A stretch of DNA of 64,000 nt from Rubripirellula sp. GTDB lineage: Bacteria; Planctomycetota; Planctomycetia; Pirellulales; Pirellulaceae. The stretch's first letter is position 1. Every line of letters begins with the position of its first letter. The notes beneath the pieces are model-generated. The model saw only the letters and a list, made by a program, of their open reading frames with translations. It searched no databases and was not told the DNA's origin. The stretch spans positions 67,346-131,345 of the forward strand of contig JAAXJB010000047.1 of assembly GCA_012270065.1 (NCBI GenBank), read 5' to 3'. The translations under genes were made by a program, and so were the position numbers. Of this stretch, positions 1-64,000 are shown in pieces.

Positions 1-15
1 TTTATTAATACCCGA

Positions 16-60
16 GTACAAGGCTTTCACGTACAAGGCTTTCACGTACAAGGCTGTCAC
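16..60. repeat. Tandem repeat, 3 x 15 bp
   Basis: Three head-to-tail copies of the unit gtacaaggctttcac. The first two are identical and the third has one change (t to g). They sit in a gene-free stretch at the left edge. Nothing ties them to a gene; a short slippage-type duplication is the simplest reading. Confidence 0.85.
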
Positions 61-459
61 GATCGGTCATCACGTCAGGAATCAAGATGCTCAAGAGAAC
101 CACGTGGTATTCTCTGATTTACATTCTACCTGTTTGAAGTCTACACCGATTGAACTGGGATCGTATCAAGTAAATCCCGGCACGGCGGATGCGATCCAGC
201 AATGCAAGCCCGTTTCGGTGCATCTTCGGCGGTCTTGTGCGACTTCAGGAATCTTAATGCACTCACTGGCTGTGAAATACAAGAGATCGTTCCACGAGGG
301 CAGATGGGTATCTACTGGATTGATATGGGCTGAAGCCAGTTGCAAGTATAACCAGAATTACAGCAATGAAGGCATTGAGAACGCCCTTGTTGTTTGAGAC
401 GATGGCAAACAAGCGTGACGGGTTAGATTCAGCGAATATTTCATGAGGAGTCAGCAATT
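61..459. other. Left-edge stretch without a convincing gene
   Basis: Open frames here (for example a 97-codon frame at 104-397 on the plus strand) have no recognisable motifs and no good ribosome-binding site. The only functional element I can support is a GAGGAG-type site at about 445-450, which serves the gene starting at 460. Confidence 0.5.
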
Positions 460-1980
460 GTGAATGTCCCAGATCGAATCGAACTCAAATTGGATCTACC
501 CGGTTTGCCGGAATTAGCACCCTTGGTGAATGACTTCGCCAGTCGCGCACTGGATCTGGCGGAGTTTTCGGGACAACGACGGGACGATTTGCTGAAAGCA
601 TTTCTGTGTGGTGTTGAACTCGTGGAACGAACTCTCGCTCATCAGGGCGATGCTCTTGTTCCATTGGAAATAGGTGTGATCATCGATGCAGATGCGCTGG
701 AGTTTAAAATACTGGAACATGGTATCCCCTTGGGCGACGATCTCGATTACGCGGCCGGGGGAGACATTGCTGACCGGATTCGTCCGAATACTATTTTCGA
801 TCGACTCTGGTGGGTTCAAAAAGGGCGAGAGGGATCTGAATTGCATCTGCGGGTCAAGCGTGACCATGCTTCCATTGAATTATTGGAAGACGTTCGTCAT
901 CGGCTGGACAGGGAAGAGGCAGAAAATGCTCTGTCGGATACTTCGCCTTCTGAAATGACCGGCGAATATCACATTCGGGACTATCGGCCGGGGGATGGTC
1001 TGGAAGTGGCTCGGCGTATTTATGAGGCTTATGGTCGATCTTATCCAAATCCTGATTTGTATGTTCCCGAACGTATTGACTTGCTGAACAAGTCAGGCCG
1101 TTTGCATTCCATCATTTGCGAGTCGCCAGCAGGTGACATCGTCGGCCATTATGCGCTGGAACGCCCCGATCTGGGCCCGATTGGTGAAGCCGGTCAGGCC
1201 GTCATTGATCATCGTCACAGGGGGCACGGATTGATGAAGCCGATGCGGGCGGCAGTGGAGGCAGCCGGAGCAAAAATTGGATTACTTGGCATTTGGAGTC
1301 AGCCGACAGCGCGTCATCCAATAAGTCAAAAGATGAATATCAAGTTCGGCTCAACACCCACGGGTCTCTGTCTTGGTACGACACCCGCCAAGGCTGCGTT
1401 GCGGGGTGGAGTTTCTGGTGAGAAAGAAGGAGCAGGGTTGGCAGAACGCCACTCCTGCTTCCTGTATTGGGATCCCATTGTCGCAGAACCACCGCTACGT
1501 GCCTTCGTTCCGGAATCCATGGTTTCTGTTTTGACATCCCTTTATGCGGCAAGAAAACGTGAAGTCGTGTTCGAGACCGATACCAGTGAATTGGGCGTTG
1601 GTCCTACGCGTATCAATACCCACTTCGATTCCAGTCGTGGCGTTGCGTGGGTTGCATTGGATCATATTACCAGTGGAGCGCTCGATGGGATTTTGGCCGC
1701 AATGAACGCAATGGAATCCTCAGCATCAGCTGCGACCGTCTTTGTGGATCTTCCCATCGATGAATCCGGCTGTGGTCAATTGGCCACGCAATTGATGAAG
1801 AAGGGTTTACGTTTGGCTGGCATCGGGCCTCGATTTCGAACGGTAGATGATGAGCGTCGAGCAGAGGATGTACTCCGCTTGCAACTGAATGTGGCTCCTG
1901 TCGATATCACCGGCCTGGTTGTAGAAGGTGACCTTGGCCGGGCTTTGGCGGAAACCATTGTCGGTCAACTCGATGCCTGA
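460..1980 (+). CDS. GNAT acetyltransferase with N-terminal degenerate ATPase (RsbW-like) domain
   Basis: A 506-residue protein starting at GTG with GAGGAG 9 bases upstream. Residues about 5-135 look like an anti-sigma/RsbW-type GHKL fold: an N-box-like helix containing ELVERTLAHQ and a later LEHGIPLGDD resembling a D-x-G-x-P box. The Asn and Asp expected for ATP/Mg binding are not clearly kept, so ATPase activity is doubtful. Residues about 170-310 are a GNAT fold with the acetyl-CoA loop RHRGHG at 252-257. The last 190 residues have no domain I recognise. The role is inferred: a small-molecule or protein acetyltransferase with a regulatory partner-binding head. It stands alone and converges on the next gene. 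Confidence 0.75.
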   Translation: MNVPDRIELKLDLPGLPELAPLVNDFASRALDLAEFSGQRRDDLLKAFLCGVELVERTLAHQGDALVPLEIGVIIDADALEFKILEHGIPLGDDLDYAAGGDIADRIRPNTIFDRLWWVQKGREGSELHLRVKRDHASIELLEDVRHRLDREEAENALSDTSPSEMTGEYHIRDYRPGDGLEVARRIYEAYGRSYPNPDLYVPERIDLLNKSGRLHSIICESPAGDIVGHYALERPDLGPIGEAGQAVIDHRHRGHGLMKPMRAAVEAAGAKIGLLGIWSQPTARHPISQKMNIKFGSTPTGLCLGTTPAKAALRGGVSGEKEGAGLAERHSCFLYWDPIVAEPPLRAFVPESMVSVLTSLYAARKREVVFETDTSELGVGPTRINTHFDSSRGVAWVALDHITSGALDGILAAMNAMESSASAATVFVDLPIDESGCGQLATQLMKKGLRLAGIGPRFRTVDDERRAEDVLRLQLNVAPVDITGLVVEGDLGRALAETIVGQLDA

Positions 1981-2347
1981 AAAAGACATGGGCATCGTAA
2001 CGGTCGATGGATTCAAAGGTGAAACCGTTGCAGTTCGTGAGGATTCCGCCAACGGAGAGAACCAACGGTTCATCGGTACTGACGATGAGAACAATGGGGG
2101 AATACAAGGGCAGTGAGCGGCTCCCGTTCTGGAAGATCGCGCCCGCACGACTGGAAAGCAACATCCCTAGATCATGCGTTGAAAATCAGGAGAGAGTAAT
2201 CAGGAGATAGTAACAGAGCGGTGCGGGGGAGCGTGCAATCAGAAGTTGTGTAACTAACTTCTGCTTCGCTTTCCTTTCGTATGATTTTTCTATATTTGTG
2301 GTGAGGCGATTCTCAACAGGCTTTGAAGTATTAATGAGATTCGATAC
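1981..2347. other. Convergent intergenic region
   Basis: A 367-base gap between two gene 3' ends. I see no clear hairpin with a T-run and no credible reading frame. Confidence 0.5.
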
Positions 2348-5300
2348 CTACTCGTCTCCGTGAGGATCGATCTCCTCTCCATATTCTGTAATTTCACCTT
2401 GATCGAATTGCTTGCTCGCTTTTGATTGCGCCATGAATCGTGAGTTGGAATTGATCTCAACCGATTTTTCCTCACCGGTTTGCAGTTCTTTCGCTGCAAC
2501 CGAAATCCAGCCATTCTGATCGATATCAAAGGTGACTTCTATTTGTGGCGATCCTTTTGCCTCAGGCGGTATATTTCCCAGAACGATTTCTCCAAGCAAG
2601 AGATTGTTATTGGCTAAACGGCTATTACCCTGAAGGACTCGAACAGTTACCGACTTCTGATGATCCTCCGTCGTTGTGAACATTTTCTTTTTTTCAGCAG
2701 GGATCGTGGTGTTGCGGTCAACGACAGCAGTCATCAGCCCCCCTTCGGTTTCGATACCCAAGGTCAGCGGTGTGATATCGAGCACTAGAGCGTCGGTTCG
2801 ATCACCCGCGAGGACGCTTCCTTGAATCGCGGCACCAACAGCAACCACCTCATCTGGATTAACGCTTTGATGTGGATCTTTTCCGAAGATGGACTTGACC
2901 AGCTCTCGGACCTTTGGAATTCGCGTGCTACCACCAACTAGAATCACCTCGTCAATTTCCTCTGGTGAAAAACTTGCGTCCTGCAAAGCTTTTAATACAG
3001 GCTGACGGCAACGCTCGACCAATGCATGAATCAGTTTCTCGAATTTGTCACGAGTCACCTTCATGGTTAAGTGCTTTTGAACGTTATCGGCTACGGTGAT
3101 GAAGGGAAGGTTAATGTCTGTTGCAGTCAGAGAGCTAAGTTCTTTCTTCGCTTTCTCGCAGGCTTCCTGCAAGCGCTGTAGCGCCATTGGGTCACTTCGA
3201 AGATCGATACCGTGTTCTTTCTTGAACTCGTTAACGACGTAGTGAATCAGGGCCTCATCCATGTCATCACCGCCAAATTGTGTATCACCTGACGTACTAA
3301 TCACTTGGAATACGCGGCTCCCTTGCTCTTCATCATCGGAATCCTCCACCTCAAGTACCGAAACGTCAAGCGTTCCACCACCCAAGTCAAAGACCATGAT
3401 TTTCTCTCTCTTCGATCGACTGAGACCATAAGCAAGAGCGGCAGCAGTTGGCTCGTTGATGATGCGTGCAACCGTGAGGCCAGAAATGAGGCCCGCATCT
3501 TTGGTTGCTTGCCTTTGGGCATCGTTGAAGTTGGCGGGAACTGCGATTACTGCCTTCGAGACGGTGTGCCCGAGGTAAGATTCAGCCGATTCCCTGAGTT
3601 TCTTCAGGATTTTTGCGGAGAGCTCCTGAGGCGAGTATTCTTTGTCGCCCACCCTGATTTTGACGTAGTCGTCTGCTGCACCTCCAACACAGTAAGGCAA
3701 CATTTTCTCATTGTTCTTTACTTCGTGGGAATGTTGCCCCATGAAGCGTTTGAGCGAATAGACGGTTTTCTTTGAATTAATAACGACTTGGCGCTTTGCT
3801 GGTTCCCCCACGATTGTGTCATCGTTGTCTGTGAAAGCGACGATGCTCGGAGTCAGGCGATTGCCCTCTGCGTTGGGAATGACGATCGGTTTGCTGCCTT
3901 CCATCACGGCGACAGCACTGATGGTCGTCCCCAAGTCAATTCCGATGATTCTTTCTTTTAGGGCAAACTCTGCAGCTTCCACGGACAAGTTTTGCAGTAT
4001 TGAGGTAGGCAATTTTCGAACGACATCAATCGGCAACTTGCCAGCATACGGGGTAGGGTCCCGTGCAACTCGAGCATGTAAGTCTTGCTGCAACTTTGAC
4101 ATTTTCCGATGGTTTGGATTCGATGAGAGATAAGCACTTACTGCCGGAAGAATTTCACAAACTTCCGCTGGACCGATCTCGCCGCCTGATTTGGCGTTGG
4201 ATACCAGTTGTGCAATTGAGTTTTCTGCTTCGACAATCCTCGCCAATTCGCCTCTGAACTCATTTTGCTGTCGCGTCAGATAGCTTGTTTGAATTGGCTT
4301 GATTATTCGCCACGCTTTCTTTGCATCACCAATCTCGAATGATTTTTTTCCCTTCAAATACGTTTCCTGACTTTTAAAAGCAAACGCCCGCATTTTTTCT
4401 TGACGTTCACGCAGTTGGACTTGCAGTTTTTCTAAATCCTGCCGATCGCCCCTGAGTAACAAAGCCCGTTCCACTTTGGTCAATAGATTATCTAGATCTT
4501 GATTTTTTACACTCGCTTTTATTTCTTCGATAAGGCTGATTGATTCAGCACGATCGGTTATCAGCGATTGAAGATAATTCTCAACCTCAGGTGTCCGCTC
4601 TGACTCTGGAATCGATTCAAGTACTTTAATTGCGGATTCGTAGTCAAATGATCGATGATGTTCTTCTGCTTGCGAAAATACTTGTCGACATTTCTGCTTC
4701 TGTTTTTCCCACTCCATGTTTGTCGATCGAGTGAATTCATTCATCCATTCGGTGAATTGCAAGAAACAAGCATTATTAATCGAATTCAGGTTGGCAGCCA
4801 TCTCTAACGCGGATTCGTACGCACATTGACTTCGAAGCTTCTCCGCGATCTTTCGTAGTTTGGTAAGTTCCTGCTGAATGCAGTCCAACGCTTCTTTTCG
4901 CAGGCCTGTGAAATCTTCAGAATCTGGGGCGATTTCAGTGAGCCGGTTAACATCCGCGATTAATCCGTCGTATTGCTGTTTCGAGATTCGTTGACGGACT
5001 GTGTCACTCAATTGTTCCAGTTCCGTTAGTCTGCCTCTGATTCGCTGCTCAGCGTCAGCGACAGTTTCTTGCTGCTTTGGTAGTGTTCGTTTGCGAAAAA
5101 TCTCCGATACCTGATCCAAAGCTCGAATCCCCGCCTCATAATCCTTTGCGGATTCATGGCTAAGTGCTTCGCTAAGGTTTTCAGAGGCTCGCTGCTGTTC
5201 AAGTTCCCATGTGCTGTCGATTTCCTCGAGGAATTCCGCAGACCATGATTTGAGTTGACCTAATCGAATGTCCGGTTCATTCTGAACTTCCTGCGCAATC

Positions 5301-6535
5301 TCGCGTGCAGCATCGAAATCCAGTTCTCGCAGGTAATCTTCTGCTTGAGCACGTCGTGACTTCATTGCTTCTCGGCGTTGCACGAGGATCTCTTCCTGCA
5401 AAAAACCGCACTCGCCGCAGATCTTGTCCCATACGGGAATGATCTCCTCACACTTCAAACAGTTCACCGTCAACGACGCTGCACAGTCTTTACAAAACTT
5501 TCGGGTGGAAGGATTTTTTGCTCCGCAGGAAGCGCACTGACCATCATCAAGTTCTGAAAAAGAAACAGAGCGAACACCGGAACTCGGATCCATTGACTCT
5601 CGTAACGCATCTCTCAATTCCATTGCAGTCTGATATCGATGATCCCTGTCATCCTCCAAGGCTTTGGCAAGGATCTTCTGTGCGCTCTGTGGTACTTCGT
5701 GGAGACGAATCACTTTCGGGGTCTTACCCGTAACCATCTGGTAAAGCGATGCAGCAAGACTCCACAGGTCGCTGCGACTGTCAGTCAGGGAGGCATCCAG
5801 GCGTTGTTCAGGTGGCATGAAGTCCAATGTGCCTAAAACTGCCCCGGCCATCGTCATGCCTGTGTCGGCAGTGTCGTCCTTGGCTAACCCGAAATCGGTC
5901 AGCTTTGGTACGCCATCAACAGTAAGCAACACGTTAGCTGGTTTAATGTCTCGATGGATGATCTTGGCTGCGTGCGCCTTGGATAATCCATCGCAGAGCT
6001 GGCACGTCAGATTCACCGCCTCTTCCAGGTCCATTGGCCCTTGACGACATTTATCGAGCAGACTTTCACCCTCGACATATTCCATGATCAGGAATGGACC
6101 ATCTTTCGCGCGACCATAGTCATAGATCTGGACGATATTCGGATGGTTCAACGCAGCCACCGATTGGGCTTCAGTCAAAAAACGACTGACCGCGGACTTG
6201 CTTTTCGCGCCGCTACCAAGAATTCGCTTGATCGCAACTTTGCGATTGAGGCGAGTATCGATTGCCAGCAGCACCTCGCCCATACCTCCTCGACCAAGTA
6301 CATCCTCAAATGTGTAGCGAGCCTCGAGGTCAACGATTTCCATCCCATCGTCGAATGAACCGTCCAGGTCATTTCCTCCACCACCGAGAGTCACTTCATC
6401 GCCAAGGCTGTGCGGATCATTGCTGCGACCTCCAGCAAACGTCCTCTCATCCCCAAGACTCTGTGCATCGAATTGACCATTGTCGTCATCCAACGTGTTT
6501 TGGTGATCAGGATTGTTTTCGTTGTCCTTGGACAT
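2348..6535 (-). CDS. Ser/Thr kinase - double zinc ribbon - helical region - Hsp70 (DnaK-like) fusion
   Basis: A 1395-residue soluble protein. The N-terminal tail has two SLGDExT repeats (residues 26-32 and 43-49). Residues about 74-315 are a complete Hanks kinase: glycine loop GRGGMGEV 81-88, Lys103, HRDIKPAN with Asp196, DFG 214-216. Two CxxC pairs each build a zinc ribbon (Cys334/337/348/351 and Cys359/362/373/376). Residues about 380-855 are charged helices, probably coiled-coil or TPR-like. From about 862 an Hsp70 begins: DLGTT phosphate loop, [16 protein letters not shown], then the beta substrate-binding domain. It stops after about 40 residues where DnaK would have its helical lid. All kinase catalytic residues and Hsp70 nucleotide motifs are present, so both modules look active. 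Inferred role: phosphorylation coupled to chaperone action. No dnaJ or grpE is adjacent. Confidence 0.92.
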
Positions 6536-7208
6536 GGGCAGGGAATATCAACAGGAACCGGGTAGGAAAATCATCCAATATCTTAGCGGCAAACGGACTT
6601 AAGGTCCCCATGTAGTCGCCACCTAAAGCTGCCATTCTGCAAAGAGATACGCTGAAAGATCACATGGGTATCCCACAAAGCTGAGCAGGTTGTGAAATGG
6701 AAGTGAACCCGTCTGGTAATTGCACTGCCACACTGATCATTTGTTCGCTCTGTTGGCCGTCAGTAAGACAAGTGATGTCCCTTCACAGAATTGCACCATT
6801 GTGAGTGAGCGAATCCTGCTCAGGCGCGCCGCTCGGTAAAGACTTTCAGAATGCCTCAGAAACGTCATGCAGTGGATAAGATCGTTGTCAATTTAAGCGT
6901 GAATTCGAGTCGAAGCGTATGGGGCATTGGCGACTCGTTTCCATTGCACCGGTTTCGTTTTCTTCCAACCGCATCACGTTAAGCGTGAAGGTGATTGTGC
7001 CACGCGACTGCTGAGCAAATAAGAAGCAGCGGATGATGTGTGTGCATTCCCGGCACTGCATCCCGTGCGTTCTTTGGCCCCAATGATTTTCTGTTTGCGA
7101 ATCCCGTTGCAAATACTGAAGCCATCCACGCGCGATTAGAATGTAACCGCCGTTCATAATCATAATCCTGCCCTCGTATTTTTCCGACTCACTACATCAG
7201 GTCTTCTT
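6536..7208. other. Divergent intergenic region
   Basis: A 673-base region between two divergent genes, so it should hold both promoters. A 91-codon frame on the minus strand (6888-7163) has no recognisable content. I cannot assign specific promoter boxes or a structured RNA. Confidence 0.5.
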
Positions 7209-9608
7209 ATGCGTATCGGCCCCTCCGTCCTGGTCCAGATGTTACTCCTTGTCGCCTCCACGGCTTCGCTGCCAGCGACGGAATTGCAAGTGGCCAACCT
7301 TTTTTCAGACGGGGCGGTGATACAACGCGGGATGACAGTTCCGGTATGGGGGACGGGAACACCGGGCGCGCAAATTCGGGTCACCTTTGCTGGTCAGATG
7401 CAGAAAACAACTGTGGATGATGATGGGCGATGGCGAGTAATCCTGGCGGAATTGACCGCTTCATCCGTGCCGCAAACCCTCACCGTCTCCGACGCAGACA
7501 ACGCACTGCAGATCAGGGACATGCTCGTCGGTGAAGTTTGGCTTTGCTCAGGGCAATCGAATATGGCCATGCGGGTCGATCTCGCCCGTGATGCGGAAGA
7601 TGAAAAGGCTACGTCCGATCTGCCGCTGATTCGAGTGCATACCGTTGCCTACGCACCTGCCCGCAAACCATTGACTCAAAGTTCCGGCCAGTGGGTGAAG
7701 GCCGGACCTGATACCGCAGGACAGTTTTCGGCCATCGCATTTTTCTTCGGTCGAGAATTGCACCGAAAGCTCAAGGTTCCCGTTGGACTGATCGTGGCGG
7801 CACGTGGTGGCTCGGACATCACCACCTGGACCAGTCGCACGGCGCAACAAGACACCCAGGAACTCAACGAACTGCTGAAGTCATGGGAACAAAAGGTCAA
7901 GGCTTGGACGCCTGAGATTGAGGCGGCGGCAATGGCGACCTACGAAAAGGAGTTTCCAAAGTGGAAAGCAGCAGTGCAGGCTGCGGCGAAGGCTGGCCAA
8001 AGACGCCCACCGAGACCGGCGGCTGCGCGCACGCCGGTCCATCCTGCCGAACATCACCATCACCCTGCCACGTTGTTCAATGGCATGATTCATCCGTTGA
8101 TTCCCTACGCCATTCAGGGTGTCATCTGGTATCAGGGCGAATCCAATGCCTTCACCGGAGAACAAAGCGCGCTCTACGAAAAACAACTGCCATTGTTGAT
8201 TCAGGATTGGCGCGAGCGCTGGGGGCGGGATCATTCAGAGCAGGGGAACTTCCCATTCGCCTGGGTACAATTGCCATTCACTTCCGCCCGGCAGGTGGCC
8301 TGGGCTCGCATCCGGGAATCCATGCGGCGCGGTTTGTTCCTTCCCAACACAGGCATGGTGGTAACCCTTGATCTGGGTGAAGAGAACCTGCTGCATCCGA
8401 AGAACAAGCAGGCTTTCGCTCATCGCCTGGCCCAGTGGGCTCGCGCTGAGGTTTATGGCGAAGATATCCCCTGGTCCGGACCACTGTTCAAGAGTGCTCG
8501 TGCCGCAGAGAAAGGCGTGCTGCTCCGCTTCGAACATGATGATCGACTCAGGGCGATCGAGGAACCGCTCGTCGGTTTCGAATATCGCAGCGGCGACAAC
8601 GATTGGACAGCCGCGTCCGCCCGTATCCAGAACAACCGCGTTGTCGTTCAAGCGCCGGCGGGAGTGACCTTGAACGCCGTTCGCTATGCCTGGGGCAACA
8701 AACCGGTACACAACCTCGTCAATTCCGCCGGTCTGCCAACGTCCCCCTTCGTGACTGAATTTGCTGCTGTGAAGTCATCCGGGGTTCGGAGTAAAAGACC
8801 TCGAAAGCCGGCGCCACCCGATCTCGTCAAAACGCCATTGGTTCCGGCTGATATCACAAAGTTTCCCGGCGAAACCGAAAGCCTTGAAATCTTCCTGCTC
8901 ATGGGCCAGTCCAACATGAAAGGTCGTGGCAAGATGCCCGACCGGCCATTCAGCGATCCGCAAATTGTGATGATGCACAAGCCGGGTGACGGATATTTCC
9001 TCGCTCGCCATCCACTCCATCTGACCGGTGACCCCGACGACTTTTCAGGATCTGACAATGCCGGCGTCGGTCCAGGGCTTTCATTCGCTCGCGCCATTGC
9101 GAAGGCTCGGCCGAAGTCGCGTATTCTCCTCGTCCCTTGTGCGGTCGGCGGCACCGGAGTCGCCGCCTGGCAGAAAGGCCAGAGACTGTACGAGGAAACT
9201 GTCCGCAAAGCGCGGCTCGCGTTGAAGCAGGCTCCACAGAGTAAAGCTCGAATCTCTGCAGCGCTTTGGTTGCAGGGCGAATCCGATTCGACGTCGCCTG
9301 AGAAGCTCGCCGCCTACCAGGAGCGTCTGGACTCATTGATCGCAGCGCTTCGTTCGGATCTGAACAGCCCCAGACTCCCGTTCATCGCCTGCACCATCGG
9401 CGAACTGAAGGAATCCAATGTGAAAGACCGCATGGCCATCAATAAAATTCTTCTCGATCTCCCCAATCGTATTCCACAAAGCGCCTGCATTGACAGTCGC
9501 AAGTTTGCCAAGTCCATCGGTGACATGGTCCACTTCGATACGCACACTCAGCATCGACACGGGCAGCTCTATGCAGCTGAGTATCTGGAGCTGTCGAAGG
9601 ATGAATGA
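7209..9608 (+). CDS. Secreted sialate O-acetylesterase with second SASA esterase domain
   Basis: A 799-residue exported protein with a signal peptide (hydrophobic residues 8-20, cleavage near SLPA-TE). The first half (about 25-520) is a classical sialate O-acetylesterase: a beta domain beginning LFSDGAVIQRG, the nucleophile block GQSNMAM at about 115-121 and the later block WYQGESNA. The second half (about 555-799) is a separate SASA/DUF303-type SGNH esterase with its own LLMGQSNMKGRG and LQGESDS blocks and a C-terminal DTHTQHRHG segment supplying Asp/His. The protein therefore carries two catalytic centres. Expected reaction: removal of acetyl esters from sugars or polysaccharides outside the cytoplasm. 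No strong ribosome-binding site precedes the ATG. Isolated gene. Confidence 0.88.
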   Translation: MRIGPSVLVQMLLLVASTASLPATELQVANLFSDGAVIQRGMTVPVWGTGTPGAQIRVTFAGQMQKTTVDDDGRWRVILAELTASSVPQTLTVSDADNALQIRDMLVGEVWLCSGQSNMAMRVDLARDAEDEKATSDLPLIRVHTVAYAPARKPLTQSSGQWVKAGPDTAGQFSAIAFFFGRELHRKLKVPVGLIVAARGGSDITTWTSRTAQQDTQELNELLKSWEQKVKAWTPEIEAAAMATYEKEFPKWKAAVQAAAKAGQRRPPRPAAARTPVHPAEHHHHPATLFNGMIHPLIPYAIQGVIWYQGESNAFTGEQSALYEKQLPLLIQDWRERWGRDHSEQGNFPFAWVQLPFTSARQVAWARIRESMRRGLFLPNTGMVVTLDLGEENLLHPKNKQAFAHRLAQWARAEVYGEDIPWSGPLFKSARAAEKGVLLRFEHDDRLRAIEEPLVGFEYRSGDNDWTAASARIQNNRVVVQAPAGVTLNAVRYAWGNKPVHNLVNSAGLPTSPFVTEFAAVKSSGVRSKRPRKPAPPDLVKTPLVPADITKFPGETESLEIFLLMGQSNMKGRGKMPDRPFSDPQIVMMHKPGDGYFLARHPLHLTGDPDDFSGSDNAGVGPGLSFARAIAKARPKSRILLVPCAVGGTGVAAWQKGQRLYEETVRKARLALKQAPQSKARISAALWLQGESDSTSPEKLAAYQERLDSLIAALRSDLNSPRLPFIACTIGELKESNVKDRMAINKILLDLPNRIPQSACIDSRKFAKSIGDMVHFDTHTQHRHGQLYAAEYLELSKDE

Positions 9609-9679
9609 AGTAACGCCCGTCAAATCATGGGATTTCGTGACACCAGTTGCATCCACCGACCAGATTTCGGCTGGGGTAC

Positions 9680-9701
9680 AAGTCACTTCGGTTGCTTCAC
9701 C
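9680..9701 (+). repeat. Direct repeat copy 1 (22 bp)
   Basis: Matches 20 of 22 bases with the copy at 10133-10154. The copies bracket about 430 bases of non-coding DNA. Confidence 0.6.
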
Positions 9702-10132
9702 GATGCACCATTTTGTGCAATGACGCCTTATCCACATCCACCAAGGCTTTGGTTTTATTCAGAGATCTGCTTAGAGATGGAAGCCTGCAGTGATTTGGTA
9801 TCGCTGACAGCAAGAGCATATCACCGAAAGTGACAGGGCAAGGTCCTCTGAAGAACATGCCGGCAACCGTCGCTGGCATTTCAAGCTTGGAATCACGACT
9901 CATTCTGAGATTGGATTGACTGTTGCAAACTCTTGTGGGTGGTTGCCCCGACAGAGGCAATCCCATTTTTGCCGCACGTCGAATCAGGGCCAGACTCGAT
10001 CAAGAAGATCGATGTGCGCCGGAACGCTCGAAATGATGGGCTGGGGTGTGCAGGGGGGATTTTGAGGAGAGATTTTCGTCCCAGCCTCACCGCAGTCGGT
10101 CGCGGTAAATGACGTAAATGAGCGGCTGCAGT

Positions 10133-10154
10133 AAGTCACTTCGGTTGGTTGACC
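10133..10154 (+). repeat. Direct repeat copy 2 (22 bp)
   Basis: Partner of 9680-9701; the two differences are c/g changes. Confidence 0.6.
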
Positions 10155-10213
10155 TGACGCATTTAGCAAGCAGGCGCATATCTTTGGACCGCCCTACGGC
10201 GTTGTTTATTTGC

Positions 10214-10696
10214 TCAATCAACGTCGTTTCTATCTCTAGCGACTTCTTCCCATTTCAGGACGTTGGTTTTTCTATCCGATGTAGCTGTCAACCATGGCCT
10301 TGGATACTGGTGACCAATGGTATTCCCCGCCTCATCGTATATGAATGCGAGATCGTGGCCGGTCACTACCTCCTTTGCTACGTTGTACATTTCGTGGCAT
10401 GTCCAAATCGGTTCCCACGCGAGCCACCAAAGCGAGTAAGCTCCCATTGGAAAATGAGAGTTGAATTTCCAATGCACATGGTATTTTTCGACTTCGAACT
10501 CATGGACTTCCTGGGTCGATGGATCAACCAGATCGACCTGCTCGATGTTTTCAGAGGGCCCGAATTGCTTTTCCACTGCAACACGTGAATCTAGATTTTC
10601 CAGCGTTGTGCCGCTTCCTCTTATCAAAACACTGCACCCCGAACAGCACGTCAGTATAAGGAACATCGAGAACAACAGATGCAACCGCGCGGACAC
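10214..10696 (-). CDS. Putative lipoprotein, unknown function
   Basis: A 160-residue protein if started at the GTG at 10696, which follows a GAGG 11 bases upstream. That start gives a normal lipoprotein signal: an Arg near the N-terminus, a hydrophobic stretch, then the Cys-rich LTCCSGCS with a lipobox-like SGC. An upstream ATG at 10765 would add 23 residues and spoil the signal. The mature part is Trp- and Tyr-rich (WWLAWEPIW) and has no family I recognise. It probably sits on a membrane face. It lies in the accessory zone. Confidence 0.55.
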   Translation of the reverse strand: MSARLHLLFSMFLILTCCSGCSVLIRGSGTTLENLDSRVAVEKQFGPSENIEQVDLVDPSTQEVHEFEVEKYHVHWKFNSHFPMGAYSLWWLAWEPIWTCHEMYNVAKEVVTGHDLAFIYDEAGNTIGHQYPRPWLTATSDRKTNVLKWEEVARDRNDVD

Positions 10697-10829
10697 TACG
10701 TTAAGCACCTCACATGCGAACTTTATCGTCAGGCAAGTGGTGCATGAATGCATCAAATACTCCAATGAGCTCCTTTGCTGAATAATTCTGCGCCGGGCGT
10801 GGCCCCCACACGCGATGTTTTACGACGCT

Positions 10830-11111
10830 TCAGAGCGTATAGTCACATTTGCGCTTACGCGTCAACATCATCCTGATCGTTGATAGATGGTCCAAGGACC
10901 ACCTGCGCGAACCAGCTTCTTCGTCTGGTATGAACATCTCGCGGGCAACGAGCAACCATCTTCTTGGGTTGTCATGATTGATTTGCTCACCGGCCGTTAG
11001 ATCCGGATGGTTGGCGAGCAATTCCTGTAACGGAGACTCGGAATCGTAGGCCGTTTCATTCATCGGCGTTAAATCAGAGTCTTTGTCTAGTAGGTAGATT
11101 CGTCCGGTCAT
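10830..11111 (-). pseudogene. Truncated N-terminus of a NucS/NERD-like nuclease-family protein
   Basis: The 93-codon frame starts MTGRIYLLDKDSDL and continues through a well-formed segment ending RRWLLVAREM and RRWSLDHL. From memory this resembles the N-terminal head of a family of uncharacterised proteins whose next segment is a PD-(D/E)XK-like core. Here the frame derails right after SLDHL into a Lys/Arg-rich tail and stops. A second frame reads DQDDVDA over the same bases, which fits a frameshift or deletion. The core with the catalytic residues is missing. Broken gene; family assignment is from memory. Confidence 0.5.
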
Positions 11112-11770
11112 CTCGCTCTGCGTACCAATATGAACTGCGTTTCGTTTTACATCTCTCGTCTATCAGAGCTTCCAATAGATCTTCGCGTCGTCCGCGAGTG
11201 GAATCGCGAGAAGCGACTTCAAAGCTCGCTACTTCAAGCAAACGGGTGCAACACGAGGGTGCGGAGGGTAATTCGAAAGCATCCGCTCGCATGTGGATTT
11301 CTACGAAAAGCTGCAACGTGCGGCGTTTGAATAATCACTCTTTTTCCCGGAATTCAGAGAACCTTTTGTCGAGTTATTGATTCTAATTGTGTGTGAGCAA
11401 TGAAAGAGAAGCTGTTGCTCATGAGCATGATGAGTAGGGCTATGCCCCTCCAACCTGCCCGGTCCGGGCAAGGTGGAACCCGTCGCTTGACGGACATGCG
11501 GCCATTGGCAATCCCACGGACCCAATTCTGGCCGCTGCTGGCCAAGCAATGATCTCATCATGCAGGTTCACGTCTACTTGCTCCATAAGCAACCACTAAA
11601 CAAAGCATGAAAGCATGGATCACCACTATCCCAGTTCAAGCCGCCGGCGGTTTCTTCAATCTGCGACTCTGTTTGGAATTGGTTCAAGCCTTCTTCTACG
11701 CGAGTAACTTCGAGCTGAACGCGCGAACGAGACAAAACCAAGCAGAAGAACGAATGCAGCAGAGAAATCA
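11112..11770. other. Gene-poor stretch in accessory zone
   Basis: No supported gene. A 50-codon plus-strand frame at 11400-11552 (starting MKEKLLLMSMM) has no recognised content. A self-complementary tgcccggtccgggca lies at about 11456-11470. Base composition and many short frames suggest decayed DNA. Confidence 0.4.
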
Positions 11771-12043
11771 ATGAGAAATTTAAACAGTAGAAAGGGGCCA
11801 GCAATCGTTTGGACATCCCAAAAGTGCACTAACGGCAATATGCCTTGCCTCAATGCCGCTGGCCACCCTGTGTTCGAAAACCCGCATGGATGGACGGTCG
11901 AGCAGATGGACGACATCTACGACAGGTTCCTCCACCCTCTCGCCATGGCCTTCAACGTCAAGTGGATGGGATTGTCGCAGTACATGAAAGAGGGACCGTA
12001 CCCGACAGTACGAACTCGATTAGAGAGGCAAATCCGCGACTGA
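11771..12043 (+). CDS. Small hypothetical protein or gene remnant
   Basis: A 90-codon frame whose C-terminal half reads like real protein (GWTVEQMDDIYDRFLHPL and a Lys/Arg-rich end), while its start has weak ribosome-binding context. I do not recognise a family. It may be the 3' part of a larger broken gene in this decayed zone. Confidence 0.3.
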   Translation: MRNLNSRKGPAIVWTSQKCTNGNMPCLNAAGHPVFENPHGWTVEQMDDIYDRFLHPLAMAFNVKWMGLSQYMKEGPYPTVRTRLERQIRD

Positions 12044-12104
12044 AACAGGTAGTGCACCTCAAGCAGCGATCAGGAACTTACGTCGGCGACCAAGCCAACA
12101 CGAA

Positions 12105-12230
12105 TCATTCATCGACGTAAGTCATTGACAGAAAGCACGTTGTAACGCACCTTTTTGCACCGCTTCAACACCAACGCGGAGAGTGAACTCATGGTGCGTG
12201 GTCGAGCGGTGACCGGAGGAAGCACGCCCA
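12105..12230 (+). repeat. Direct repeat copy A of tRNA-Arg flank
   Basis: This segment matches 14010-14134 at both ends: cattcatcgacgtaagtcat plus gaaagcacgtt at the left, and ggtgcgtggtcgagcggtg plus gaagcacgccca at the right. About 45 central bases have diverged. Its right end is the last few bases of the tRNA-Arg acceptor stem, after which the copies part. It shows a duplication of the tRNA's downstream flank, with the parDE region between the copies. Confidence 0.75.
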
Positions 12231-12346
12231 AAGCAACCCTCCTCGAACTAGCTCTATTTCGCAGGTTTTTTGCAAGCTCGTTATTAACTGAGAGTTATGG
12301 CGAGAGTGTTGCTTCCGGTGTGTGGGTGAGCGATTAGGATTCGAAC

Positions 12347-12368
12347 CATCGTCAGATAGCTGACGATG
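12347..12368. promoter_or_regulatory. Palindromic operator candidate upstream of parDE
   Basis: A perfect 9-bp inverted repeat (CATCGTCAG / CTGACGATG) separated by 4 bases, ending 68 bases before the parD start. A TATATT at 12403-12408 could be the -10 box. ParD-type antitoxins are known to repress their own operons by binding such palindromes, so autoregulation is the likely role. Confidence 0.55.
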
Positions 12369-12436
12369 TCAAATAATGATGTTATTTGCCATTTGTTTCT
12401 GCTATATTTCCTTACAGAACATCCGGAGAACACCTC

Positions 12437-12682
12437 ATGAGCTCATCCATTAATCTTTCACTCACCGACGAGTTGCGCGCGTTTGTCGACGCGAATTCTG
12501 GTGACGGGACTCTTTACGCTACCCCCAGCGAGTTCGTACGCGATCTACTACGGCAACAGAAAGTTCGCCAAGAAGCTGCTGCGGCACGCGATGCAATCCT
12601 TGAAGGCTACGAAGATGCCGTTGCGGGACGAACCGTACCGTTCAGAGGTGATCTTAGGAGTCTGCTGAAGAAGGTTAAGTAA
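12437..12682 (+). CDS. parD: ParD-type antitoxin
   Basis: An 81-residue protein from the ATG at 12437, chosen because GGAG lies 8 bases upstream; an earlier ATG at 12386 has no such site. The N-terminus SSINLSLTDELRAFVDA is the ribbon-helix-helix DNA-binding segment typical of ParD/CopG antitoxins. The Lys/Glu-rich C-terminal half, ending RSLLKKVK, is the toxin-binding tail. It neutralises ParE and represses the operon. It directly abuts the toxin gene. Confidence 0.85.
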   Translation: MSSSINLSLTDELRAFVDANSGDGTLYATPSEFVRDLLRQQKVRQEAAAARDAILEGYEDAVAGRTVPFRGDLRSLLKKVK

Positions 12683-13057
12683 GTGGCGAAAAAGGGACGT
12701 TCTGCAGTTTCGGTCCACATGACTCAAAGGTCGCTGCGCGACATCATGGGTATTGAGTCTTATTCGCTTGAGCAGTTTGGTAGACGAATCACCAATCAGT
12801 ATCTGGATAAGCTGGAAGCGGGAATTAGCAGACTCGCAGAGAATCCAGAACTACTTCGTGAAGAACCTCCTTTTCATGCTTCGCTGAGGTTTTACAGAAT
12901 TGAAAAGCACGTTCTTGTGTGTGAAACCGGCGTGAGAGGAAAGTTAATCATTCTCACATTACTTCATGCCTCAATGGATATTCCCACGCGTCTTGCCGAA
13001 CTCGAGCCGATGCTACAGATGGAAGTTCAAATGCTCGCAGCACAGCTACGAAAATAG
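12683..13057 (+). CDS. parE: ParE-type toxin (RelE/ParE superfamily)
   Basis: A 124-residue protein starting at GTG immediately after the parD TAA, so translation is probably coupled. The sequence has the ParE pattern: early helices (RDIMGIESYSLEQFG), an ISRLAENPELLREEPP segment, then the central strands FYRIEKHVLVCE and LIILTLLHASMDIP. ParE toxins poison DNA gyrase. It is slightly longer than the usual 95-105 residues owing to a C-terminal extension. Nothing suggests inactivation. Confidence 0.82.
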   Translation: MAKKGRSAVSVHMTQRSLRDIMGIESYSLEQFGRRITNQYLDKLEAGISRLAENPELLREEPPFHASLRFYRIEKHVLVCETGVRGKLIILTLLHASMDIPTRLAELEPMLQMEVQMLAAQLRK

Positions 13058-13278
13058 GCAGGCGATTCTGTTTCTGCCTCGTATCGAAACAGGGCCGGAC
13101 ACGGTCACGGAGATCGAGGTGCGGCGGATCGCTCGGGTGATGGATTGGAGTGTGCAGCGCGGGATGTGGTTGGCAAAGGAATTTTTATCGTCTGTAATCA
13201 AGCACTGTTAGCCTAATCTTTACTAACCTATAGGGAAGTTGGCTCCGTGTCTTGATAACGTGCTAGGCGGCAATTCAT
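13058..13278. other. Spacer after parDE
   Basis: About 220 bases. One frame reads TEIEVRRIARVMDWS followed by a stop, with GC-richer composition than its surroundings; it may be a gene fragment but is too short to identify. Confidence 0.35.
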
Positions 13279-13773
13279 ATGCGTGCGAAAAAGACAATGA
13301 TCGGTGCAGTGGTAATCGTCACTGTGCTGCCAATCGTCATGTTCTTCAGCGTGCAACGTTATCGAGAGTCTGTTCCCTACTGCTACGAAGCACACGTCAT
13401 TCTGGGTGAGCGTGATTTGAGGACAGAAATTGAAAATTTAATTGAGCAGGACGCAGATTTCACCGTCGAATTTGGTGAGCCGAAGCAAGGTGAGGTTCAC
13501 TGGGTCTCCGAGGGTGTGATTTTGGAAATCGGAGCAGCAAGGAAGAATGACATTCATGATCCAAAAGACACGTGCGTGATCGCGCGTTTTTGCGTCAATG
13601 GAAATCTACTGAACCGCGAAGAAAAGCTCAGTAAAATGATCGAGAAAATGAACAAGTTTGCGGAACTGTTTCCAGAGCTTCAAGGCAATCGATATTACTA
13701 CCGACAACGTGGGGGCTTTCGTTATCAAACTCCTCACATTAGTGGTCGGTTGGAGAGATTTGAAATCAATTAA
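13279..13773 (+). CDS. Membrane-anchored hypothetical protein
   Basis: A 164-residue protein with a positively charged start (MRAKK), one hydrophobic helix at about residues 7-25 and a polar extracytoplasmic part. No recognised domain; the C-terminus is rich in Tyr and Arg (RYYYRQRGGFRY). It lies between the direct repeats that flank the parDE segment and may be cargo of the same insertion. The start is the ATG at 13279; no strong ribosome-binding site is visible. Confidence 0.6.
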   Translation: MRAKKTMIGAVVIVTVLPIVMFFSVQRYRESVPYCYEAHVILGERDLRTEIENLIEQDADFTVEFGEPKQGEVHWVSEGVILEIGAARKNDIHDPKDTCVIARFCVNGNLLNREEKLSKMIEKMNKFAELFPELQGNRYYYRQRGGFRYQTPHISGRLERFEIN

Positions 13774-14126
13774 CTAAGTCCTAGGTTCAATCGTCACCTT
13801 GAACAATGACAAGTTGTCGCTGGAACACGTGATTAATCAACGCTGTGAATTGTTCGAATCTCACCCGCACCGCCGAAAAGCGACATCGCTAACTTACGAG
13901 GGCCAAACTGGATGAGAGTCTGAGAGTAAAGTCGATTGAGTTCGCACTTCGGTTTCGATCAGTCGTAAATGATCGAATGTGGCGATCAACCCAGAGAGTC
14001 TCACTCATTCATTCATCGACGTAAGTCATTGCCAGAAAGCACGTTATAACGCGGCTTAAGAGAAGGCTTTATAACCACGGCTGAGAGTCAACTTGTGGTG
14101 CGTGGTCGAGCGGTGACCGTAGGAAG
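13774..14126. other. Gene-free stretch between orphan gene and tRNA-Arg
   Basis: No open frame of note. It holds a tRNA-3'-end-like fragment at about 13848-13880 and the second copy of the flank repeat (14010-14134). Confidence 0.5.
13848..13880 (+). pseudogene. Possible tRNA 3' fragment (Tyr- or Ser-like)
   Basis: The segment contains the T-loop signature gttcgaatctc followed by acccgcaccgccg, close to the T-arm plus acceptor end expected of a tRNA-Tyr or tRNA-Ser. No D-arm or anticodon arm precedes it. Such 3' fragments are typical leftovers of integration at tRNA genes. The matching intact tRNA is not in the window. Confidence 0.4.

Positions 14127-14134
<8 letters not shown>
14010..14134 (+). 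repeat. Direct repeat copy B at tRNA-Arg 3' end
   Basis: Partner of 12105-12230. On its right it runs into the last 8 bases of the tRNA-Arg gene (minus strand), so it is the native copy next to the intact tRNA. Confidence 0.75.
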
Positions 14135-14200
<66 letters not shown>

Positions 14201-14432
14201 GTCGCGCAGTAGTGTAACAACTGCAAGCCTGTAACCAACGCCCCCTGCCCGTTTTTTCATCCTTCGTTCAGGCGTTGTGGAAATCAGTTGGTTGCTTGCC
14301 AGGATGGCCGAGCAGTTCAGCGTCTCGGAGAATTGGGCGCGGCGAGAGTATCCCGGCTTGAGCATGGATGCTTGGGGGGGATCTCCTCGGAGCACCTGAT
14401 GATATTGGCAAAATCAACCCGCCACAGAGTCC

Positions 14433-15608
14433 TCAGACCTCTATTTTCCCAGGTTCTTTTTCGGGTTGGGTTGAGGGTGCCGTTGCAGGTTTTTTCTCAC
14501 CGGATTCTTGAGTTGCTGGAGTCTCGGCTTCGGCTGGCGGCTGTGGTTTGCTATCCGGTTCAGATTTCTTTTCCGGTTTCAGATTGCGTTCCAGTTCTCG
14601 TAATTGCTGATTCATCAGATCGCTTTGGCGTTTGAAAAGATCATCCAACTGCTTTCGCTGTTGTTCTGGAGCATTCTCCTTGATCTTCTTAAGAGTGCGT
14701 AACTGCATCTCCATCATGTCGCGGTGCCGTTTCAATGTCTGTTCATGGAACTTCTGCAGATTGTCTTCTGCACCACTTTTCTCTTTGTTCTGTTCAGGAT
14801 TTTTTGGCCGAGCATTCGGAGTTTTGAATGGCTGTGCCTTGAATGGCATCAGGTTGCCATTGCCATTCATCTGAATTCGGAATCCGGCACCCATTTTTTT
14901 ATGTTTCTGGAATAGTTCGTGAGCGCTTTTATCCTTTTGCTTCAAGTCTTCTACGTTCTTGTAGGTTTTCTTGGTAGCGTTTCCTTTGGCATCTTTTTTT
15001 TCTACTTCAATCCCATCCTCTGATTCAGTGATCCTGGTTTTTTCGCCGTTCTTTTCCTGCTCGATCTGAAGCTTGCCGTTGTTGTTCTTGACCTGAATCC
15101 GCATCTGGAACCCGCCATTGATCCGTAATTGCGGCGGCACGAACATTTGACGGACATTCTTGGGCGGTGATTTCCTATTCTCTTCTTCATTCAAAATCCC
15201 TTTGGCAATCGAAGCATTGGGATTGTTTTCATCGGCGGCCAATACTTCGAGTGACTGTTTGGCAGCCTTCTGTACAGCTGGTTGAGTCTTGTTCCGGAAA
15301 TGTTCTTCAAGGATTTTAAACGCCCACTCTGACGCATCTGCGTCACCCGAACTCGCAACCCGCTGCAGAGTCTTGATTCCTCGGAGGCCACTGGCTTTGA
15401 GTTGTCGGGCAGCTTGATTCCGGATGGCAAACCGAGGGGAGCCCAATTGATCCACCCAGTCATCCAATGCGTCATTGATGTCGGGGTCGGCAGTGGGAGT
15501 CTCTGTCGCGGTTTGCGGCGTCGCTGGCTTGGAATCCGGTTCCGGTTGTTGTGCGGTGGCGTGGGCTATCGTGCAATGAATGAGGACTACCAGTGCCAGA
15601 GAACGCAT
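14433..15608 (-). CDS. Secreted hypothetical protein with short HEAT-like region
   Basis: A 391-residue protein with a signal peptide (residues 1-20, cleavage at TAQ-QP). Residues about 45-110 form a small alpha-helical HEAT-like unit (SPRFAIRNQAARQLKASG). The rest is low-complexity and very hydrophilic: Asn/Lys/Gln/Glu stretches, a predicted coiled coil around 280-345 (HEQTLKRHRDMMEMQLRTL) and a Pro/Glu/Lys-rich tail. Secreted helical proteins of this type occur in planctomycetes, but I know no function. An 8-bp hairpin at 15684-15705 lies upstream of its start. Confidence 0.75.
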   Translation of the reverse strand: MRSLALVVLIHCTIAHATAQQPEPDSKPATPQTATETPTADPDINDALDDWVDQLGSPRFAIRNQAARQLKASGLRGIKTLQRVASSGDADASEWAFKILEEHFRNKTQPAVQKAAKQSLEVLAADENNPNASIAKGILNEEENRKSPPKNVRQMFVPPQLRINGGFQMRIQVKNNNGKLQIEQEKNGEKTRITESEDGIEVEKKDAKGNATKKTYKNVEDLKQKDKSAHELFQKHKKMGAGFRIQMNGNGNLMPFKAQPFKTPNARPKNPEQNKEKSGAEDNLQKFHEQTLKRHRDMMEMQLRTLKKIKENAPEQQRKQLDDLFKRQSDLMNQQLRELERNLKPEKKSEPDSKPQPPAEAETPATQESGEKKPATAPSTQPEKEPGKIEV

Positions 15609-16242
15609 CGGATCACTCGGGGGTGTTGATGGTGTTTGTGGGTTTCAAAAGGGCGAGATCGCACACGTTGTGCCAAAGCAATGAACCAGTCTTTTTTGAC
15701 TGGTTTGATTCGATGCCCGATTTTGCCAGTTTTGGACATAGGCAATCAAGAGCGTATTGGCAGTTGTGAGCAGTGCTTGCAGCCGCCATTGTACCGTTCC
15801 CGGTATCGGGATGACGAGTCAATTTGGTGGTGATTTGCCAGTCGAAGTGCAAGAATCGCAACGGAGCCGTGTATTCAGTAGGGCCATTCACGCCAATGAT
15901 GGGTTGGGACAGGCCCTCTGACTCGAGGCAATGTTTGGATATGATGGGCACCGGCGGCAGCCGATAGCCAAGACAAATATTGTCAGATCTGACCCAGAAC
16001 GCTGGTGATGTGGACAACTGGATTTCTTGACGGCTGCTTCCGAGGGTTCCCAAATCATGGGCTTTCGACGCCAGACCGTTGCGAGCTTACTGACGCCAAT
16101 GCCCTGAGCAGCCAATGTATCGTGAGCGATCGAACGTGATCGATGCCAAGCATGCAGGCCGCGGCGAACCGTGCCGAAGCTTTCAATCGCCTCGATCCAG
16201 CCAAACGTTTCAACGACACCGTTACTGTTACTGTCAAGCAAG
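15609..16242. other. Divergent intergenic region before alaS
   Basis: A 634-base region that should carry the promoters of two divergent genes. It contains a hairpin at 15684-15705 (aaccagtc, six T, gactggtt) with no following T-run. No convincing gene. Confidence 0.5.
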
Positions 16243-19074
16243 ATGAAAACTGACGAACTACGTGAAAAATACCTTGAGTTCTTCGAAACCAAAGGCTGCG
16301 TGCGGCGGCCGAGTGATGTGCTGGTTCCAGCCTGGGATCCATCCGTGCTCTTTACCCCGGCGGGCATGAATCAGTTCAAGGACCATTTTCTTGGCAAGGT
16401 CAAATTGGACTTCACTCGAGCGACCACCTGCCAGAAATGTCTGCGAACAGGGGATATCGACAATGTTGGTCGCACTGCGTTTCATCACACATTTTTTGAA
16501 ATGCTTGGCAACTTCAGCTTCGGTGACTACTTCAAAGAGGATGCCATCCGCTGGGCGTGGGAGTTTCTTACTCACAAGAAGTGGCTGGATATCCGTCCAG
16601 AGCAGCTGAGCGTGACGGTCTACAAAGATGACGACGAGGCTTATGACATCTGGAAAGAGAAGGTAGGAGTACCAGATGTTCGCATCACCCGGATGGACGA
16701 GGATGAGAATTTCTGGCCTGCATCGGCACCCAGTAAAGGACCTGATGGCGTTTGTGGGCCATGCAGTGAGATTTACTATCATCTGGACGATGGCAGTGAG
16801 GTTGAAATCTGGAATCTTGTTTTCACACAGTTCAATCGCATCGGTGATCCACCGGAGAATCTGCATCCTCTCCCCAGCAAGAACATCGATACAGGCATGG
16901 GACTGGAAAGAACGGCCAGTGTGCTTCAGGGCGTCCCAACCAACTTCCATACCGATCATCTTTTCCCGATTGTGCAGGCTGCCGCTGAGGTGACGGGACA
17001 GAAGTATGATTACCTGAGTGAAAATGGTCGTCGGCTCAGAAGAATCACCGACCATGCGCGTGCATCAGTGTTTGCAATCCACGAAAATGTGTATCCCGGT
17101 CCCAAAGATGCGAGATACGTCATCAAAAGGTTGATCCGCCGCGCTGTGCTTGATGGTTATCAAATGAACCTCAGAGAACCCTTCCTCTTCAAACTGGTCG
17201 AGGCCGTGGTTGAATCAGCGAAGGGGCCGTATCCCGAGTTGGGTCAGACAACCCAACGGGTCAGTGAAGTGATTGAAGCGGAGGAAAAAGCTTTTTTTGC
17301 GACGATCGACGGCGGCATGAAACGAATCGATCAACTGTTCAGCCAGATGAGGGAAGAATCCGCTGTCATGGTTCCGGGTGAAGCGGTGGCTGAATTGAAT
17401 TCCACGTACGGTGTGCCTCCGGAGCTGTTGCAGACGCTGAGTGCCGAAGAAAACTTTACCTTCGACTGGCACGGTTATCGAAAAGCGATGGATCAGCATG
17501 CCATCGACAGTGGAGCCGGCCAGCGGGAACTTTTTCAAACCGGCCCTCTGGAAACGCTGAAAGAAGCTCTGCATGAAACACCTTTCCTGGGTTACGAAGC
17601 GACCGAATCAACCGCAATCGTGAAAGGAATCATTACTGGAGAGGGAGGCAAGGGCGAAGACGAAGGCCAGTTGTTGAGTCATTTGAACCGACCGGCTGAC
17701 ACGTCGATACGTCTGGTTCTGAACCATACCCCGTTTTACGGAGAATCCGGCGGTCAGGTCGGTGATATTGGTGTGATTTCCAATGATGAGTTTGAGTTTG
17801 TCGTAACTGATACTCAAAAGCATGCAGCCCTCATTGTCCACCATGGAAAGCTGGTGCGAGGCGAAATCACCGAAGGTGTTGAATGTGTTGCCCGGGTGGA
17901 CGTGCCTTATCGGGATGCGTTGGCACGTGCCCACTCTGCAACTCATATCCTTCATCATGCTCTGCATCGCAACGTGGGGAGACATGCCGAGCAGCAGGGC
18001 AGCAAAGTCGAAGCAGACCGCTTGCGATTCGATTTTACGAATCCCAAAGCAATCCCGGATGAAACTCTGGTCCAGATTGAACAGGATGTCCTGGCGCTGA
18101 TTGCTGAAGAGCAACCGATCCGTTGGCAGACGGTTCCGCTTGCTGAAGCAAGGGAAGCAGGGGCAATGATGTTGTTCGGAGAAAAGTACCCGGACCCCTG
18201 TCGAATGGTCAGCATGGGTGAGTTCAGTCACGAACTGTGTGGTGGAACTCACCTGACGAATACCTCGCAAGTGAAATCGTTTGAGGTCGTTGTTGAGGAA
18301 AGTGTTTCAACGGGCACACGTCGTATCGAGGCTTTGACCGGTGCGCGTGCAGAAGAACATCGATCGGAAACCCGTCAGTTACTGGATCGTGTCGCCGAAG
18401 CGTTGCAATGCACAGCTTCTCACGCCCTTGCAGCCACGGTCCAGTTGATGGATGAAGTTCGGCGACTCAAGAAGGACATCGCCGCAGGAAAAGCAGGCGA
18501 GCATTCCGATGAATATGCATTCACGGGTGAAGGACCTGTTGCTGATGTTGAAGACTACAATTCAGTACGGGCATCTGTACGTGAGATTACTCGCCGTCTG
18601 AACGTTGCCATTGTTGATGTGGTTGAACGGCTGGAAGCGCTGCTGAATGATCGGAACCGTCTGGTCAAAGAGCTGAAAGCAGCGACGGCCGGTGGCAAGT
18701 TGTCGGCTGATGACCTGATTGCCGGCAGTGAGCAGATCGGGGATACCTGCATGATCGTAGTGGAGACCCCTGGTGCCAATCCAAATGTGATGCGAGGTTG
18801 GATTGATCAAATCCGTAAAAAGGTCAACGGGCCCACCGCCGTTCTGTTGGCTTCGGTGCAAGGTGAGAAGGTATTGCTGGTGGGCGGACTCAGCCGGGAT
18901 TTGGTGGATCGTGGTTTGAAAGCGGGAGACTGGGTCGGTGCCGCCGCCAGAGCAGTTGGTGGAGGAGGTGGGGGGCGACCTGACATGGCACAGGCTGGTG
19001 GGAAAGATCCCAGTCAATTACCAGCTGCATTGGAAGCCGCACGAAGCTCGATGAGGGAGCAGATTTCGGGTTAG
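16243..19074 (+). CDS. alaS: Alanyl-tRNA synthetase
   Basis: A 943-residue protein from the ATG at 16243 (MKTDELREKYLEFFETKG); a further upstream in-frame ATG at 16171 would add a non-homologous leader. It charges tRNA-Ala with alanine. The N-terminal class II catalytic domain has the DVLVPAWDPSVLFTPAGM entry and the GMGLER motif. The editing domain carries the zinc-site residues His564/His568 (HxxxH) and Cys666/His670 (CxxxH, from CGGTH). The C-terminal DHHA1-type domain ends with the glycine-rich GGGGGG and PDMAQAGG block. Somewhat longer than the usual 875 residues. A strong terminator follows at 19156-19188. Confidence 0.97.
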   Translation: MKTDELREKYLEFFETKGCVRRPSDVLVPAWDPSVLFTPAGMNQFKDHFLGKVKLDFTRATTCQKCLRTGDIDNVGRTAFHHTFFEMLGNFSFGDYFKEDAIRWAWEFLTHKKWLDIRPEQLSVTVYKDDDEAYDIWKEKVGVPDVRITRMDEDENFWPASAPSKGPDGVCGPCSEIYYHLDDGSEVEIWNLVFTQFNRIGDPPENLHPLPSKNIDTGMGLERTASVLQGVPTNFHTDHLFPIVQAAAEVTGQKYDYLSENGRRLRRITDHARASVFAIHENVYPGPKDARYVIKRLIRRAVLDGYQMNLREPFLFKLVEAVVESAKGPYPELGQTTQRVSEVIEAEEKAFFATIDGGMKRIDQLFSQMREESAVMVPGEAVAELNSTYGVPPELLQTLSAEENFTFDWHGYRKAMDQHAIDSGAGQRELFQTGPLETLKEALHETPFLGYEATESTAIVKGIITGEGGKGEDEGQLLSHLNRPADTSIRLVLNHTPFYGESGGQVGDIGVISNDEFEFVVTDTQKHAALIVHHGKLVRGEITEGVECVARVDVPYRDALARAHSATHILHHALHRNVGRHAEQQGSKVEADRLRFDFTNPKAIPDETLVQIEQDVLALIAEEQPIRWQTVPLAEAREAGAMMLFGEKYPDPCRMVSMGEFSHELCGGTHLTNTSQVKSFEVVVEESVSTGTRRIEALTGARAEEHRSETRQLLDRVAEALQCTASHALAATVQLMDEVRRLKKDIAAGKAGEHSDEYAFTGEGPVADVEDYNSVRASVREITRRLNVAIVDVVERLEALLNDRNRLVKELKAATAGGKLSADDLIAGSEQIGDTCMIVVETPGANPNVMRGWIDQIRKKVNGPTAVLLASVQGEKVLLVGGLSRDLVDRGLKAGDWVGAAARAVGGGGGGRPDMAQAGGKDPSQLPAALEAARSSMREQISG

Positions 19075-19155
19075 AGACGGCGACTTAGACGAAAGGCGAC
19101 TCAGAGAAACCCGACCGCTCAAAGGATAGCGGTTGGCAAAAATAGCCAATTCATT

Positions 19156-19188
19156 GGCCATTTGCATTTGCATGCAAATGGCCTTTTT
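19156..19188 (+). terminator. Rho-independent terminator of alaS
   Basis: A perfect 12-bp stem (ggccatttgcat / atgcaaatggcc) with a 4-base loop, followed directly by five T. It lies 81 bases after the alaS stop codon. Confidence 0.88.
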
Positions 19189-19468
19189 CATGGAGTTTCC
19201 ACGCTTCGGCCCGAATTCGGGCAGCTGCTTTTCAAAATCAACATTGACACTCGGAACGAACGGTTGTTAATCGACAATCAGCGTGGGCGAGCGAACCTGC
19301 TCGACATGATGCAAAACAGATCTCATTAACTTGGAGTTTCTTCGTTGGTGAACGCTTTGCGGGAAACGTTCGCTGGCCTCCCAACTTGGTCGGAGCGTCT
19401 TTTGCTGGTCTCGACGGTTTCTGGGTCAATCGTCGCGGTTGGTGGCTCCACGTTGAAACTTCGCTGAG

Positions 19469-19500
19469 CATCAGGGCGCTGCCTCGGTAGCGCCCTGATG
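19469..19500. repeat. Perfect 12-bp inverted repeat
   Basis: catcagggcgct and agcgccctgatg separated by 8 bases. There is no T-run on the plus strand, so it is not a classical terminator. It lies 108 bases before the start of the next gene and could be a 5' leader structure. Confidence 0.6.
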
Positions 19501-19607
19501 CCCGCATACAATTTGTGCATCCAATTCTGTGCTGCAATGGGGCCAGAGTACTGGATGTTACCTGTGTTGATTGTCTTCCTAGCCGTTTAAATCGATGTGA
19601 TTGGCCA

Positions 19608-20447
19608 ATGGTCAGCGAGCAAGAGGATCCATCGAACGTTGATACTCCCTCGACCGAGGAAGAATCCGCCGAATCGCTGGCAGACAGCCCGCGTCTTTCG
19701 GCCCGAGATCGACGTCGCCAAACGCTGCTGTTCCTGTGTTTTGGAACCACGTTGATGGTGATCGCCGGGCTGTGGTGGAATGGCTACTTTGAAATGCCTG
19801 TGATTGTGCAGGAACCACCCGACCCACCGGGAGTTCGCTTCGAAAAGCTCTACCAAGCCACACTCGAAGGCGACGATACCAAGCTACATGTAGAGGGTTT
19901 CCCTGTTGATGACAGCATGGTGTCACGAATCGGTGAATTGAAGTCACTGGAGACCCTGATCATCGACGAGGGAATTGTGACCGATGATACCATTGATCTG
20001 GTCGCCCAACTGCCAAAGTTGCGTCACTTGCGTTTACGTCTTTCTCCCATTGGAGACGCAGGTCTGCAGCAATTGACGAAGTGTGAACAGCTATGGTTTT
20101 TGAATTTGCCGCATGCTGAGTGTACTGCGGAAGGCGTTGCAGCTCTGAAATCCTTGAAGAAACTAAGGCAGATTCGGTTGGGATCCACCGAGCTGGATAA
20201 TCAAGTCACCAACTCACTCACCCAGATTCGATCTCTTCGCGGTATTCACCTCATTGGCGTGCCTGTCACGGACGAGGGGCTGAAGAAAATAGCGGCGATG
20301 CCATATCTGGAGTCCTTGTACCTGGATGATTCAGCTGTCACGGAGGCAGGTTGGGAATGGTTGTTCCGTGAGCATCCACATTTGCATGTACACATCGATC
20401 AATATCATCACGATCGTGATCCCAAAGGACACAATCACCACGATTGA
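19608..20447 (+). CDS. Membrane-anchored leucine-rich-repeat-like protein with His-rich tail
   Basis: A 279-residue protein if started at the ATG at 19608 (MVSEQEDPSNV); the in-frame ATG at 19515 would add a Cys-rich leader without support. Residues about 1-38 are acidic and cytoplasmic, then RRR, then one membrane helix (about 42-62). The outer part has about five leucine-rich repeats of the planctomycete type, with recurring blocks such as LPKLRHLRLRLSPIGDAGL and MPYLESLYLDDSAVTEAG. The C-terminus has eight His residues in 20 positions and may bind metal. Partner and role unknown. It precedes the deacetylase gene on the same strand after 291 bases. Confidence 0.72.
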   Translation: MVSEQEDPSNVDTPSTEEESAESLADSPRLSARDRRRQTLLFLCFGTTLMVIAGLWWNGYFEMPVIVQEPPDPPGVRFEKLYQATLEGDDTKLHVEGFPVDDSMVSRIGELKSLETLIIDEGIVTDDTIDLVAQLPKLRHLRLRLSPIGDAGLQQLTKCEQLWFLNLPHAECTAEGVAALKSLKKLRQIRLGSTELDNQVTNSLTQIRSLRGIHLIGVPVTDEGLKKIAAMPYLESLYLDDSAVTEAGWEWLFREHPHLHVHIDQYHHDRDPKGHNHHD

Positions 20448-20738
20448 TAGATCGTGCAGGTTTCGTGTTGAATCAGCCACGAGGTCATGAACAGGATACG
20501 AATGCTCATCTCGCCTGTTGCAAGCGGTGCTCGGTGAGTATTTCGTTGGCAGCAGCTTCTGATCCTGAGCATGGTTCCGCCCGGTGATTTTGGCAGACAT
20601 CCGGCTCTGGGCTTGCCACTCAACGCAGGCGGTTGGATCCGTTAAACTCTGGCTCCATGAATCAGCGCGTTGACCTCATGCTGACAGGCCGCGCGGATCC
20701 TCAACAACAGAGCATTGTGAAAAACAGGATTTGGTACC

Positions 20739-21509
20739 ATGCCCTCGGCATTAGCGATTGCTGCTCATCCGGACGACATCGAGTTTTTGTATGCTGGCAC
20801 GATGTTGCAGCTTGGAAGACGTGGTTGGGATTTGCACTACATCAACCTCTGTGATGGTTCGCGTGGTAGCACAACGATGAACCAGCAGGAGTGTGCCGCA
20901 ACGCGGCTTGAGGAAGCTAAACGTGCCAGCAAAACATTGGGGGCGCAGTTTTATCCACCGATTTATGCCGACATGGAAGCCTGTTACACCACTGAGAATT
21001 TGAAAAAAGTAACAGCGGTGGTGAGACAGGCAAAGCCGAGCATCGTGCTTGCACACGCTCCCAGTGATTACATGGAAGATCACGAAGTGGCATGTCGACT
21101 GGCGGTTAGTGCGGCTTTTTCCCATGGGATGCCCAATCTGGTCAGCGAACCACCGGTCGATGTGTTCATGGATCCAGTCACCGTTTACCATGCCCAACCG
21201 ATCGGAAATCGTGTCCCGACTGGCGAGTTGGTTCATCCTCACTTTTACGTTGATATCACTGATGTGATCGATGAAAAAGTTGACGCCCTGGCTTGTCATG
21301 CGAGCCAGAAACAATGGTTGGATGAAAGTCAGGGGCAGGATAGCTACCTACAGACGATGCGTGACATGAGTCAGGAGGTTGGTACGATGAGCGGCCAATT
21401 CACCTATGCTGAAGGTTGGCGGCGACGTCTGCATTGGGGGTTTTGCGGGCCAGAAGATGATCCACTCAGGCAAGCACTGGGTGATTTGATCAAAGAACGA
21501 GGCTCGTAG
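20739..21509 (+). CDS. PIG-L family (LmbE-like) deacetylase
   Basis: A 256-residue protein starting at ATG. The metal-binding AHPDD motif is at residues 9-13, and the second zinc His is His115 in DYMEDHE. Family members are zinc hydrolases that remove N-acetyl groups from sugar conjugates such as GlcNAc-PI, GlcNAc-malate or mycothiol precursors. The middle region (PPIYADMEACYTTENL) is typical of the branch common in Planctomycetes, whose substrate is unknown. The gene converges on the M24 peptidase gene. Confidence 0.88.
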   Translation: MPSALAIAAHPDDIEFLYAGTMLQLGRRGWDLHYINLCDGSRGSTTMNQQECAATRLEEAKRASKTLGAQFYPPIYADMEACYTTENLKKVTAVVRQAKPSIVLAHAPSDYMEDHEVACRLAVSAAFSHGMPNLVSEPPVDVFMDPVTVYHAQPIGNRVPTGELVHPHFYVDITDVIDEKVDALACHASQKQWLDESQGQDSYLQTMRDMSQEVGTMSGQFTYAEGWRRRLHWGFCGPEDDPLRQALGDLIKERGS

Positions 21510-21616
21510 GACGTACTCGATCCCTCGATCCGATGGTCCACGCGGCCCCGTTTTTCGTCAGTTACCCGTTTACTCTTTATCTGTGACTCTTTTTTCTGTG
21601 CAATTCGAAAGAATTG

Positions 21617-22762
21617 TCAGTCCCAGTTGAGTGAGTCAGGCAGTTGGTTCAGGTTCCGCGCTTCACCGGAGGTGACGATCAGCATGTCTTCGACTCGAAC
21701 ACCGCCCACTTGCCGGCCGTAAAGCCCTGGTTCGATCGTGAATACCTCGTCTTCGAGGATTTCGCCGCCACCGTGGTCAAGTAAAATGGGTTCATGGACA
21801 TCGAGTCCGATGCCATGACCGGTCCCGTGCTGAATGCTGGGTTCATCGGTGATGGTTCCACGCGAGCAAGGGTAGCCGTGAGCGATGAGGACATTTTCTG
21901 CGGCTTTGTGAACGGCATCAGCCGTGTTGCCGGCAGTCAAGGCAGCAGCAGAGGCATGTCTGGCTTCGACAACCGCGGCATGCATGGCTTTCACGGGATC
22001 CGAGGGTTGTCCGTGGACAACAGTGCGTGTGCAATCACCCCAATAGCGGGATGAATCGTCGCGTGGAAACAAATCAACCACAACGGGTTGCTCGGTGTAG
22101 AGTGGGCCGTCGCCGGCATGGTGACAATCTGCAACATGGGGCGCGGTCGCTACGATGGCTCCATGACCCATGCTGAAGCCACGTTTCATGAATTCGATGG
22201 CGGCTCTGGCCCGTACACTCTGGCTGGTTAATGCTTCTCCCTGATATTTCAGCGATCCGTCTGCCGATGCGTCTGATTTTGCGATCATTTCACACATCAT
22301 CCGCATGACTTCTTCGGTAACTTTTTGGGCAGCGGCCAGTGCGTCCAATTCCTGATGTGTTTTTTGCCTTCGGTCCAGTACTCCGTATTCATCGTCATAA
22401 AGCACGTTGATTTCGGCTTGGACCAGATGCCATGCGAAAATGTAGGGCAGTGAGCGGTCTGCATAGACTTCTTCGACCTTGGCGGCCCGCAAAAGCTGTG
22501 CAGCCGCTTCTGCGGTCGCAGTTTCGCGGTCCGCACTCAATCCGGCTGCGGGTGGGTGCTCCGCCGGGCAAGTCACGTCATCGGCATGGCTGTGCTGCCG
22601 AACCCGATCCATTTCAAGGTCGCGGACGAGAGCAATACGTTTACTGTCCAGCTCTATCCATGCTGCAGGATCTCCCAGCGGCACGCCAATACGCTTGAAC
22701 AAAGAGGCATTCTTGTCTGCCGAACCAGCCATGATTCGGGCACTTGTGGGAGCGTGTCTCAT
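21617..22762 (-). CDS. M24 family aminopeptidase (Xaa-Pro type)
   Basis: A 381-residue cytoplasmic metallopeptidase of the pita-bread fold. The expected five metal ligands are present: Asp230, Asp243, His316 (in HGTGHGIG), Glu344 (FTIEPGLY) and Glu358 (VRVED). The N-terminal about 170 residues are the usual creatinase-like head. Family members release N-terminal residues before proline. It lies 68 bases downstream of the GntP permease gene on the same strand, so the two are probably co-transcribed. Confidence 0.88.
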   Translation of the reverse strand: MRHAPTSARIMAGSADKNASLFKRIGVPLGDPAAWIELDSKRIALVRDLEMDRVRQHSHADDVTCPAEHPPAAGLSADRETATAEAAAQLLRAAKVEEVYADRSLPYIFAWHLVQAEINVLYDDEYGVLDRRQKTHQELDALAAAQKVTEEVMRMMCEMIAKSDASADGSLKYQGEALTSQSVRARAAIEFMKRGFSMGHGAIVATAPHVADCHHAGDGPLYTEQPVVVDLFPRDDSSRYWGDCTRTVVHGQPSDPVKAMHAAVVEARHASAAALTAGNTADAVHKAAENVLIAHGYPCSRGTITDEPSIQHGTGHGIGLDVHEPILLDHGGGEILEDEVFTIEPGLYGRQVGGVRVEDMLIVTSGEARNLNQLPDSLNWD

Positions 22763-22830
22763 ATTCGGCTTTCGCTGGAGATCCTGTCAAAATTCCTCAG
22801 CACATATCGTCAGGCAGGGGACTCATCTTA

Positions 22831-24345
22831 TCAAGCCGCCGGAAAGACCCAAGCGAAAAACATTGTAAAGAAGAGCGCTGAAAAGCCCATGGCGATGCTC
22901 ATGGGGGAGATCACACGGAGTCCTTCAGATTCCGTCATTCCGCTCATTTTGGTAATGACCCAGAAAGCACTGTCCGTCATCCACGAAATCGGCTTGCTTC
23001 CTGCGCCAATCGCCATCGCAATGTAGACCGGATGAAAAGGCAGTGAGTCAGCTGTGGCAAATCCCTGCAGAATTCCTGCGGCCGTGATCATGGCAACGGT
23101 AGCAGACCCCTGAAGTGTACGAACGGCCGCCGTTACCAAAAATGCCAGTGGCAACAACAGCAAGCCCGGCACAGCACCTGTCAGGTCAGCCACTGCTGGA
23201 CCGATTCCTGCCTGTTTCAGCATCACTCCAAATGCTCCGCCCGCGGCTGTGATCAAAATGATGTTACCAGCTGATGCCAGAGAACGCGTCACAAGAGTGG
23301 CACGCTGTGCCGAAGGGCAGTACTTCCGAAGAGACAAGGCCAGCACCACACCAATGCCCAAGGCAATGTTTTTGTCCCCCATACCGCTAATGATCTCTGC
23401 TATCAGGTTTGACTGGATACCCGCCACTTTTTCTTTGACCAGATAATCAGTCAAGGAGCCCAGGGCAATCAGGATTACCGGGATCGTAATTGGCAGCAGG
23501 GCGAGGCTCAGAGGAGGTGTTTTGTCGAGTAAAGAGGCAGGGGATTGCGAATCGGATGGGCCTCTCTGGGACGTTTCACTTGATGCATCATTCAGTGTGT
23601 TGGCGGCATCCTGAGGTGTCATCTGCGATGAGTCATCAAATCTGAGCGGAACCTCGACGCGATGATTGATCAATCTGGCGACCAGCAGGGATATCACGCT
23701 GCTGCAGGCACCGATGACCAGTCCCGCAATCATCATGTTTGCGATACTGACATCTTCGAATTGTTCGGCGACGAGCAATGGACCAGGCGTCGGGGGAATC
23801 AGAGAGTGCGCAATCGAGCCTCCTGCAAGAATGGCAAGAATGAACAGCACGTAGTTCTTTCCAATTCGCTCACGCAGGGATCTGGCCAGCGGCACCATGA
23901 GATAGAAGACCGTGTCAAAGAACACGGGGATGCCCAGTAGAAATGAACTGGCAGCCAGCGCTTCGGGGGCTCGCTTCGGTCCAGTCAATTTAAGAAGCCG
24001 GTCAACGATGACGGCAGCGGCTCTCGATTCCAGCAGACATTGCCCGATGATGCTTGCCAGTGCGATCAGAATTCCAATTTTCCCCACCGTCTGGCCAAAT
24101 GCCAAGGTGAGACGGGCCGGAGCGGTAATCAAAGCGGATTTCGATTGCAGGTCGGCAGCTTTCGCTTGCGTCATTTTACCGCTGGCTTGTTCGCTCTCAC
24201 TGTACTCTTTGATCGACTGATCGCTTGTCAGAGCCGCGACCAGCAGTCCTGCCAGTAACAGCGTCAAAAACGCATGTAGACGGAATACTAGAATGCTGAG
24301 CAGGACGACCGTGACCGCCAGCAGTACAAGGAGCCATATATTCAT
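22831..24345 (-). CDS. GntP-family permease
   Basis: A 504-residue inner-membrane protein with about 12 hydrophobic segments. The family features are visible: the N-terminal helix pair with LLAGLLVAALTSDQS, the conserved GIPVFFDTVFYLMVPL block, the SLIPPTPGPL loop and the late segment RTLQGSATVAMITAAG. GntP permeases import gluconate or related sugar acids with protons. A hydrophilic linker of about 60 residues (about 232-280, Ser/Asp/Gln-rich) sits between the two halves and is longer than in typical GntP. Upstream partner of the M24 peptidase gene. Confidence 0.9.
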   Translation of the reverse strand: MNIWLLVLLAVTVVLLSILVFRLHAFLTLLLAGLLVAALTSDQSIKEYSESEQASGKMTQAKAADLQSKSALITAPARLTLAFGQTVGKIGILIALASIIGQCLLESRAAAVIVDRLLKLTGPKRAPEALAASSFLLGIPVFFDTVFYLMVPLARSLRERIGKNYVLFILAILAGGSIAHSLIPPTPGPLLVAEQFEDVSIANMMIAGLVIGACSSVISLLVARLINHRVEVPLRFDDSSQMTPQDAANTLNDASSETSQRGPSDSQSPASLLDKTPPLSLALLPITIPVILIALGSLTDYLVKEKVAGIQSNLIAEIISGMGDKNIALGIGVVLALSLRKYCPSAQRATLVTRSLASAGNIILITAAGGAFGVMLKQAGIGPAVADLTGAVPGLLLLPLAFLVTAAVRTLQGSATVAMITAAGILQGFATADSLPFHPVYIAMAIGAGSKPISWMTDSAFWVITKMSGMTESEGLRVISPMSIAMGFSALFFTMFFAWVFPAA

Positions 24346-24654
24346 GGTGAAGGTTCTTGGTTGCGATCTCCCGGCGGCGAATTCGCCAGGGAGTCCGGAA
24401 TTGGGTAATCAAAGCTTCTGCAGATCGGTATCTTCCCACATCGCCGTTATGCATTACGCTACCATCTGCTACGGCCGTGCGGTTGGGAACATTGACCGGC
24501 GGTTTGTCCCACGCAATCGTTCTAAACGTCTCATTCCGACTTTTGAACACCGTTTCAAGGTTTGGAAAGAGGTCTCCGGGCGTACCGGATCGTTGTTAGC
24601 ACGGTTTTTTTGCGGTTGCATGGTAGTTGAAACTTAACCCGTGAGCACCCTGAG
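24346..24654. other. Divergent promoter region (GntP / sdh)
   Basis: A 309-base gap between divergent genes. It must contain the promoter of the sdh operon and that of the permease. I cannot assign boxes with confidence. Confidence 0.45.
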
Positions 24655-25494
24655 ATGAGCGCGCAAGCGACTTCCGAGACAAGTTTTTTTCTTCGCCATG
24701 AGTTTCTCATTCGGCGAGTTCACTCCCTGCTGGGCATTGTTCCGCTCGGCTTGTACATGACGGTTCACCTCGCGACCAATGCGAGTCTGCTCAACGGTAC
24801 CGAAACGTTCCAACGGGCTGTATTTCTCATTCACAGCCCCGGGAAACTGCTGCCACTGATCGAGTGGGGAGCGATATTCCTGCCTCTCATCTTTCACGCC
24901 GTGATTGGCGTTTGGATTGCGAGATCCGGGAGATCCAACAGCAGTCAGTACCAGTTCCGTAGCAACCGGCGGTACACGTGGCAGAGGTGGACAGGATTCA
25001 TTGCTTTGGTTTACCTCTTTTTCCACATTCTGCACTTGCACGGCTGGTTTCACGTGCCGGCTTGGCAAGAGCTGATCCGACCTCTTGGTTTCGGTGTGTT
25101 TCGTCCGTTCAACGCTGCCAGTTCACTGGTCGAGGCCATGCAGGAGTGGGGTTATATCTGGCCCGCATTCTACCTGATTGGTGTTTTGGCATGCGTATAC
25201 CATCTGGCCAATGGACTTTGGACCTCCGGGATCACTTGGGGATTGTGGATTTCACCCACGGCTCAGGCTCGTGCTTCCAAGCTGTGTACGGCCATCGGTT
25301 GTGGTTTGGCAATTCTGGGGGTAAGTGCCTGGTGGGCGGCTGTTTCTCCGGGGCCGCAGGCAACGGTTAAGATGGAGCAGACGGAAGACCGGATGTACGA
25401 AGCGGCGGTCGAATCCGGGATGGTCACGCCCAATCCAGAAAAACGTCGTGACGACGAGACTGGTCAACCAGCCGAAGTTGCCGCAAACGATTGA
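24655..25494 (+). CDS. sdhC: Succinate dehydrogenase cytochrome b558 subunit
   Basis: A 279-residue membrane anchor with five predicted helices. It is the single-polypeptide cytochrome b type (fused anchor, as in Bacillus and Bacteroidetes). The first helix carries RRVHSLLGIVPLGLYMTVHL; further His residues at FHAVIG, FFHILHLH and YHLANGL are the expected axial ligands of two hemes b. It passes electrons from SdhB to quinone. The C-terminal about 50 residues are a charged extension. First gene of sdhC-sdhA-sdhB. Confidence 0.92.
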   Translation: MSAQATSETSFFLRHEFLIRRVHSLLGIVPLGLYMTVHLATNASLLNGTETFQRAVFLIHSPGKLLPLIEWGAIFLPLIFHAVIGVWIARSGRSNSSQYQFRSNRRYTWQRWTGFIALVYLFFHILHLHGWFHVPAWQELIRPLGFGVFRPFNAASSLVEAMQEWGYIWPAFYLIGVLACVYHLANGLWTSGITWGLWISPTAQARASKLCTAIGCGLAILGVSAWWAAVSPGPQATVKMEQTEDRMYEAAVESGMVTPNPEKRRDDETGQPAEVAAND

Positions 25495-25571
25495 TTTGGT
25501 GCAGTGGTTTTGACGAAGTAGATTTTTTAGAAGAAGAACGAAAAACGACGAAAACGGTAAGAGTTAGAGTT

Positions 25572-27554
25572 ATGGCACAGCATCGCGTAGTAGTTGTGGG
25601 TGGTGGTTTGGCAGGTCTGTCCTCCACCATGAAGCTCGCTGAATTGGGTGTGCAGGTTGATCTGCTCAGTTTGACTCCTGTCAAACGTTCTCACAGCGTG
25701 TGTGCACAGGGTGGAATCAACAGCTGTAATGATCAGACGCGGCAGTTGGGCGATGATGAGTGGAAACACTTCGATGACACCGTGTACGGCGGCGACTTTC
25801 TCAACCATCAGCCGCCCGTGAAGGAGATGGCCTACTGGGCGCCGAAGGTGATCGATTTGATGGACCGTCTGGGCGTTCCGTTCAATCGCACCGGAGAGGG
25901 GTTCATCGACCGTCGTCGATTTGGTGGCACGTTGTACAAACGCACGGCATTTGCTGGTGCAACCACCGGGCAACAACTCCTGTATGCACTGGATGAGCAA
26001 GTGCGCCGTCAGGAAAGCCAAGGTCGTGTGAACAAGTATGAGTTCTGGGATTTTCTGGGGCCCATGCTTGATGACTCGGGACGTTGTCGCGGTGTCGTTG
26101 CACAGGACATGGTATCCATGGAAATGAGAGCCTTCCCCGCCGACGCCGTTGTGGTCGCGACCGGAGGATGTGGACTTGTCTATGGGCGTAGCACCATGAG
26201 CGTGTTCTGCACGGGCAGTGCATCGAGTCGCTGCTATCAGGCTGGGGCCAAGTACGGCAACGGAGAATTCATTCAGGTACATCCCACTGCGATCCCCGGC
26301 AGCGATAAGCTCCGGCTGATGAGTGAGTCTGCTCGAGGTGAGGGTGGGCGAGTTTGGGTACCAAGAACCCCACAGGATGTGAGAACGCCGCGTGACATTC
26401 CGGAAGGCGAACGTTACTACTTCCTGGAGGAAAGATACCCGGAATATGGAAACCTCGTCCCCAGAGATATCGCGACGCGTGAGATCTTCGACATCTGCGT
26501 CAATGATGGATTGAGCATCGAGAAGGACCGCATGAGCGTGTATTTGGATTTGACACACATCTCCAAAGCCGAACTCGATCGAAAACTCGGGGGGATTCTC
26601 GAGATTTATGAGAAGTTCCAGGGTGTTGACCCACGCTTCGAGCCGATGCGGATTTTCCCGGCTGTCCATTACAGCATGGGCGGATTGTGGGCTGATTACG
26701 TCAAGAACGCTGATGGTGGTCTGCTGGCGGGCGCGCCCCAGAACCACATGACCAGTATCGAAGGTCTGTATGCGATTGGAGAATGTGATTATCACTACCA
26801 TGGTGCGAATCGGCTGGGTGCGAACTCGCTGCTGTCATGTATCTTCACCGGACTGTTCACTGGTGCATCGATCCTCAATTTTGCCAAGGATCAATCTTCG
26901 GGCCACGCAGATGTGCCAAGTTCAGTCACGGATGCAGCCATCCAGACGCAGCAGGACCGCCACAAGAAGCTTCTCAACGGTGATTCAGGGCACGACGAAA
27001 ACCCATATCTGATTCATCAGGAACTCGGAGACGTGATGACCCGCGTCGCAACCGTTGTGCGACGCAATGACCAGTTGAGCGAAGCCATCGGCAAGGTCAA
27101 CGACTTGCACGAAAGAGCGATGCGAGTCAGCCTCTCTGACACCGGAAGCTGGTCAAACCAGAATGTGATTTTCGCAAAGTCGGTGCAGGACATGTTCCCG
27201 ATTGCCAAAACGATTCTGCAGGGAGCACTTCAGCGTGACGAATGCCGGGGAGCCCATTACAAGCCAGATTTCGAAAAGCCTTCACTGACCGCAGAAGACC
27301 CTGTGGAACGTCGGCAGCAGGCGGAGAAATGGTGTGATGACTTTGAAGAAAACAACCGTAAGTATCTGAAAAGCACAGTGGCAAGCTGGACGACAGGACA
27401 GCCGATGCCCAACTTGGAGTACGAAGAGGTTGATACGTCGTTGATTCCTCCCCGACCGCGACTCTACGGTCTTGTTGGTGCCGAGGTGATAGAACAGGTA
27501 TGGAGTGAGAGGTCAGCCGCCGCCGCTGGCGAAGAGACAGTTGCTGCAACCTGA
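25572..27554 (+). CDS. sdhA: Succinate dehydrogenase flavoprotein subunit
   Basis: A 660-residue flavoprotein from the ATG at 25572; earlier in-frame starts from 25491 would overlap sdhC and add a non-conserved leader. The FAD-binding GGGLAG is at residues 10-15, the covalent FAD-attachment motif HSVCAQGG has His41, and the substrate-site blocks HPTAIPGS and HGANRLGANSLL are present. It oxidises succinate to fumarate at the membrane. An Ala/Glu-rich tail ends the protein. sdhB follows 130 bases later. Confidence 0.96.
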   Translation: MAQHRVVVVGGGLAGLSSTMKLAELGVQVDLLSLTPVKRSHSVCAQGGINSCNDQTRQLGDDEWKHFDDTVYGGDFLNHQPPVKEMAYWAPKVIDLMDRLGVPFNRTGEGFIDRRRFGGTLYKRTAFAGATTGQQLLYALDEQVRRQESQGRVNKYEFWDFLGPMLDDSGRCRGVVAQDMVSMEMRAFPADAVVVATGGCGLVYGRSTMSVFCTGSASSRCYQAGAKYGNGEFIQVHPTAIPGSDKLRLMSESARGEGGRVWVPRTPQDVRTPRDIPEGERYYFLEERYPEYGNLVPRDIATREIFDICVNDGLSIEKDRMSVYLDLTHISKAELDRKLGGILEIYEKFQGVDPRFEPMRIFPAVHYSMGGLWADYVKNADGGLLAGAPQNHMTSIEGLYAIGECDYHYHGANRLGANSLLSCIFTGLFTGASILNFAKDQSSGHADVPSSVTDAAIQTQQDRHKKLLNGDSGHDENPYLIHQELGDVMTRVATVVRRNDQLSEAIGKVNDLHERAMRVSLSDTGSWSNQNVIFAKSVQDMFPIAKTILQGALQRDECRGAHYKPDFEKPSLTAEDPVERRQQAEKWCDDFEENNRKYLKSTVASWTTGQPMPNLEYEEVDTSLIPPRPRLYGLVGAEVIEQVWSERSAAAAGEETVAAT

Positions 27555-27684
27555 GAAATACAATGATTAAATGGCCAATAGTGGATGAGTGCAGTGACCT
27601 CCGTGATTGGCAAATGAACAACAGTAAAACGGTTCACTGCAACAGCATGATCAGATTCATTACCAGATACAGCAGGATCGAAGG

Positions 27685-28536
27685 ATGATTGCCCTCGAAC
27701 CCGGTCAGAAACGGCCAGAATTCATCAATGTTCGCGTTCGTCGTCAGGACGGTCCTGGGAAAGAGCCGTATTGGGAACACCATCAACTTGCTTATGAGCC
27801 CGAATTGAACGTGATTTCGCTCTTACAGAGGATCGCGGCTCAGGCAAAGGACACGGAAGGCAAGCGAGTCGCGCCGGTTTCGTGGGATTGCGGCTGCCTC
27901 GAAGAGGTTTGCGGGTCATGCACGATGCAGATCAACGGGAAAGTACGCCAGAGTTGCAGCGCTTTGGTAGATCGCCTGCTCGCGGATAACCCCGAGGAAA
28001 TTGTTCTTGAGCCGATGAGCAAGTTTCCCGTGGTGAGGGATCTGGTGGTGGATCGCCAAAGACTCTTTCGTGGTCTCGAACGCGTGAAGGCATGGGTTCC
28101 CGTCGACAGCTACTACAACATGGGTGCAGGCGAACGGCAGTTGCGGGCTGCTCAGGAGCAGAACTATCCGTTGAGCCAATGCATGAGTTGCGGCTGCTGT
28201 GCGGATGCCTGTCCACAGTACCAGAAAGTCGAATTGACTCAGGAACCGGGCGAGTCGGAGGAAGCATTCGAGGAGCGGAAGCTGGAAGCATACGATGGTG
28301 CTTTTGTGGGTCCTCACGCGATCTCGCAGGCCATGCTGTTCAACAATCATCCGACTGGAAAAGCCCTCGCGTCAGAGCGAATGGACGCCCTGATGGGGCC
28401 CGGCGGCATCCAGGCGTGTGGTAATGCCCAGAATTGTGTGGCTGTGTGTCCGAAAGAAATTCCGTTGACGACGTCGATCGCCCGTGCGGGCCGGGCCGCG
28501 ACTGTTCACATGGTTCGTAAGTGGTTCGAAAAGTAA
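27685..28536 (+). CDS. sdhB: Succinate dehydrogenase iron-sulfur subunit
   Basis: A 283-residue protein. The [2Fe-2S] ferredoxin part has Cys69, Cys71, Cys76, Cys79 and Cys91. The C-terminal part has CMSCGCCADACP (Cys166, 169, 172, 176) and the later NCVAVCPKEIP for the [4Fe-4S] and [3Fe-4S] clusters. It carries electrons from SdhA to the cytochrome b subunit. Last gene of the operon; no clear T-run hairpin follows. Confidence 0.96.
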   Translation: MIALEPGQKRPEFINVRVRRQDGPGKEPYWEHHQLAYEPELNVISLLQRIAAQAKDTEGKRVAPVSWDCGCLEEVCGSCTMQINGKVRQSCSALVDRLLADNPEEIVLEPMSKFPVVRDLVVDRQRLFRGLERVKAWVPVDSYYNMGAGERQLRAAQEQNYPLSQCMSCGCCADACPQYQKVELTQEPGESEEAFEERKLEAYDGAFVGPHAISQAMLFNNHPTGKALASERMDALMGPGGIQACGNAQNCVAVCPKEIPLTTSIARAGRAATVHMVRKWFEK

Positions 28537-28722
28537 TCGGCCCCTGCGATTCTGTCACAAGTGCCGCTAATGAAAAAGCAAGTCAACCCGTGGCGGCGCG
28601 TGGCGTCAGATCTTCAGATCCGCAGTGAGTCTGGCAACTTATTATGGCAGACGCTGACCTTTGCTGGTGAGTTGTTTCCCGATGGGCAGTTCACACGGGT
28701 CATGGCAGCCCAGGGCCGCAGG

Positions 28723-29184
28723 TCAGGTTGCCGATGAGAGTGTTTGTGTGCCGTGAACCATCAATTTCTTGTGATCTCTGATCACCCGCATGAACTCGTT
28801 TTCGTGGACCGGCTTGCTGATCAGGTCATGTACCTTCAACTCGTTGCAGCGTTCAAGCAGTTTGGGATCGCTGGACGCAGTGAGAACAACGGTGGTCGGC
28901 TGTTTGGCTGGTTCCCACTCGGACAACGCCTCCAGCACATCCAGACCACAACCGTCTGGCAGCATCATGTCGAGTAAGAGAAGGTCGGGTCGAGGGGCTT
29001 TCGCAAAGATACCCTCTCTGTTCAAGAACCGGATTGCTTCGTCAACGGTCCGGACCAATGTCAGCCGGTGATATACCTGGCTGCGTCGGACGGCAAAGAT
29101 GGTGACCCGCGCGTCTGTCAGTCCATCCTCGACCAACAGGATTTCCATGGGTTTTGTTTTGGAGTCACCGATCATTCCGAACAC
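28723..29184 (-). CDS. Single-domain response regulator (CheY-like)
   Basis: A 153-residue receiver domain with no output domain. The acidic pocket follows ILLVEDG, the phospho-acceptor Asp lies in LLLLDMMLPDGCG, the switch Thr in VVLTASS and the Lys in ISKPV. The GTG at 29184 or the ATG at 29175 may be the start; the ATG has the better spacing to a GAAGAG site. The wide loop (RRSQVYHRLTLVRTVDEAIRFL) is typical of the Rcp1-like branch. It lies 95 bases after the hemerythrin-like gene. The partner kinase is not in the window. Confidence 0.9.
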   Translation of the reverse strand: MFGMIGDSKTKPMEILLVEDGLTDARVTIFAVRRSQVYHRLTLVRTVDEAIRFLNREGIFAKAPRPDLLLLDMMLPDGCGLDVLEALSEWEPAKQPTTVVLTASSDPKLLERCNELKVHDLISKPVHENEFMRVIRDHKKLMVHGTQTLSSAT

Positions 29185-29279
29185 TCTTCTCTTTTCTGCA
29201 GTGCAAAATTGAATTCAACCTGTGATTCCTGGGCGGGAGCTCAATATGTCCCGTGTGCAAAAGGGGTGCTCACCGCTTG

Positions 29280-29756
29280 CTAGCCCAAGTCAAAGGACTG
29301 GTCAATCAGATCATTTTCGGCCTGTTCATGATCACGCAGTTGGAGGCTGAATTGACATGTTTCATCAATCAGGCCGCGCAATTCATCTTCGGCTTCAACG
29401 CCCCGGTATTGTAACTCTTCAGCAGCTTCAACCAACTCACTGATTCCGCCGTAAAGAACATTGTGTTCGGCCTTGGTATTGTGTGCCGCAACGCTCAGAT
29501 CTTCCAGAAGAGAGTCACTGACCTCGATGTAACCGTAGGCTTCCTCAAGAGCAAATTGCAGCGCCAACTCTACCCGTAAAGCATTGAGTGCTTTGGTCAA
29601 CCGCCGTGAAAGCTGTGAAATGTCTTCTTCACTGCTGCACGCACGTTGGAGTTGGTGAATGGCCTTGGTGAGATTGGGATTACCATCCTTGATCTCCTGC
29701 ATGAATGCCGAATTGACAGCCAGTGTTCTGGTTGATGTTATTGTTGTGACCATCAA
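29280..29756 (-). CDS. Hemerythrin-like four-helix protein
   Basis: A 158-residue all-helical protein. The pattern LALQFALEEAYGYIE, then KAEHNVLYGGISELVEA, then LQLRDHEQAENDLIDQSF matches the last three helices of HHE/hemerythrin-like proteins. His and Glu occur at the expected positions in the second and third blocks, but the His of the first block is replaced. A diiron site is possible but may be incomplete. It probably shares an operon with the response regulator just downstream. Confidence 0.55.
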   Translation of the reverse strand: MMVTTITSTRTLAVNSAFMQEIKDGNPNLTKAIHQLQRACSSEEDISQLSRRLTKALNALRVELALQFALEEAYGYIEVSDSLLEDLSVAAHNTKAEHNVLYGGISELVEAAEELQYRGVEAEDELRGLIDETCQFSLQLRDHEQAENDLIDQSFDLG

Positions 29757-29917
29757 TCAATCCCTGCCTTCAGGTAGTTCCGCACGGCTAGCCTGTCCCG
29801 ATGAAGCCCAGAGTAGCGGTTGCCAGATGGGCAAGTCAAGCAATTGCGTTCATGTCCCGACATTTTAAGCGTGCATCGAACTGATTGTGATTTGACATGC
29901 ACAACGGTCGGACGGCA

Positions 29918-30814
29918 TTAACGTCGCAGGAAGCCATACTTTACGATGCAACGAAGTGCGCTGATGCCGTCTTTCCAGCCAATTTTTTTTCCTTCGTCAT
30001 ACCAGCGGTGGTGATAGCGAATTGGGCGTTCTGTGAATGTGAGACCATTGCGAACCCATCGTGCTGTCAATTCGATCTCGATTCCGAATCTTGATTCACA
30101 AAGTTGATCAGCGATGGCCGTGAAATGTTCGCGTTTCGACATTTTGTAACACGTTTCAACATCGCTCAAGCGAATTCCAATTCCGATGCTCGCAAACAAG
30201 CTGATTCCATGATTCACCATTTGATGCCACCAAGGTGATAGCTGCCGATCACAGTGACCATATCGTGTCCCGTAAACAACATCTGCGTCACCATCCAGCA
30301 GTGGCTGCAGAAGGGCACGGAAATCGTTGGGGTCATACTCCTGATCCGCATCTTGAATGACGATGACTTGCCCTGTTGCCATGTCAATTCCAGTCCGAAT
30401 TGCGGCTCCTTTTCCACGATTGGAGGGGTGGTGGCACACTTGAATGCCCTCGACGGATTGGAACTCATCAAGTGCTTCTGCGGTCCCATCCGTGCTGCCG
30501 TCGTCCACCAGAATGATTTCCATGGGTAGCCCGGTCTGATGGAGTCTTTCAACCACTGCACTGACCGTCCCATTTTCGTTGTAAATCGGGACAATGACAG
30601 ATAACAGGAAGTCGTCTGGGAGCGTGTAAATTGCCAGTTGGCGGCAAGCGGGTTTTCCCAGAAGAGATTCCATCTCTCGGACGTATTTTTTTGACCAGAG
30701 ACGTTGCGGGTCATCTGTAGCGGAATCGTCGTTGAGAGTTGTCTCGTCGGCCAAAATGGATGCAATGTAATGAGGGATAAAATGGTTCAGAGCAGGACGC
30801 GCAGGCACTGTCAA
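29918..30814 (-). CDS. Family 2 glycosyltransferase (polyprenol-phosphate mannosyltransferase-like)
   Basis: A 298-residue GT-A enzyme without membrane helices. The nucleotide-sugar site shows LLSVIVPIYNEN (about 70-81), the DDGSTDG block (104-110) and the DAD metal motif at 155-157 followed by QEYDP, the hallmark of DPM1/GtrB-like enzymes that load a sugar onto a lipid phosphate. NRGKGAAIRTG and RFGIEIELTARW also match this branch. The start is TTG at 30814 or the GTG two codons later. A leader of about 60 residues precedes the catalytic core. Confidence 0.9.
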   Translation of the reverse strand: MTVPARPALNHFIPHYIASILADETTLNDDSATDDPQRLWSKKYVREMESLLGKPACRQLAIYTLPDDFLLSVIVPIYNENGTVSAVVERLHQTGLPMEIILVDDGSTDGTAEALDEFQSVEGIQVCHHPSNRGKGAAIRTGIDMATGQVIVIQDADQEYDPNDFRALLQPLLDGDADVVYGTRYGHCDRQLSPWWHQMVNHGISLFASIGIGIRLSDVETCYKMSKREHFTAIADQLCESRFGIEIELTARWVRNGLTFTERPIRYHHRWYDEGKKIGWKDGISALRCIVKYGFLRR

Positions 30815-31062
30815 GCAGAGGACTTCCTTTCGTCGCTGATTAAAAAACTCTCTCGAAAACTTTACACGATGTCATGCAGTTTTTCATTGACTTTCAGTGG
30901 CATCAACAAACAAAAACAATTTCCTTGTGTACTTTCTTGTTGACAATGCGTTCGGACCACGCCAAATTCTGGGCCTATTGATTGAACGAGCGGCGCTTTG
31001 TCGTATCGGACTGCTGCCGAGTCCGACCAGGAATTTTATTTCTTTTCTCGAGGAATGTTCAA

Positions 31063-31140
31063 ATGCGTATTCCGATGAACAAGGTTATTGTCATGGCTCT
31101 CGAGAATTCGCCGACATCGCAACTCCCGCCTGTTACCTGA
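31063..31140 (+). CDS. Micro-ORF 1 (25 residues)
   Basis: Starts MRIPMNKVIVMALEN. GAGGAA at 31050-31055 lies 7 bases before the ATG, one of the best ribosome-binding sites in the window. No homology claim is possible. It could be a leader peptide or a small protein. Confidence 0.35.
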   Translation: MRIPMNKVIVMALENSPTSQLPPVT

Positions 31141-31157
31141 CTGACAGGTATTTCGTG

Positions 31158-31244
31158 ATGACAGATACGTCATCCCCAAGCGTGCACGCAGATCATGATT
31201 CTGAGCTCAACGCACGCTACCAAACCATCGAGCTGATTAAATGA
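31158..31244 (+). CDS. Micro-ORF 2 (28 residues)
   Basis: Starts MTDTSSPSVHADHDSEL. AGGT lies 8 bases upstream, and a small hairpin (acctg/caggt) sits between the two micro-ORFs. It may be translated with micro-ORF 1. Function unknown. Confidence 0.3.
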   Translation: MTDTSSPSVHADHDSELNARYQTIELIK

Positions 31245-31445
31245 TTTAGTAGCTCATTGGAGTATCACACCGGATGTGATCACTCGTATCGGGAGTTGGC
31301 ACTGACGGACCGAGCCAGCGTGGCCCTGACCGGCTTCGCGAACACGGACGTCACTCCCAATTTTCTGCATGCGTTTACGCACGCCCCGTGATCTTATTCG
31401 ATTTGGAACTGAGTCCTGTCATGGGTATCACCTGAGCAGCAACCG

Positions 31446-31478
31446 ACCGGGCTCGCGGGATGCTAGCCCGGTTTTTTT
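31446..31478 (+). terminator. Rho-independent terminator without a large upstream gene
   Basis: An 8-bp stem (accgggct / agcccggt) with an 11-base loop, followed by seven T. The nearest upstream plus-strand reading frames are only the micro-ORFs ending at 31244, so it may end a small RNA or the micro-ORF transcript. Confidence 0.75.
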
Positions 31479-31588
31479 ATGCTTTTCATGCCAATTCTCT
31501 GGACTTGAGCGCGATTGAGAAGGAAGTGGTTTTCATCCTGCGGAGTCAGTCCCGTTGGTTAACCATGCGTCTTCACAGCGATGCGATC

Positions 31589-31626
31589 GGTGACCGGCTG
31601 CATTTCAGGTGACCGGCTGCATTTCA
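31589..31626 (+). repeat. 19-bp perfect tandem duplication
   Basis: The unit ggtgaccggctgcatttca occurs twice head to tail. Confidence 0.9.
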
Positions 31627-31643
31627 AATGCGTTACGCCGTGT

Positions 31644-31667
31644 GAAGGTGTCATGTTTGACACCTTC
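31644..31667. repeat. Perfect 10-bp hairpin
   Basis: gaaggtgtca and tgacaccttc with a 4-base loop. No T-run follows on the plus strand. Function not assigned. Confidence 0.6.
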
Positions 31668-32120
31668 GTGTTCGGGTTCTTCAGGGGTGAGGGGGATTCT
31701 TGTGACAGGGATATTTAGCGCCACCAGGTTCGGGGTGTTTGTGACAAGTATCAACTGTGACCAGTATCAACATCGGGCAGTCAAAACGCGGGATTGCATT
31801 TCGCTGTTGGTGGGGTGCTGGGATGTTGCCGTATTTGTGCCTTTGGATGATCCGGAGGTTGTCTCCGCGACTTTAGCATCCGTGTGATTTGTGACGTATC
31901 ATTCAAATGCTCACCCATCTTGCTGAATTCAGCCGTTTGGTAGTTTGCGTGTGCATGGCTGACCGGTCGTGATTCGCTGATTTTTCTACTGTCCGGGGTT
32001 TTCTGGAGCTTGGTAGCCTACAATCCGGGACTCCTTGAGATTAGGTTGTTCGGTTTGGATCAGGAAACGTTTTGATATTTGACTGGAATTGCGCAAACGC
32101 TCACGGATGAGGAGAATGAC

Positions 32121-33374
32121 ATGCAATCAACAACCCGTTATGAACCATCGTTGACGCAGGCGCAGGAGGGCGTCCAGCGTTCCGGTTCAGATGCAAAGTT
32201 GTTGGCACGTTACGAGGCAGTGACCAAGGGGACCAAGGTTTGTTGGACGGGTCACTACCACATGCTGAGACTGCTGGGGCGTGGTGGTCAGGGTGAAGTC
32301 TATTTGACCGAGTACCGCGGTACCGATGGTTTTACCGTTCCAGTGGCGATGAAGATTTTTTCGCCAGAGCGTTACGGCAACGCTCACGCTTATAATGAGG
32401 CGATGAACCGCGTGGCTGGGATTGCTGCACGAATTGCGATGATACAGCACGACAATTTATTGGATGTTCAGAACTTCTTTGAACGGGACTCGATCCGTGT
32501 GATGTTGATGGAGTGGGTGGATGGCTTCGATTTGCGCCAACTGACTTCTCCCAAGTGCCTTGACCTGCTGAATGGTCGTGTAAGCCATCGCCGGTGGAAG
32601 TACATCAATGAAGTCATCATCACGCAGGGTCCGGAGCAGTGTCGTTTCAAGGCCGGTGTTGCGGTTGCGATTGTCCGCGAATGCCTGGCTGCACTTGCTG
32701 CATTGCATCGTGAGGGGATCGTTCACGGCGATATAAAGCCGGCCAATATCATGCTGAAGCGTAGCGGCCATACGAAATTGATCGATACCGGGTCCGCCAT
32801 TGACTTTCATTACCCTCCGCGAGATCGGGAGTGTACACCGCTTTATGCTGCACCCGAGGTATTGGAAGACAGGACATCGACACCGCGGAGCGATCTTGCC
32901 AGTGTGGGTTACGTTCTGATCGAACTTCTCAGTGGAGTGAACCCGTTTGGTCACAAGAAAAACCTTCGTGAATTACTCCACGCCAAACGCGAACTGCCAT
33001 CGCAACTGAATCATATTCTTCCTGAAGAAATCCGTTGCAATGAGTTGTTGATGAATTTTCTTCAGGGACTGATTGCGCCTGATCCGAATCGCAGATTTCC
33101 CAGTGCCGAGGCGGCCGAGCATGTTGACAAAGGAGCAGCGGCATTTCATCGTCAGTTGATCATGGGTGACATGGCTACCGAGTATGACAACGATATACGT
33201 GTGTGGCTGGAAGAACTTCGACGTCTGGAAGGAGATGTGGTGGGGGTAGAAGAAGTTGCAACGGGCGCGGAGCTTGATTCGGATCGAGAAGGTGATTTCG
33301 ATTTCATGACCCCGGGTCTCGCTTTCGGCGGTAATGACGATACTGGTTCAGGTGAGTTGACGGGGAAGGAATGA
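32121..33374 (+). CDS. Atypical Ser/Thr protein kinase
   Basis: A 417-residue soluble kinase from the ATG at 32121, chosen because GAGGAGA lies 6 bases upstream; a TTG at 32079 would add 14 residues. Present: glycine loop GRGGQGEVY from residue 53, VAMKIF with the ATP Lys, HGDIKPAN with Asp204 (Gly in place of the Arg of HRD), IDTGS with Asp222 (Thr in place of the DFG Phe) and YAAPEVL. The missing HRD Arg means no activation-loop phosphorylation is required. All catalytic residues are kept, so it should be active. The C-terminal about 60 residues are acidic. Its stop overlaps the proposed ribosome-binding region of the next gene, so the two are likely coupled. Confidence 0.88.
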   Translation: MQSTTRYEPSLTQAQEGVQRSGSDAKLLARYEAVTKGTKVCWTGHYHMLRLLGRGGQGEVYLTEYRGTDGFTVPVAMKIFSPERYGNAHAYNEAMNRVAGIAARIAMIQHDNLLDVQNFFERDSIRVMLMEWVDGFDLRQLTSPKCLDLLNGRVSHRRWKYINEVIITQGPEQCRFKAGVAVAIVRECLAALAALHREGIVHGDIKPANIMLKRSGHTKLIDTGSAIDFHYPPRDRECTPLYAAPEVLEDRTSTPRSDLASVGYVLIELLSGVNPFGHKKNLRELLHAKRELPSQLNHILPEEIRCNELLMNFLQGLIAPDPNRRFPSAEAAEHVDKGAAAFHRQLIMGDMATEYDNDIRVWLEELRRLEGDVVGVEEVATGAELDSDREGDFDFMTPGLAFGGNDDTGSGELTGKE

Positions 33375-33375
33375 T

Positions 33376-34173
33376 CTGCAGCTGGCACAGGCGATCGAGG
33401 CTGCGAAAGCGGGTGCGATTGAATTGATGTCACGGCGAACCGACCGGGTGGTGCAGGAAAAAGCGCCCAAGGATCTGGTCACGGATGCAGATCTTGCATC
33501 GCAGAAAGCGATACGGAAAATTCTGCTTGAGGCATTTCCCGACCATGTCTTCGTGGGTGAGGAAGAGGGAGAAAACGATCCGCCTGATGATGTTCGCCGT
33601 GGTGATGCGTCTGCTCGACCTTGTTGGGTCGTTGATCCTTTGGACGGTACAGTCAATTATGTGCACAGGTTGCAGTCGTTTGCTGTTTCCATTGGTCTGT
33701 ATGCGAATGGAAAAATGAGACTGGGAGTTGTTTATGATCCGGTCACAGAGGAATTGTTCACTGCAGTTGATGGGTGCGGGGCAAAATGTAACGGTCAACC
33801 GATCAAGGTCAGCGATTGCACTGATGTGGGTGACTCACTGGTCGCCTGCAGTTTTCCAGCGGGCGTGCAAGGCGGCGATCCCGAGGTGACACGATTCGTA
33901 AAGATTCTCGAGAGATGCCGGTCGTTGAGAAGGCTTGGGTCCTGTGCCCTGAACATGTGCTATGTCGCGGCAGGCCGACTGGATGCCTACTGGGCGACCA
34001 ATGTGTCGGCATGGGACTCCGCAGCAGGTACCGTCATTGCCCGCGAGGCTGGAGCCGTTCTGACGGGCTATCAGGGTGATGAAATGGATGATTGGAATCC
34101 CCGCTTCTGCGTGGCTGCCACGAGTCCACTGCACCAGACGCTGGTCTCGTTGCTGTCCGAAAATGATCACTGA
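33376..34173 (+). CDS. Inositol monophosphatase family protein, probable CTG start
   Basis: A 265-residue enzyme of the Mg-dependent IMPase/SuhB fold. Present: GEEEG, the metal motif DPLDGT from Asp87 and the second motif WDSAAGTVIAREAG. It dephosphorylates inositol phosphate or a related sugar phosphate. The frame has no ATG, GTG or TTG before residue 17 (TTG 33424, ATG 33427), yet the codons upstream spell LQLAQAIEAAKAGAIELM, the normal first helix of this family. They begin at a CTG 5-6 bases after a GGGGAAGGA site. I therefore place the start at CTG 33376, just after the kinase stop. A frame error cannot be ruled out. Confidence 0.85.
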   Translation: MQLAQAIEAAKAGAIELMSRRTDRVVQEKAPKDLVTDADLASQKAIRKILLEAFPDHVFVGEEEGENDPPDDVRRGDASARPCWVVDPLDGTVNYVHRLQSFAVSIGLYANGKMRLGVVYDPVTEELFTAVDGCGAKCNGQPIKVSDCTDVGDSLVACSFPAGVQGGDPEVTRFVKILERCRSLRRLGSCALNMCYVAAGRLDAYWATNVSAWDSAAGTVIAREAGAVLTGYQGDEMDDWNPRFCVAATSPLHQTLVSLLSENDH

Positions 34174-34187
34174 GAAAGGCAGTCTCT

Positions 34188-34823
34188 GTGCAACTGGATC
34201 CTGAAAAAATGTCGGTCCGTGACTTGTACGGCTGGATGGTCCATCTGATTACACCCCGTCCCATTGCGTGGGTCTCCAGCGTCTCGGATCTAGGGGTAGC
34301 AAATCTCGCTCCTTACAGTTTCTTCAATGGTGTGGGAGCAAATCCGCCGTTGGTCATGTTCTGCCCAGCAAACAACCGGGCGGGTGAAGCAAAAGATACT
34401 CTCCGAAATGTCCAGAATCACGGCGAGTTTGTTGTCAATCTGGTCACGGAAGATCTGGGCAGGCAGATGAACCAGACTGCTGCCGAGTATCCTCCCGAAA
34501 CAGATGAATTTCTGGCTGCAGGAGTTTCAAAGGCCCGGTCAGCGAGAGTAACAGTTCCGCGTGTCGAAACTTGCAAGGCGGCCCTGGAATGCCAGGTCCA
34601 TCAGATTCTGGAATTGGGGCAGGGTCCAGGTGGGGCCAATCTGGTGATCGGCCGAATCGTCTGGATTCATGTTGCGGATGATCTACTCGATGGTGACGAC
34701 AACTTCCAGGCAGAAGAGTTTGGAACCATCGGTCGGCTGGGCGGGAATGTTTATGCCAGCACTCGTGAACGTTTCACCATGGAAAGGCCACCACGCCCAT
34801 CCGATCCCAGCGAAACAGCATGA
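34188..34823 (+). CDS. Flavin reductase family protein (FMN-binding split barrel)
   Basis: A 211-residue protein starting at GTG. The flavin-binding pattern is visible: LITPRPIAWVSSVSDLGVANLAPYSFFNGV, then NPPLVMFCPANN, then KDTLRNVQNHGEFVVNLV. Family members bind FMN and reduce flavin or act with partner oxygenases. It follows the phosphatase gene by 14 bases, so the three genes from 32121 form a likely operon. The metabolic link between kinase, phosphatase and flavin reductase is not obvious. Confidence 0.9.
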   Translation: MQLDPEKMSVRDLYGWMVHLITPRPIAWVSSVSDLGVANLAPYSFFNGVGANPPLVMFCPANNRAGEAKDTLRNVQNHGEFVVNLVTEDLGRQMNQTAAEYPPETDEFLAAGVSKARSARVTVPRVETCKAALECQVHQILELGQGPGGANLVIGRIVWIHVADDLLDGDDNFQAEEFGTIGRLGGNVYASTRERFTMERPPRPSDPSETA

Positions 34824-35025
34824 TCGGATTCGGGGCGTTTTTCGCAGAAATCAATTACCCTCACAGCCTTGGCAAGTTGAGGGTAACAGAATTGATAGCT
34901 CTTCGTTCTTTGGAATGTATTCTGGCTGGATGACCGGCATTTCTGGTCAACGTCTGAACACATGCCAGTGTGATCTGTCGAGACCGCTGCCGCGATCTCG
35001 TTCCGAAAGCAACCAGCTCAGGGCA

Positions 35026-35898
35026 TCAATAGAACTTGTAGGCGGGATTGTTCGGATCGAAATCCTCATCCTTCAGACCTACGTTCACTTTGAGGTTCAG
35101 GTAGTTGTACTCTTCCAGAACATCAAGAGGAGCGTTGGGGGCCTTTGGCCAGTCGTAGGCGATGTAGCGAATTGGCAAATTCAGTTTGTCATCAATGAAA
35201 ACTGAAGCCTGATAGAATTCAAGATTCGGTTGCTTGGTAGGTTGTGTTACCTGAAGAACAGTGCAAACACGGTCCTTGACACGGGCGTTCTTTCGAAACT
35301 CACACTGGACATCACTGAACTGCCTTGCCTGTTGACCACGCTCAATCAACTTGACAATCAGATTCTCCACTCCAATTTCTGTCATTGGGTATCGCTGTCC
35401 ACGCATCGCCAGCATTCCATTGGGTGGCAGATTCACCGTGGGAAGAAACTTGCCTTTGAGTCCGCCTTCGTGTGCGACAATGTTATTGTCGTTCTGACCC
35501 TCGACGTAGATCACCTCTCGACCCTTGACGGAACTCGGCTTCAGAAAGTTGATGTAGACGCTCAGTGGTTGAACAACCCGTCCATTCTTTACTTTGCGGT
35601 TACGGATTTTGACTTGCATGTACTCATGCACGCCCAAGACTCCGTCGATGCGTTCACGTTTGATCAGGATCGCTGTGTAGTCGTTGATGTTCTCGCGACA
35701 ATCGGCAAGGCCGGACTTTGCGATTTCCAATGCCCGGTCAAGGGGATTGAGTGAAGTGGGCTCAATGCTGCTGGCTGCTTTGGCCACCCGGTGTACGGGT
35801 TCTCTCAGCGATTTGTCGTCAGCGAAGGCAGCTCGTGTTCCTGCTCCGATGGCAAGTGATCCACATAGCGTCACGAATTGGCGGCGTTTCATTTTCAT
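35026..35898 (-). CDS. DUF1571 secreted protein
   Basis: A 290-residue exported protein. The N-terminus MKMKRRQFVTLCGSLAIGAG carries a twin-arginine-like signal (RRQF), and cleavage is likely after AAFA. The mature part matches the DUF1571 pattern I know from planctomycetes: NDYTAILIKRERIDG, a VYINFLKP segment and a C-terminal EEYNYLNLKVN block. The fold resembles LolA/LolB-like lipoprotein carriers. Function is unproven. It is isolated on the minus strand. Confidence 0.82.
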   Translation of the reverse strand: MKMKRRQFVTLCGSLAIGAGTRAAFADDKSLREPVHRVAKAASSIEPTSLNPLDRALEIAKSGLADCRENINDYTAILIKRERIDGVLGVHEYMQVKIRNRKVKNGRVVQPLSVYINFLKPSSVKGREVIYVEGQNDNNIVAHEGGLKGKFLPTVNLPPNGMLAMRGQRYPMTEIGVENLIVKLIERGQQARQFSDVQCEFRKNARVKDRVCTVLQVTQPTKQPNLEFYQASVFIDDKLNLPIRYIAYDWPKAPNAPLDVLEEYNYLNLKVNVGLKDEDFDPNNPAYKFY

Positions 35899-36246
35899 TC
35901 TCAGCTTCCATGCGATGAGTTTGGCGATTCCATACCGCCCGTCAGAGTATTAGTATCGCCGCAACACGACATGGGATTTGATTGGTTTCACTTTCGTGTA
36001 CCGCGTTCGCCCAACCGGTTTATCCCGCATGCGCGCAATTACTCGACGCTTTCCGGAGAATAGTGATCATTCCCATGGATCTGAAAGATCAATTGGGCTC
36101 AAAGCTGCGTTGTTTGGCCGGCAATGAGCACTTTTTGAGGTCTGTTGGGTAAAAACTCTGGTGTGGGCTGGTCGTATGAGCCGATCGCTACAGATGGTGT
36201 GTCCGTTAAATGCTTCCCAGGTTGCCCATTTTCCATCAGGTGCCCA
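35899..36246. other. Divergent intergenic region
   Basis: A 348-base gap. A 25-codon frame (36076-36153) lacks a ribosome-binding site. Nothing else is supported. Confidence 0.45.
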
Positions 36247-36849
36247 GTGACAAGCTCTCTACGCTACCCGCTAATGGGTTTGGTTATTGCCTTGTTTTTG
36301 CCCTCAATCTGTTCGGCCCAGCTGCTCATTTTCCATGAGAACTGGCACGGGTTGGGATCCTCAAAATCCCGAACCGTTGATCGTGGCCAACATCGCAGGT
36401 CCGTTGCCCCGCCAAAGCAGAAGCAGATTTTGCATTCAGCGCCGGTTGCGGCTTCATCAGCGGACCAGAGTGTCCTGGAACGGGGGCACCCGCCGGTTCG
36501 TGTGGCAGATCATCGTTACCATTCACCTGAGGTAGTGGATGCTCCGGTCTACGCGCAGGTCAAGGCAGTGGAAGAGCCGGCGCTGACGCCGACGATTCCC
36601 TATGACGTGATCGAGTCGCCATTTCGGCAGCCTTATCGAGAGGAGACGCTTCATTTTCGGAGCAAGCATCATCCTCCGATCACACAGCGTGAGGGCCCGC
36701 GTGACCAGCGCGCGGTGATTCCCAACACGATGCAGATGCCTGTTTGGAAAACACCTTATTCATACGGTTATTTCGGAACCAGCGGGAAAAAGCACTGGTA
36801 TCAGCATCATGGTTATCGCGATCGTCGAACCGAGTGGATTTACCGGTAG
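36247..36849 (+). CDS. Small secreted His-rich hypothetical protein
   Basis: A 200-residue protein if started at the GTG at 36247 (AGG 6 bases upstream). That start gives a clean signal peptide ending SICSAQ. The frame is open upstream to 36145, but that adds a Cys-rich leader without support. The mature protein is basic and rich in His, Pro, Arg and Tyr, ending with HYRSK-like and KKHWYQHHGYRDRR segments. No domain recognised; probably extracellular. Confidence 0.55.
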   Translation: MTSSLRYPLMGLVIALFLPSICSAQLLIFHENWHGLGSSKSRTVDRGQHRRSVAPPKQKQILHSAPVAASSADQSVLERGHPPVRVADHRYHSPEVVDAPVYAQVKAVEEPALTPTIPYDVIESPFRQPYREETLHFRSKHHPPITQREGPRDQRAVIPNTMQMPVWKTPYSYGYFGTSGKKHWYQHHGYRDRRTEWIYR

Positions 36850-37073
36850 CATTGGCACCGATTGGCGATTTTCAGAATCTGCTTGTGTGAAGATGATTCA
36901 GCAGTAATCCCCATCATTTTTGGACTTGCCCCCGCGGATTCAAGCGGGATGGTGGTCGCCGGTTGACGGCATCGAACGTAGGATGGAGGAGTCCACGACT
37001 GGAAGGTCATCGACAAGCTTTTAAGCTTCCCTGTTTCATTGACTCGCAACTTCTGACAAGCAACGACTGAAAA

Positions 37074-37919
37074 ATGAATTCTAGACCCAATGCGCAGCGT
37101 CCTTCTGAGCCACTGCCGGAGCCATCAACGATCCCTCTGAACGGTTGGCATTGTGGGCATTATTTTTACCGTTTTCGACGGGAAGCCCTGACGGGAGGTT
37201 TGTCGCCGGAATGCCAGTCGCAGCTTGCGGATGCTTTGGGTGCTGATTCTGGATTGAAGAACGAACGACATGTGTCGTATTGGATCAGTGGTCATCGGGC
37301 AGATTTTTGCGTGATGCTGATGGATCCTGACCCAGCGAAAGTTGATGGCGTACATCAGCGAATCATGGCACCTGGCCTCGGGCAGTTCGTGGAGCCCGTT
37401 TGGTCTTTCGTATCCATGAGCGAGGTAAGTGAGTATGTTCCAACGATTGAACGTTTTCGTGATCGGTTGATTGCCGGAGGCGCGGAACCTGAGTCGCCCG
37501 AACTGGCTGCCAAGGTTGCGGCTTACGAAAGACGTCTACCCATGATGAACGAGCAGAGGTTGAGACCGGAAATTCCGGATTGGCCTGCCGCCTGCTTTTA
37601 TCCGATGAACAAGAGTCGCGTGGTGGGAGCAAACTGGTTCTCGGAGCCATTCAGTGCCCGCAATGCGATGATGGCTGAGCATGCCCAGAGCGGTATCGCC
37701 TTTGCTGGCAAGGTAAGCCAGTTGATCTCTGTCGGGGTTGGACTGGATGACTGGGAATGGATGGTGACGTTGTGGGCCAGGAATCCAGAATTTCTTCGGG
37801 AAATTGTGTACAAGATGCGGTTTGACGAAGCCAGTGCCAAGTACGCCGAGTTCGGGCCGTTCTATGTGGGCTATCGTGCCAGTGCTGAAGAGATTCTCGA
37901 ACATTGCCAGCTTGGATGA
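37074..37919 (+). CDS. hemQ: Coproheme decarboxylase (chlorite dismutase family)
   Basis: A 281-residue protein of the chlorite dismutase-like fold. The C-terminal half matches HemQ closely: CFYPMNKSR with the reactive Tyr (Tyr175), NWF, RNAMMAEHAQSG with the proximal His203, GKVSQLI, LDDWEWMVTLWA and MRFDEASAKYAEFGPFYVG. The enzyme converts coproheme III to heme b by two oxidative decarboxylations, the last step of the coproporphyrin-dependent heme pathway. The N-terminal about 20 residues are Pro-rich and not conserved. No other heme genes are nearby. Confidence 0.92.
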   Translation: MNSRPNAQRPSEPLPEPSTIPLNGWHCGHYFYRFRREALTGGLSPECQSQLADALGADSGLKNERHVSYWISGHRADFCVMLMDPDPAKVDGVHQRIMAPGLGQFVEPVWSFVSMSEVSEYVPTIERFRDRLIAGGAEPESPELAAKVAAYERRLPMMNEQRLRPEIPDWPAACFYPMNKSRVVGANWFSEPFSARNAMMAEHAQSGIAFAGKVSQLISVGVGLDDWEWMVTLWARNPEFLREIVYKMRFDEASAKYAEFGPFYVGYRASAEEILEHCQLG

Positions 37920-38082
37920 ATGTTTTGACCTGGGTAGCGAACTCTTTTCCCGCGAAATGATTTCTCTGGATTCGCGGCGCAATCCGTTTCGCGGATAATC
38001 GATCAGGGCATCCAATCAACTTCGGGCGTTGCTGATTCGGTAAAGACGGTTGGAAGGTCCCCAACCTGTTTGCGGCCGATGT

Positions 38083-39090
38083 TCACTCGGGGTTTGCATT
38101 CTGACGAGCGATGTCACTGAGACCTTTTTGCAGCTTGTTGATCGTGAGCGCGACATCACTCGTTGCATCACAGGAGAGCGCAACCTGATCGAGTTTTTCA
38201 AGGAATTCAAATGCCGATTTCGGCCTCGAACGAGGTTCTTTCTTGAGCAAGCTGTGAATCAGTTCGCACAGTGGTATCGGAATTTGCCGGTTTCGTTTCT
38301 GAATCGGCTTTGGTCGTTGGGCAATGATTGAAACCAGTTGGCCAGAAAGAGACTGATTGGTCACTGGCAGAGATCCAGTGCAGGACTCGTAGAGAACAGC
38401 TCCCAGACTGTATAGGTCGGTACGGTCATCAAGCGGTTCCGATCTTGCCTGTTCAGGTGACAGATAGGCAGGTGTACCAATGACCGCTCCGCTGGAGATT
38501 TTTTGAAGGGACTTTGAGGCGAGAGCCAGCCCGAAGTCGAGAATCTTGATGCGATCTGATCCTTCTTCAATCCAGATGTTGGCTGGCTTGATATCGCGAT
38601 GAATGATCCCTTTTTCGTGAGCGACTGCAAGGCCGTTCGCAAGCTGACGAGCATAATGGATGATTTGCTGGCAGTTCAGCAGTGGCCCAGTCCGATTACG
38701 TTCCGCGAGTGTTTTGCCTTTCAACATCTCCATTGCGATGAAGGGCGTATCGCGACTCTTCCCGACTTCGAAAATCGTAACCACATTGTCGTGTTGAATC
38801 GCGGCCATGGCTCGCGCTTCACGTACAAACAGTTTGCGACTGTTGCGGATTGATGCCACTTTACTGTTCATCACCTTGAGGGCGACCGAGCGTTTCAGCT
38901 TGGTGTCCAAGGCCTCGAATACATGGCCCATCCCTCCCTGACCAATTTCGGAGATCACACGGTAGTGGGCCAGAGTACCCAGGTCTCCGGGTTGAGTCGG
39001 GGCGGACAGAAAGTCGAATGTCGTCAACGCCACAACTACCAGACAGAACTCAAACAGCAGAAACAAATCGAAGAGGAACAACATCGGCAA
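38083..39090 (-). CDS. Membrane-anchored Ser/Thr protein kinase
   Basis: A 335-residue Hanks kinase. An N-terminal hydrophobic segment (residues about 4-28) anchors it, with the kinase directly after: GQGGMGHV 50-57, Lys72, HRDIKPAN with Asp166, DFG 185-187, GTPAYLSPEQ activation segment. It ends with about 40 residues of helix and has no extracellular sensor, unlike most PknB-type kinases. It lies 95 bases downstream of the FkbM methyltransferase gene on the same strand. Substrate unknown. Confidence 0.92.
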   Translation of the reverse strand: MPMLFLFDLFLLFEFCLVVVALTTFDFLSAPTQPGDLGTLAHYRVISEIGQGGMGHVFEALDTKLKRSVALKVMNSKVASIRNSRKLFVREARAMAAIQHDNVVTIFEVGKSRDTPFIAMEMLKGKTLAERNRTGPLLNCQQIIHYARQLANGLAVAHEKGIIHRDIKPANIWIEEGSDRIKILDFGLALASKSLQKISSGAVIGTPAYLSPEQARSEPLDDRTDLYSLGAVLYESCTGSLPVTNQSLSGQLVSIIAQRPKPIQKRNRQIPIPLCELIHSLLKKEPRSRPKSAFEFLEKLDQVALSCDATSDVALTINKLQKGLSDIARQNANPE

Positions 39091-39185
39091 GTATACCAGT
39101 CGCTCTCGGAACCAGAATAGTCTTGAAACGATTTCTGAAAACAGCTGGTTATCAAGTTCTGGATTTTTTCGTCACATCTGTCTCA

Positions 39186-39860
39186 TTAGGGGGGGCTGTC
39201 ACGCCATGCAAGGAAGTGGGTTTGTTTTGCATTGACGCTCTTTTGCCAAGCATTCATTTCCGGCGGTAAAGAGTGCGCGGAAAATCGTGTTTCCTTTTCA
39301 AGGTGAAAGCGTGATTGCTTGAGCAATTCCTCGATTCGATCACTTGAGTTTTCTGAGACCAGATCCGTGGTTTCATGAACTTCAACGTAAAGAGCATCGA
39401 CGGAAGCCAGATGAGTAAATGATTCTCTTAGAACATTTTCCTCAGCTCCCTCGATGTCGAGTTTCAGAAATGAAACATTCTGCCCCCGAAGATGCCTGGA
39501 TAGTTTGCAACAGGGAACTGCCACGACAGAACTACCTTCACGCTGCCCCCATTCCGGTCGAATGGAGTTGCCCCGGGCATCAGCTCCATGGCCCATATCT
39601 CCGTACAGGTTCGTTGTGCCATCAAAGTCAGTCAAGGCAGCGTGGATGCATCGGATTCCAGGGATGTCGTTGTATTCGATATTCAGAGACAGCAGCCTGA
39701 ATGCATCGGGGTCAGGCTCAAAGCAGATCACCCGTGACATTGGCCAGCGGGTTTTCCACTCCAGAGCCGAGACACCGATATTGGATCCACAGTCGATGAT
39801 GAGCGGTTCCGCGCCCCGTGGTTGAAAAAAGGAGGGAAATTCCTCAATCGCACGGATCAT
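39186..39860 (-). CDS. FkbM-family methyltransferase (start unclear)
   Basis: At least 224 residues. The SAM site is IIDCGSNIGVSALEWK with FEPDP and LLSLN, followed by the FkbM signature FLKLDIEGAEENVL. Such enzymes O-methylate sugars or glycans. The frame upstream of the ATG at 39860 reads AIKKIRFRGYQLHYENESATES, which looks like the true N-terminus of the family. It stays open to a TGA near 39940 with only ATT or ATA available as starts; eight A's lie in that segment. The start is either a rare ATT/ATA codon or was lost by mutation. Confidence 0.82.
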   Translation of the reverse strand: MIRAIEEFPSFFQPRGAEPLIIDCGSNIGVSALEWKTRWPMSRVICFEPDPDAFRLLSLNIEYNDIPGIRCIHAALTDFDGTTNLYGDMGHGADARGNSIRPEWGQREGSSVVAVPCCKLSRHLRGQNVSFLKLDIEGAEENVLRESFTHLASVDALYVEVHETTDLVSENSSDRIEELLKQSRFHLEKETRFSAHSLPPEMNAWQKSVNAKQTHFLAWRDSPP

Positions 39861-40250
39861 CGATTCTGTCGCGCTCTCGTTTTCGTAATGTAGCTGATAG
39901 CCTCGAAAACGTATTTTTTTTATAGCAATCGGAATTCACCTTGGTGGAAATGGAAAGGAGAACAAAAATACGAGGATCCTCGTTCTTCTGAAAAGCGTTT
40001 CACTTTCGCTGATGTGACTGATCTCAGAACTGGCTTATCGAAAAAAATCCCCTGTATCTTATGGATCATTCAACGACCGGTTCATTGAAATCACGATTCG
40101 AGGTGATGAAATGATTCTCTCGCCAGCGAGCAAACCAGGTAAACTCTGAATGAGGCTGCGAGAAAAGTTGTATGATTGAAGCGTTGTTTCATTTGAACTT
40201 TAATGCGACTGTGCCTTTTTCATGTTTGGCCCTCAACCGGGAACCCCGTT
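39861..40250. other. Divergent intergenic region
   Basis: Apart from the probable N-terminal extension of the methyltransferase frame, it holds a perfect 14-bp palindrome (39970-39983, acgaggatcctcgt). No gene otherwise. Confidence 0.5.
39970..39983. repeat. Perfect 14-bp palindrome
   Basis: acgaggatcctcgt reads the same on both strands and lies between divergent genes. It could be an operator; nothing else supports it. Confidence 0.4.
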
Positions 40251-41504
40251 ATGTTCGGAATTTCTTTTCTGGCTGACAAGACAGCCGTTGCTGTTTCACT
40301 TTTTGTTGCCATGATTGCCCAATCTGTAGCGGCAGAACCAGGTCATTGGTCACGGTTCCGTGGCCCGTCTGGAACCGGTATCAGTCATGCAGCGGAGCTG
40401 CCGGTCGAATTCGGTGCAAGTGATGTCGTTTGGGAGACCAAGTTGCCTGTTTCCGGGCACTCCTCACCCGTTCAGTGGGGCAACCGGATTTTTGTGACCG
40501 GTGCTGCTGGCAAGGGTGATGCTGTGGAACGGCATGTTGTCTGTGTTGATGCCACATCCGGTGAAATCCTGTGGGACAGGAACGCGGCTGTCGTGTCAGG
40601 TGAGGCTCTTCATAAAATGAATAGTTGGGCCACTCCAAGTTGCGTTACAGACGGTGAACGTGTGGTGGCGTTTTTTGGTGCAGGTGGATTGCATTGCTTC
40701 GATAACACCGGCGAGAAGTTGTGGTCGAAAGATCTGGGTACATTTCCGGGAGGATGGGGTGTTGGTGCCTCACCAATCATTTACAAGGATTTGATCATTC
40801 AGAATTGTGACGCCGAGGGTGCTTCATATCTGGTTGGTTTGGATCGTAAGACAGGCGATGAAGTATGGCGCACAGCTCGTGAGGCCAAGCCAAGAGGTGG
40901 TTGGAGCACTCCCATCGTGATCGATGTGGATGGACACCAGGAATTGATTCTCAATGGCGAATTTGGTGTCGCTGCCTACGATCCAGACAGTGGTAAACCC
41001 TTGTGGCATTGCAATGGTTTTAACGGTCGTGGGACACCAGTGCCGGTATGGGGGCACGGCATGTTGTACGTCGTCAATGGCAAGTCGGGCGACGTGTATG
41101 CAGTCAGGCCGGGTGGTCGCGGTGACGTAACCAAGTCACATATGGCTTGGCATACGGATCGACGCGGTGGGAGAGACTTGCCATCTCCCATTCTGGTTGA
41201 TCGTTGTCTTGTTGCCATCAGTATGTCAGGGATCGCTACTGGCTATGACGCGCTCAGTGGTGAGGAGTTGTGGAAAGAACGACTGGGTGGCAACTACTCC
41301 GGATCTCCCGTTGCGGCAGGAGGTCGGATTTATGCCTTGGCAGAGGATGGCACGATCGTGGTGATGAAGCCAGGAAAACAACTCGAATTGCTAGCTAGAA
41401 GTAAAATCGACGGAAATTCGGGGGGTGTTTTTCGGTCTTCTCCTGGGGTGGTTTCAAATGACCTGCTGATTCGCAGCGATCACAGCCTTTACCGACTCAA
41501 GTGA
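40251..41504 (+). CDS. Secreted PQQ-like beta-propeller protein
   Basis: A 417-residue protein from the ATG at 40251, which places a signal peptide at the N-terminus (SLFVAMIAQSVAA); an earlier ATG at 40203 would add 16 residues. The opening HWSRFRGPSGTG and repeated blade motifs such as VCVDATSGEILWDR, VGLDRKTGDEVWRT and TGYDALSGEELWKE mark a seven- or eight-bladed PQQ/BamB-type propeller common in planctomycete secretomes. No PQQ ligands are evident, so a scaffold role is more likely than a dehydrogenase. Confidence 0.88.
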   Translation: MFGISFLADKTAVAVSLFVAMIAQSVAAEPGHWSRFRGPSGTGISHAAELPVEFGASDVVWETKLPVSGHSSPVQWGNRIFVTGAAGKGDAVERHVVCVDATSGEILWDRNAAVVSGEALHKMNSWATPSCVTDGERVVAFFGAGGLHCFDNTGEKLWSKDLGTFPGGWGVGASPIIYKDLIIQNCDAEGASYLVGLDRKTGDEVWRTAREAKPRGGWSTPIVIDVDGHQELILNGEFGVAAYDPDSGKPLWHCNGFNGRGTPVPVWGHGMLYVVNGKSGDVYAVRPGGRGDVTKSHMAWHTDRRGGRDLPSPILVDRCLVAISMSGIATGYDALSGEELWKERLGGNYSGSPVAAGGRIYALAEDGTIVVMKPGKQLELLARSKIDGNSGGVFRSSPGVVSNDLLIRSDHSLYRLK

Positions 41505-41914
41505 GTGTCGTTCCGCAGAGCATCAATGACGGACTTGGTGGTGTACTCATGAACACTATTCGGTTTGTTTGGGATTTGACAGATTCCTCGATTTGGTGCT
41601 ACCCTTTCGCATCAGTTTTGGGCTACCCGAGTCCGTTTTGCGGACTAAGATTGCCCGAGATGAGTCATATCCACTCAGTGATTGGCACGCCCGTGTTGTT
41701 GCTGAGCCCGCCTACACAAAGACAGATTATCGCCACTCTCGAAGATAACGAGGGTGATTTTGATGCTAGAAAGCGTCCACTCGTCGAAGAGTTGGAGGCT
41801 GGAAACAACAGTGAAGCACTCCGTCATCGTTCGCTGATTTCAGACGGGGTTGTTTAAACGTTAAACTGAAGATCAACAAGTAAATTAATCATCACGACCG
41901 GGAGCTTTACAGCC
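41505..41914. other. Promoter region of the DUF1501 cluster
   Basis: A 410-base gap. A 118-codon frame starting at GTG 41501, overlapping the preceding stop, is open but has no recognised content; I do not call it a gene. GGGAGC lies about 12 bases before the next ATG. Confidence 0.45.
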
Positions 41915-43219
41915 ATGCGTTGTCACGGAAACCCCTTTAGCAGACGTGGATTTCTTACAGCTGGAACTCTAGGTGGTTTGGGAATTTCTCTTCCCGAACT
42001 GCTATGGATGGAGAAGGCAGCGGCAGAGCAGAAGCATTACGACTTCATCGAAGCCAAGGCAAAGAGCGTGATTCATGTTTACTTGCCTGGAGGGATGGCT
42101 CATCAGGAAAGTTGGGATCCGAAGCCTTACAGCCCCATTGAGTACCGGGGCGAGATGAAGCCTGTGAAGACAAATACAGGTGAAATCTTCTGCGAGTCGA
42201 TTCCCAAGTTGGCAGGCATTGCTGATCGCCTTTGCGTCATTCGTTCGATGACACACGGCGAGGCTGCCCATGAGCGGGGCACGCACAACATGTTCACGGG
42301 CTACAAGCCCAGTCCCGCGTTGAAGTACCCAAGCTTCGGAGCGGTGGTGAGCCATGAGTATGGTCCACGTAACAATTTGCCACCTTATGTTTGTATTCCC
42401 AACCAGCCCAATGAATTCGCTGGAACTGGCTATTTGAGTTCCTCTTATGGTGCTTTCGCTCTCGGCAGTGATCCCGCCAGCAGCGGTTTTAAGGTGCGAG
42501 ATCTCGATCTGTACGGCGGGGTTGATGATGCCCGCTTTGCGCGTCGCCAGGCAGCCTTGGCATCGGTGAACAAGAAGTTCGGTGCGATGACCAACTCAGA
42601 TGGTGTGAAAGCCATGGATACGTTCTATGAGCGTGCCTACAACTTGCTTGGTTCAGGGGAGGCAAAAGCGGCGTTTGACCTTGGCAAGGAAGACAAGAAG
42701 ATGAAGGCCGCTTACGGCGAGAATCAGGCTGGTCAGCGTCTGTTGATGGCGCGTCGTCTGGTAGAGGCCGGTTGTCGGCTTGTGACTTTGACTTACGGTG
42801 GTTGGGACATGCACAGCGGCATCAACGCTGCCATGAAACGTACCATGCCACCACTTGATCAGGCATTGTCCCAGTTGATTCTTGATTTGGAACAGCGTGG
42901 AATGCTTGATTCGACTCTTGTGATGGTCAGCAGTGAATTTGGCCGGACTCCGAAAGTCAACAAGGACGCTGGTCGTGATCACTATCCAAAAGTGTTCAGT
43001 GTCATGATGGCTGGTGGCGGCATCAAAGGTGGTTCCATCTATGGGGCTTCCAACGCAACTGCATCAGAGCCGGAGTTCGATCCGGTTGGACCTGCCGATT
43101 TGGCGACAACCATGTACCACCAATTGGGAATCGTCGCAGACAAGGAACTGATGGCTCCAGGTGACCGTCCGATCGAAATCGTTGATGGCGGTAAAGTCTT
43201 GAAGGAAATTGTGTCCTAG
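41915..43219 (+). CDS. DUF1501 secreted protein (sulfatase-like fold)
   Basis: A 434-residue exported protein with a twin-arginine signal (SRRGFLTAG, residues 9-17). The DUF1501 pattern is clear: KSVIHVYLPGGMAHQESWDPKP near the start, RSMTHGEAAHERGTHNMFTGY, TYGGWDMHSG, and SSEFGRTPKVNKDAGRDHYPKVF towards the end. The fold is that of alkaline phosphatase/sulfatase, but the catalytic formylglycine site is absent and the role is unknown. First gene of a planctomycete cluster with PPC, DUF1549/1553 and cytochrome genes. Confidence 0.93.
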   Translation: MRCHGNPFSRRGFLTAGTLGGLGISLPELLWMEKAAAEQKHYDFIEAKAKSVIHVYLPGGMAHQESWDPKPYSPIEYRGEMKPVKTNTGEIFCESIPKLAGIADRLCVIRSMTHGEAAHERGTHNMFTGYKPSPALKYPSFGAVVSHEYGPRNNLPPYVCIPNQPNEFAGTGYLSSSYGAFALGSDPASSGFKVRDLDLYGGVDDARFARRQAALASVNKKFGAMTNSDGVKAMDTFYERAYNLLGSGEAKAAFDLGKEDKKMKAAYGENQAGQRLLMARRLVEAGCRLVTLTYGGWDMHSGINAAMKRTMPPLDQALSQLILDLEQRGMLDSTLVMVSSEFGRTPKVNKDAGRDHYPKVFSVMMAGGGIKGGSIYGASNATASEPEFDPVGPADLATTMYHQLGIVADKELMAPGDRPIEIVDGGKVLKEIVS

Positions 43220-43272
43220 GATTCTGTGTTGCAATTCGCAGCTGGCATATTCATTGAACCCGTTGATCACCA

Positions 43273-45720
43273 ATGATGACTAACATGTGGCAAAAAACTG
43301 TTTCACTCCTGGGTTGTCTTGTTTTTCTAGGTTGTGCAGGCACCGCTCAGGCTTATCGGCCTGAAATTGTCAGTTCCACTCCCCGCGGTATGCAGAGGGG
43401 AACGACGCAAACCGTGGAAATTACGGGGACCCGGTTGAGCGATAGTCGACAGATTATCGTTGATCGGGAGGGGATCAATGTGAAGTCGGTCAAGCCGGTC
43501 AGTGCTTCAAAAGTCGAAGTGGAATTTGAGGTGCCTGCGGACTCTCTGCCCGGGCTGTACCCAATCCGCCTGGTCAGTGAAACCGGTTTGAGCAATGTGA
43601 TGATGTTCAGTGTTGGTGTTCTTCCCAATTTGGAAGAAAAAGAGCCCAACAGCGAATTTGCGACGCCTCAGGTCATCGAAAAAAATGTGACTGTCGAAGG
43701 TGCAGTTGCCCGGGAAGATGAAGATTATTACCAGGTTGAACTGAAAGAAGGAGAGCTTCTGACGGCTGAACTGGAGGGTGTCCGTATCAAGAAAGGCCGT
43801 AGCAATCCTTTTTTTGATCCTTACGTGGCAATCTTGAACTCTGAGCGTTTCGAGATGGCTACCAGCGATGATGCCCCGTTGTTGCAGCAGGACTGTTTGT
43901 GCTCCATGCGTGCACCCGCCGACGGCAAGTACATCATTGTTGTCAGGGACAGTTCCTTTGGTGGTAACAACGACCGATATCGTTTGCACGTCGGATCGTT
44001 TCCGAGGCCGATTGCTGTTGTGCCGGCAGGCGGGCCGCCGGGAGCTCTTGTTGACATGACATTTGTTACCGCCACGGGTGATGCGTGGATTGAGAAAGTC
44101 CAGCTTCCGAGCCAACCACATGATGCATATCCTCTGGTCGTTTCGAATGCTCAGGGTGTCAGTCCTTCTCCAAACTTCATTCGTGTTCAGGAGATGCCGA
44201 ATGTTGTCGAGCAGGAACCGAATAACAGCTTCAAGGAATCGACCGCTGGTGCTCTGCCGGGAGCCTATTGTGGATTCATTGGTGAACCGGGAGACACCGA
44301 TTACTTCAGTTTCGAAGCCAAGAAGAATCAGACGGTCTCGATCCGGCTGTTCGCCCGGAAAATTCTGCGGTCCGAGCTGGATGGTGTGATCAATGTGTAC
44401 AACGCTGCGGGGAGCCGGGTCGGCGGTAATGATGACTCTGGTGGCCCTGACAGTCTTCTGGACTATAAAATCCCCGCCGATGGTGTTTATCACGTGAGTG
44501 TGAACGACCATCTTCGCAACGGAGGTCCAGGTTACGCTTACCGTCTTGAAGTGAAGTTGGTGGAGCCGTCTCTGGTTTTGACGTTGCCGGACCGTCAGCG
44601 GTACATCGCGACGCAGATCAACGTGCCTCAAGGTAATCATGCGGCGGTGATGATCAATGCATCGCGAGGCAGGGTGGCAGGCGCAATCGACATTGAAGGA
44701 TTGAATTTGCCAGAGGGTGTCACCATCACCCCGATTCAGATGCCTGCCAATCGCACCACCGTCCCATTGCTTCTCAGTGCAGCTCCTGAAGCAAAGCTTG
44801 ACGGAAGGTTGGTGAATTTTGTTGGCAAAATCGCAGACAATCCCACAGTCGGTCGTTACACGCAGCGACACCAGCTTTTGATCGGTCAGAACAACAGCGT
44901 GGTTTATGATTACAACGCTGACCGGGCCGCTGTCTCGGTCATCAAGGCGTCACCGTGCAGCTTTGAGATCGTGCAACCGCAGGTGCCTATCGTTCGTAAT
45001 GGTTCCATGCAACTCATGGTGAAGGTAGATCGGGGTGGGTTTGAAGGCGATATCCCCATTCGAATGCTCTACAATCCGCCGGGTATCGGCTCTGCCGGCA
45101 GCGTTACCATTCCCAAAGGCAAGAATGAAGCTGCGATTTCACTTACAGCGAACTCCTCGGCTGCAATCGGTGAATGGCCGCTGATTGTCTATGCGGTTGT
45201 TGGTGGCAATGAAATAGCGACCAAGCCTGCAACTTTGACCATCGAAGACCGTTTGTTTGCGTTTGAGTTCCCAAAAACATCAACGGAGTTGAATGCCGAT
45301 GCGGATGTACTGGTCGACGTTGAAGTGCTTCGTGAGTTTGCTGGAACATGCGAACTTGAGTTGGTAGGTCTTCCTGCTGGGGTCGTTTGTGAACAGAACA
45401 AAGTAGCTGTCAAAAATGACACTGAGCAGGTCAGCTTCAGTGTCAAAGTCAGTGAAAAGGCCCGTGTCGGACAGCACAAGACTTTAGTCGTCAGAGCGAC
45501 TGTCAATCACGAAAAGGGATTGATCAAGCAGACTCAGGGAACAGGAACACTCCAAGTGGACAAGCCGATTCCGGCTCCTGTGGCCAAACCAAAACCGGCT
45601 GAGCCAAAGCCGGCCGCCAAACCAGTGGCCAAGCCACCAGCACCGGTCAAGAAGAAGCCTCTCAGCAGACTCGAACAGTTGCGACTGATGCGAAAAGGGG
45701 CAGCTGAAACGCCAGAATAG
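43273..45720 (+). CDS. Secreted protein with PPC domains
   Basis: An 815-residue exported protein (signal peptide to about residue 27, cleavage AQA-YRPE; a Cys at about 21 could alternatively make it a lipoprotein). An IPT/TIG-like beta domain comes first, then two pre-peptidase C-terminal (PPC) domains, recognisable by EKEPNSEFATPQ...DEDYYQVEL and QEPNNSF...GDTDYFSFEA with Asp-rich turns, then Ig-like beta repeats. A Lys/Pro/Ala-rich tail of about 50 residues ends in SRLEQLRLMRKG. PPC domains help fold or attach secreted proteins. It sits 53 bases after the DUF1501 gene, in operon spacing. Confidence 0.88.
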   Translation: MMTNMWQKTVSLLGCLVFLGCAGTAQAYRPEIVSSTPRGMQRGTTQTVEITGTRLSDSRQIIVDREGINVKSVKPVSASKVEVEFEVPADSLPGLYPIRLVSETGLSNVMMFSVGVLPNLEEKEPNSEFATPQVIEKNVTVEGAVAREDEDYYQVELKEGELLTAELEGVRIKKGRSNPFFDPYVAILNSERFEMATSDDAPLLQQDCLCSMRAPADGKYIIVVRDSSFGGNNDRYRLHVGSFPRPIAVVPAGGPPGALVDMTFVTATGDAWIEKVQLPSQPHDAYPLVVSNAQGVSPSPNFIRVQEMPNVVEQEPNNSFKESTAGALPGAYCGFIGEPGDTDYFSFEAKKNQTVSIRLFARKILRSELDGVINVYNAAGSRVGGNDDSGGPDSLLDYKIPADGVYHVSVNDHLRNGGPGYAYRLEVKLVEPSLVLTLPDRQRYIATQINVPQGNHAAVMINASRGRVAGAIDIEGLNLPEGVTITPIQMPANRTTVPLLLSAAPEAKLDGRLVNFVGKIADNPTVGRYTQRHQLLIGQNNSVVYDYNADRAAVSVIKASPCSFEIVQPQVPIVRNGSMQLMVKVDRGGFEGDIPIRMLYNPPGIGSAGSVTIPKGKNEAAISLTANSSAAIGEWPLIVYAVVGGNEIATKPATLTIEDRLFAFEFPKTSTELNADADVLVDVEVLREFAGTCELELVGLPAGVVCEQNKVAVKNDTEQVSFSVKVSEKARVGQHKTLVVRATVNHEKGLIKQTQGTGTLQVDKPIPAPVAKPKPAEPKPAAKPVAKPPAPVKKKPLSRLEQLRLMRKGAAETPE

Positions 45721-45934
45721 TTGATGGCAGACCGGAACACTCCGGTATTGTCATGAACAAGCAGAACCAGGGCGATTAACGTGTCATGATTTTTTCTGTC
45801 CGAGTTCTTAACGTCGATCAAATAAGATTTGCCAGATCCAGTTTCACAAGTTTCACCGAACCAACCAATTCGAACTAATCAACCAGACTGGAACATTTCG
45901 TTCTGGTCCGAGGGAAAGACCCGCAGGTATCAAT

Positions 45935-48415
45935 ATGATGCGTCGACTATCCGTAACTCTTGCTCTCACATGTTTTCTTGTTTCGGCCGCACGAGGTGCT
46001 GAGCCCGAGCCAGCAACCGCAACCGCAGCGGCTTCTGCGTCGGCTTCCAAAGGGTCCGTGAAATCAGCTGGCGTGCTGTCCGTCTACCCTGAAATCATCA
46101 AGCTTGACACTTCTCGGGATTACCAATCGTTCATTGCCATGGTTCGACGTGGTGATGACGTTACGCTTGACGCAACCGATTTGGCCAAGTGGACTGTGGC
46201 TGACGACAAGTTGGCAAAAATCGAAGGGAATCGTCTCCTGCCGCTTGCCGATGGTGAAACAGAGCTGATTTGTGACCACGGGGGCAGTCAGGTTCGAATT
46301 CCCGTGACAGTTGGAAGAAGCTCTGAAAAGCTTCCCATCAGTTTTGAGAAGGATATCGTTCCGATCATGACACGCAGTGGTTGTAACACCGGTAGCTGTC
46401 ACGGAGCGGCACGCGGCAAAGATGGGTTCATGATCAGCCTGTTCGGTTATGACCCAGCCGGCGACTACACGCGAATCACGCGACAGATCGGCATGCGTCG
46501 AATCAATCTGGCGGTGCCGGAAGACAGCCTGTTTCTCACCAAGGCCGTGGGCAAGGTTCCCCACACAGGCGGAAAGCTGTTTGGCGAAGACAGTGTTTAC
46601 TATTCCATGATGCTTGAATGGTTGCAGGATGGTGCTTTGAAAGACGCGACACCACCCCCAAGTGTTGCAAAGCTCGAGATCTATCCTCCTCAGGCCGTCA
46701 TTGAGGGTACAGGAAGCACTCAGCGTTTCATCGCGGTTGCCCACTACTCGGACGGCACCACGCGCGACGTCACTAATCTGTCCGCTTTCATGACAAATAA
46801 TGAAACATCAGCAGCAGTTGATAAAAATGGAAACGTTACTGCCGGAGCCCGGGGTGAGGCCTTCATCATGGCTCGTTTTGAAACGAAAACCGAGGGGCGG
46901 CAGGTTTTGGTTCTTCCCAAGGATCTGCAGTATGAAGCTCCGGAAGTGACAGGTAACTACATTGATCAGCTTGTCGGTAAAAAACTCAATCAGCTGCGGA
47001 TCTTACCGAGTGGTCTTTGCACCGATGAAGAGTTTCTCAGGCGGGTTACCATCGACATCACCGGAATGCTGCCTACCGAAGAAGACTACCAGTTGTTCAT
47101 GAACGACGTTGCTGACGACAAGCGGGCAGCGCTCATCGAGCGTCTTTTGGGACGCAAAGAGTTCAGCGAAATCTGGGCCATGAAATTTGCCCAGCTGTTG
47201 ATGATCAAAAGCACCAATCAGGTTAGCTATAAGTCGGCGTTTCTTTACAACCAATGGCTGACTGACAAGTTCGCAAAAAACGTTCCGATCGATGAGATGG
47301 TGCGGGAATTGTTCGGTGCGACCGGAGGCACCTTCCGAAATCCCGCCACGAACTACTATCAGATCGAGCGAGACACGCTGAAGCGGGCTGAAAATGCCGC
47401 CCAGGTATTCATGGGCATCCGAACCCAATGTGCGCAGTGCCACAATCATCCACTGGATCGGTGGACGATGAATGACTACTACGGCTTCGCTGCGTTCTTT
47501 TGCCAAACCGGGACCAAAAACGCAGAAGACTACCGGGAAAAGATCATTTACGATCGTCGGAGTGGTGACGTAAGGCATGCTGTGACCAATCAGGTCATGC
47601 AACCCAAGTTTTTGGGTGGTGAACTTGCCGATACGAAAGGCAAGGATCGCCGCGTCGTGATGGCAGAATGGCTCACCAGCCCGGAAAACCCATATTTTTC
47701 AACAAGCATCGCTAATCGCGTTTGGGCGCACTTCATGGGCGTTGGAATTGTCGAGCCAGTAGATGACATACGTGTCAGTAATCCTGCGACCAACCCCGAG
47801 TTGTTCGAGAAACTGGGCGGAATGCTGTCCTCCTACAAGTTTGACTTCCGACAGTTGGTTCGTGACATTTGTAACAGTCAGGCATACCAGCGAAGTGCGA
47901 CTCCAAACGAAAGTAACAAAGGTGACACCCGAAACTATGCTTATGCAGTAGTTCGGAGGATACCAGCCGAAATGATGCTTGACTGTGTAAGCCAGGTGAC
48001 CAATACCAAAGAGAAGTTCCGCGGATTACCGTTGGGAGCACGGGCTGTACAGATTGCCGATGGTAGAACAAGCACCTATTTCCTTGACACCTTTGGCAGG
48101 TCAGCACGCGAGACCGTTTGTGATTGCGAGGCCACTACCGACCCATCGCTTTCGCAGGCATTGCATTTGCTGAATGGCAGCGCCACCAGCGGCAAGATTA
48201 CACAGGGCAAGGTAGTTGACGAGTTGCTCAAGGATGATGCATCCATAGAGAAAGCGCTGGAGCGTTTGTATGTGCGATGTCTCTCGAGATATCCGACGGA
48301 GATGGAACGCAAGGAATTGCTAGCTGCGGTCGAACAGGCCCCGAGCCCTAAAGAGGGTCTTGAGGATGTCTTTTGGGCCGTTTTGAACAGCCGCGAATTT
48401 GTGTTCAATCACTGA
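45935..48415 (+). CDS. DUF1549/DUF1553 protein with BIG2 and heme-motif segments
   Basis: An 826-residue exported protein (signal peptide about 1-21). An Ig-like BIG2 domain precedes DUF1549 and DUF1553 (PSCyt2/PSD1). A CX4CH motif is at Cys150-His156 (CNTGSCH), where canonical hemes use CX2CH. A canonical CAQCH is at Cys499-His503 inside DUF1549. DUF1553 follows (STSIANRVWAHFMGVGIVEP) and ends NSREFVFNH. Probably a periplasmic c-type cytochrome-like redox protein. Third member of the cluster. Confidence 0.93.
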   Translation: MMRRLSVTLALTCFLVSAARGAEPEPATATAAASASASKGSVKSAGVLSVYPEIIKLDTSRDYQSFIAMVRRGDDVTLDATDLAKWTVADDKLAKIEGNRLLPLADGETELICDHGGSQVRIPVTVGRSSEKLPISFEKDIVPIMTRSGCNTGSCHGAARGKDGFMISLFGYDPAGDYTRITRQIGMRRINLAVPEDSLFLTKAVGKVPHTGGKLFGEDSVYYSMMLEWLQDGALKDATPPPSVAKLEIYPPQAVIEGTGSTQRFIAVAHYSDGTTRDVTNLSAFMTNNETSAAVDKNGNVTAGARGEAFIMARFETKTEGRQVLVLPKDLQYEAPEVTGNYIDQLVGKKLNQLRILPSGLCTDEEFLRRVTIDITGMLPTEEDYQLFMNDVADDKRAALIERLLGRKEFSEIWAMKFAQLLMIKSTNQVSYKSAFLYNQWLTDKFAKNVPIDEMVRELFGATGGTFRNPATNYYQIERDTLKRAENAAQVFMGIRTQCAQCHNHPLDRWTMNDYYGFAAFFCQTGTKNAEDYREKIIYDRRSGDVRHAVTNQVMQPKFLGGELADTKGKDRRVVMAEWLTSPENPYFSTSIANRVWAHFMGVGIVEPVDDIRVSNPATNPELFEKLGGMLSSYKFDFRQLVRDICNSQAYQRSATPNESNKGDTRNYAYAVVRRIPAEMMLDCVSQVTNTKEKFRGLPLGARAVQIADGRTSTYFLDTFGRSARETVCDCEATTDPSLSQALHLLNGSATSGKITQGKVVDELLKDDASIEKALERLYVRCLSRYPTEMERKELLAAVEQAPSPKEGLEDVFWAVLNSREFVFNH

Positions 48416-48618
48416 TTTATCGGCAGTAAGTTCGCAGCTTTGTTTGCGCAAAGTTGCGGCAGGATAAAGCATGCGATCAGTGAGTGTTGCCAGCTGGATC
48501 AACGGGATCGACGGAGTACTGTCGATGTATCCCGCTCGCTACGTTATCGATCGCTGATTTTTTGCAGTTAACCAGCACAAGCTACCCTTTGTGCAATTAA
48601 TCAATCAAAGCATCGATC
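48416..48618. other. Intergenic hairpin region
   Basis: An imperfect hairpin (gcagctttg / caaagttgc) at about 48435-48460 lies soon after the preceding stop, but no T-run follows. It may weaken read-through. Confidence 0.35.
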
Positions 48619-51600
48619 ATGACCATCAGAGTTTCCCTGAGTTTTGTCGTTCTGGTTCTTACTTTGCTGCCGCTTGAAGGTCAGGAAAAGAAAACGGAAC
48701 AGGCGAGTCCAAATTTCATGGACCATGTGCTCCCTATCTTCCGGGAGCATTGTTTGCAGTGCCACAATGCGAATGATGCCGAGGCAGGCCTCGCCATAGA
48801 CAGCTTTGGAGCCTTGATGGAAGGAGGCGGAAGCGGTGATGTCGTGACGGCCGGCGATCCTTCGTCCAGCAAGTTGTATCTGGTGATGACTCATGATGAA
48901 GAACCGGCGATGCCGCCGAATCAGGAGCCGATTTCCAAAGAAAAATTGGACATCATCAAGAAATGGATCGAAGGTGGACTACTGGAGAACAGTGGCAGCA
49001 AGGCGAGAAAGCGTAAGGGGCCATCGCTCAGTTTCACTGCGATGGACGGTGGCAAGCCGTCTGAGATTGTCATGCCCGAAACCCTCTGGAGGGTTCCAGT
49101 GGTTGTTTCAAGTCGAGCCGCCGCATCGTCTGCACTTGCCGCCAGCCCGTGGGCTCCTCTGGTTGCAGTGGCAGGCCAGAAACAGGTCAGCCTGTACCAC
49201 ACTGAGACGGGTGAACTGGAGGGCATCATTCCGTTTCCCGAGGGCATTCCGCAAGTATTGGGTTTCAGTGTGGATGGTGGTTATCTGCTCGTTGCTGGTG
49301 GAACCCACTCTTCAAAAGGAGTTGCTTCGGTTTATGACATCAAGACCGGTGAACGGGTTATCCAGGTAGGAGATGAGTTGGACACTGTTTTTGGCGCCGA
49401 TGTCAACGATGATCTCAGCAAAATCGCTCTCGGTGGCCCGCAGAGAATCGTTCGGGTGTTTGACACTGCCAGTGGCGAGTCTTTATTCGAATTGAAGAAA
49501 CACACGGACTGGGTTTATACAGTTGACTTCAGTCCGGATGGCGTTTTGGTTGCGACCGGTGACAGGTCAGGTGGATTGCATGTCTGGGAAGCCGATACAG
49601 GTCGGCTGTATCTCGATTTGGTTGGACACAAAGGTGCGATCCGCGGCTTGTCCTGGAGGGCGGATTCCAATGTATTGGTCAGTGCCAGCGAAGATGGCAC
49701 GGTCAAGCTCTGGGAAATGAACAACGGAAAGCAGTTGAAGAGTTTCAATGCCCATGGTGGAGGCGCTACAGGGGTCGTCATGGCACGGGATGGCCGCATG
49801 GTGACATGTGGCAAGGACAAGACCGTGAAACTGTGGAATGCTGATGGTGGAGCCATTGCCACGATGCCAGCATTTGCGGAGCCGGCTCTTGAAGCCGTGA
49901 TCACCCATGACGGTTCACGTGTGGTGGGTGGCGACTGGTCAGGACGGACAGTGATGTGGGAGGTAGCTGACACCAAGAAAGCCGTTGAACTGGCTTCGAA
50001 TCCACCCCGCCTCGAAGAGTTGAAGTCGGAGGTCGCCGGGAAGATAGCGTCATTGAAATCCGCTGTTGACGCTGCGGTTGCGGCCGAAACAGCACAGCAA
50101 AAACAGGCGGAGACGGACAAGGCTGCTCACGCTGCCATGACCGCGAAGGTAGCCGAGACGAAAGCAGCTCTCGCGAAGATTGCTTCAGAGAAAGCCACCA
50201 GCGACAAGATGAGCACTCAGCTGCAGACACAGAAGGCTGCTCTGGATAAGACGCTTGCAGACGCGAAGGCGTCGATGATCGCTTTGAAAAAGCAGCTGGA
50301 CCAAACTCAGGTTTCAATCGCCGCTGAGCAGAAGCTTCTTGCTGAGGCGATCACCCGCCGTGACAAGGCAACTGCAGATAAAGCGCTGATTGACGGCAAA
50401 ATTTCCGGTCTGGAAGAACAGCATCAGAAGTTGAAATCTGTGGCTTTGGAGTCAATCGCAAAGCTGACCGATCGTGATGTGGAGCTCGCTGCAATGAAGC
50501 AGGCCTCGATCAATGCTGAAATGAATGCCGAGAAAGCCCGGAAGGCGTCGGAGGTCATGCTGACTCAGTTGAATGCCCAATTAGCTGAAGCAGGTAAAGT
50601 TGTACAAACCCTCAAGCAGCAAGTGGATGCCGCCAACCTGCAGCTAAAGAAGGACGGTGAGTCCGAGGCAGCTGCTGCAGCGGGAGTGAGTTCTGCTGTC
50701 AAGGCCGTCGAGGCTGCAGCTTCTTTGCTGGCCAAGGCCAAGCAGCAATTGGAAGCAGCATCTGATGAGGCGGCAAAGAAAGCAGCCGCTGATGGAGTTG
50801 CCAAAGCGGAGCAGGAAGTCAACAAAGCAAATGCACAGAAAGTCGAGTCCGACAAGCAATTGGCTGAAAAGAAGGCTGTCACGATCAACACGACAAAGAC
50901 TGTCGAACAACTGAAGCAGAAGATGGCTGAATCTCTGACTCGGCAAAGCAGTCTGATGAGCAAGGTTCCTGCGTTGAAGCAACAGATGGAAGGTCATCTA
51001 CTAGCTCGGGACACAGCAAGGAAGCAAACGGCTGGAATTGATACCCAACTGGCTCAAGTCGCCAGCGAGATGGCGGTTGCAGTTCAGGCGAAAGATGAAG
51101 CTGTTAAGAAGATGGCTGTTTACGTCAAAGATATCTCGGGCTTGAAAGCGGAGCAGCAGAGACTCGCTGGGGTGGTTGGTAGTGAAACGGAAGCAAAGAG
51201 CAAAGCGGAAAAGAAAATCTCCGAACTTGTTCTGGTTCGTGATGCCGTCAAACCTAAACTTGAAGCCAGCACCCAGCAGGTCGAGAAAATGGCAGGCACC
51301 TTGGCGAGTACGACCGGGAAATTGAATGCTCAGGTCGCTATCAGTTCCAAGCACGCTGAATCAATCAAGCAACTCACTGCATCTGTACCTGGTCTGGAAA
51401 AGCAGGTCGCTGCCGCGAAAACGAAAATGGATGCTTCTTCGGCCGCACTCGCCCCTTTACTGGCAGCAACCGGCACAGCACGTGAGAACCTTGCCGAGCA
51501 AACTTCAATGCTGGAGGGTATCGACTCGGAGTTGGTGCTCTTCCAGAAACAAAGCGAAAAGTTGGCTGCCGAGTTTGAAGCGGCTTCAAATACCGCAACC

Positions 51601-51879
51601 GTAAAACGAAAAGCACTGGAGCCTGTTCAGGAAAAGGTCACCAACGCCAGCAACGTGGTTGCGGCTCGCGAGACTCGAATCAAGCAGATGGCTGATGCGA
51701 TGGCGAAGCTACAAGCAGAGTTGGAAGGTTTAAAGCAGGCACAGGCGACGGATGAGGGCAAGTTGAAGGAAAGTCAGGCTGAACTTCAGAAGCTGGAAGC
51801 AGACGCCGAGGCTGCTGAAGCGGCAGCTGAGGAGTCCAAGGAGAAAGCGGAGTTCTTCCAATCTGTTTACGGTGCTTGA
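48619..51879 (+). CDS. Cytochrome - WD40 - long coiled-coil secreted protein
   Basis: A 1086-residue exported protein. After the signal peptide (1-21) a planctomycete cytochrome c segment carries CLQCH (Cys45, Cys48, His49) and a distal MPPN. Residues about 160-460 form a WD40 propeller with repeats such as WVYTVDFSPDGVLVATGDRSG and LSWRADSNVLVSASEDGTVKLWE. From about 470 to the end (about 610 residues) the chain is Ala/Lys/Glu/Gln-rich and almost free of Pro and Gly, a single long coiled coil. A redox head on a propeller with a rod suggests an elongated surface or periplasmic structural protein. Last gene of the DUF1501 cluster. Confidence 0.92.
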   Translation: MTIRVSLSFVVLVLTLLPLEGQEKKTEQASPNFMDHVLPIFREHCLQCHNANDAEAGLAIDSFGALMEGGGSGDVVTAGDPSSSKLYLVMTHDEEPAMPPNQEPISKEKLDIIKKWIEGGLLENSGSKARKRKGPSLSFTAMDGGKPSEIVMPETLWRVPVVVSSRAAASSALAASPWAPLVAVAGQKQVSLYHTETGELEGIIPFPEGIPQVLGFSVDGGYLLVAGGTHSSKGVASVYDIKTGERVIQVGDELDTVFGADVNDDLSKIALGGPQRIVRVFDTASGESLFELKKHTDWVYTVDFSPDGVLVATGDRSGGLHVWEADTGRLYLDLVGHKGAIRGLSWRADSNVLVSASEDGTVKLWEMNNGKQLKSFNAHGGGATGVVMARDGRMVTCGKDKTVKLWNADGGAIATMPAFAEPALEAVITHDGSRVVGGDWSGRTVMWEVADTKKAVELASNPPRLEELKSEVAGKIASLKSAVDAAVAAETAQQKQAETDKAAHAAMTAKVAETKAALAKIASEKATSDKMSTQLQTQKAALDKTLADAKASMIALKKQLDQTQVSIAAEQKLLAEAITRRDKATADKALIDGKISGLEEQHQKLKSVALESIAKLTDRDVELAAMKQASINAEMNAEKARKASEVMLTQLNAQLAEAGKVVQTLKQQVDAANLQLKKDGESEAAAAAGVSSAVKAVEAAASLLAKAKQQLEAASDEAAKKAAADGVAKAEQEVNKANAQKVESDKQLAEKKAVTINTTKTVEQLKQKMAESLTRQSSLMSKVPALKQQMEGHLLARDTARKQTAGIDTQLAQVASEMAVAVQAKDEAVKKMAVYVKDISGLKAEQQRLAGVVGSETEAKSKAEKKISELVLVRDAVKPKLEASTQQVEKMAGTLASTTGKLNAQVAISSKHAESIKQLTASVPGLEKQVAAAKTKMDASSAALAPLLAATGTARENLAEQTSMLEGIDSELVLFQKQSEKLAAEFEAASNTATVKRKALEPVQEKVTNASNVVAARETRIKQMADAMAKLQAELEGLKQAQATDEGKLKESQAELQKLEADAEAAEAAAEESKEKAEFFQSVYGA

Positions 51880-52414
51880 GCACTCTTAAAAGCGACTTCG
51901 TATTGGGTCCGGGTCTGTGGACGCTACAGGCCTGCATTGGCGAGGCTCAGCATGACGTTGATCAACATGGGTCTGGAACAGCTTTTCTGGCCTTCTGCAG
52001 AATTTAAATTGACTTAGCCGGGCGGATTGGTTTCTGGAATCCGCCGTAATAGCGGTTTGCCGCACGATCAGCCAACCGAAGGATTTTCTTCGCGGATCGG
52101 GCCGATCTTAACGATTGGAAGCGGTTTTTATGATGGTGTGCCCTGTCAGTGTGCGAAATCAGCCGTCATGTTTTGTGCTTTTCCTGTCACTGGTTGCGGT
52201 GTTTGCGTAGACTGTATGAACCTGGTTGTTTCGGGAAAGAGCTTTATTTTGATTGCCCAAGAGTGGATCCCGGTGCGTATATGGATCGTGTCAGGTCACC
52301 TCTTTTCTCCTGTTCTTCAGACGAATGCGATTCTTGTCTATTCATCGCAGATGTGAGCGGAAGGCGCGTGGTACGCGTTATGGAGGGAAATATAGCCTCG
52401 GACCGTCGTGTGCT
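51880..52414. other. Intergenic region before the giant-protein operon
   Basis: About 535 bases with several short frames. No gene, hairpin terminator or promoter box can be supported. The following reading frame is open back to 52253, but the added residues do not look protein-like. Confidence 0.45.
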
Positions 52415-55400
52415 GTGGGTGAAATAAGTTGCCAGACTCGCCGTTTGGTGAGCCTGATCGTCCTACTCTGTGTTTCTTTCCTGCTGGTTGGGCCTGTGTT
52501 GGGGCAACCCCCGGGAACAACCCCAACACGTGATGTGTTCCCTCAGCAGGATGGGGTTGATAGCAGCGGTCTACCCATTCGTGCCTTCATGTTCCTGAGC
52601 GAGTCAGACAATGTTGTTCTGATGCCCGGATTATCGTGGGAAGAATTTGAGAGGTTGTCGAATCCCGACTTGGCGGTTGATACCAACCAGCAGTTATTCA
52701 GTTATCAGTCACTTTCAATCAAAGGCGAAGCTGATGCGGAGCGATTCGAAGGTGAGGTAATGCTCCGAATTCTTGTTACTCCAAGTCAGGGGCAGTGGAT
52801 ACGGATTCCTGTACAAATGGGTAACTTTCATCGATTGGCTTCCCCTGAAGTTACAGGAGCATCAGACCATTTCATGACATTGACATCGGATGGCGGTGGC
52901 CATCTGTTGTTGGTCAAAACAGAGCAGCAACAGGAAGTAACTTTGCGGATGAAAGTTTCATCAAGGGTTGTTTCCAATTCTGTTGCGAAGACACTTGCTT
53001 TCAAACTCCCGAATGTGCCATCAAAAATTGAATTGACTGTCAAGGCAGATGGGGTTCAGGGAGAGATTCTGGGTCGGGGTGACGAGGTATTGCTAAAGCA
53101 GTCATGGGCTGGAAAGGGTACTGATTTTCTGATCGAAAGTGGGGGTGGGAATTATTCTCTGCGCTGGGTGAGTTCTGCTCGGGCGAAGGATGACGTGCCC
53201 ATGCTTGAAGTCGAAAGTCGCATCAACGTCAGGTGGGAGTCGCCGCAGGATCCATTGATTGCCGAGTGTCTGGTGACGATTGAGAAACCACGTGGAGTGG
53301 TTGATTCCTTTCAGCTTCGTTTACCGCCGGGCGCAAAGTTGCTCGATTCGATTCAGATGAGTGATAGCGGGCAGACACTCGAACTTGGAGATCCGGTTGC
53401 GGGGCGAGAGAAAGAGATTCGAGATGTCATCATTCCTGAGCCTGCCCGCGGATCACGCGTTGATCTGAGATTTGAGTTGCAGTTGCCCAGCCAAAATGCC
53501 TCTCAAAACAAACCATTTAAATTTCGTGTTGCTGAGGTGATTGGTTCTCTGAGGCACAAGGGCATGATCGCCGTAGCCACGGGTAATGATTACCGTTTGC
53601 GATGGTTGAACAGTCCATGGGTTGATCGTGTTCTGGGTGAATCAAGCGAGGAGCCGGCAAATGCGGGAAGCATGTACGAGTTCCGTTTTGAACGTGCGTC
53701 TTTCGAGTTGCCACTTTATCTGGGCGAGAAGGCACGGCAGTTGCGGATGACGAGCAATTCAAAGCTTGATGTAAATGATTCCTTCGCAAAGCTCGACATG
53801 ACGATGTCAATCACAGGACAGGTATCCAAGGGCCTGCTGCAATTCAATGACGCTGGATGGCAGATCAGCGAGATTCAGAACTCGGAGACAGGAGAGTCAT
53901 TGGATTTATTTGAAGATGGCAACCGATTTCTGAATTTAAGAAGCGCGGGCACAGGTGATCTTTCGCAGATCAGGATTCTTGCAGACTTGCAGTTGCAGTC
54001 CGACAATGGAGAGATTGAGTTCTTTTTGCCCACAGTGACTGATGTTGATGGGGCTCCCAGTGTTCAAAAAGCAACTTTGGATATCAATAGTGGTGGTCGT
54101 TCGATGCTGGTGGTCGATCTGGCCGCTTCCGTTGGACTGACGCGTGGAATCGTAGCCAGCCCGGATGTTTCCGCAACCCGGTCAGCCAATACCCGTTATC
54201 AAGTCCAGACACAGGGGAAAGTGCCCAAGGTGGTCGGCGCACTTGTCGCCCAACCGCCCAGAATCATCCTTGGAAGCTCCGCCAGCATCGAGCTGTCTGG
54301 AGATAAGTTGAGAACGGAAGTAGATTGGACGGTTACATCGATTCTGGATCTGGAAGGGACTTTGAGTGTTCGTATTCCGAATGTAACCAGCCCTGTTGTG
54401 CCTGATGACAAAAATGGTTCTGTGGACGGTACATCGGAGGTCGGTGGATCCGGTACGGAGCAGGCAGCGGATGCAGCAGCAGATACGTCCGGGAGCAAAA
54501 AAGAGCCTGTCGACCCTCATGCCAAAGAACCGTGGTTGGTGACGATTGGCGGAACCCCTGCGAAACTCAAATACATCGAGGGTGACCGTTATCAGCTCAT
54601 TTCGCCAGCCATCAACACGGAACCAATGGACATCAAGTGGATACGAATTCAGGACTTGAATGAGGTCGTTGGTGACGGCACTGTGGTCGCAGTGCCCTTG
54701 CCGAGTCCAGATGTTCTTGATGTGACGATTCGAGGCAACATCGATGTGACCCTCAGGGGAGCCCAGAAGTTTGACCTTGTTTCAGCCGATCGCCAGCGGA
54801 AGAAACGCTTGGATTTACCCACTTTTCCACGTGAGCCGCTACGCCTGAAACTCTTGTCACGCCTGACCAGTCCCGAGGAATTGACCGTGCAAAAAACGGT
54901 TTTGCGGACTGTGGTTGGCCGAAATCTGCGGCACGAAAGCGTGCACGCGAAAGTGCAGGGCGGGGACAGCTTCAAAGTCGGGTTGCCGGTCGATATTGCT
55001 GACGTTTCAGTCCAGGCGTTCATCGATGGTGAACGGCGGACTGTTCGACGGGAGGAGAATAATCTGGTGGTACCGCTGCCAGGTGACAGTGGATCGCATG
55101 TGGTGGACTTGCAGGTCTGGTTTCCCCGCGAAACTCCAGCTTCATTTTCGAAGATCCAGCCCATGCTTCGGTTACCATTCGGCGTCGGCCGAGTGTACTG
55201 GCAGATTGTTGCACCTGCAGATGGTCATGTTCTTTGGGCCTCGCCCACCTTGGGCAGGAGTATGAGTTGGCGTTTTGATCGCTGGAAATTGTACCGACAA
55301 CCAACTCACGATGATCGCCGGCTTCTACGGCTTGTTGATGCGACCTCGGTCGCGACACCTCCCGGTAACCGGTATTTGTACATCGGTTCGGATCTTCGTT

Positions 55401-55804
55401 CTTTCGAAGTGGTTGTCGTTTCACGTGTGGTCCTTTGGATCCTGATCGGCTCAGTGGTTTTGCTTGCCGCGGTTGTGTTGACAAACTTCCCCCGATCCCG
55501 CCCTCCCGTAACCGGAGTGGTACTCGCGGTGATATGCGCTGGCCTACTCGCAATAGCTCCGGATGCAGGAGTTCTTGGAGGTCAATTCGGCATCATTGCA
55601 CTTGTTCTCGTTGTCGTCATGATTGCAGTACGCGTGCTTGTTTCTCCCACCAAGAATGGGCGAGTTTTTTCATCGACCGTTTTACCGACAGACCAGGCTC
55701 GCCCCCCATCTACCCGTTCTCTGGTTCCCGCTGCGTCGGAGGATCCGGGGATCACTGCAACGGAAGCGCTACCTCAGCCGGCACCTACCGAGGTGACGAC
55801 GTGA
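52415..55804 (+). CDS. Large exported membrane-anchored beta-rich protein (module 1)
   Basis: About 1129 residues if started at the GTG at 52415. The frame opens earlier, but the first credible signal peptide (RRLVSLIVLLCVSFLLVGPVLG) is at residues about 10-30. The ectodomain has alternating hydrophobic strands and few helices. Near the start is FMFLSESDNVVLMPGLSWEEFERL, then SYQSLSIKG. An acidic Ser/Asp/Gly linker lies near 690-710. The C-terminus has three membrane helices (about 1012-1093) and a basic/Pro-rich tail. No named domain recognised. The stop overlaps the GTG of the next gene (GTGA), so translation is coupled. Its architecture repeats in the next gene. Confidence 0.8.
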   Translation: MGEISCQTRRLVSLIVLLCVSFLLVGPVLGQPPGTTPTRDVFPQQDGVDSSGLPIRAFMFLSESDNVVLMPGLSWEEFERLSNPDLAVDTNQQLFSYQSLSIKGEADAERFEGEVMLRILVTPSQGQWIRIPVQMGNFHRLASPEVTGASDHFMTLTSDGGGHLLLVKTEQQQEVTLRMKVSSRVVSNSVAKTLAFKLPNVPSKIELTVKADGVQGEILGRGDEVLLKQSWAGKGTDFLIESGGGNYSLRWVSSARAKDDVPMLEVESRINVRWESPQDPLIAECLVTIEKPRGVVDSFQLRLPPGAKLLDSIQMSDSGQTLELGDPVAGREKEIRDVIIPEPARGSRVDLRFELQLPSQNASQNKPFKFRVAEVIGSLRHKGMIAVATGNDYRLRWLNSPWVDRVLGESSEEPANAGSMYEFRFERASFELPLYLGEKARQLRMTSNSKLDVNDSFAKLDMTMSITGQVSKGLLQFNDAGWQISEIQNSETGESLDLFEDGNRFLNLRSAGTGDLSQIRILADLQLQSDNGEIEFFLPTVTDVDGAPSVQKATLDINSGGRSMLVVDLAASVGLTRGIVASPDVSATRSANTRYQVQTQGKVPKVVGALVAQPPRIILGSSASIELSGDKLRTEVDWTVTSILDLEGTLSVRIPNVTSPVVPDDKNGSVDGTSEVGGSGTEQAADAAADTSGSKKEPVDPHAKEPWLVTIGGTPAKLKYIEGDRYQLISPAINTEPMDIKWIRIQDLNEVVGDGTVVAVPLPSPDVLDVTIRGNIDVTLRGAQKFDLVSADRQRKKRLDLPTFPREPLRLKLLSRLTSPEELTVQKTVLRTVVGRNLRHESVHAKVQGGDSFKVGLPVDIADVSVQAFIDGERRTVRREENNLVVPLPGDSGSHVVDLQVWFPRETPASFSKIQPMLRLPFGVGRVYWQIVAPADGHVLWASPTLGRSMSWRFDRWKLYRQPTHDDRRLLRLVDATSVATPPGNRYLYIGSDLRSFEVVVVSRVVLWILIGSVVLLAAVVLTNFPRSRPPVTGVVLAVICAGLLAIAPDAGVLGGQFGIIALVLVVVMIAVRVLVSPTKNGRVFSSTVLPTDQARPPSTRSLVPAASEDPGITATEALPQPAPTEVTT

Positions 55805-58800
55805 GTTTTGCACCGAAACGTGGTTTCTGTTCCCAACGCGATTTCGGCCTGCAAAGCACGATCGGGGCCATCTGTACTGGCAGGCGTTTGAAATTGTTTG
55901 GTGGCTTGGCGGGTTGTCGGAAAGTCAGTTGGCTTACGTGCATCACCTTGATGATCGTTTGTTTCGTTTCCGCGACCAAATCAGTCAGCTCCGTGCTTGC
56001 TCAGGAAGTAGGTCAAACAGACGGTAGCAGGCCGCAGACTGGCCAAACCGGCAACGGCTCCATCGATGGGGATCCAGTCTCGAATTCTGATGTGGAAGTG
56101 TCAGAGACTTCCATCGGCGGGGAGACGAATGCAAGGATTTCTGTACCCACTGCGCTTCCAGATGGCAGAAGGTTCACACCAATCGGAATGTATCAATCAC
56201 AGATGGATGTGCTCGTCCCGAACGATTATCGTCCTGTTTCTCTGGAACAACTCAATCAGGCGGTTGCCAGATGGACGGCGCGTGCTACCGATGATCAAAC
56301 GAGCCGTTTGAAAGATGCAATTTATTGGGTCCAGGTTATTGACGATAGGCTTGTCAGTGACACAAGTATCCTTGTTATCGAATCAGATCGCAAAGAGCAG
56401 GTCCGTCGATCATTGGGGAAAGTCAACTTGGCTGTTGACCAGCCAACCGGTTTTTCTCCAGGAAATACAATTGTCCCGCGAATGGAATCGGAGCCTGATG
56501 GAAATCTGGTTGCTGTATTTCAGGGCGAGGATGATGCCGGAAGTAGTTCGAAGATCAGCTACTCTTGGAACAAACGCGGAACGAAACTTGGTGATGGGTA
56601 TTCTTTCAAACTGCAAATCCCCCGGGCGCCGCAGGCCAAGTTTTATTTTTCAATGCCAAGTGATATCTCGTTAACTGCCTCGCAGGGTGTTCTCAGGGAG
56701 TTGTTGCAGGCACCTGTGGAAGCGACTGTGGTTTCGCGCAGAAATGCAACCAACGAGGGCAGTGAAACGAACGGAACGGAGGGGTTGAGGTGGTATGAAC
56801 TGGATGCTGGTGGGCTTGATGAGGTATCGATCCGCACCCGCAGTGATGACATTAATTCATCTTTGGGCAGTTTTGTCATTCGCAGTTGCGAAATGCAGTA
56901 TGAAGCTCAACGCCTCGGACTGAGTTGGACCTGCAAAATGGTTGTTCAGGTTTCCGACGCGTGGTCGTTGCCGGAGCTTTTCATCGGGGATGCACTGGTC
57001 ACCAGCATAGAAATTGACAATCGTCAAATCCAGTTTTCCAAATCCAGTTCCGTTGATCACGATGGCCAATTGGAACTTGGAGCATTCAGTGACATCGATG
57101 TGGCTGTCGATGGACTTCTTGATGTGGTGGTCACTGGACACAGTCGTTGGAATGGTGCACAGGGTTGGTGTGGATTGCCCATGCCCGTCTGGGTCGGTGA
57201 TGCTGTTTTACACGCGGCGGTAGTAGACGAAGCACAGTTGTCGGTCAGGGAACCACTGCAAATACTGAATTGGGAGTTACCTGAAGATTGGCAGTGGAAA
57301 AATACGAGCACAGAAACAGATGTAACAACAGTTGAAGTGGAAGGTCCTGCACTGACTGCGCGTGCGGACGATTTTCCTTTGAGTACTTATTCGGAGTTGA
57401 TGGCAGCGAGTCAATGGTCAAGAGTCCGACTCTTTAATAAGGCTGTGTACAGCCGCAGTGAAACGGCTTTACAGCTGAATGTCGTTGATGGTCAGTTGCG
57501 GGCACGGGCAAGAATAGAAATCAAGGTGGATTCCAATCGCCTCGAACCTGTCCAGCTGCTTGTCCAGGCAGGTTGGGGGTGTCAGTCCATCAGTCTGGTG
57601 CACTCGGGTCGTGTAATCGAGGATCCCCGAATCATCGAGGATCCCCGAATCCGCGCCAGGAAAGTCGTATTCTGGCCTGAGGACAACGACGTACAAGACG
57701 GAACAATACTACTTGAAGCGGAGGGTAGTGCGGATCTGAACCTGGTCCAGGAGAACGCAGTTGCGCTCCGAGTAACAGGTGGGGAGGATTTGCTTGCTGA
57801 AAACGCGACCACGAATAGCAGAGTGCCTTCCGGCAGGGGGACGAATGATCGCAAAGCCGGGAATGGTAAACCTGATACCAATCGTGCAACAGCAACGCGT
57901 GTTCCTGCGAGCTGGTTTTTAAGAGCAAAGCAGACACGCGGAACCATGCTTGCGGCTGTCATACCACCCAAGGATCTGAATTGGAGTGGTGAAGTTGCAA
58001 TGCAGAATGGAGTTCCAGACATCGAACAGTTAACACCAGAACAGGAATCATTTTTTACCGGCTTGAGTCCAGAGACGCTCTGGTTCAAGCCTGCTTCTGG
58101 TCGTACACCTGAGTTGTTACTGCTGAAACCCAGCGTCAGCTTCAACGCCAAAACATCATTTGATGTGAGCCGGCTTGGTGATGAAGTGTTGGAGACTCTG
58201 ACGATTGAAATTGAATCTGATGGTTTGTTTCGGGAGAGACTGCAGGTTCAGACTGGAAGCCTGGAGGGACGTGGTGAGTTCATTTGGTCCATTCGTGATA
58301 AGGATGGCGGCAATACGATTAGTCTCCCGGCATCGGATATTTCTGAAGTCGCGGGAGCCTACTCAATCGATCTTTCCGAACGGAACTTGCGCGGCAGACA
58401 ACTGATTGCGCGTCGTGCTTACGAGATACCAGATTCCATCGAAATACAATTGCCGATTGTGAGTGGAGCTTCGTCACAGGACGCAGTAGCCAGCATCGGC
58501 GAGGGACTTCTAGTCAGTCAGAAGCCGGCGGATGTTCAGAAAGTGCCGATTCAAACCTTGCACAGGAGATCAATCGCGAGTGATTCGGATGTTGAGATGG
58601 GTGCTGCAGATGGAACCGCGCTGGATCTCGAAACGGTTCCCGACGGTACTGATGATCGGGCAACCGTCAACGATGGAACAACGAGACTGAGATACGATGC
58701 AATCCAGTCGTCGTTCATTACTGTAAGGCGATCGGACATCAATCCCAGTGTCACCATGGTGTGGCGTGAACAGATTCTGGTAGAGGCTTCGAGTCGTGGA

Positions 58801-61800
58801 ACAGATCGCATCGAAGCAACATTCAGAGTATCACCGACAGCTCCATTGGTAATCTCCTATGAGCCTGAATTGCAACTTGAGTCAGTTGAGCGTGATAATG
58901 TTCCGATTGATTTGATGGCGGTTCAAAGAAGACCATTGATTCTGGAAACGAAGTCTGATACCGAGACGATCCGCGTGGTCTGGAACCGTAGTCAATATGG
59001 TCCAAGTTGGATGCGGGAGTGCAAGCTGCCGATAATTGATGTTTCAGGTACGGTGCTGAAGTCGGAGTACCGACTCGTAGCAGCTTCTGATACTTTCGCC
59101 CCACTGGCCCTGATTCGCGGAGATCAGGCAGGGACCGGAGTTGCTTCGGTGATAGCTATGCAGCCAGGGGAATCAACCACTCTGGTGCGGCGAAACATTG
59201 CTCTGGCGATCGGGTGGCTATGGGCGTTATTGACGTTTGCAGTGTGTTGGTTTGTTGCGGAACGTTCACCTTCGGTGGTCGCCGGTGTTCTGATTGTTTT
59301 TACAGCAATTCTTGTTTTGTGGTGGCCATGGAAACTGGCTGTGATTGGCTGGTTGATTATTCCTGCGGTAACCGCAGCAGTTCTGGCGACGAGCCGGCAC
59401 TGGTCGGAAGAAGATCCGGCGATTGAGCTTCCATCCCGATGGGGTGATGGCGATCTGCACAGTTCCAGAGACCGGTCGCATGATTTTTCACTTGATGTGA
59501 CGGCGAAAACGCTTGGCTGGTTGATGGTGATGGTGTTCTGTTTCGCGACATTCGCGTCGGCACAGGACACGCAAAACCGTGAACCACAACTTTCAGGTGA
59601 CACAGACCAGATCAATGTGGAGTCGGAAAATGAAAGTCAGATTGAATCAACGGCAGCGGTATCTGAACGGCAGCAATCGGGGCGACTCAAGGAAGTGAAT
59701 GTGCTTGTGCCGATGGATAAGGCAGGCAGGCATTTGGGATCAATGGTCTACATCCCTGGCAAAGTTCATTCGCAGCTCTTTCAAAGAGGGAATCGTTCCG
59801 AGCCAAAAGATGCTCGAATCGCTGTAGCCGACTACAGGGTCAATCTTCAGCCTGATTTGGTGAGCGCAGGCACAACGGATGGAGTGACCATTGAGGCGGA
59901 TTATCTGATTCATCTGCAAGATGGTGATCAGGGTACGAATGTTGTTCGCCTACCGATTCCGTATACCGCAGTTCGCAGTGTGGAACTGCTTGGTTCTGAC
60001 AATCCGCGACAGGTCCATGATCGTGACAAGAATGGTTGGACGATAGTGAACCTGCCAGCAACGTCATATGTCCGCTTGCGACTGGTGCTGATCCCGATGG
60101 TCACACTGGAGCAGCCATGGATTGATGTCACTGTTCCCGTCCCGTCCGTCGCTTCCTCCCGTCTGGTTGTGCAGTCAGAGCAGAATATCAGCGCCTTGCG
60201 AGTGGCAGGGCGGTTGCTGGAAGAAACAGAACTCAGGCGGTGGAAAGAGGATCTCGGGCCGTGTGACGAAATGTCAATTGAATTCAGGACATTGCTAACT
60301 GCAAAAACAGAAGCAGAGAGAAAACTTGGCCGGCGATATCGTGTCAATGCAGGGCGGCGGCAGGTTGCAATCGAATGTGAAGTTGACCCGCCGGGGCTGA
60401 TTGCGGAGGGAGAGACATTTCAGTTTGATATCCGCGATTCACGGATGCCGCTGGTGACTTCCAGTGATTGGAAACTTGAAAGTGGTGAACTCAAAAGTTC
60501 GAATCGAAGGCAGATGATATTCATTTGTCGAAAAGATAATCCGGGGCCAATTGGACTCTTGTGGACGCTGCCAGCGAAGGTCGTCGAGGAAGCGACGGAT
60601 GAGTCGAGCATTCGAATTCCGGAGGTCACCGCGACTTTTGGCAATGATGGAGATGCCTGGCTGGCTCTTTACAGTGATCCAGGCTTGCAGTTTGAGTTGC
60701 AGGAGGAAAAACCAAGCGACACTTTCTCAGTCGACGACTTCAACAGGAATTGGCGTGGTTTCCCCGAGAAAATCAATGATCGTTGCTATGTGATCACGGG
60801 GGATTTGCCGATGCTGACCCTCAGAGAACGCCCGACTGAAGCGGCATCGGTCAGCCAACAACATGATTTGAAGGTGCAGCGTGACCGGCTCGAATTGACA
60901 TACAGCGCGACTTTGCGTCCTGGAACGGAGTCCAGCCAGCTGTTTTCTCTCTGCTTGCCCGATGATCTGGAGTTGTTGAACCTGACGGTCAATGGGGAGT
61001 CACTGTCAGTACAACCTCTGATGGTCGAAAAGCACGCAGAGATCCCACTAACAACCTTTTCAAGTGAAAACGTGACTGGTCTCGCGGAGATCAAGATTGA
61101 GGCTGTTGGTGTCCAGCGATTCAACTGGCGCAGCCAGAAGCGATCCCAGATGTTCATTCCACCACGCATCACAATTTCGCCAGAGATCGATACGACTGAC
61201 AACTATTCAATTTTTCATGATCGGTCAACAACACTGACAGCGGTTAATCGACCTTTGCAGGATTTGGAAGACACAAGTTTCAAGTTCTCCAAACAGTCGT
61301 TGGCTCAGGGCTGGATACCGGAGGCCGCCTGGCAGATACCAACGAACAGGAAAGTTGATCCGACAAGTCTCGGAGGGCGATACAAATTATCGAAACGTGG
61401 TGATGCGTTTGATTGTGATCAGGAGATTACACTGAACCGCACGGATGGTGTCTGGCAGATGGAAGTCAGACTCGATGTTCTGTCTGGTTCGCGTCCGGAG
61501 TTCATCGATGTTGAAATCCCGACGCGATGGTCCCAGAGTGATAAGCTCCAGATCGAAAATTCTGGAATTTGGACGCGCCAGCCCTCCGTTGATCCATTGA
61601 GACATATCATTCGCGTTGCACTTGATGCGCAATATTCTGACGGTCCAAGTTTGGTCATTCGAGGTGAGCTTGTGGGAGCCGAGTCAGCGCGTGTAAGTGT
61701 ACCATCGGTCCGCGTTCTTGGACGGGGTAAGCGTCGGGTGATGATCAACGTTCCAACTCGTCTTGGAAATGACAAATTGCAATGGCGCGAGCAAGCAGTG

Positions 61801-62982
61801 AAAGCAGTTCCCACGGGTCTGAAAGATTTCGCTCGCTACGAGTGCCAAAGACCGTCATGGACGGTTGATTTGGCGCCTCTGCCTGAAGTGGATGTTGAAC
61901 CCGAACTGTTTGGCAGTGATGTGGAAGTGTTTCCCAACAACGATGGTATTCTGGTACTGTCCCACTGGGATCTCTTTCCCGGAGGTCTCGATTCGGTTGT
62001 TGTCAAACTGCCACCAGAGACCACTTTGTTGGCTGCTTGGGCTGCAGGTCGAGCGGTGGTTGCAGAGCCGGTGGGGGAGGTTGGCACTGAGAGCAAGTCC
62101 TCGCTTGTTCGAGTTCCACTTGCACTGACACGTTTAGGACAACCGATCGAATTATTGCTTGAAGCGTCAGCCTCTGCAGCGCGCAGAGGCAATTATCTTC
62201 CCGAGTTGCAGGAGATTCCCAATTCCGGTTTCTGGGTCACTCACTATGCTTCTTCTGGTCCTTCAGAAGTAGACCGAAAGAAACCGGCAGAATCTGCTGC
62301 TCGAGGTCTGTCTCTTGCTCGCGGCGTGTGTGAATCTGTTGAGTCACTTGATCGCCTTTCACAGAGGCCAAGGGCTGAGATTGTTGCCTGGTTGCAGTTG
62401 TGGATAAAACGCTATTTGATGATAGCCGATACCTACGGCCACCGTGTCAGGTTTGTAAAGGATCAGGATCAGGATCCACGCGAGTCGGTGCTGACGGACC
62501 CTGTCAATCTATGGGCCAGCTCGGCAATGACGGCTGCGGAGCAGGAGCAGTGGATGGAATTCGATTCTCGGATGGGTGTGTTCGTTAACCGTTTTCTGAA
62601 AGAAAGCGAACTGCAGGAAGCACGGGATGCCAAGTTTTTCTTTTTCGATGTGGGAGGGTTTGGAGGATTTTATCCCCAGACCATTTTCAAACAGGCTGCG
62701 AAAGCTTCAGTGCCATCAGTGAAGCTCGCCTCGGAGAAGAGCAGCGGTTTACGGAATTTGATTGTCAACAGCATTACACTTGCCGTCATCGTTGCCTTGT
62801 TGAGTTGCGTTGGCTCTTTGCAGCGGTTCATTGTTCCTGTTGTCCGGCATCCTGCATTCTGGTTGGCGTTGGTAGGCATTTTTGGATTCGCGGTCGCGCC
62901 CGTGGCGGTTGCCGGTGCAATTCTTCTGGTTGCCATTGCCTTGCCAGTGTTTCCGGCCCGAGGCACATCGTCATCCGGTTAA
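55801..62982 (+). CDS. Giant fused protein: two exported beta-rich membrane modules (modules 2 and 3)
   Basis: A 2393-residue protein from the GTG at 55801, overlapping the previous stop (GTGA). A first signal peptide (VSWLTCITLMIVCFVSATKS) leads to a beta-rich ectodomain of about 1080 residues, then three membrane helices at about 1133-1201. Near 1237-1258 a second signal-peptide-like segment appears (TLGWLMVMVFCFATFASAQ), followed by another about 1050-residue beta-rich region and three final membrane helices at about 2316-2390. Short motifs recur at the same positions of the modules. Overall it looks like two fused copies of the preceding protein. An 18-bp tandem repeat encodes IEDPRI twice (57616-57651). 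Function unknown. Confidence 0.85.
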   Translation: MSFAPKRGFCSQRDFGLQSTIGAICTGRRLKLFGGLAGCRKVSWLTCITLMIVCFVSATKSVSSVLAQEVGQTDGSRPQTGQTGNGSIDGDPVSNSDVEVSETSIGGETNARISVPTALPDGRRFTPIGMYQSQMDVLVPNDYRPVSLEQLNQAVARWTARATDDQTSRLKDAIYWVQVIDDRLVSDTSILVIESDRKEQVRRSLGKVNLAVDQPTGFSPGNTIVPRMESEPDGNLVAVFQGEDDAGSSSKISYSWNKRGTKLGDGYSFKLQIPRAPQAKFYFSMPSDISLTASQGVLRELLQAPVEATVVSRRNATNEGSETNGTEGLRWYELDAGGLDEVSIRTRSDDINSSLGSFVIRSCEMQYEAQRLGLSWTCKMVVQVSDAWSLPELFIGDALVTSIEIDNRQIQFSKSSSVDHDGQLELGAFSDIDVAVDGLLDVVVTGHSRWNGAQGWCGLPMPVWVGDAVLHAAVVDEAQLSVREPLQILNWELPEDWQWKNTSTETDVTTVEVEGPALTARADDFPLSTYSELMAASQWSRVRLFNKAVYSRSETALQLNVVDGQLRARARIEIKVDSNRLEPVQLLVQAGWGCQSISLVHSGRVIEDPRIIEDPRIRARKVVFWPEDNDVQDGTILLEAEGSADLNLVQENAVALRVTGGEDLLAENATTNSRVPSGRGTNDRKAGNGKPDTNRATATRVPASWFLRAKQTRGTMLAAVIPPKDLNWSGEVAMQNGVPDIEQLTPEQESFFTGLSPETLWFKPASGRTPELLLLKPSVSFNAKTSFDVSRLGDEVLETLTIEIESDGLFRERLQVQTGSLEGRGEFIWSIRDKDGGNTISLPASDISEVAGAYSIDLSERNLRGRQLIARRAYEIPDSIEIQLPIVSGASSQDAVASIGEGLLVSQKPADVQKVPIQTLHRRSIASDSDVEMGAADGTALDLETVPDGTDDRATVNDGTTRLRYDAIQSSFITVRRSDINPSVTMVWREQILVEASSRGTDRIEATFRVSPTAPLVISYEPELQLESVERDNVPIDLMAVQRRPLILETKSDTETIRVVWNRSQYGPSWMRECKLPIIDVSGTVLKSEYRLVAASDTFAPLALIRGDQAGTGVASVIAMQPGESTTLVRRNIALAIGWLWALLTFAVCWFVAERSPSVVAGVLIVFTAILVLWWPWKLAVIGWLIIPAVTAAVLATSRHWSEEDPAIELPSRWGDGDLHSSRDRSHDFSLDVTAKTLGWLMVMVFCFATFASAQDTQNREPQLSGDTDQINVESENESQIESTAAVSERQQSGRLKEVNVLVPMDKAGRHLGSMVYIPGKVHSQLFQRGNRSEPKDARIAVADYRVNLQPDLVSAGTTDGVTIEADYLIHLQDGDQGTNVVRLPIPYTAVRSVELLGSDNPRQVHDRDKNGWTIVNLPATSYVRLRLVLIPMVTLEQPWIDVTVPVPSVASSRLVVQSEQNISALRVAGRLLEETELRRWKEDLGPCDEMSIEFRTLLTAKTEAERKLGRRYRVNAGRRQVAIECEVDPPGLIAEGETFQFDIRDSRMPLVTSSDWKLESGELKSSNRRQMIFICRKDNPGPIGLLWTLPAKVVEEATDESSIRIPEVTATFGNDGDAWLALYSDPGLQFELQEEKPSDTFSVDDFNRNWRGFPEKINDRCYVITGDLPMLTLRERPTEAASVSQQHDLKVQRDRLELTYSATLRPGTESSQLFSLCLPDDLELLNLTVNGESLSVQPLMVEKHAEIPLTTFSSENVTGLAEIKIEAVGVQRFNWRSQKRSQMFIPPRITISPEIDTTDNYSIFHDRSTTLTAVNRPLQDLEDTSFKFSKQSLAQGWIPEAAWQIPTNRKVDPTSLGGRYKLSKRGDAFDCDQEITLNRTDGVWQMEVRLDVLSGSRPEFIDVEIPTRWSQSDKLQIENSGIWTRQPSVDPLRHIIRVALDAQYSDGPSLVIRGELVGAESARVSVPSVRVLGRGKRRVMINVPTRLGNDKLQWREQAVKAVPTGLKDFARYECQRPSWTVDLAPLPEVDVEPELFGSDVEVFPNNDGILVLSHWDLFPGGLDSVVVKLPPETTLLAAWAAGRAVVAEPVGEVGTESKSSLVRVPLALTRLGQPIELLLEASASAARRGNYLPELQEIPNSGFWVTHYASSGPSEVDRKKPAESAARGLSLARGVCESVESLDRLSQRPRAEIVAWLQLWIKRYLMIADTYGHRVRFVKDQDQDPRESVLTDPVNLWASSAMTAAEQEQWMEFDSRMGVFVNRFLKESELQEARDAKFFFFDVGGFGGFYPQTIFKQAAKASVPSVKLASEKSSGLRNLIVNSITLAVIVALLSCVGSLQRFIVPVVRHPAFWLALVGIFGFAVAPVAVAGAILLVAIALPVFPARGTSSSG
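57616..57651 (+). repeat. In-frame 18-bp tandem duplication
   Basis: atcgaggatccccgaatc occurs twice in tandem, giving IEDPRI-IEDPRI in the protein. A recent slippage event is likely. Confidence 0.9.
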
Positions 62983-63095
62983 ATGCGTTAGAATTCGGGT
63001 GAGCTCACGGGTAGTCTTTCGAATCAGTCCATGCTGGATATGAATTGGATGGCGATCGGATTTGTCACACTGATCCTGCTTGCAACGTACTAACG

Positions 63096-64000
63096 ATGAA
63101 AAATTCATTCGCAATGAAAAAGAATCTTGCAAGACCAAGCGTCTATGGATACCTGTTTCTGATTTGCTTCTTCATGAAATTTGGAGGTGGCTTGTCATAT
63201 GCGCAGAACACCTTGGAGGACAGGCGAAGCAGCGAAATCGACAAAAAGGCCAACGCTGCGCATTCGGTGACTGACATACAAGGGTCGTTCAGCTTGAGGT
63301 CAGGGTACACGGTACAGGCAATCGCAACGGAACCACTGATTGCTGATCCTGTGACTGCCCGACTTGATTCGGGTGGACGATTGTGGGTAGTCGAGATGCC
63401 CGATTACCCCATGGGTCCGGCTGATGGAAAGGCTCCGAGCGGCCGTATCAAGATACTTGCTGACAAGGATCATGATGGCGTCTTTGATCATGCAACGGTA
63501 TTCGCAAGTGGACTGTTGTTTGCCACCGGGATACAGCCGTATCGTGATGGAGCATTTGTAACTCTGGCTGGTAAAATCATCTTCCTGCGTGATCGGGACC
63601 ATGACGGTCAAGCCGATGAGACGGTTGTCTTATTCGAGGGATTTGCAGAGCAGAATGAGCAGTTACGCGCAAATCATCCTACCCTTGGTCCGGATGGTCT
63701 TGTTTATGTGGCTGGTGGATTGCGAGGGGGATCGATCAAAGCAGTGGATCCTCGTTATGACGCGCGGACAGCGCCAGTTGACCTGCGTGATCGCGATTTT
63801 TGCTTTGACCCGGAAGGCGGTTGGTGGGGCTCTGTTCCTGGAAAGAGCCAATTTGGCGTTTCGATTGATGACTTTGGCAGAAGATTTGGTTGCAGTAACC
63901 GGAATCCGGCCATGATGCCAGTCCTGACTCTGGATGCCGTTCAACGCGATCCGTTATTGGTGGGGCGAGATGCGATACACGACGTCGCATTGGCTGCGGA
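63096..64000 (+). CDS. PVC-type heme-binding dehydrogenase, 5' part (runs off window)
   Basis: Starts at ATG 63096 and stays open to the right edge (301 codons seen). A signal peptide is present (hydrophobic residues about 19-37, cleavage near SYAQ). Then comes FSLRSGYTVQAIATEPLIADPVTARLD and LWVVEMPDYPMG, the opening of the PVC-type membrane-bound dehydrogenase domain (six-bladed glucose/sorbosone dehydrogenase-like propeller). Asp-rich calcium-type loops follow: DKDHDGVFD and DRDHDGQAD. Full-length members end with a HEAT region and a c-type heme domain, which would lie outside the window. The start follows a 20-codon frame by two bases. Confidence 0.88.
   Translation, partial: MKNSFAMKKNLARPSVYGYLFLICFFMKFGGGLSYAQNTLEDRRSSEIDKKANAAHSVTDIQGSFSLRSGYTVQAIATEPLIADPVTARLDSGGRLWVVEMPDYPMGPADGKAPSGRIKILADKDHDGVFDHATVFASGLLFATGIQPYRDGAFVTLAGKIIFLRDRDHDGQADETVVLFEGFAEQNEQLRANHPTLGPDGLVYVAGGLRGGSIKAVDPRYDARTAPVDLRDRDFCFDPEGGWWGSVPGKSQFGVSIDDFGRRFGCSNRNPAMMPVLTLDAVQRDPLLVGRDAIHDVALAA

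Follow-up and report, generated by a model that had tools for sequence, protein, structure and literature searches.

How one open reading frame comes to carry two large exported proteins in succession, and whether its two halves are separated after synthesis, is the question raised by this locus in the 64,000-nucleotide stretch that was analysed (the window, from an assembly of 7.0 Mb). The locus consists of two genes on the plus strand. Gene A (52415..55804, GTG start, stop at 55802-55804) encodes the first unit, U1, of 1129 residues. Its signal peptide was read from the sequence and the hydrophobic maximum at about residues 11-30 (52445..52504), with a predicted cut VLG|Q after residue 30, and its three C-terminal helices were placed by hydropathy, charge bias and the structure model at about residues 1005-1023, 1035-1053 and 1058-1076 (55427..55642). 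Gene B (55801..62982, GTG start) runs through 2393 residues with no internal stop and holds the fused units U2 and U3. Unit U2, delimited by hhalign to U1 and U3, takes up 1254 residues to the predicted cut (55801..59562). It comprises, in order, a signal peptide read from the sequence (55930..56001, predicted cut VLA|Q after residue 67), an ectodomain, three membrane helices at about residues 1133-1151, 1156-1174 and 1179-1197 (59197..59391, from hydropathy, charge bias and an alignment of 38 proteins), a polar linker of the joint that is predicted to be cytoplasmic (59392..59490, from the joint alignment) and an internal signal peptide (59491..59562) whose predicted site for signal peptidase I is ASA|Q, residues 1254/1255 (59562/59563). 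Unit U3, recognised by hhalign to U1 and U2 and modelled with AlphaFold2, has 1139 residues from that predicted cut (59563..62982) and is made of an ectodomain and three C-terminal helices at about residues 2320-2338, 2343-2361 and 2363-2381 of B (62758..62943, from hydropathy and the model).

The coordinates given for U1 and for the second frame in the original prediction were correct on the ORF and sequence reading, and units 2 and 3 do form one frame, 55801-62982 being open throughout. The 19-residue hydropathy rule applied to the window recovered the three C-terminal hydrophobic helices that had been proposed for each unit and the N-terminal signals of U1 and U2; the internal signal is below the length needed by this rule and shows as a 9-residue core with a mean hydropathy of 2.88. 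The first 4 nt of gene B coincide with the last 4 of gene A (shared GTGA), which suggests translational coupling. This overlap is exactly 4 nt in 33 of 37 two-gene loci, window included, the exceptions being L068, L093, L098 and L099.

The single-sequence search of 99 relatives gave a match to U1 in 67 and to U2 in 33 of them, and 40 loci, one region from each of 40 genomes among these relatives, were fetched. The fused frame was complete in 37 of the 40 loci of the order, and the remaining three (L069, L090, L100) end at a contig edge. With the window, the 38 fused frames span 2240-2978 codons from stop to stop. Another 22 fused joints were found in 18 genomes; of these joints, one (L151) comes from the same family, six (L143-L148) from the same class and 15 from the rest of the phylum. 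This count leaves out the long ORF of L165 (2386 codons). The original prediction had allowed that a base error might have removed a stop codon between 59403 and 59510. That the fusion is an artefact of a lost stop codon or of misassembly has a practically negligible chance and is already refuted by the relatives, which carry the same fused frame: nothing found in the window speaks for it, and the point on its side is the assembly G109 (L132), where an in-frame TAG lies within the U2 helices. This TAG, near 12777 of G109:C26, interrupts an otherwise fused frame between helices 2 and 3 of U2, whether through a sequencing error, decay or readthrough, and since both parts stand in the same frame this locus was not counted as a case of separate genes.

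A true case of separate genes was revealed by the search that the original prediction had proposed. One distant assembly, G159 (L134), carries three tandem ORFs of 1129, 1262 and 1148 codons whose best scores are with U1, U2 and U3 respectively. Its third gene begins 47 nt past the stop of the second with its own ATG and signal peptide, and at the C-termini only two helices of the second gene and one of the third satisfy the hydropathy rule. Next to a U1-like gene, three more loci (L133, L139, L154) carry a gene for a single unit, about 1450-1530 codons long and with 2+3 helices, and no U3 was recognised near them; several of the other fetched loci are truncated by the end of a contig. A U1-profile match with one in-frame stop was also seen in G080, G254, G310 and G316 (TGA) and in G266 (TAG).

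The distribution of the family was surveyed with the U1 profile. Matches were obtained in 106 of the 118 genomes of the order set (each at least 90% complete), nine of the 12 misses falling in family f7, in 58 of 79 genomes sampled class-wide and in 39 of 149 sampled phylum-wide, where it is to be considered that these searches score few candidates per genome and that a match may be a paralogue. No U1 match was found on plasmids by tblastn. The window's own genome contains a second, diverged fused double-module ORF of 2408 codons on the minus strand (L174, G000:C9:8000-27900). It matches the U3 profile with E 4e-25, has mid-chain helices and one C-terminal helix, and its joint is signal-like and ends SIA|Q. 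The fusion is ancient.

The relationship among the three units was analysed by profile-profile alignment, as had been suggested, using profiles built from 37 U1, 38 U2 and 38 U3 sequences of the order. The hhalign alignments were long for U1-U2 (905 columns, E 1.3e-27, 99.8%), U1-U3 (801 columns, E 1.4e-24, 99.6%) and U2-U3 (806 columns, E 1.2e-26, 99.7%). The true pairs scored 236-264, while the nine controls with reversed profiles reached 32-58, with the maximum for U1 against its own reverse. The three units are paralogues; the common descent proposed for them is borne out by these alignments and controls, absence of homology between the units is excluded, and the motif noticed by eye near the start of each unit falls within the long homology of 801-905 columns. 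Off-register matches between units were also observed with E down to 8e-12, for example U1 270-715 against U2 514-952 (E 3e-10), and from these each unit is probably repetitive inside; single profiles compared with themselves gave no match to internal repeats.

The descent of the units was further followed with a FastTree phylogeny of 66 units. Units of the window type formed three groups, U1, U2 and U3 (13 each), with SH-like support of 100 each, sorting by position in the operon and not by species. A second type of cassette occupied a separate side of the tree (27 rows, support 100). The second-type U1 grouped with the first of the separate genes (support 100) and the second-type U3 with the third (98); the second-type U2 rows were not resolved as one group in this tree, and the second genes of G159 and G109 joined one fused U2 (L149) with support 96. 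As the tree was made by a simple method and has long branches (median end branch 1.19), with the tool's warning on long branches meeting, only its coarse grouping is trustworthy.

The orientation of the chain in the membrane was assessed from the charges of the loops, counted in proteins with exactly three helices by the rule, odd parity being assumed for the rest. For U1 (35 of 37 proteins) the K+R/D+E counts were 62/0 in loop 1-2, 1/12 in loop 2-3 and 93/18 behind helix 3; for U2 (30 of 38) they were, in the same order, 45/8, 14/4 and 77/52, and for U3 (12 of 38) 25/3, 1/2 and 28/1. This pattern clearly indicates for U1 a predicted topology with the ectodomain out, loop 1-2 in, loop 2-3 out and the tail in, and points less sharply to the same arrangement for U2 and the few resolved U3. 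An odd number of helices would make the linker cytoplasmic and so orient the next peptide rightly as a signal. The second-type proteins agree in parity, with five helices in seven of them as counted from hydropathy windows; in the own-genome relative L174 six windows pass and five helices are read, a count that is unsure. The loop charges thus put the predicted position of the ectodomains at the outer face of the cytoplasmic membrane, and none of the results places them on the cell surface as part of the large surface assembly envisaged earlier.

The joint between U2 and U3 was then compared across the order. All 38 joints show a polar linker and then a hydrophobic stretch after the U2 helices, the best 9-residue core ranging from 1.70 to 3.64. 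A strict cleavage motif, [AVSTGILC]xA|[QED] after a hydrophobic core, was present in 24 of the 38 joints compared with 13 of 293 among the ordinary helices of these proteins (U1 11/109, U2 0/100, U3 2/84); Fisher's test on the pooled counts gave p 9e-18, which is no true probability because the rows are related. The same motif was present in 27 of 37 N-terminal signals of A and 27 of 37 of B, scored by a laxer rule that accepts a hydrophobic stretch anywhere near the start, and in 23 of 33 B signals in a narrower window. A|Q or G|Q after the core was found in 31 of 38 joints, in 3 of 100 U2 helices and in 1 of 81 U3 helices, but also in 34 of 109 U1 helices, and a relaxed motif covered 35 of 38 joints but also 40 of 109, 7 of 100 and 13 of 81 helices of U1, U2 and U3. 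The strict motif is lacking in 14 of the 38 joints. The glutamine at +1 of the joint is the same as in VLG|Q of U1 and VLA|Q of U2. The SAQ site originally read here does lie in the joint; its likely cut is ASA|Q (59562/59563), with Q as residue +1.

A weight matrix trained on the gene-A signals separated the joints from helices moderately (AUC 0.758, against 0.75 for held-out B signals) and performed poorly on 21 further joints (AUC 0.59). The scores above the 95th percentile of helices were those of 10 of 38 joints, 1 of 21 further joints and 7 of 34 B signals. By eye, 20 of the 22 further joints have a type-I-like site and two a lipobox-like end; by the fixed strict rule 11 of 21 pass compared with 6 of 102 helices, and in the second-type (type II) cassettes a site was read by eye at each joint. 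The two lipobox joints (L158, L168; FGG|C or LGG|C) are not counted as evidence of a second kind of processing, the loose pattern occurring in 10 of 102 helix controls. The sequence-based case for a cleavage signal is therefore strong within the order and weaker outside it. The internal signal peptide of the original prediction is supported by its conservation across the alignment of 38 proteins from the order and by the site in further joints. The own genome has two places that match signal peptidase I (PF10502). Both features of a split precursor were found here, namely two membrane or exported products in one open frame and an internal signal peptide with a predicted signal peptidase I site.

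The same joint can be read in other ways. If B were left uncut, the internal signal would be a further membrane helix, a signal anchor, and U2-U3 a permanent double-module protein. The topology would be identical with or without cutting, the fused form is the commonest among the loci read and the weight matrix separates joints from helices only moderately, all of which fit an uncut chain; the enrichment of the motif at the joint (24/38 against 13/293 other helices), the agreement of its +1 Gln with the N-terminal signals and the assembly with the units as separate genes argue against it. An uncut double-module protein is less likely than a cut precursor and, on its own, is judged unlikely. U3 might also be made apart, by an internal start or reinitiation in the joint, with the fused frame as part of the output. 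In-frame GTG, TTG and ATG codons do occur in the window immediately ahead of the signal segment and within it, but no internal start codon is conserved among the 38 joints; an in-frame start in the 18-codon n-region was counted in 23 of 38 joints, less than the 27.9 expected from codon frequency, and a Shine-Dalgarno-like stretch in just three of the joints, so that this origin of U3 is given very little probability. The precursor cut by signal peptidase, which the original prediction had offered as a polyprotein-like reading, is supported by the conserved joint, the site in further joints and the separate-gene assembly, its cutting being predicted.

The fold of the units was investigated with AlphaFold2 models of U1 and U3, each built from 16 sequences. 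U1 reached pLDDT 68 and pTM 0.31 and U3 (59566-62979) pLDDT 77 and pTM 0.39, and with these pTM values the domain arrangement in the models is not reliable. Helices were modelled in U1 at 994-1024, 1031-1046 and 1051-1076, with low confidence in that part, and in U3 at 1056-1094, 1096-1110 and 1113-1128. Residues 92-440 of U1 matched ribophorin I/Ost1 with Z 13.9 over 319 aligned residues and rmsd 7.6; residues 425-774 of U3 matched Ost1 with Z of about 12 but rmsd of about 17, and 25 over longer spans. Single U1 and U3 domains matched the M1-aminopeptidase N-domain with Z of about 10-12 and rmsd 3-5. On these models of moderate confidence, the M1 N-domain fold is found in both units, as is the tandem pair of M1-N-like domains in one chain that is a feature of Ost1, and the two models resemble strings of M1-aminopeptidase-N/Ost1-like domains. 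The match is one of modelled fold and shows no function, and unlisted folds stay possible. The pattern HExxH was found in two of 37 A proteins, one of them the window's U1 (HESVH), and in one of 38 B proteins; a metallopeptidase was rejected because the motif is absent from 35 of the 37 A and 37 of the 38 B proteins, the M1 likeness being of fold only. The repeated beta domains would, by inference from the models, act as a non-catalytic scaffold.

In family searches, the window's U1, U2 and U3 have no Pfam or NCBIfam match up to E 1, and the U1 profile against PDB sequences up to E 1 gave two chance hits and nothing else. Among 34 members of A1, single weak Pfam matches to TgpA_N, DUF5693, DUF7711 and SupH-like_C were obtained, in one member each, and no NCBIfam match; 16 U3 members had no Pfam match, the member-by-member scan covering A1 and U3. 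It was also considered that the units are surface adhesins forming a visible structure on the cell surface. Their large beta-rich ectodomains would suit such a role and Foldseek lists integrin alpha chains, though at TM-scores of about 0.1, which were taken as chance strings of beta domains and rejected. The C-terminal helices with positive-inside loops favour anchoring in the cytoplasmic membrane, and since the units have no Pfam match they have none to the planctomycete surface signal PF07595, which is mentioned in PMC8567305; adhesins are thus regarded as improbable.

The neighbouring genes did not reveal a function, as no consistent partner was found and neighbours differ among lineages. 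In the window, the gene before A encodes a PSCyt1-WD40 protein. The region 40203-51879 (plus strand) is an array of genes for a PQQ-type propeller, DUF1501, PPC/TIG, PSCyt2-PSD1 (DUF1549/DUF1553) and the PSCyt1-WD40 protein, in which PSCyt1-WD40 is followed by a long Ala/Lys/Glu-rich stretch, probably a coiled-coil; a DUF7133 (PF23500) gene lies downstream of B at 63045-64000 and runs off the window end. In 12 loci of other genera (L084-L086, L089, L090, L092, L094, L095, L099, L100, L144, L147) one BLAST cluster is found directly upstream of gene A, and the member scanned (L086) is an inositol monophosphatase. Outside the order, where one or two upstream genes were scanned in each of 17 loci, a VWA/YfbK gene is upstream of the cassette in five, and one more locus has a VIT-VWA gene beside it. 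Judged by open frames, the VWA/YfbK gene lies within a few nucleotides of the cassette or overlaps it in L142, L165, L167 and L168, and it is 840 nt off in L171. The genes of L165 and L167 additionally encode a zf-HC2 domain, and in L150 a zf-HC2/VIT/VWA protein is beside the cassette on the other strand. The VWA/YfbK protein may be a partner of the cassette in those lineages.

The homology of the units, the gene layout, the conservation of the joint, the charge-based topology and the fold of U1 and U3 are supported by the above results. The reading that we regard as likely is that B is a precursor split by signal peptidase which supplies two of the three subunits of an envelope complex anchored in the inner membrane; the cutting, equal dosage, assembly and scaffold role of U1-U3 are what we infer. 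The two-gene operon would make three homologous envelope proteins, A giving U1 and B the U2-U3 precursor. Sec would export the U2 ectodomain and the odd number of helices would return the chain to the cytoplasm, after which the internal signal peptide would re-open export and the U3 ectodomain would cross the membrane. Signal peptidase I would then cut at ASA|Q and free U2 from U3, U2 keeping the spent signal as a tail. The result would be equal amounts of U2 and U3 alongside U1, each anchored by its C-terminal helices, with ectodomains of tandem M1-N/Ost1-fold beta domains probably forming a non-catalytic scaffold at the outer face of the cytoplasmic membrane. Our working guess for the role of the three proteins is an envelope complex held in the cytoplasmic membrane.

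A broader proposal, to which we give slightly less than an even chance, is that of a lineage-wide polyprotein, in which planctomycetes assemble an envelope complex from three ancient paralogous giant subunits, with two of them made in one chain split by the ordinary signal peptidase, the processing being older than the class split of the phylum and serving possibly for 1:1 dosage and co-insertion of neighbours in the membrane. To our knowledge, signal-peptidase-cut polyproteins are typical of viruses, and few bacterial cases are known. If the proposal is true, a conserved split precursor, with the U1 profile matching 106 of 118 genomes of the order and the window's units matching neither Pfam nor NCBIfam, would mark a central element of the planctomycete envelope and provide a clean system for asking why two subunits stay in one chain. 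A further implication is that signal peptides within long ORFs merit annotation and should not be read as transmembrane helices. No description of the cassette was found in the literature searched, which has most subscription journals outside it and includes the accessible parts of PMC8567305, PMC2875224 and PMC10632474.

The closest known systems share single features with the cassette. The modelled U1 and U3 domains have the fold of Ost1/ribophorin I, a part of the oligosaccharyltransferase, and of the M1 aminopeptidase N-domain; unlike Ost1 and M1 proteins, U1-U3 carry C-terminal helices, mostly miss HExxH and have no such Pfam match, and on the models U1 and U3 have apparently more M1-N-like domains per chain. 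The phlebovirus/SFTSV Gn/Gc and Flaviviridae structural proteins are likewise membrane polyproteins, with an internal signal peptide that both initiates the following ectodomain and marks the cleavage site, whereas those precursors are viral genes and use the eukaryotic signal peptidase complex. FbcH, the cytochrome b/c1 precursor of Bradyrhizobium japonicum, is one gene whose two membrane-anchored products are separated by signal peptidase cleavage at an internal signal peptide past a multi-helix segment. A relation by descent was not found: no cytochrome b or cytochrome c1 domain was seen, U1, U2 and U3 giving no Pfam or NCBIfam match within the E limit of 1. Gene B is like FbcH in having one frame with an internal signal peptide after helices, its split being predicted. 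It differs in that the halves of FbcH are unrelated respiratory subunits, whereas U2 and U3 are giant modules homologous to each other and to a third, U1, in the preceding gene, and in that it is found over much of a phylum.
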